The notes under the pieces were generated by a model. The model searched no databases. It was not told the origin of the DNA and saw only the letters and a list, made by a program, of their open reading frames with translations. From a virus: a stretch of 20,097 nt of DNA. Positions 1 to 20,097 of the stretch are shown here, piece by piece (within the stretch, counting starts at the first letter, position 1; the number at the start of each line of letters is the position of its first letter). Position numbers and translations under genes: made by a program. Location: IMG/VR virus record IMGVR_UViG_3300042884_000705, positions 1 to 20,097 of that record. One strand, 5' to 3'.

Positions 1-3000
1 GGCGGCAAAGTGCTTGTCGGCCACGTCTTTCTTCGCAATATCAACCTCATTGGCGTCAGCATCAAACAGCGCCGCCGTCACCTTGGCGCGGTCTCCCTTC
101 TGCTTTTCCAGGGTCCGCAAGGTCAGTTCCACCCGCTTGTCCATGCGGGTTTGCCAGTTATTCATCCGCCGCTCGGCCGCAATGCCCTGATCCACCAGGG
201 CCGCAACCGCAGGCCACTTCCGAAACATGCGGCTGGGCCTGCGCAGGACAGACAGAAACGGCGTCAGATCACGCATCTGCGCAGGATCGTCCACCACAAC
301 GCCAGGCGGCAGCCGAGTGTCGGCCCAATTCTCCTTGACCGCCGCGACGTTGCGCTCCCGCATACCCGCCGCCGCCGCGCGCACCGCCCGCCCGGCTGGG
401 CGACCAAACAGCCGCATGAACAAAGCGGGGTCGAAGGGGTTGGCGTAGAGGGAGCCGGTGCCGTCATCGGTCTCCGGGGGCGTCGCAGGCGATGGCGGCT
501 TCAGGTGCTTTTCCCGAATGAAAAACCCGCCGTCCTTGGGGAAGGTGTAGAGGTCCAGCGCGCGGGCTTGCGCGCGCGTGATGCCCTTGCGGACAATGCC
601 GCGCAGCACCTTCCCGCTCTGCGTTGTGTGTTCAATGATTGGCTCGTCGCCGCGCTCAACAGTGCCAGCGGGCTCTTGGGCCGGGGTACGCACTCCATTG
701 GCAGGCGGCGTAATCGGGGCACCATAGGCGGGGGGCGGCGGGGTGCGCGCGGCAGGGACCGCAAGCTGCCGCAGCGGCATCTCCATGTTCTCAATTCTGT
801 CGAAAAGCGCGGTGACGTTGGAGGCGTCCGAAATATCCACGGTTTGCGTGGTGCCAATCCGGCCGGCTGCCGCCTTGTCTAATTGCTTGTCAATGATGAC
901 GATGCGCGTGGCGACGTTGGTGCCGGCTCGCTCAAAGGTTGAAGTCGGAAGGCGAATGTCGGCGACGAAGTGTAGATCCGGGTTCGTGCTGCGCCCCTTA
1001 TCATCGTTGGCGTAGAGCCACTGGTCAAACCGCTTGTCTGCCGCAGGGCCGATCGGGATCAAGGCCACGATACGGCCGCCACCCCGCAGGTGATTCGCAG
1101 CCTTGGCCAGATGCTCTATGGCCATTTTACCGCCCACGCCAAAAGGTGGGTTCATCACGATCACGTCATACTTATTGACGATGTTGAGGTCTTCAAAGGT
1201 GGAGGAAAGAAGCCGGTCGCTCTCCGGGTTCATCACCATTGCCAGCCTGGCGCGCAGCGCGTTGGACGGCTCAATGGCGGTGCGGGCGAGGTTGTCACCA
1301 AACCAGCGGGCAATGGCCCCGTGGCCTGCCGAGGGCTCCAGAACCGCATTGCCGCCGCGAGCGTCAGCCCAGGCCACCATGCGCTGCCCCAGGGGCTCAG
1401 GGGTGGCAAAGTAGTCATTGCCCTCCTGCGATTTGGTGCGGGGGTTTTTTTTCTGCTGCCCGAAGTAGTAGGCTTTGGCCCGGCCGAACGGCGTGGGGGA
1501 CGCATTGCTAAGGCGGTCGGCTTCCTTGCCGCCAATGCCCTCGCCTTCGTGCCCTGGCTCAAAATTGTCGCCGGCCTCAAACGCCCCGATAAAGGCGTCC
1601 TTCAGCGCCCGCGCATCCTCGCCCATGCCCAGGTTTTCGGCGGTGGATGCCCGCGCGGAAATCTTGCTGGCAAAAGCAAACCGCTCCCAATTCGTGCCGG
1701 TGTTCATGTAGCGCAGGATTGCGTTGGATGCCTGGCCCGTGCGGTAGGCGCGGCCTTCCTGCTGGATTGCGGTCGTGGGCGCGACCGGCAACCCGAGGTT
1801 CAGGATGACGCGCTGATACTTTCCCGTCGTGTCGTGGCCGCTCCAGCCGGCGTTCTTGGCTGACTGCACCAGCAAGACAACCGACCCGGATGCGTCGTCT
1901 TGGAACTTGGCATAGCGCGCCAAGTTGTCCCGCTGCTTTTCGTCGCCGTTGACGATAAGCGCCTTGCCTCCAAAAGCTTTCCGATACGCCCGCACCGGGG
2001 CTTCCATGTTGCTGAAGGCAGCCCCGATAAGATCGGCAAATTCCGTGCGAAACTTGCCGAGAACCAAACGAGCCTTGGCCGCGTCGTCGCCCACCCTCGA
2101 ACCAACAAACCGCTTTTCGTCAACATCAAAAGGATTGAAGCCGCCGCCGCCCTTGAAATCGTGAAACACGATCACCTTGCGGCCCAGGTCCAAATGCTTC
2201 TGGACAATTGGGATGGACGCCTCGGTCTTGATTGCCTCTAGGAAATACATGCGGGCGAGGTAGTCAAATTGCTCGTCAATCGTGGCTTCCAGCGTACCCC
2301 AGTGCATGTTTTTACTGTCGGCGCGTCGGCTTTCACTGATCCACGAAAGCGCCTCATCCACCCGGTTGCCGATACGCGAGTCAATGAGAACAAACCGCCT
2401 GTCGTAGTCAGCGTCCACGTCTAGCTTGCGCGCGGACAGTGAACCCTCGCGGCGCAGCCATGTGTTGAACTCCCGCTGCATCAGGCCGCGGTCCACAAGC
2501 GGCCCGGGCTCGTTCAGCTTGCCCGTCTTCATGCTATAGCCGAAATGCTCAATCATGAACCGCTGCTGCGCGGACGGCGTGTTGTAGCCGCTGCTTTCAG
2601 GCTCGGCGCCATACTCAAAGAGATAGCCCTGCGCCCATTCAATGTTCTTCTCGTAGGCAAAGGGCGTGGCGCTCAGGAACATAGCGCGGGGGCGCGCGGC
2701 CCCTTGCGATTCCATCACGCGCCGTTTTACCGCAGCCCGGCTTTCAGCCAGGCGGCTTGTGAGCGGGTCCAGCTTTGCCTCAACCCGCCCAATCTGTGCT
2801 GCCAGTTGGCCAGTCCGGTCTCCAGCCACGCTCACTTGCCTACGAAGCACTCTCAATTCTTCAGCAAGCGCAAAGACTTCACCAACCGCCTCTTGGTTTT
2901 CCATGTCATGCAGGGCCAAGGCGCCGTCTGGATGGAGCGTCAGCGCCCGAAGCGCGGAAAGCGCATTGGTCACAGACGCATCACCGCTTTTCATCAGGTT

Positions 3001-6000
3001 GTGCGCTTCATCCGCGACAACGAGATCCCAAGAGCGCGAGGCCAGCGCGGCGTTCTGGCCGAAATTGGCGTAAGTGGTGACAACAATGCCCTTGCCGGCA
3101 TCTTTGGTGTCAGCAAGGCGCGTAATCTTCAGGCCAAGATCGCCGCCCGAGTTTGCCCAATCGCTGCCTACTTTTTCGTCGGGCACGACGATCAGGATGT
3201 TGGTCTTTCCCTGGCGCTGGAACCGCTTAATGACGCCCAAGCCGGTGTAGGTTTTACCAGTGCCGGTGCCGTTGGTGAACAGCATCCCGTACCCGTCCGG
3301 CTTTGCAAACCGATCCTCGGTTTTGGCTACATCCTCCTGCTGGCCGGGCAAAAGCACCGGCAGCGTGGCGCGGATGTTGGTGATGCCAGGCTGTAGCGCG
3401 AGGCTTTCAGCCGCGCGCTGCGCGGCTAAGGCTTGGTCGCGGCTAAGGTTCCCCGAAGGGCTCGGCGCAACTGCACCGCCTGCCGCCGATCCAGACGATA
3501 CTCCATCGAGGCCAAGGAGATCGCCTCGGCCATCGAAATCACCTCCGGCAGCGATGCCCTCAAGGCTCCCTGCTGGGTTTCCAGCAGAAAACCCGAAATC
3601 GCCTCGTTCTCCACCAGCAGGGGGGCTACCAACCGATGAGCCAGAATCACCCGGTTGTCCTGCGTCGAGCGTTCCGCCAGCGCGTCCACCCGCGCCACTG
3701 CCGCTTCCATTTCCTCCGGTGGGGTTGCCATCACTTCCCGCCAGAACGGATTGAGCGGCTGGCTGGCCGCCACCTGATTCCAGATTTCCCAGGGTGCTTG
3801 CTGCATTGCTGCCTCCTACTTCGTTGCTTTGGGCGCCCGCCCCGTCGCTAGATCCTGCGCCCGCTGGACCAGAAGGGGGTCGTCCTCCGCTCGGGCCTGG
3901 CGGAGCATTGCCGTCGCCAGCATCCGTTCCGCCACCAAAGAGGTCGGGGCCGCCGCCTTTTCGGCTGCGGGCTTCTTCGTCGCGTCGCTTGATCCGCTCA
4001 TTGATGATCCTCAGAATTTGGGCGCCGCCGATCTCTGGATCGCCCAGAAGATTTACGCCCGGCTGACTTTTGCGCGCCTGCTCGGCATAATCCAAGAGAA
4101 TTGTTGCTACGGCATCGCGGCCACGGGGCTTCGTGTATTCCGTGTCGCGGAACATCGTGGCCAGAAAGCCAAGCGTAAGCGGCGAGGCTTGATCCTCGAA
4201 AATGCTGGCTTGCCCAATTAGGGAAGCGATGCGCGTGTTGCTGTCGCGAGCCCGGCGCACGATGCTGACTGCGGCCAGCAGGTCCGGCGTGATGTCCACA
4301 CCCGGCGCGATCAAGCCTGCGTCGGCCTCCCGGCGCATGAGCGCCCAGGTCCCCGCCACGTCCAGCAGCGCGCCACCGATGGCTTTGATGTCGCTGTCGC
4401 CGGCCTCAAACACCTCGGCAACAAGCGTGCCGTCGCGATAGGCCGCCTGGAGCAATGCGGCTTCAATGCGGCGCCGGCCGTCCTGCGTGATGGCGCCGTC
4501 GCCGTCCATCATTGCGGCGCGGTCTGCCTTGGCCACGGCTTCATTCATGAAGGCCACAACAAAGGGCCGGTTTTCGGCGGAAGTGACGCTTCCGCCCCGG
4601 AATTTCTCAATGGCCGAGCCCAGCGCCTGGGCATCGGCAGCGGCGCGCTCAACGGGCGACATAGCGAGTGTGGTGCGCTCGTTGCTGGCCCTGGTGTATT
4701 CGGCCCGAGCCGCGTCATCCATCTTGGTCTGCCGCACACGCACCAGAACGGGGGCCTGCATGTCGGCCGTGTCGTAGCCCTGGCCTTCCAGCCATTCGCG
4801 GTACGCCTGGGCCGATGGCATGTCTTCTTCGTAGGCGCGGCGCAGCGCCATGGTGCGCCCGTTGCCGCTTTCCACCACACCTTCCGGCGAGACAACAGGG
4901 GCGCCGTCTGCCGTTGAGGGGTTTTCGCCCAACAGCGCCGGGTTTAGTCCCTGCGCCATGCTGGCAACCTGCGCCATTGACGCGGCCCGTGTGCGGTCGC
5001 GCGGCTGCAATTCCTGGGGATAGTCGGGATTGGGCCGCCCGTTGTCGTCGTTTGACACGACCAGCGCGGACACGTCGTGCACCTCATAGGTGACTTGAAT
5101 GGGTATGCCGGATGGCGTGAAAATTGTCGCGCGGCGGTCGCTGCCTGCGGTCTCGGGATCACGTTCCGCCACAATGCGCGTCGGCGCGGCATTCGGTACG
5201 GCGGTCGGCGCTTCCGGCTGGTCGAGGGTGGAAAAGTCAAAGGCGCGAACAGCCGCCCGATCATCCATCAGGTCGGCCACATCATCCGCAACCTCGGCAC
5301 TCGTGGCAAGGTAAATCGGTTTCAGGGTGGGCTTCACCGCCTCGGGGTCAAGGCCCATCTCAACCGCATCGGCCAGCACCGCCCGCGCCCAGGCGCGAAA
5401 CTTCACCACGCCTTCCTCAATATAAATCAGGCCGAGTTCAATGCCAGCAGCCAGCACCGAGGGATCAATCCCCGCGTTGACGCGCTGGCCGGACGCCTTG
5501 ATGGCCGCGGCAAACTTGGCTTTGGCCGCTGCCTTGCGGGCCTCAAGGTCGGAGGCCGGGGCAGTTGGCGCCGCTGGCTGCGCCGGAGTTGTGACATCGG
5601 GCGCCGGACTTGTGACATTCTCCCCATCGGAACCCGTTGGATTGCCTGGGGTCGGCGCAGGAGTTGTGACATTTGGGGCAGGGGGCTGTGACGTAGAGGG
5701 CCGATCCTGGGGCGCCTCGGGCTCCGGCTGGGGCGCTGGCGCTTGGGGTTGGCTGGTTTGCCCCAAAGAATGCCGCACCGCCGCAGCGATGGCCTGCTCT
5801 CTTGTCCAAGACTCAAGCCTGCTCTGCACCGCAATGGCGCCCGATCCGCCTGATCCGGCGTAATTAACATACCAATTCTCGGGAAATGACTTGAACGGCG
5901 GATCGCTGGCGAGTTCGTAGGTTGTTCCTGATGGTGTCGCCGCAACGGCGCCAGCCTCAAGGGCTGCGGCAAGTTCTTCGCTGCTGCGCACCTGGCGCGG

Positions 6001-8286
6001 GGGCTGGCTGGGTTCTTCTCCTGCGTCTTGCTCAGGCGCCGAAGGTGCCTCGGCTTCCTGGGCAACGCGCCGCAGGGCCGCGTCAACCGACAAGCCTTCT
6101 TCCGCCATGTAGCCCTGCACCGCAGCAACATCGCCTGGCGCCAAGGTGATGTTCAGGCGCCGTGCCGCAGTTTCAATGCGGCGCGTGATGGCGTCGGGCG
6201 CGGGCGCGGGCGTGGCGGGTGGCTGGGGCGGTTCTGGCGCAGGCTGTGAGGGCGCCTCACTCTGCGGCGGCGTGGGTGCTGCCTCTGGCGCAGCCGGGGC
6301 GCTTGGCGGCGTTTCGGGCGCGGGCGGCGCCTGGTTGGGCTGCGGATAGATGCCGCCAACCACGCCTTCCTGATTCTGCGCCGCGAGCCCGGTCATAAGC
6401 GCCGCGAAATCCTGCTCGGTCGCCGGCGGGCGCATGAGCTGCGTGACCGGCATACCATTCGGGTCATAGACCTGAATGATCTGGTCCTCGTCGTCCACGG
6501 TCCAGCCTGGCGGCAGGCTGCCCGCAATGCGCTGAACCCCGGCCGCGCGATCGGCCTCTGACTGCGCTTCTTCCTGCGCCGCCTGCTGCTCCTGCAGCTC
6601 GGGCGTAGGCGTCGGGGTGTTCAGCGCTTCCTCAAGCGAAGGCCGGGTGTTATTCGGCAGAACCGTGGGGACCGCCGCCCCGCCTGGGGGAGACGCCAAG
6701 GGAAGTGTTGCCCCAGGCGGCGGCGGCGGCTCGCCCGATGGGGGCGCCGCGGGCGGAACCGCAGCCGCGCCGGTCCCACCAGCCGAACCGGGAACAGGCT
6801 GTGCAAGGCCAGTGAAATCAGCCTCGCCCAAAAACCGATCAATGCCGCGCTCGGGCTGCGCGCCTAGCTGCGCTTCTACCGCCGGCGGCAGGCTTGGCGC
6901 TCCGGCTGTGGTCATGTTCGGCACCGGCTCAATGGCCTGGGCGCCGGTTCTGCCCATGTTGCGCGCTTCTTGCAGCGTGGCGATTGCCGTGGTGCCAACC
7001 GCTTGCGGCCCGGCACCGAGCATTTCCATCAAGACCTCGGAAGGCGTCACCTTGCCCTCGGCGAAGATGCCCGCAGCCGCCTCGCCCGCGCCCTCAAAGC
7101 CGATTTCAATACCCATGTTCCGCAGGCCGGTCATGGTATTGCGGAACACCCCAGCGCCAGGCCGCAGCCCCCGCGCTAGGCCAAGGCTTGCCGTGTCGGC
7201 CAGAGCAGGCCCAAACCCGCCCCGCTGTGCCGCCTGAAATTCCTTGCGCATGGCGCCCATGTTGCCACGCAGCCAAGCCTCAACGGCCGCGCCATCTTCG
7301 CCATCCACGCCTTCAGACGCCATCCGCTTTGAAAGCGCCTCAACAAAGCGCGGCCCCACATCGGCCGCATAGCCACCCAGGAATTGACCAGTGAGCATCC
7401 CAGGGGCGCGCGCCACCACACCGCCCGCCAGCGCGCCAACAAGCCCCGGGATCTGCGACGGCAGGCTTTCCACGGATGCTTGCTGCACAATACCGCCGAA
7501 ATCGCTGCTCAGAATGCGCCAGGCGTCCCTGTACCGCCCGCTGTCCACCGCCTCCGCAAGAGCCTGAACATTGGGGTTCCGCAAAAACTCCTGCTGGTCG
7601 GCGCGCGACTTGATGAACGATTGGATGGCGCCGCCCAAAGCGCGCTCAGTACGATCGCGCAAACCCTGCCGCTGATCCGGCGACAATTCGGCCCAAAGCG
7701 GCGCTTCCGCAGGGGTCGCCCCGCCATCGGCTCTATCGGCCAAGGCGAGGGCTTCCATCATGCTTTTGGCGCCGGTTAGGGATAGGCCCTGCTTGAATGT
7801 CTCCCAGCCCGAACGAAGCTGATCCCCCGCCCGCTCAAGCCCGGTCGCCTCGCCATAGGTGATGCGCTGCCCGCCAAAGGATTCGGGGCTATCCATTTGA
7901 AGCGGGCGCGCGGTTTCTGCCAGCAATTCATGGCCGCGATCAGGGACAAAGCCCAGGCGAGCAATGCCCTCATTGATTCGCGTCCCGCGCAATGAAAGCG
8001 GGGTTTGCTCCACCTGCGGGCCTGGGTATTCCTCAATCTGCCGCTGCGCTGGTTCGGCCTGCGGCGGCAAGGGGAGATCCGGCGCCGGGCGTTGCGGCGG
8101 CGGTTCAGCCTCGGGCAATGACATGAAGCTGGATGGCGTGAAGCCAATCAGTCCCGCGCCGCTCGCGCGTGGCGTGGCTATGCCTCGCTCTTTGTCAAGA
8201 AACGCTTTGGCCGCACGGGCAGCCGCGCGCTCGTCGCCAGCCTCAATCTCAAGGATGCGCCCGTCAGGGAGTTCTACTTCAATCAA
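1..8286 (-). CDS. Giant polyvalent phage protein (ParB-like, SF2 helicase and adenine methyltransferase), C-terminus outside window
   Basis: I checked every in-phase triplet from 8286 to 1 and found no stop: 2,762 codons, still open at the edge. The start is TTG at 8286; an in-frame TGA lies at 8307-8305, GGGGAG sits upstream, and the codon overlaps the previous gene's stop by 4 bases. Layout by residue: 1-35 short domain (IEVELPDGRILEIE); about 270-410 Gly/Ala-rich hydrophobic stretch like internal virion proteins; 430-1000 mostly Pro/Ala/Gln linkers; about 1050-1260 ddrB-like ParB domain (RDR 1096, ESGNGR near 1140); helical region to about 1425; Gly/Ser linker 1430-1620; SF2/SNF2-like helicase with GTGTGKT 1673-1679, DEAH 1759-1762, SATP 1872-1875 and QEGRAYRTGQ 2176-2185; class I N6-adenine methyltransferase with EPSAGHG 2317-2323 and NPPF 2379-2382; then GGFFIREKHL near 2590 and an SLYANPFDP-type polyvalent region. 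Known relatives: P1 DarB and Bcep22-type giant virion proteins. I infer an injected anti-restriction/DNA-processing protein. Confidence 0.93.
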   Translation of the reverse strand, partial: MIEVELPDGRILEIEAGDERAAARAAKAFLDKERGIATPRASGAGLIGFTPSSFMSLPEAEPPPQRPAPDLPLPPQAEPAQRQIEEYPGPQVEQTPLSLRGTRINEGIARLGFVPDRGHELLAETARPLQMDSPESFGGQRITYGEATGLERAGDQLRSGWETFKQGLSLTGAKSMMEALALADRADGGATPAEAPLWAELSPDQRQGLRDRTERALGGAIQSFIKSRADQQEFLRNPNVQALAEAVDSGRYRDAWRILSSDFGGIVQQASVESLPSQIPGLVGALAGGVVARAPGMLTGQFLGGYAADVGPRFVEALSKRMASEGVDGEDGAAVEAWLRGNMGAMRKEFQAAQRGGFGPALADTASLGLARGLRPGAGVFRNTMTGLRNMGIEIGFEGAGEAAAGIFAEGKVTPSEVLMEMLGAGPQAVGTTAIATLQEARNMGRTGAQAIEPVPNMTTAGAPSLPPAVEAQLGAQPERGIDRFLGEADFTGLAQPVPGSAGGTGAAAVPPAAPPSGEPPPPPGATLPLASPPGGAAVPTVLPNNTRPSLEEALNTPTPTPELQEQQAAQEEAQSEADRAAGVQRIAGSLPPGWTVDDEDQIIQVYDPNGMPVTQLMRPPATEQDFAALMTGLAAQNQEGVVGGIYPQPNQAPPAPETPPSAPAAPEAAPTPPQSEAPSQPAPEPPQPPATPAPAPDAITRRIETAARRLNITLAPGDVAAVQGYMAEEGLSVDAALRRVAQEAEAPSAPEQDAGEEPSQPPRQVRSSEELAAALEAGAVAATPSGTTYELASDPPFKSFPENWYVNYAGSGGSGAIAVQSRLESWTREQAIAAAVRHSLGQTSQPQAPAPQPEPEAPQDRPSTSQPPAPNVTTPAPTPGNPTGSDGENVTSPAPDVTTPAQPAAPTAPASDLEARKAAAKAKFAAAIKASGQRVNAGIDPSVLAAGIELGLIYIEEGVVKFRAWARAVLADAVEMGLDPEAVKPTLKPIYLATSAEVADDVADLMDDRAAVRAFDFSTLDQPEAPTAVPNAAPTRIVAERDPETAGSDRRATIFTPSGIPIQVTYEVHDVSALVVSNDDNGRPNPDYPQELQPRDRTRAASMAQVASMAQGLNPALLGENPSTADGAPVVSPEGVVESGNGRTMALRRAYEEDMPSAQAYREWLEGQGYDTADMQAPVLVRVRQTKMDDAARAEYTRASNERTTLAMSPVERAAADAQALGSAIEKFRGGSVTSAENRPFVVAFMNEAVAKADRAAMMDGDGAITQDGRRRIEAALLQAAYRDGTLVAEVFEAGDSDIKAIGGALLDVAGTWALMRREADAGLIAPGVDITPDLLAAVSIVRRARDSNTRIASLIGQASIFEDQASPLTLGFLATMFRDTEYTKPRGRDAVATILLDYAEQARKSQPGVNLLGDPEIGGAQILRIINERIKRRDEEARSRKGGGPDLFGGGTDAGDGNAPPGPSGGRPPSGPAGAGSSDGAGAQSNEVGGSNAASTLGNLESGGGQPAAQSVLAGSDGNPTGGNGSGSGAGGRAGGTLDAGQPGDSGSSVGSPPAGGERGDFGFSAGNPAGSLEGIAAGGDFDGRGDLLGLDGVSSGSAAGGAVAPSPSGNLSRDQALAAQRAAESLALQPGITNIRATLPVLLPGQQEDVAKTEDRFAKPDGYGMLFTNGTGTGKTYTGLGVIKRFQRQGKTNILIVVPDEKVGSDWANSGGDLGLKITRLADTKDAGKGIVVTTYANFGQNAALASRSWDLVVADEAHNLMKSGDASVTNALSALRALTLHPDGALALHDMENQEAVGEVFALAEELRVLRRQVSVAGDRTGQLAAQIGRVEAKLDPLTSRLAESRAAVKRRVMESQGAARPRAMFLSATPFAYEKNIEWAQGYLFEYGAEPESSGYNTPSAQQRFMIEHFGYSMKTGKLNEPGPLVDRGLMQREFNTWLRREGSLSARKLDVDADYDRRFVLIDSRIGNRVDEALSWISESRRADSKNMHWGTLEATIDEQFDYLARMYFLEAIKTEASIPIVQKHLDLGRKVIVFHDFKGGGGFNPFDVDEKRFVGSRVGDDAAKARLVLGKFRTEFADLIGAAFSNMEAPVRAYRKAFGGKALIVNGDEKQRDNLARYAKFQDDASGSVVLLVQSAKNAGWSGHDTTGKYQRVILNLGLPVAPTTAIQQEGRAYRTGQASNAILRYMNTGTNWERFAFASKISARASTAENLGMGEDARALKDAFIGAFEAGDNFEPGHEGEGIGGKEADRLSNASPTPFGRAKAYYFGQQKKNPRTKSQEGNDYFATPEPLGQRMVAWADARGGNAVLEPSAGHGAIARWFGDNLARTAIEPSNALRARLAMVMNPESDRLLSSTFEDLNIVNKYDVIVMNPPFGVGGKMAIEHLAKAANHLRGGGRIVALIPIGPAADKRFDQWLYANDDKGRSTNPDLHFVADIRLPTSTFERAGTNVATRIVIIDKQLDKAAAGRIGTTQTVDISDASNVTALFDRIENMEMPLRQLAVPAARTPPPPAYGAPITPPANGVRTPAQEPAGTVERGDEPIIEHTTQSGKVLRGIVRKGITRAQARALDLYTFPKDGGFFIREKHLKPPSPATPPETDDGTGSLYANPFDPALFMRLFGRPAGRAVRAAAAGMRERNVAAVKENWADTRLPPGVVVDDPAQMRDLTPFLSVLRRPSRMFRKWPAVAALVDQGIAAERRMNNWQTRMDKRVELTLRTLEKQKGDRAKVTAALFDADANEVDIAKKDVADKHFAA
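3426..3806 (-). CDS. Nested small gene 2 (126 aa), +1 frame inside the giant gene, unknown function
   Basis: ATG at 3806 is preceded by TAGGAGG with a five-base spacer, about as good a ribosome site as any in the window. The 126-residue product has balanced, protein-like composition: MQQAPWEIWNQVAASQPLNP at the N-terminus, then Glu/Ala/Leu-rich helices (VAPLLVENEAISGFLLETQ; LPEVISMAEAISLASMEY; LDRRQAVQLRRALRG). This differs from ordinary shadow frames in this window, which are Arg/Pro/Trp-rich. Codon third positions are dominated by G/C (gtg, gcg, ctg, gag, cag). The overlapping giant frame is low-complexity Gly/Ser here, which is what a shadow of this gene would look like. I see no signal peptide or transmembrane helix. 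It may act with nested gene 1. I do not recognise the family; a structural or chaperone role is only a guess from context. Confidence 0.65.
   Translation of the reverse strand: MQQAPWEIWNQVAASQPLNPFWREVMATPPEEMEAAVARVDALAERSTQDNRVILAHRLVAPLLVENEAISGFLLETQQGALRASLPEVISMAEAISLASMEYRLDRRQAVQLRRALRGTLAATKP
3812..3818 (-). promoter_or_regulatory. Ribosome binding site of nested gene 2, overlapping the stop of nested gene 1
   Basis: The minus strand reads TAGGAGG followed by CAGCA and ATG. The TAG at the start is the stop codon of nested gene 1, so a terminating ribosome lies directly on the Shine-Dalgarno of the next gene, an arrangement typical of translational coupling. Confidence 0.7.
3816..4001 (-). 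CDS. Nested small gene 1 (61 aa), +1 frame inside the giant gene, unknown function
   Basis: This 61-codon frame starts at ATG 4001, with AGGA six bases upstream (inside TGAGGAT), and ends at TAG 3818-3816. It lies wholly within the Gly/Ser linker region of the giant gene, in the +1 frame. The product begins MSGSSDATKKPAAEK and continues as a basic/acidic, probably helical peptide (MLATAMLRQARAEDDPLLVQ), with no membrane segment or domain I recognise. Codons end mostly in G or C, as expected for a used frame here. Its stop codon forms part of the Shine-Dalgarno of the following nested gene, suggesting translational coupling. It could still be a chance frame: it is short, and no homologue was tested. 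Confidence 0.5.
   Translation of the reverse strand: MSGSSDATKKPAAEKAAAPTSLVAERMLATAMLRQARAEDDPLLVQRAQDLATGRAPKATK
4007..4012 (-). promoter_or_regulatory. Ribosome binding site of nested gene 1
   Basis: The minus strand reads GAGGAT, then CATCA and ATG at 4001; the AGGA core is six bases from the start. In the giant frame this stretch encodes part of an Arg/Ile/Glu helix, so the match is not forced by a Gly-Gly codon pair. Confidence 0.5.
5589..5672 (-). repeat. Three-copy V-T-[TS]-P-A repeat in a linker of the giant protein
   Basis: The plus-strand nonamer TTGTGACAT occurs at 5589, 5610 and 5664. The spacings are multiples of three, so the giant protein carries VTTPA, VTSPA and VTTPA within a Pro/Ala/Thr-rich stretch. 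It is best read as an expanded disordered linker; the in-frame spacing argues against an operator. Confidence 0.55.
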
Positions 8287-9572
8287 AAGACGATCTCCCC
8301 ATTCTCATTGACGCGAATGCGCGACCGCCCCGCTGCTGGCGGCGGCTCTGCCTGCATCCCGCTCTGGCCAATCGGCGCTGCCGGCGCGGGCGCTTCCTGG
8401 GGCGCCACGCGCGGCGCGCTGCTGCGAAAAGGGTTGTTGCGCTCAAAAAAGCCCGGTCGCGGCGGTGCTGGTGCGGCGGCTGGCGGCGCTACTGATGCCA
8501 CTCCGCCAAGAGTGCGGCGCCAATCGCCAAAGGGTTCCATGGCAATGGCAATGTCTGCCTGGGTGGCGCCCGATGCGCGCAATGCTTCATAAATACGGGC
8601 AACGGCATTGGGTGACGCTTGCGCCCCGCCGGCAATGGCGGCGGCCTCCTGTGGGCTCATGCCCGCGCGAAGCAGTATTTGCTCCTGCTGCTGACGGGCG
8701 CCCTGCCTTGGCTCTGCCGCAGGGCGAGACCCGCCCCCTCGCTCTGTCGGCGGCGTCTGAGCAATAACTTCACCAGTTTGGGGATTAACAAGCACACGAC
8801 CCGGCCCCAACACAACCGGGCGCGGCGGCGCTGCCTCGCGCGGCGCGCGACCCTGCCCACCGCCACCGCCACCACCAGAGCCAGCCGCATTGCGCGCCGC
8901 TGCTAGGTCGCCGTTGCTGTTCAGGTACGTGTCAATGAAACTCCGCTGCCGCGCCGCATCGCGCGGATACATGCGGGTTGCCATCAGCCCAGCCTCGCCA
9001 ATAAGCCGCCGCTGATCCGCATTATTCAGAACCTCGTCCGGCAGATTGATCCCGGCGCGGCTGCCGTAAAAGCGGAACGTACTAAGGTCGCCGCGCTGTA
9101 GCGCCAGCATCGCCAGGCGCTCGTCGCGCTCAAGCTGCCGGTTCTCAGTCTGCGATACCTGCTGCGCCACACCCAGGGCCGCCCGGCCGCCGCCACGCAC
9201 CTGCGCCAATTCCTGCATGACCGGCTCAAGCAGCCCGGCCCCGCCACGCGCCCGAGGCGCTTGCGCCATACCCCCGCCGCCCGGCTGGGGCGCGGCGCCA
9301 CCCTGCGCCGGCACCGGGGGCGGCAAGGAGCCCGGCGCGGCCTCATTCGTGACGCTGGATTGAGTGACCGGAACGCCCGCCGTGGGGTCAGCCGGGGCTT
9401 GCCCTGGCTCGGCTGCGGGCGCACCACCAAGAGACCGCTGCAAGCCTCGCCGGATTGCCTCGTCAATGGCACCGTCGGTGAGATCGCGCTCAAGTCTTTC
9501 CATCCGACGAACACCGCGGTCAAAGCCGCCGTCGGCTTCGTTCTTGCCGATGAAATCTAATGGCCGATACAT
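8283..9572 (-). CDS. Probable DNA-ejection (internal virion) protein, 429 aa
   Basis: ATG at 9572 follows GAGGGGGTG. The product begins MYRPLDFIGKNEADGG and ends IRVNENGEIVF. It alternates disordered Pro/Ala/Gly/Gln-rich segments (about 50-115, 235-300, 365-410, including a run of seven Gly near 240) with helical segments rich in Arg/Gln/Glu (about 120-230 and 300-350, for example SPQEAAAIAGGAQASPNAV). I recognise no enzyme motif. It lies between the 286-residue protein and the giant protein, which it overlaps by four bases; in P22 the matching positions are gp7, gp20 and gp16, the proteins ejected ahead of the DNA. The Gln/Ala-rich make-up resembles gp20-type ejection proteins. The role is inferred from position and composition only. 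Confidence 0.85.
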   Translation of the reverse strand: MYRPLDFIGKNEADGGFDRGVRRMERLERDLTDGAIDEAIRRGLQRSLGGAPAAEPGQAPADPTAGVPVTQSSVTNEAAPGSLPPPVPAQGGAAPQPGGGGMAQAPRARGGAGLLEPVMQELAQVRGGGRAALGVAQQVSQTENRQLERDERLAMLALQRGDLSTFRFYGSRAGINLPDEVLNNADQRRLIGEAGLMATRMYPRDAARQRSFIDTYLNSNGDLAAARNAAGSGGGGGGGQGRAPREAAPPRPVVLGPGRVLVNPQTGEVIAQTPPTERGGGSRPAAEPRQGARQQQEQILLRAGMSPQEAAAIAGGAQASPNAVARIYEALRASGATQADIAIAMEPFGDWRRTLGGVASVAPPAAAPAPPRPGFFERNNPFRSSAPRVAPQEAPAPAAPIGQSGMQAEPPPAAGRSRIRVNENGEIVF

Positions 9573-9602
9573 TCTGGCACCCCCTCAAAAAGCCGCAATT
9601 CA

Positions 9603-10463
9603 CTAATAGATCACAGCGCGCGGCTGCTGACCCCTGCGCCCTGGCGTACCCGACCCTCCCGCGAACGGGCCTATAGGCACCCCCATCGCTCCCAGCGCCG
9701 CCGATCCCACAAACCCATCAACCTCGCCAGCCAGGTCAGACCACAGCCTTGCGTTATCCAGGGTGGCGCGCGACCGCGCATCCGCCTGATTGGTGATTGA
9801 GTTTCCCTGCACCTGCCCGATGGACCGCGTGTCGCTGGCCGTGGCGCTGCCCACATTTGAAATGCTGTTGGCAATGTTATTGCCTTGCCCGATTTCAATG
9901 TTGGCAATGCTGCCACCCTCCTGGGCAAACATGCGCGCAATATCGGAGGTGGCGGCGCTGCGTTTGTCTCGCGCGCTTTCTCGAAGATTGATATTGGTCA
10001 ATTCGGCGGTGCGGTTCAGTTGGTCGTTGTCCTCCGCCGCCTTGGCCATGAACCGCTGATCTGCGTTCAGGATTGCCGCAGCGCCCGCCCGACCAGCGCC
10101 GCGCAAACCAGACTTGGCAATGAATGCGCGGCCCGTGCGCTGCAAATCCTCACGCGCGAGGGTTTGGTTTGGCGTCAGCCCGAGGCGGTAGTTGGGAGTG
10201 TAAAATTCGGCCTCGCGCTCGGTAAGCGGCTGCATCGTGCTTGCGAAGCGCATTGTGCCGGCCCGGATTGCATCAATCCCGCGATTTGCTGCGCCGCGCG
10301 CTTCGGCTTGCGCGCGATCGCTCGCCTCAATTTGAAGCCGCGTGGATTCACGCAGCGCATCGGCCTGTATCTGTGCCGACCGATCGGAGGCTTCAGCCTG
10401 CGCTGATGCGGCCTTCTTGTTGGCTTTGCTGCCAAGGACGGCGCCAAAAATTTTTCCAAGCAT
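9603..10463 (-). CDS. Probable DNA-ejection (internal virion) protein, P22 gp7-like position, 286 aa
   Basis: ATG at 10463; the upstream GGGAGGG overlaps the TAA of the preceding gene, suggesting coupled translation. The product starts MLGKIFGAVLGSKANKKAAS, a short hydrophobic/Gly start followed by an alanine-rich amphipathic helix (about 15-75, with AQAEASDRSAQIQADAL) likely to form a coiled coil. A middle part (about 85-150) has NYRLGLTPNQTLAREDLQRT, then Asn/Ser/Gly-rich sequence (about 175-230) and a Gly-rich C-terminus. Small internal virion proteins of podophages often have this mix of helix and Gly/Ala segments, sometimes with N-terminal processing. Placement next to the 429-residue and giant proteins supports an ejection complex. 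No catalytic motif is visible. Confidence 0.87.
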   Translation of the reverse strand: MLGKIFGAVLGSKANKKAASAQAEASDRSAQIQADALRESTRLQIEASDRAQAEARGAANRGIDAIRAGTMRFASTMQPLTEREAEFYTPNYRLGLTPNQTLAREDLQRTGRAFIAKSGLRGAGRAGAAAILNADQRFMAKAAEDNDQLNRTAELTNINLRESARDKRSAATSDIARMFAQEGGSIANIEIGQGNNIANSISNVGSATASDTRSIGQVQGNSITNQADARSRATLDNARLWSDLAGEVDGFVGSAALGAMGVPIGPFAGGSGTPGRRGQQPRAVIY

Positions 10464-10469
10464 GGTGCG

Positions 10470-10880
10470 TTACCCTCCCATCATGCCGGGAATCATCCCG
10501 GCGCCGTTTTGCATTTGCATTTGCTGGTCAGGCGCGGCGCCACCCATGCCGGGCTGCATTCCGCCCATCATCGCCGCATCGCCGCTGAACATTCGCATGG
10601 CTTCCTCGACGATCGGCGCAAAATCCGGCCCCAGCACCGCCATAAAAGCCGATGCAACCAGGGGATCAGCACCAAGCGCACCCATCACCATTGCCTGCAT
10701 GTCAGGCGGCAGGCCGGCCAATCGCTCCTTGGCCGCTGAAGCGGGGTCTAGCTGCCCACCAAGCATGGCCGCTGAAGGATGATCCGGCATGTCGGCATAA
10801 GGGCGCTTGAGCGTACCCGAGCCTGTGGGCATGGCATCGCGGCCCGGCGCGTAAGCGCCAGCCATCGGGGGAGACATCAT
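10470..10880 (-). CDS. Hypothetical Met-rich virion-module protein, 136 aa
   Basis: The start is ATG at 10880, one of two tandem ATGs, with GGAG eleven bases upstream. The N-terminal third is Pro/Gly/Ala-rich. The centre (about 55-95) could fold as helices (GLPPDMQAMVMGALGADPLV, then SAFMAVLGPDFAPIVEEAM). The C-terminus (about 98-136) is Met/Gly/Gln-rich with GGMQPGMGG and QQMQMQNG. No family is recognised. It lies between the fibre-associated gene and the ejection genes, where P22-like phages have small assembly factors such as gp14, so an assembly or ejection-chaperone role is possible but unproven. The Met-rich tail is unusual and may be disordered. Confidence 0.78.
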   Translation of the reverse strand: MMSPPMAGAYAPGRDAMPTGSGTLKRPYADMPDHPSAAMLGGQLDPASAAKERLAGLPPDMQAMVMGALGADPLVASAFMAVLGPDFAPIVEEAMRMFSGDAAMMGGMQPGMGGAAPDQQMQMQNGAGMIPGMMGG

Positions 10881-10923
10881 AGTTTGGTTGCTCCGTGGTG
10901 AACGCGGGGAGAAACGAAAAGCG

Positions 10924-11358
10924 TCATAGAGATGCCGCCTCCATCCAAGCGTCGGTAATCTGCTGTTCGGTCAGATTGAGCGCAGCGCCAAGCATTACGA
11001 CAAGCTGATGGTCGCGCTGGTAGCTGGTCGCGTATTCCCACTCAATCCGCGCTGCCTCACGCGCTGTCTCGGTGCCGGGCATGGCCGCAATCTGCGCCTC
11101 CACCATTGCGCCTGTCAGGCCAAGGCCGAGCAGCGCAAGGCGAAGCTGGCGCGCGGTAATGGTGGGTATAGGAGGTGGCGGGGGCGCCGGTGCATCTTGG
11201 ATGGTCATCTGCCCCGCAGCAACCAGTGCCATGATCGCTTCGTAGTCGGCGTTGCTTAGGGCGAGCGGGACAAAAGACACCACGCCGTTGACCTCGACAC
11301 GGATACCTGATGGGTTACCGGATTGATCGTTGTGATATTGTGCGTTTGTATAGGTCAT
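10924..11358 (-). CDS. Tail-fibre-associated small protein, 144 aa
   Basis: ATG at 11358 begins three bases after the tail-fibre stop, so the two genes are probably translated together. Residues 1-60 (MTYTNAQYHNDQSGNPSGIR, then a short beta-type stretch) are followed by a Pro run (APPPPPIP, about 58-65) and a helical C-terminal domain starting ITARQLRLALLGLG, with a WEYATSYQRDH segment and an ending of QQITDAWMEAASL. From memory, C-terminal domains of this type (RQLRL, then WEYA, then a helix with D before the end) are common in small proteins next to tail-fibre genes; I cannot name a Pfam entry. A fibre chaperone or attachment role is inferred from position. Confidence 0.85.
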   Translation of the reverse strand: MTYTNAQYHNDQSGNPSGIRVEVNGVVSFVPLALSNADYEAIMALVAAGQMTIQDAPAPPPPPIPTITARQLRLALLGLGLTGAMVEAQIAAMPGTETAREAARIEWEYATSYQRDHQLVVMLGAALNLTEQQITDAWMEAASL

Positions 11359-11361
11359 AAC

Positions 11362-13059
11362 TCAAAACTCCGCTGAGGCGGCAGACCCATCGACCCATAA
11401 GGCGCTGGCGCTTGTATTCGATGTTGAAGCTCCGTCAATCCCAACGGTAGGGACAGTTCCACTGTACCCTGTAACAGTCGGAGTAGCTCGCTTTGAAACC
11501 TTGAATAGCCAATTTGCTGTAACAGTAGCGCCGCCAATTCCTGCGGCTTGTAAGAAACCACCGCTCAACCTCTCATAATACCGCTGACACAGCGCCAATT
11601 CCGCGCCGTATTGCCGCCGCTCAAAGGGCGTAGCAACCGTGCCTTGTTCCATCTGGACGCCTGTGATGTAGAAGGTAGCGCCATTGGTGCCGACGACCGA
11701 AACCGCACCCGGTACGCTAAGGAGGTTTCCTGCTGCCCACGCGCCTGCTGTGCCGCTAAATGTGCTGCCTACTCCAAGACTGAATTCTAAGTTAATACCT
11801 ATGCCATTGGTGGTATTCCAAGTGCCAGTCGTATCACCGGCTATAGAAACGGTTTTGCGTTCCCAGGTGTTTGCGGCACTAACGGCGTAGGTGAATCGGT
11901 ATGATCTATTACCAAGACCATTTCGCAGCGATGCGCCAAAGGTGCCGGTCAGACTGCTACGCACCCAGAACGAAATTACTATTGGTTGCGCGGCGGCGGT
12001 CCCCCAACCAAGGTCGGAAACATTGAAGCCTTCAATGATTTGACCGATAGTATAGAAATCAGAAGCCAGCACGGCGTATGCCGACTGCGATGTGATCCCG
12101 AGGTAGTTTGTAAAGCCGGGTGGGGGCGCCACGGCACCAGCGTTCTGTTGAGCAATTACTTTACCCGTCACTGATTGTTGGACATACCAACGATCTACTA
12201 CATACCCGTTAATGGTATTCGGAGTGGCGGTACCCGCATAGCGTTGGTCTATCCGCATGTCGCCATTGATGATGCGATTGCGCGCCCCCGATAGTGCGCC
12301 GCCGTCAAAGGCAAGCTTGCCCGTGGTGACGCTGGTATCTGCGAGCTTCGCCGTGGTGACGGCGTTATCTGGTATGGCAATTGAATCAACAGGATCAAGC
12401 AGCCGGAACCGCGTTCCGTCGTGCCTCACCGTAACCATGGAAAGCGCCGGCAGATTGCCCGCGGTAAGCGCCACAGCGCCATTTCCTTTATTTATGGGCA
12501 CCGCGCCAAGGCTGTTGATGTTTAGCGTAACCGCGCCAGTATTCGCCGCCGCGCCGGAAATAAACCGAAACTCTTGCCCCGCCGCGTATGCCGCAATCGG
12601 CGGGTTCAGGCTGATAGTCAGCGCATTGGCTGTGCCTGTGGCCGTGCCACCCCACAGAGCGGCGCCGTCTTGCGCTTGGCCCAGCGCCGCGTAATCCGTC
12701 CGCGCCACGCCATTGGCCGCGCCAGTATGCCGAAAACCGCCCATGGGTAGGTTTTTTGTTGGCACTGGAGATTCAAATGTATTGTTTATGCTGTCCACAA
12801 ACCCAAGAGCGACCCAATCCGATCCATCATATAGTGAAAGCTGCCATACGGATGCGCTTGGGAAGCTGGTGTTCAACCAAAGCTGGCCGCGCCCTGGGCT
12901 GGCTGGAGGATTGGGGCTTTCCGTTACCCGGCCGCTCACCCCCGCGACAATCTGCGCAACTGATATTTTGCGAGATACAAAGCCTTGGTTGATTTCCAAT
13001 TCATCGGTTGGCTGCGCGCTTGCGGCAGACAATAATTGAGAAATCCGAACACCACTCAT
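11362..13059 (-). CDS. Tail fibre / receptor-binding protein, 565 aa
   Basis: ATG at 13059 follows GGAG at eight bases. The N-terminus (VRISQLLSAASAQPTDELEI, then QGFVSRKISVAQI) is the kind used by many phage fibres for virion attachment. Residues about 50-90 form a LWLNTS...WQLSLYDGSDW segment; 105-222 a fibre-shaft pattern ending in HDGTRFRLLD; 228-250 the near-repeat NAVTTAKLADTSVTTGKLA. From about 260 the NRIINGDMRIDQR...DRW module starts, a common C-terminal carbohydrate-binding-like jelly-roll of tail fibres, with FYITGVQMEQGTVATPFERR near 468-487 and QRYYE after it. G+C drops in this C-terminal half compared with neighbours, suggesting module exchange. It should form trimers and contact the host surface. 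Confidence 0.92.
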   Translation of the reverse strand: MSGVRISQLLSAASAQPTDELEINQGFVSRKISVAQIVAGVSGRVTESPNPPASPGRGQLWLNTSFPSASVWQLSLYDGSDWVALGFVDSINNTFESPVPTKNLPMGGFRHTGAANGVARTDYAALGQAQDGAALWGGTATGTANALTISLNPPIAAYAAGQEFRFISGAAANTGAVTLNINSLGAVPINKGNGAVALTAGNLPALSMVTVRHDGTRFRLLDPVDSIAIPDNAVTTAKLADTSVTTGKLAFDGGALSGARNRIINGDMRIDQRYAGTATPNTINGYVVDRWYVQQSVTGKVIAQQNAGAVAPPPGFTNYLGITSQSAYAVLASDFYTIGQIIEGFNVSDLGWGTAAAQPIVISFWVRSSLTGTFGASLRNGLGNRSYRFTYAVSAANTWERKTVSIAGDTTGTWNTTNGIGINLEFSLGVGSTFSGTAGAWAAGNLLSVPGAVSVVGTNGATFYITGVQMEQGTVATPFERRQYGAELALCQRYYERLSGGFLQAAGIGGATVTANWLFKVSKRATPTVTGYSGTVPTVGIDGASTSNTSASALWVDGSAASAEF

Positions 13060-13108
13060 GGCGCGCTCTCCATCAAAAAGACTGTTTCAGAAAAAGAGTC
13101 GAGCCGCG

Positions 13109-13546
13109 CTATTCGATGCGCCAGCAAACCCCAAAATACATGAGCGCCGCATTGGCCGCAGCGACCACGCTGCCACCATCATCATTCTTGCCGGCAGTCA
13201 GCGTCGCTATCGTGCGGGCTGGCGCGTTGGCGTGGACCAAAAACCAAAGCCACCGGCCGCCGCTTGGCAAAACCGCAGCCACGTTCGCCGCACCGCCGCC
13301 AAATTCCTGATAAGCTGTCGCAGATGGCCTTGGCATTGCGCCGAGGGTCGCTCGCGCCTGCTCCGCCCCATCATCATCCAAAACCGTGCGGCTGAAATCA
13401 GTCGTTTCCGAACGAGGGAAAAACTGATCCGATAAAATTAGCGTGTTATACAAGTCTTGTAGGTACGCCTGAATTTCCGCCAGGGCCGCGCCTGGATCGG
13501 GAGAAATCCTCGGCGGCGGGCCTAGCGTGTTTTTTCTGCTTACCAT
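13109..13546 (-). CDS. Small fibre-like structural protein, 145 aa
   Basis: ATG at 13546 lies four bases beyond the gp10-like stop; the ribosome site is weak (GGGG in the upstream coding sequence). The N-terminal half is a helical region (ALAEIQAYLQDLYNTLIL) followed by FSRTVLDDDGAEQARATLGA, the short D-A-x-x-A-R-x-T-L-G motif common in phage fibre shafts. The C-terminal half (about 80-145) is a compact beta-type domain with WLWFLVHANAPARTIATL. Overall it looks like a short fibre or fibre-connector protein acting with the following tail fibre. No enzymatic motif is visible. Function is inferred from the motif and from its position between the hub and the fibre. Confidence 0.82.
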   Translation of the reverse strand: MVSRKNTLGPPPRISPDPGAALAEIQAYLQDLYNTLILSDQFFPRSETTDFSRTVLDDDGAEQARATLGAMPRPSATAYQEFGGGAANVAAVLPSGGRWLWFLVHANAPARTIATLTAGKNDDGGSVVAAANAALMYFGVCWRIE

Positions 13547-13550
13547 GTAA

Positions 13551-15059
13551 TCAATGCCCCAGCCGCTCGACCAATATCTGTGCCGTCACAAACTCAAACG
13601 GCACCGGATCACTGCATGAGATCTCCATTTGCCAAGTCTGCGCGCAACCCATACCGCCAAAACTCTCGACCATCCGCTCGGTTGCCGGCCGGCCCATGGT
13701 TTTCCAGACCCATCGGGTCCAGATGTCATTGTCACGGCGCATCCGAACGCCAAATCGAGCGGTCGGCCCCACCTGCAATTGATCGCCGACGACGCGCGGC
13801 CGGCCGTCCTCGGTCACGCGCACAAATCCATATTCGGAAATGCGGCGCACTCCACCCTCGGACAGAGTAAATGCAAAATCATTGCCGGCCATGCGAAGCC
13901 GCACCCGCACATCATCAAGCCGGGATGAGCCAAATTCATCCACATGGGCGCTGCGGATCAGGCACCGCATGGGGTTGGCAAGGTTCTCGTAATAGGTGGG
14001 GTCCAATTCCGCGATACCGTCCTGCACCCCTACAAACACCCGCCCCCAGGCTTCTTCCAGGGACCAGCCAGGCCAGCGCGCATAGCCGCCAGTTGTGCGG
14101 TCATAGCCCCACAGGAACGACCAGCGCCCGCGGTTCATATCCAGCAGAAACGTGACGCCGCGAGTATCATAGCCCGGCGCGCTGGCATTCGGCGCCTGAA
14201 GAATAATGAACCGCTGCCCCTTGATGGACACGCTATCGGCCCATGCGTCCGTCCAATCGTCTATGCTCTGCAAGGTCAGTGCAATGTCGTCGCCTTGAGT
14301 GCGCGTCACCTGCGCCTGGAAGCGCACAAACTCAGCAGACTGATTGACCCCGAAGGTGCCCATCTTGTCCGTGACCAGCGTGTAGGGGTGGGCCAAGCCG
14401 TCGCCAGTCATCCACCGCCGAAAGAAAGGGCGATCGCCAGAAGCAAGCGTTTCAAACTGCTCAATGCTCTCCGGCCCGGCAAGCAGCAGTTCATTGAAGG
14501 GCGTGACGGCCGCCGCGACCAAATCATCAGGCTTGCCCTCGGCGGTAAACACCGAAAGGTCGTCCCACACGTCATAGCCGCCCGGCTCGCTGTAGCGAAA
14601 GCGCCCGCTATAGGGCTCAATTGCCACCAGATAGCCATCAATCCAAGCCACATGCGTTGAGGTTGGTGCCTGGGCAGAAAGCAGCCGCGTGGCGCCAGAA
14701 TCAAGGGCCACGATCGGCCCGCCGGCGGCAATGATTAGGCTTTCTTCCGTGGCGGCAAAGGTTGGCCTACCACCTCCGGAAATTGGGGTCGCGGTTACGT
14801 TCTGGAACTGCGCATTGCTCCCAATGCGCCAAACTTGCCCGCCTTGCCCAACAGCCACCAAGTCCCCGCGCCACGATTTTAGGGTAATGCGCCCCTGTCC
14901 TGGCAGGGACAACCACGGCCGCAGGCCAGGAAAGCGGGACCAGCCCCCTGATCTATTGCTGTATAGGTTTTCCGCCACGGCCACGCGGCGGCGCAAGATC
15001 GCCTCATCCGCGTTGGTAAACATGGCTTCCTCCCAGGGGAAGTTGGCCCATTGCGCCAT
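13551..15059 (-). CDS. P22 gp10-like packaged-DNA stabilisation / tail hub protein, 502 aa
   Basis: ATG at 15059 overlaps the tailspike stop by one base (TAATG). Near the N-terminus, AVAENLYSNRSGGWSRFPGL fits the start of P22 gp10-type hub proteins, in which early lines read as N-[LM]-Y followed by a short loop and PGL. The rest is repeated beta-strand sequence with many W/Y/G turns (YLVAIEPYSGRFRYSEPGGY, FNELLLAGPESIEQFETLA, RWMTGDGLAHPYTLV), consistent with a beta-propeller-like hub. At 502 residues it is close to P22 gp10 (472). In P22 this protein forms the tail hub beneath gp4 and closes the channel after packaging. The gp4-like gene nearby supports the call. The nearest family should be Phage_stabilise (PF11134), not checked here. 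Confidence 0.88.
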   Translation of the reverse strand: MAQWANFPWEEAMFTNADEAILRRRVAVAENLYSNRSGGWSRFPGLRPWLSLPGQGRITLKSWRGDLVAVGQGGQVWRIGSNAQFQNVTATPISGGGRPTFAATEESLIIAAGGPIVALDSGATRLLSAQAPTSTHVAWIDGYLVAIEPYSGRFRYSEPGGYDVWDDLSVFTAEGKPDDLVAAAVTPFNELLLAGPESIEQFETLASGDRPFFRRWMTGDGLAHPYTLVTDKMGTFGVNQSAEFVRFQAQVTRTQGDDIALTLQSIDDWTDAWADSVSIKGQRFIILQAPNASAPGYDTRGVTFLLDMNRGRWSFLWGYDRTTGGYARWPGWSLEEAWGRVFVGVQDGIAELDPTYYENLANPMRCLIRSAHVDEFGSSRLDDVRVRLRMAGNDFAFTLSEGGVRRISEYGFVRVTEDGRPRVVGDQLQVGPTARFGVRMRRDNDIWTRWVWKTMGRPATERMVESFGGMGCAQTWQMEISCSDPVPFEFVTAQILVERLGH

Positions 15060-16930
15060 TAGCGCAGGCCCGCCATGAGGTAATCAACCATGAGTTCCCA
15101 CTCAACCGTGTGGCTTGCGGTGCCTGTAATCATCACTCGCGCCAGCGCCCCGCTCGCATCAATCGCCACTGCGTATGTGCCCAGTGAGGCAGCCACGCCG
15201 GCCGCAGAAATCACCAACGCGGCATTGCCTGTGACGACGGAGCCTGCGGCAGTTGCGGTTGAGCCGCCGCTAAAAACCAAACTCTCGCCGGTCTGGAACG
15301 TGCCCACCACATCGCGCAGCGTGATCGTGCCGGCAGCACTGACCTGGGTCACAGCAATAACCCGGGCCGTGGCGCCCGATGTGGCGCCCGTCACGGTTGA
15401 CCCCGCCGTAAGCGTCGTGCTGGCACTATTGAAATCCAGGGCCGCACCAGGGCGCGTCACTACGCCCTCCACCGCGCCGCTGGCATTGTCGGTGCCATTC
15501 ATGCGCCGGCCGACCAAATCCGCCCGGATGCGGACCACATCACCAGGCGGAACCTCAATCTGCCAAGCTGCGGTTGCCGTGTTGTTGGTCGTCGTCAAGC
15601 GGAACCGCCCACGCCGATTGGTTTTCAGCCGCGCAAGGCGCTCCACCGCGCCAGTTTGCTGCACGGCTGAGTTTTCAAAGCAATCACGGAAGATGATCGG
15701 CTCGGCTGGAACCGAGGCGATGAGCGACACGCCAAGCAATTCGGTATTGTCAAACACCACAGCCCGGCACTCGCCATTGAAGCGGACGTCGCCGCCATCC
15801 ATGCGCCCACCCAGCACCCGTACCGATCGGCTGGTATTCACCGCCCTGTTGACCAGGTTTGCTCCATCTTCAATTCTCAAATTGGTGATATTGCCGCGCC
15901 AGAAGCAGGCCGGAAACATGACGCTCCGCCCGCCCGTGATTGTCACCGCATCCGCGGCATTGGCGTCAAAATACACCTGCTCAAACACAAGGTTCTGCGC
16001 CTCAGCGTCCACACCCTCGACCACCAAACCGGCACTGATGCAGGACGCAACCGAACCACCGCGCCATTCCAGGGATCGGAGGGCGGCCCCGCCTTGCCCT
16101 GGCAGCAATTCGCCCGCCAGATAGGCGCCCCTGGTGCAAGCCGACACATGCAATTCTTCAAAAGCCACGCCGTCACCGCCCGAGATATGCAGCCCGGTCG
16201 CAAAGCCGCTGACAGCCACATTGCGCAGCGCCAGATTGGCCTTGTTGATAGCGCGGACGCCGACCGAGTTTGTCACCGCATTGACCCCGTTTAGGGTCAA
16301 ATCTTCCAGCCCGGCGTTCGCTCCGGCCATGGTCACAACCGCCTGGCCCTGGGCACTGCGCAATTCGGTCGTGCCGCGCCCAGCGCCGCGCAGGCGAACC
16401 CCTTGGGGGAGCGATAGGGTTGTCAGGTCAAAGATACCCTTCGGCAGCAGCACCACGCCGCCACCATCAGCCGCAGCCGCCGCAATGGCCGCCGTGAGCA
16501 CCGTCGTATTGTTGGACGGGGAGCCAAAAAGAAGCGGCCCAAAATTCAACGCTGAAATTGTGTCGTCGAAAACTGATTGCAGCGTTCTGGCTAAAGCGCC
16601 TGACCGCGCAGAAAGGACGGTTGACAGAGACACATTAGCCCCAACCAGAGATCCAAGCGGCAACTGGTTAATCCCGGTGATGCCCTCGTCATTGATGACA
16701 AGCTGATAGGACGTACCCACATAGATCGGAGCAGCAAACCGCCCATAAGTGTTCCCGTTGCCGTCCGTTAATGTCTGTAGTACCTGCGGGTTAGCCGCAG
16801 GGACCGAAAGCAAAGGGTCGGTATAGACCGCCGCAAGCGTAGTGGTGCCGGCAACGACGACTTCCACGGTGGCGCCAGCATAGCCTAGACGCCATGTATC
16901 AAATTCAGCGACGCGGAGAAATTGCGGCAT
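15059..16930 (-). CDS. Tailspike protein with N-terminal anchor module and beta-helix, 623 aa
   Basis: ATG at 16930 has AAGGA nine bases upstream. Residues about 5-85 form a beta module (VVVAGTTTLAAVYTDPLL, ANPQVLQTLTDGNGN, APIYVGTSYQLVI) of the type that anchors spikes to podophage heads/tails. Residues 86-135 are a linker. From about 136 a pectate-lyase-3-like right-handed beta-helix begins (NNTTVLTAAIAAAAADGGG, VVLLPKGIFDL, GVRLRGAGRG) and runs to about 420 with repeated short strands. The last 180 residues are Thr/Ala/Gly-rich beta sequence (TTLTAGSTVTGATSGATARV), probably a trimerisation or host-contact tip. I cannot name catalytic residues. Spikes of this build often bind or cleave surface polysaccharide; here that is inferred from fold and position. 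Confidence 0.9.
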   Translation of the reverse strand: MPQFLRVAEFDTWRLGYAGATVEVVVAGTTTLAAVYTDPLLSVPAANPQVLQTLTDGNGNTYGRFAAPIYVGTSYQLVINDEGITGINQLPLGSLVGANVSLSTVLSARSGALARTLQSVFDDTISALNFGPLLFGSPSNNTTVLTAAIAAAAADGGGVVLLPKGIFDLTTLSLPQGVRLRGAGRGTTELRSAQGQAVVTMAGANAGLEDLTLNGVNAVTNSVGVRAINKANLALRNVAVSGFATGLHISGGDGVAFEELHVSACTRGAYLAGELLPGQGGAALRSLEWRGGSVASCISAGLVVEGVDAEAQNLVFEQVYFDANAADAVTITGGRSVMFPACFWRGNITNLRIEDGANLVNRAVNTSRSVRVLGGRMDGGDVRFNGECRAVVFDNTELLGVSLIASVPAEPIIFRDCFENSAVQQTGAVERLARLKTNRRGRFRLTTTNNTATAAWQIEVPPGDVVRIRADLVGRRMNGTDNASGAVEGVVTRPGAALDFNSASTTLTAGSTVTGATSGATARVIAVTQVSAAGTITLRDVVGTFQTGESLVFSGGSTATAAGSVVTGNAALVISAAGVAASLGTYAVAIDASGALARVMITGTASHTVEWELMVDYLMAGLR

Positions 16931-16947
16931 GACGATTCATCCTTCGC

Positions 16948-17205
16948 TCAGGTCTTGATGCAGATATAGGCGGCGACCGTCACAACCATAATTACCGGCT
17001 TTTCAACATAAATCGGGCCAGGAAACTTGCCCTCGCTGTCCAGAGCAATCGGATTAGGCCGCAGTGTCGCGCCGGTCGGCCCCGCAAAAAGCGTTGCCAC
17101 CGCTTCCGTCTGCTGAAGGTTCTCATTGACTTCATACACGGTCACAGAGGCCGCCGCATAATATGGGTTCTTGAGCGAAAAATCGGCCAGAAGCGCGCGT
17201 TGCAT
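16948..17205 (-). CDS. Stand-alone spike-anchor-like beta module, 85 aa
   Basis: ATG at 17205 lies twelve bases after the gp4-like stop, with GGAAGG in the gap. The 85-residue product (MQRALLADFSLKNPYYAAAS, then SVTVYEVNE, ATLFAGPTGATLRPNPIALD, GKFPGPIYVEKPVIMVVTVA) is essentially one beta module. Its pattern of A-x-L-F, a short loop, N-P-x-x-L-D, G-x-F and P-I-Y-V matches residues about 10-80 of the next gene's spike and the N-terminus of the 244-residue protein downstream of the capsid gene. It is complete, with a normal stop, and is not a broken spike. It may occupy a tail position or adapt another fibre to the virion. There is no signal peptide; the hydrophobic C-terminus reads as beta strand. 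Confidence 0.8.
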   Translation of the reverse strand: MQRALLADFSLKNPYYAAASVTVYEVNENLQQTEAVATLFAGPTGATLRPNPIALDSEGKFPGPIYVEKPVIMVVTVAAYICIKT

Positions 17206-17217
17206 GTCCGGCCTTCC

Positions 17218-17925
17218 TCAGAACTCGTTGTAGGCAATCTGGCGCGGTTGCCCGGCCTGCTCTTGCCCATCGTAATCTTCCAGATCGCGCAGCAATTCCG
17301 CTGCCCGCAGCTTGTGTTCCGCCACCTCATCCGCAGGCAGCTTGCGCACCGGCCCGTTGCCAATCTCGTAGGCCAGGGCGGTAATGAGGTAGAGATTCCA
17401 TGTCTGCCGCAGGTCCGGCATTTCTGTGGAAAGCTGCCCCTGCTGCACGTCTGTGGAAAACCGCTGGAACGTCACGGCCAGGGTAAAGCGCGGATTGTCG
17501 GGCGGCGTCGGCCACACATGCAGTACCGGATCATCCGTCCGATCCACATAGACCATAGCCGGCACATCGCCCTCGCTGGGCTGGCGCGCATCCCATTCGT
17601 CGCGCCGGCCAATCGTCACCGGGCTTTTCTGGCCCGATTGCGTGTCAGTCGCCCACACATCAACCACATGCTGAACGCCTTGGGTGGCGCCCAGGCCAGC
17701 CGTCAGAGGGTAAGAGGATTGGCCCGCAAGGAGGGTCAGTGTGGCCGTCTGAGGAATAAGCCACCAAGTCCGGCGCCGCGCTGCCACATGCCCCACAATC
17801 AAGTCTAGCCAATAGCGCGCCTCTTCGGTTTCCACCTGGCGCGCGCCATCATCATTGATCGCATAGGCGCCAATCCTGCGAAGCGCCCGTTCGCAAATCT
17901 GGCCAATGGTCAGCGCGCCGGCCAT
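17218..17925 (-). CDS. P22 gp4-like head-to-tail adaptor protein, 235 aa
   Basis: ATG at 17925 starts six bases after the previous stop. The N-terminus (LTIGQICERALRRIGAYAIN, then ARQVETEEARYWLDLIVGHV) is the helical pattern of the gp4/tail-accessory family: an early RALRRIG followed by helices. A beta section follows (LTLLAGQSSYPL, GRRDEWDARQ, PVLHVWPTPPDNPRFTLAVT). The C-terminus has a helical stretch with LYLITALAYEIGNGPVRKLP and LRAAELLRDLEDYDGQEQAG. It is longer than P22 gp4 (166 residues) but the order of elements agrees. In P22 this protein binds under the portal and carries the hub and spikes. The gp10-like gene two genes on fits that role. Confidence 0.9.
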   Translation of the reverse strand: MAGALTIGQICERALRRIGAYAINDDGARQVETEEARYWLDLIVGHVAARRRTWWLIPQTATLTLLAGQSSYPLTAGLGATQGVQHVVDVWATDTQSGQKSPVTIGRRDEWDARQPSEGDVPAMVYVDRTDDPVLHVWPTPPDNPRFTLAVTFQRFSTDVQQGQLSTEMPDLRQTWNLYLITALAYEIGNGPVRKLPADEVAEHKLRAAELLRDLEDYDGQEQAGQPRQIAYNEF

Positions 17926-17931
17926 GGCTTA

Positions 17932-18504
17932 TCAGGCGCCCATCTCAAGCGGATCGCGCTGAGGCCCGGTTGCGCCCGCTCGCGCGAGTGCATCTTGGGC
18001 GCCCATCATCCGCGCCGTCACGTCGTCCGGCAACTGATCGGGATTGGTTTCGGCATCGCTGGTCATGTCGCGGGCGCGCTGACTGCGCGGCAATTCAACG
18101 ACCGTGGGGGCGGTCTTGAGAAATTCGACCATCGCCGCCCGATCCTTCGGGTTGACCTCATGGCCGCCTGGCCGGGCCACGCACCGGGCAAACAGCGCCT
18201 TGGTCGTCAGGTCATCATAGATGGCAACCGTTTGGCCTTCCTGAAGCACAATGCCGCCCTTGGTCGCGCGCAGGTTCAATTGCTCCGGCAATGCAGCTTG
18301 AAGCTGGCCATGCTCGTCGAAAACCTTAAACGCCGGATCGCGCAGGAAAACCGCCGCATGTTGGCGCGGCATCGGAGTTCTGCTTTGCGCGGTCAGCTTG
18401 TAGAAAAAACCGGCGACCGGCTCATGGGTGCGCGGCTCGGTTTTGGCGTTGTTGTCCGACACGGACCACTGGTCGTCGGTCACGGTAATGATGCTCTCAG
18501 ACAT
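17932..18504 (-). CDS. Hypothetical virion-module protein, 190 aa
   Basis: ATG at 18504; only a weak purine stretch (GAAAGA) precedes it. The product has an acidic/polar start (MSESIITVTDDQWSVSDN), a mixed beta segment (FFYKLTAQSRTPMPRQHAAV, then FKVFDEHGQLQAALPEQL and IVLQEGQTVAIYDDLTT), a helix near residue 120 (DRAAMVEFLKTAP) and a probably disordered, charged C-terminal 50 residues. No family is recognised and there is no signal peptide or membrane segment. It sits between capsid-proximal genes and the head-tail adaptor; small head-completion or minor capsid proteins are often found there, but nothing in the sequence decides it. Confidence 0.83.
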   Translation of the reverse strand: MSESIITVTDDQWSVSDNNAKTEPRTHEPVAGFFYKLTAQSRTPMPRQHAAVFLRDPAFKVFDEHGQLQAALPEQLNLRATKGGIVLQEGQTVAIYDDLTTKALFARCVARPGGHEVNPKDRAAMVEFLKTAPTVVELPRSQRARDMTSDAETNPDQLPDDVTARMMGAQDALARAGATGPQRDPLEMGA

Positions 18505-18538
18505 GCTTTGGTCTTTCGTTTTGTTTCAGGGAAAGCGC

Positions 18539-18564
18539 GGCCTTGGCGCCGAAACGCCAAGGCC
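18539..18564 (-). terminator. Perfect 10-bp hairpin after the 244-residue gene, possible terminator or mRNA processing site
   Basis: A perfect inverted repeat GGCCTTGGCG / CGCCAAGGCC with a six-base loop starts about ten bases beyond the TGA at 18575, in the 70-base gap before the next gene. On the minus strand the 3' side continues GCGCTTTCCCTG, so the U-tract is poor. It may only partly terminate, stabilise the upstream mRNA, or mark the end of an RNA segment. Confidence 0.55.
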
Positions 18565-18574
18565 ATCGCCGCAA

Positions 18575-19309
18575 TCAGATATGCGGCCTGACATACGGCA
18601 ACACCGCGAATGCTTGCGCCGTTGCCGAGGATGCGGAGAAGGTCGCGCTGATCGTGCGCGCCGCGGCTGGGCCGATAGCGTGCGTGTCAGGCAGGTTGAC
18701 CGCGGGCGTGGTGGCAAAGTTTTGGACCAGCAGCGCGCCAAGCGTAGGAGTGCCGGAAACGGCTGGGGCAATGGTCCCAACCGCTGCCAGAGACACCGCA
18801 TCAAGCAGGCCATCCGCGTCGCCGCCGCTTTCCGAAGAAAGCAGGCCGACCTCAATGGTGCGCGAGCCTTCCAGAACCGTCACACGCAATGCCGCTGCTG
18901 GCGACAAAAGCGCGCCTGCCGGGAATTGCAGACCAGTCGTGCCTTCCGTGGCGGCGGTGAAGTCCGGCGCCGCCAAAGGGATGACTGCCGTGTGCTGCAC
19001 CTGATCCATGGAATACGGAATTTCAGGATCGGCGCCCGGCCGCGCGCCGCGAAAGACGAAAAACCCGCCATCGGGCGCAAAGCCGTAGATGTCCACGGTA
19101 GCGATGGTTAGATCGGTGGCAAACCGCATATTGCCGCGCGTCAAGCTGATCGGATTGGCAATAGCTGCCCCCGTGTCAGGATTGAAAAGCGAGGCTTTGC
19201 GGGCCGTGCCGGGTTGGCAGATGATCGCAGCGCCGCCCGCGCTTGCCACCGGCCCACCGCGCACAAAGTCTTGAAGCTGCAATTGGTAGATATAACGGGT
19301 TCCGCTCAC
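18575..19309 (-). CDS. Capsid-proximal structural protein with N-terminal beta module, 244 aa
   Basis: I place the start at GTG 19309: AAAAGGAGG lies six bases upstream, and longer starts (for example 19366) would run through the capsid terminator. The N-terminal 90 residues (VSGTRYIYQLQLQDFVRGGP, KASLFNPDTGAAIANPISLT, then DIYGFAPDGGFFVF) share the pattern A/S-L-F, D/P loop, A-N-P-x-x-L, G-x-x-x-F with the spike N-terminus and the 85-residue protein. The C-terminal part (about 120-244) is Ala/Thr/Ser-rich beta sequence (LRVTVLEGSRTIEVGLLSSE, ARTISATFSASSATAQAF). It follows the major capsid gene, so a head decoration, head-fibre or spike-adaptor role is plausible. No enzyme motif. Confidence 0.85.
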   Translation of the reverse strand: MSGTRYIYQLQLQDFVRGGPVASAGGAAIICQPGTARKASLFNPDTGAAIANPISLTRGNMRFATDLTIATVDIYGFAPDGGFFVFRGARPGADPEIPYSMDQVQHTAVIPLAAPDFTAATEGTTGLQFPAGALLSPAAALRVTVLEGSRTIEVGLLSSESGGDADGLLDAVSLAAVGTIAPAVSGTPTLGALLVQNFATTPAVNLPDTHAIGPAAARTISATFSASSATAQAFAVLPYVRPHI

Positions 19310-19315
19310 GGGAAA

Positions 19316-19324
19316 CCTCCTTTT
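19316..19324 (-). promoter_or_regulatory. Strong ribosome binding site deciding the GTG start of the 244-residue gene
   Basis: The minus strand reads AAAAGGAGG, then TTTCCC and GTG at 19309. This is the best Shine-Dalgarno match among the ordinary genes here and lies after the capsid terminator, so any start further upstream is unlikely. Confidence 0.8.
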
Positions 19325-19353
19325 GATCGAAAAAGGTTGAGGGGCTGGAAATG

Positions 19354-19394
19354 AAAAAGGCGCCACGCCCGCTTACACGCGGGCTGACGCCTTT
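19354..19394 (-). terminator. Intrinsic terminator after the major capsid gene
   Basis: Read on the minus strand, AAAGGCG pairs with CGCCTTT and, after a small internal loop, GCCCGC pairs with GCGGGC around a six-base loop (GTGTAA). The last stem arm runs into TTTTT. It lies 22 bases beyond the capsid stop and before the ribosome site of the next gene. It would cap capsid transcripts, with read-through feeding the tail genes. Confidence 0.85.
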
Positions 19395-19416
19395 CTCAGA
19401 TGATGGCCTTGCCTGA

Positions 19417-20097
19417 TTAGGCGGCGGCCGCCGTGTACCAAGAGATGATGCCGAAATCCTGTTTGGACCGGGCATCAAACACCGATTGGAATTGCGGCTT
19501 GAGCAAACCGACCACGCGCCCGACAGACATACCAGGGCGATTGCCATAGTCGGTATTGTCGGATTCGTTGTATTCGGTTTCGCCAATGGTGGCGAAGCCC
19601 AATGCCTGCGCCCCCATCAGGATCGCCTGGGCGCCGTCAACCGTGCCGCCCGAGCCCCACTTGGAACCGCCGGCCAAGCCAAAGGTGGTCGGCACCTTCT
19701 GGTGGTCGTAGATCACCAAGCCTTCAACCACGGCCGTCGCGCCCTTGAACAGCGGGTTTGCATCACCCCTGACGCCGGCGCGGCTGACGATGGTTTGATA
19801 ATTCGGGTCACGGCGAAGATCGCGGCATTGCTCGGTAGAGAGCAGCACCGCGTAATAATCCCTGCCGCCAGAACGGATCGGCTTGATGCGCTTGCGCTTG
19901 GCGGTCGTCAAAAGCCCGACAAGCCCGTTCCAAGTCACCGTGTCAGACGAGGTGAGCGTACCCACGCTGGATGCCGCGCCCGCAAAAACGCGACGGCCAG
20001 ATGAAGGCGCGGTCACGTCAGCAGCGAAGTTCAACGAAGGAAGCTGGCTGGTGCCGACGCGGCTGGAACCATCCAAATTGAGGCTATAGGCAATGCC
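19417..20097 (-). CDS. Major capsid protein, N4-gp56 family, C-terminal 226 residues
   Basis: The frame is open to the right edge (first visible residues GIAYSLNLDGSSRVG), so the true start is outside; the TTG at 20076 is internal. The visible part has the family's pattern: DYYAVLLSTEQCRDLRRDPN, then a NPLFKGATAVVEGLVIYDHQ segment, AQAILMGAQALGFATIG, a DYGNRPGMSVG motif, and the terminal QDFGIISWYTAAAA. These correspond to the conserved C-terminal half of the N4 gp56/P22-coat-like HK97-fold capsid family. It is followed by a strong terminator, as expected for the most abundant virion protein. Portal, terminase and scaffold genes probably lie to the right, outside the window. Confidence 0.92.
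   Translation of the reverse strand, partial: GIAYSLNLDGSSRVGTSQLPSLNFAADVTAPSSGRRVFAGAASSVGTLTSSDTVTWNGLVGLLTTAKRKRIKPIRSGGRDYYAVLLSTEQCRDLRRDPNYQTIVSRAGVRGDANPLFKGATAVVEGLVIYDHQKVPTTFGLAGGSKWGSGGTVDGAQAILMGAQALGFATIGETEYNESDNTDYGNRPGMSVGRVVGLLKPQFQSVFDARSKQDFGIISWYTAAAA

Follow-up and report, generated by a model that had tools for sequence, protein, structure and literature searches.

What does the giant open frame at the left end of this viral record encode, and is its product comparable to DarB of phage P1 and to the giant proteins of Bcep22-type phages? The original prediction was a giant polyvalent protein that enters the cell with the DNA. The window (the whole stretch of DNA analysed) is the entire 20,097-base virus record, so the C-terminus of the giant protein is cut and leftward extension is impossible; viral-contig scans with the whole protein and with its C-terminal piece found no contig overlapping the missing end. 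The predicted class is right: a DdrB-like ParB domain, a SWI2/SNF2-type ATPase and an N6-adenine methyltransferase are encoded within a block of structural genes (Table 1). The chain has what characterises polyvalent proteins, i.e., several effector-type domains in one giant protein, here including DdrB-ParB and the ATPase plus methyltransferase (together, the dyad). This class was already described by Iyer in 2017 and the window protein is one more member, which places an uncultured phage in the class with giant antirestriction-type proteins.

One frame at the end of a structural cassette

The frame behaves as predicted: 2,762 codons run from 8286 to 1 on the minus strand with 0 stops, where base composition leads one to expect approximately 74. 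A chance open frame is ruled out (probability of no stop = 1.7e-33), and the remaining five frames contain 29 to 110 stops each. The TTG start codon occupies 8286-8284, from which the frame is open down to base 1. This start is plausible, judging from the sequence, because it overlaps the upstream stop (TTGA) and because the same TTG and overlap occur in the sister contig, L160. The motifs said to share its frame do so by position: GTGTGKT (3250-3270), DEAH (3001-3012), SATP (2662-2673), GRAYRTGQ (1732-1755), EPSAGHG (1318-1338) and NPPF (1141-1152).

A sequencing error across the domains is unlikely, as relatives and the sister contig align in one frame. The hidden frameshift that could have overturned the prediction is thus improbable at residues 1-527 (from the sister) and at residues 932-1432 and 1633-2601 (from other relatives); for residues 560-930, none of the 872 ORFs in the loci collected up to that point is a detectable homologue. 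Between the window and L160, residues 1-272 differ by 3 nonsynonymous and 16 synonymous changes (dN/dS 0.06), and residues 273-560 have a dN/dS of 0.29, with differences mostly at the fast-diverging residues 281-400 (67-78% DNA identity). Judged by these two stretches, purifying selection acts on the giant frame as a single protein. Protein identity to the sister dips to 63-65% at residues 281-360, flanked by blocks of 90-100%, and this dip may reflect local fast change or recombination.

All recognisable genes of the record are on the minus strand, and the giant frame is the last of a capsid-to-tail cassette, preceded by several genes for small proteins. Most of this cassette is collinear with the sister record, at 72-90% DNA identity, so the late structural-gene location typical of polyvalent proteins is seen in both the window and the sister contig. 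By position, the 286-aa gene product is a possible internal virion protein. Adjoining the head closure gene is a 623-aa protein (15059-16930) with weak pectate-lyase/beta-helix matches, likely a tail spike or depolymerase. The tail-fibre region (10881-13104) is the longest cassette stretch without a DNA match in the sister (G001), its neighbours being 74-90% identical, and a tail-fibre swap between the two contigs is likely on this pattern.

Table 1. Features of the giant protein and of the genes upstream of it
Feature	Residues	Position	Strand	Basis or remark
Giant polyvalent protein gene		1..8286	minus	2,762 codons, TTG start, C-terminus cut at contig end
N-terminal block	1-272	7471..8286	minus	~98% DNA identity to sister contig L160
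Gly/Ala-rich part	273-480	6847..7470	minus	comparison with sister contig
Pro/Ala-rich linker	481-930	5497..6846	minus	composition
Small helical domain "L"	932-1025	5212..5493	minus	adjoins dyad in relatives
DdrB-like ParB domain and helical continuation	1050-1432	3991..5139	minus	Pfam
Gly/Ser-rich linker	1440-1630	3397..3969	minus	composition
SWI2/SNF2-type ATPase	1635-2226	1609..3384	minus	Walker A, DEAH, SATP, QQEGRAYRTG
LPD36-like helical segment	2227-2290	1417..1608	minus	GIGG at 2250-2253
N6-adenine methyltransferase	2291-2505	772..1416	minus	ATPE, EPSAGHG, NPPF
Small C-terminal polyvalent-type domain	2550-2605	472..639	minus	in 45 fetched loci
429-aa gene		8283..9572	minus	directly upstream, overlaps TTG start; no family match
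286-aa gene		9603..10463	minus	weak phrog_6529
Tail fibre protein		11362..13059	minus	phrog_4492
Head closure Hc3		13551..15059	minus	phrog_578
SU10-type adaptor		17218..17925	minus	PF24175
Major capsid protein		19417..20097	minus	PF13252, phrog_334; cut by contig end

Domains, ends and relatives

Profile searches with Pfam and PHROGs, the check suggested for the domain reading, found the ParB domain, the motor and the N6-methyltransferase. Pfam PF18763 (DdrB-like ParB) matches residues 1061-1185 above cut-off (E 2.5e-33). The active-site arginine of the ParB superfamily is present (GNGR, residue 1144), and N1142 and R1144 of this motif are invariant in 16/16 alignment rows. A Foldseek search with a model of the small helical domain plus ParB returned nothing significant, its ParB match being weak (5k5d, E 0.35), and a solved-structure search with the alignment returned one chance-level match. 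PADLOC has no match for the ParB part.

For the dyad, Pfam scores a ResIII-type motor above cut-off, with the helicase C-terminal part and the methyltransferase falling short, and PHROGs gives matches to phrog_10691 (E 0, residues 1617-2511) and phrog_5143. In PADLOC, the dyad weakly matches defence-system methyltransferases and helicases. A dyad model built from a 51-row alignment has a pLDDT of 90.6 and a pTM of 0.83. Its ATPase part (the first two thirds) resembles ZorD (Z 19.8, 409 aligned, rmsd 4.1 A) and Snf2h (Z 19.6, 388 aligned, 4.6 A), and its methyltransferase part (the last third) resembles the Type I HsdM 2okc (Z 18.7, 218 aligned, 3.0 A).

The 51 curated rows are the window and 50 others: 88 of the 149 ORFs with both dyad parts were full-length, filtering at 85% identity left 66, and from these five of annotated records and eleven more were dropped. 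SATP, GTGTGK and NPPF/Y are each present in 51/51 rows, as is GxGG before the methyltransferase; TP is found at the aligned place in 48/51, the others having TA. The window thus has the LPD36 signature (GXG plus G/A/S, N-terminal to a methyltransferase with TP and NPP(Y/F)), an assignment made by motif alone. Loose regular expressions over all 149 ORFs found Walker A in 121, DExH/Q in 114 and NPP in 146, which is below the curated 51-row counts.

Beyond the methyltransferase, a Pro/Ala-rich linker (residues 2508-2550) leads to the small C-terminal domain, which also occurs in the methylase proteins of Bordetella PHB04 and Vibrio VvAW1, and the chain is cut at residue 2762. Stops close 120 of the 149 dyad ORFs at both ends; these have a median of 3,767.5 residues, of which a median of 1,406.5 lie beyond the methyltransferase, where the window has approximately 250. 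The window protein is therefore probably missing approximately 1,150 residues at its C-terminus, and comparison with intact relatives suggests a full length near 3,900 residues. One 4,822-aa relative (L073, 4094-18559) has an N-terminal SLT, with a PBECR5 nuclease, ART-PolyVal and LPD38 after the dyad. By analogy, the part of the window protein that is cut off could hold effector domains like these.

The N-terminus is less readily connected to other phages. Residues 1-480 match no phage record, and the sister contig is their sole established relative, so the part that would serve packaging and ejection has no established homology to a proven one. In alignment, the gene directly upstream is visibly more diverged from L160 than the first 272 codons, which makes the N-terminal block look recently exchanged or strongly conserved. 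Its first 30 residues show no meaningful similarity to P1 DarB, for whose packaging signal no consensus is described (PMC9024508). Two candidates were rejected: a PDG-type N-terminal motif as a universal packaging signal (the loose pattern occurs in 5/145 ORFs), and an N-terminal domain common with Parlo/BcepIL02 (the match of a 41-ORF profile to the window is not significant).

By tblastn, the giant protein matches 225 phage records, and among the matches listed, the whole dyad is covered by eight records of six phages (Parlo, 45A6, ZX1, Skulduggery, Vibrio 1.232.O and D274). Parlo (Serratia), ZX1 (Klebsiella), 45A6 (Ruegeria) and Skulduggery (Pseudomonas) are helicase-first like the window, with 43-45% identity over residues 1637-2508, but the N-terminal parts of the phage relatives differ from the window's, that of Parlo being an SLT transglycosylase. 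The closest long match is a protein of Comamonas NZ_CP083940 (47% identity over 1,160 residues, reaching into the C-terminal domain) which, unlike the window, has FtsK-gamma. Its record, NZ_CP083940.1 (L007), is a 57.7-kb Comamonas plasmid with a 3,832-aa giant protein, an N4-gp56-type capsid protein, tail genes, a replication initiator and an AAA ATPase, and looks like a phage-plasmid.

A viral-contig collection yielded 272 dyad relatives, of which 80 were kept as loci, and a species-genome collection gave 69 loci. Helicase matches occur in 157 ORFs and methyltransferase matches in 150, with 149 having both; this set includes duplicate records, e.g., L011 and L091. All 149 are helicase-first, but the query used to collect the loci was itself helicase-first, which biases this count. 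Domain order around the dyad varies: the window's order (small helical, ParB, motor, methyltransferase, C-terminal domain) occurs in 6/149, and the ParB region in 27/149. Among 20 records, the head closure protein is found in one (the sister) and capsid family PF13252 in 11; it is therefore probable that the dyad moves between phages with different kinds of virion. Two loci (L102 and L103, 233-21109) hold 6,959-residue frames with identical coordinates and match positions in bins assigned to Acidobacteria and Patescibacteria, so at least one bin is probably wrong.

Dyad order and exchange in Lastavirus

According to Iyer, the methyltransferase nearly always precedes the helicase, with DarB as the archetype (PMC5512222). 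This is the order in DarB itself (methyltransferase 91-275, helicase 833-1517) and in BcepIL02 gp70 (methyltransferase 1850-1924, helicase 2454-2996), but the window has its helicase at residues 1645-2213 and its methyltransferase after it. The predicted likeness to DarB and Bcep22-type proteins therefore stands insofar as helicase and methyltransferase are combined in one chain, and needs correction insofar as it implied the same arrangement. Between the window and DarB, the methyltransferase alone is detectably related by sequence (pairwise E 6e-6; profile E = 1.3e-9, probability 96). At E up to 1, BcepIL02 matches the window in 63 residues of the small helical domain and has no methyltransferase match.

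Both orders occur in Lastavirus. The giant proteins of LASTA (L168, 2132-15433) and ZX1 (L004, 8814-20417) are 98% shared over residues 1-258 and 70% over the last 1,140. The LASTA dyad is methyltransferase-first, matching DarB at 41-275, 784-1184 and 1439-1564, in that order, whereas ZX1 has a helicase-first dyad in the same slot. With two kinds of dyad in one slot between homologous ends, the dyad is an exchangeable cassette. Such replacement is expected if both kinds do the same job, and from these sequences we take the difference to be a natural exchange of equivalent cassettes. The ZX1 paper notes strong differences between the PLxRFG protein of ZX1 and those of its three relatives (PMC9505181), and we noticed no description of the dyad exchange in the titles and abstract openings returned by literature searches.

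These comparisons correct the "DarB-like" label: two permuted dyads exist, and the helicase-first kind is widespread (272 viral-contig matches). LASTA and ZX1 also form a natural experiment, in which the dyads differ while the ends are shared, and this could tell what each dyad defeats.

Function and comparison with known systems

By analogy, the giant frame probably encodes a late, polyvalent protein that a short-tailed-type phage packages and ejects with its DNA, and whose SNF2 and methyltransferase parts act in cis against restriction. Synthesised alongside the structural proteins, the giant protein would be loaded into the head and leave it with the DNA. In the cell, the SWI2/SNF2 ATPase would move along the double-stranded DNA as it enters and offer adenines to the N6-methyltransferase joined to it. 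Type I/III-like restriction enzymes would then act poorly on phage DNA, or would be displaced, and the protection would act in cis, like that of P1 DarB. The ParB domain might add NTP-regulated DNA binding or nicking. The methylase-helicase dyad and its antirestriction mechanism were proposed by Iyer in 2017 (PMC5512222). For the window protein we infer packaging, ejection, phage DNA methylation and antirestriction, and the proposal of packaging and ejection draws on two analogues: P1 DarB, reported to reside in the phage head, to be packaged through its first 30 residues (PMC9024508) and to protect DNA in cis (PMC5512222, PMC9024508), and JC1 gp69, a 4,515-aa DarB-like protein reported in virions with 51 unique peptides (PMC9144972).

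Points against this reading are the dyad order, reversed relative to DarB, the N-terminal part with no significant match to that of Parlo/BcepIL02, and the lack of an identified target-recognition domain after the methyltransferase. Three other roles can be weighed against this one. The protein might be a late intracellular enzyme that is not packaged, acting on progeny DNA, which it would methylate or remodel while that DNA is replicated or packaged. A late-operon location alone is no proof of packaging, and the Lastavirus literature checked, in which the term "mass spectrometry" is absent, showed us no virion proteomics of a helicase-first member and no other virion data for the clade. However, virions of JC1 and P1 do contain their related giant proteins (PMC9144972, PMC9024508), and we regard this role as unlikely. 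We give a similarly low standing to an injected restriction-like weapon with a Type ISP layout, which would put a mark on phage DNA and nick any host or rival DNA that lacks it. Foldseek ranks the Type ISP enzyme LlaBIII first for the dyad (E 8e-12), the order of motor then N6-methyltransferase in one chain is the Type ISP order (PMC4666363), and DdrB-ParB lies N-terminal of the motor, in the position of the Type ISP nuclease, with DNase activity reported for ParB-like domains (PMC5512222). However, superposition on LlaBIII is poor (TM-score 0.17-0.29, rmsd approximately 24 A), so a like arrangement is unsupported, and the ParB region is present in just 27 of the dyad ORFs. Type ISP enzymes also have an Mrr nuclease and a target-recognition domain, neither found in the window chain: the six Pfam families matched across the whole frame do not include Mrr, and no target-recognition domain was identified after the methyltransferase up to residue 2762. 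A bolder version, in which a virion-delivered ParB nuclease-SNF2-methyltransferase chain would mark the phage genome and attack unmarked DNA, its cassette being swapped wholesale between the permuted kinds, seems to us very improbable.

Short-tailed phages are known to need entry helpers, and the modelled SNF2-type motor fold belongs to a protein probably ejected by such a phage, so the ATPase might instead be anchored by the N-terminal part at the entry site and pull the genome in, with methylation secondary. Against this, dyads of reversed order are exchanged, which is unexpected for a geometrically fixed motor, and no transmembrane stretch is evident (top 19-residue hydropathy 1.62); we rate this role the least probable of all.

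Several known systems resemble the window protein in part. P1 DdrB has a homologous ParB region (33% identity over window residues 1051-1367, E 4e-33), but it is a separate protein, whereas in the window ParB is fused to the dyad. Like the window protein, P1 DarB combines a SNF2-type ATPase and an N6-methyltransferase in one large phage protein and has GxGG ahead of the methyltransferase, as read from its sequence; unlike it, DarB has the methyltransferase motif NVPF rather than NPPF, is 2,255 aa long and has no ParB match in its chain. BcepIL02 gp70 differs in its N-terminal SLT and methyltransferase-first dyad, but, like the window protein, the Bcep22-type giant proteins (BcepIL02 gp70 and JC1 gp69) have genes that close the structural module of a short-tailed phage.

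Follow-up and report, generated by a model that had tools for sequence, protein, structure and literature searches.

The window, the whole stretch of DNA analysed, is a virus contig of 20,097 bases. A giant gene on its minus strand runs off the contig end and combines a DdrB-like ParB domain, an SF2/SNF2-like helicase and an adenine methyltransferase in a single chain. By this domain content, the host gene is a DarB-type polyvalent methylase-helicase. The genes upstream of it in the window include ones for a head closure protein, an SU10-type adaptor and a tail fibre, which places the giant gene in a late, virion-type block. Two open reading frames, ORF1 and ORF2, are nested within it on the same strand but in the +1 frame.

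1 to 8286, minus strand: giant host gene, a polyvalent methylase-helicase, open at the contig end and at least 2762 aa long
4732 to 5106, minus strand: DdrB-like ParB domain of the giant, residues 1061-1185 (Pfam PF18763, E 2.5e-33)
2956 to 3354, minus strand: ResIII, the N-terminal part of the helicase of the giant, residues 1645-1777 (Pfam PF04851, E 6e-11)
865 to 1449, minus strand: adenine methyltransferase region of the giant, residues 2280-2474 (several PHROG DNA methyltransferase families)
3426 to 3804, minus strand: Gly/Ser-rich linker of the giant, the bases shared with ORF2; open in 53 of 53 clusters
3426 to 3806, minus strand: ORF2, 126 aa, from ATG 3806 to TAG 3426, in the +1 frame of the giant
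3816 to 4001, minus strand: ORF1, 61 aa, from ATG 4001 to TAG 3816, in the same frame as ORF2; probable accessory ORF
3812 to 3818, minus strand: Shine-Dalgarno sequence TAGGAGG for ORF2; its TAG doubles as the stop of ORF1
4008 to 4012, minus strand: GAGGA, the Shine-Dalgarno-like element of ORF1; GAGG elements are similarly placed before the ORF1 of a subclade of relatives

The first-pass annotation had described ORF1 and ORF2 as a tandem pair, and the coordinates and stops it gave are exact, with both frames at +1 relative to the open frame from 8286 to 1. The signals it reported are also in place: TAGGAGG lies at 3818 to 3812, five bases ahead of the ORF2 ATG and with its TAG serving as the stop of ORF1, and AGGA lies at 4011 to 4008, six bases ahead of the ORF1 ATG. 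Third codon positions are rich in G/C as it had claimed, with a GC3 of 75% in ORF2.

The length of the nested ORFs carries little weight. When the codons of the giant are shuffled among synonymous positions such that the giant protein is preserved, 89% of shuffles contain a +1-frame ORF that starts with ATG and reaches 126 aa or more, the longest such ORF averages 185 aa, and ORFs of 61 aa or more number 6.7 on average. We therefore rejected any length-based significance of the nested ORFs. As shuffles yield ORFs this long, a single genome could not decide whether ORF2 is real, and the conclusion that ORF2 is far beyond chance comes only from the comparative evidence. The longest +1-frame ATG ORF of the giant in the window is another one, a 234-aa ORF at 5427-6131 on the minus strand. 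Its length is near the mean longest ORF of the shuffles, and it is probably a compositional shadow.

Searches by tblastn found ORF2 in eight phage records, which represent six distinct phages (Serratia Parlo, Pseudomonas Skulduggery, Klebsiella ZX1, Ruegeria 45A6, Vibrio D274 and 1.232.O; E 2e-13 to 3e-7). In all six, ORF2 lies inside the giant CDS in a constant relative frame; it has an ATG of its own, and the giant frame is open. In Skulduggery (NC_070827) the homologue occupies 33577-33963. ORF2 is annotated in none of the eight records and in no other record checked, presumably since complete overlaps are avoided by gene callers. A profile scan revealed the same arrangement at 37 IMG/VR loci and four bacterial-contig loci, and a Comamonas plasmid record also carries ORF2. 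Single-sequence scans of IMG/VR were too narrow (P0001 gave no match and L090 only itself), and the alignment of the most divergent members is too variable for scanning. Besides the six named phages, about 100 metagenomic or prophage sequences contain a homologue. Stops and frameshifts in the +1 frame, the observation that the first-pass annotation had set against its own proposal, were sought among these relatives; all are open, with their own ATG and usually a Shine-Dalgarno sequence.

With ASCERTAINMENT, without ORF2 as query, loci were gathered by the helicase-methylase profile alone. ORF2 is present in all six loci of the first collection of this kind and in all 80 loci (L055-L134) of the next scan, the 86 records checked in that round being the 80 new loci and the re-counted six. 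A scan seeded with divergent members gave ORF2 in 73 further locus records, mostly from contigs already sampled. In the collection of named phages, the records with at least 80% coverage of the methylase-helicase dyad (8/8) are the same eight that carry ORF2. No dyad without ORF2 was found among all dyad loci examined, and phage, IMG/VR and bacterial-contig searches found no stand-alone copy of ORF2 outside a dyad gene. Contig redundancy makes these locus counts larger than the number of independent phages, which is why we also give cluster counts. The first-pass annotation had regarded a lack of stand-alone homologues as adverse; such homologues are indeed lacking, but the nested position is conserved throughout, so their absence means that ORF2 is always nested.

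The hosts of the methylase-helicase family include Alpha-, Beta- and Gammaproteobacteria. In two loci (L032 and L041) just about 0.5 and 1.5 kb of the host gene, respectively, precede ORF2, which assigns ORF2 to the methylase-helicase gene rather than to the variable N-terminal modules. Pairwise ORF2 distances correlate with those of the helicase at r 0.72 and with those of an exchangeable upstream domain at r 0.36. Two loci (L029 and L036) that are close to two others (L017 and L025) by ORF2 and helicase have a giant that differs just upstream and lack ORF1; this divergence points to recombinational exchange of the modules adjoining ORF2.

Comparison of the two frames was based on 99 distinct ORF2 proteins, which form 53 clusters below 60% identity. 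That all 99 sequences share the arrangement led us to reject a frameshift or sequencing artefact. The start codon is ATG in 99 of 99, and a Shine-Dalgarno match of at least 4 nt precedes 93% of these starts, as against 24-28% of control ATGs. Conversely, synonymous shuffling of the nested codons introduces a mean of 1.8 stops into the giant frame and leaves it open in 21% of cases; across ORF2 it is open in every one of the 53 clusters (summed log10 P about -55). The first-pass annotation had proposed comparing constraint in the two frames, and between related pairs the substitutions switch to nested-frame third positions within the overlap. They fall on giant codon positions 1, 2 and 3 at 51, 28 and 21% inside ORF2, whereas outside the overlap they are distributed at 26, 20 and 54% upstream and 23, 17 and 60% downstream. 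Since giant codon position 1 is the third codon position of ORF2, the excess at this position reflects a shift to ORF2 third positions. Similarity in the nested frame exceeds the giant-preserving null by z 10-31 in the four pairs tested. Codon usage within the overlap is normal in the nested frame only: mean log relative codon usage is +0.11 for the nested frame and -0.19 for the giant frame, the latter being near the unread third frame at -0.23, while the giant elsewhere reaches +0.24.

These comparisons show both frames across ORF2 to be under selection. Judged from the sequences, ORF2 is an overprinted gene, with two selected frames, its own start codon and a ribosome-binding site, and very probably a protein-coding gene in its own right, lying out of frame inside a phage methylase-helicase gene. 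The view that the ORFs are chance shadows of a GC-rich gene, with the +1 frame held open by codon bias and yielding no product, draws on the 89% of shuffles that produce ORFs of this length and on the marginal similarity of the ORF1 in the window to that of the subclade. For ORF2 it is refuted by the nested-frame similarity, the substitution switch, the invariant ATG and the excess of Shine-Dalgarno matches, and we regard it as extremely improbable. In an alternative reading, programmed frameshifting would carry ribosomes out of the giant frame and let them terminate at the nested stop, so that a truncated giant would end in an ORF2-like sequence. This would fit the observation that in many loci no stop interrupts the nested frame for some codons ahead of the ATG. 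The alternative is very unlikely given that the ATG opens the conserved block in all 99 proteins with an enriched Shine-Dalgarno sequence, that 42 of the 99 have an in-frame stop within 15 codons upstream, and that stop codons abut the ORF2 ATG in the group of loci around L017.

That group belongs to a subclade (L017, L018, L020, L025-L028, L022, L034 and L019) in which an ORF1 of 51-53 aa lies directly upstream of ORF2, with its stop abutting the ORF2 ATG and GAGG before its own ATG. The similarity of these ORF1 sequences is above the giant-preserving null (z 3.8-5.1), and their codon-position pattern is intermediate, as expected with both frames constrained. The ORF1 in the window has the same place and Shine-Dalgarno context, and its similarity reaches a z of about 2 (P 0.03-0.05); a profile built without the window sequence fails to find it, and its AlphaFold model has a pLDDT of 68. 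We consider it a probable, though not proven, second, accessory coupled gene. The nested two-gene operon proposed by the first-pass annotation is thus partly supported: strongly in its ORF2 part, and marginally in the window for ORF1. Coupling between the two finds support in the subclade, where ORF1 is selected and its stop abuts the ORF2 start, but ORF1 is absent from most relatives.

A second and different overprinted family, ORF1b, occurs upstream of ORF2 in the same frame as ORF2 (L111:893-1091, L048:8712-8913, L044:5065-5293, L115:1217-1391, L132:1487-1661 and L119:1340-1550). It is characterized by the motif ..GLDG.DS.SPR.EI...I..L...P...., with leave-one-out E values of 5e-14 to 9e-7 and a z of 7-13 above the giant-preserving null; ORF1b had no database match.

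AlphaFold, run on an alignment of 30 sequences, predicts ORF2 to form seven helices (pLDDT 89.9, pTM 0.83). Conserved features are an N-terminal MxQ.P..(I/V)WN.IA, followed by PLLxE..AI and LPE. Cysteine is nearly absent, with none in 84 of the 99 distinct proteins. Nothing convincing matched the ORF2 family in the libraries tried, including Pfam, PHROGs and NCBIfam; hits with E values near 0.003-0.02, bearing unrelated names and involving one to three ORF2 members, were dismissed. Foldseek with the ORF2 model found no significant match in PDB or BFVD (best E about 1). The best VIA-align Z was 5.8, a score to be read with the possibility that helical bundles share merely a common arrangement.

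A description of ORF2 was not found in the open literature searched. The nearest published arrangement that we found is the ShiLan-type insertion, in which hidden out-of-frame HNH endonucleases of mobile character and disjunct distribution lie within actinobacteriophage DNA methylases (PMC11855218). As with ORF2, the hidden ORF occupies another frame of a methylase, in one case a helicase-methylase, and the host frame stays open (PMC11855218). This shared architecture would allow ORF2 to be a mobile out-of-frame insertion like these homing endonucleases. The ShiLan-type ORFs, however, are nucleases with a GTG start just inside the insert and a disjunct distribution (PMC11855218), whereas ORF2 is a fixed helical protein with an ATG, and usually a Shine-Dalgarno sequence, in every member examined. 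The lack of a nuclease or HNH match in Pfam, PHROGs and NCBIfam, the all-helical model of a mostly cysteine-free protein and the absence of an empty site from every dyad gene examined leave hardly any probability for such an insertion.

In the preferred reading, that of an independent nested gene, the nested frame encodes a conserved protein whose predicted structure is a seven-helix globule. That frame has its own ATG and, in most cases, a Shine-Dalgarno sequence, and ribosomes would start internally on the late mRNA of the giant. Across ORF2 the giant frame contains 17% Gly and nearly no aromatic residues, which suits a disordered linker. Selection keeps the host frame free of stops as a flexible linker, which allows the downstream helicase-methylase to be made. 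Within the overlap, the host frame has the codon usage of a frame that is not read, and this suggests that the ORF2 frame is primary and that the linker was fitted around it, codon usage being a measure of present constraint and no proof of which frame is older. A stronger form of this idea, which we consider rather doubtful, would have the ORF2 frame as ancestral, with the methylase-helicase giants arising by reading through it, ORF2 as an obligatory hidden subunit gene throughout this family of polyvalent proteins, and linkers as nurseries of further overprinted genes such as ORF1 and ORF1b.

The product of ORF2 could plausibly be a dedicated small partner of the helicase-methylase module (an assembly factor, chaperone or subunit), a role drawn wholly from genomic linkage, with nesting itself forcing co-inheritance. 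By analogy with P1 DarB, a partner made from the same message would perhaps help the giant to be kept inactive, packaged or ejected. We consider it about as likely that ORF2 is a real gene with a function unrelated to the methylase-helicase, its product acting as, for instance, a host-takeover factor or minor virion protein, and that the linker is merely tolerant; the unrelated overprinted ORF1 and ORF1b sit in the same linkers. Against this, ORF2 is fixed in every dyad gene seen, never found elsewhere, and tracks the helicase and not the neighbouring modules, an argument that physical linkage weakens.

The known relatives of the host gene offer partial parallels. A survey of polyvalent proteins describes a methylase-helicase dyad with P1 DarB as its archetype (PMC5512222). 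The giant in the window resembles DarB-type proteins in its DdrB-like ParB domain, SNF2-type helicase and adenine methyltransferase (PMC5512222); its helicase precedes the methylase, whereas the archetype is described as methylase then helicase (PMC5512222). A term search of the survey text returned no mention of a nested out-of-frame gene or overlapping frames (PMC5512222). In P1, Ulx is listed as an aid to DarB localization; for Hdf and DarA, the listed role is in Dar incorporation (PMC9024508). Ulx, Hdf, DarA, DdrA and DdrB, some of them small, serve the capsid loading of DarB-type proteins (PMC9024508). These accessories are separate genes, unlike ORF2, and the likeness is a proposed functional analogy only. 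The ORF2 profile showed no similarity to the P1 accessory regions (best E about 2), and the ORF1 and ORF1b profiles had no match there. P1 iddB, described as internal to ddrB, is like ORF2 a gene inside a polyvalent antirestriction gene (PMC10695390). In contrast to ORF2, iddB is annotated on the strand opposite to ddrB (antisense), and it is without profile similarity to ORF2.

Rz1 is a lysis lipoprotein, whereas ORF2 encodes a helical protein inside a DNA-modification gene. The embedded spanins Rz/Rz1 are nonetheless like ORF2 in having a second same-strand gene in another frame with its own start (PMC6139136).

ORF2 would be a small phage gene new to annotation, with one DNA stretch giving two selected proteins. 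It occurs in every examined member of a phage methylase-helicase family and is missing from all annotations and family libraries checked. It offers a clean natural example of dual coding over a long stretch, in which one product is folded and the other is a linker, and it suggests a testable missing component in the process by which giant antirestriction proteins are loaded, held inactive or ejected. Searches for hidden genes in the linkers of other polyvalent phage proteins are implied.

At the start of the giant in the window, the TTGA at 8283-8286 on the minus strand combines its first listed start, TTG, with the TGA stop of an upstream 429-aa ORF, and this overlap suggests translational coupling from that ORF into the giant.
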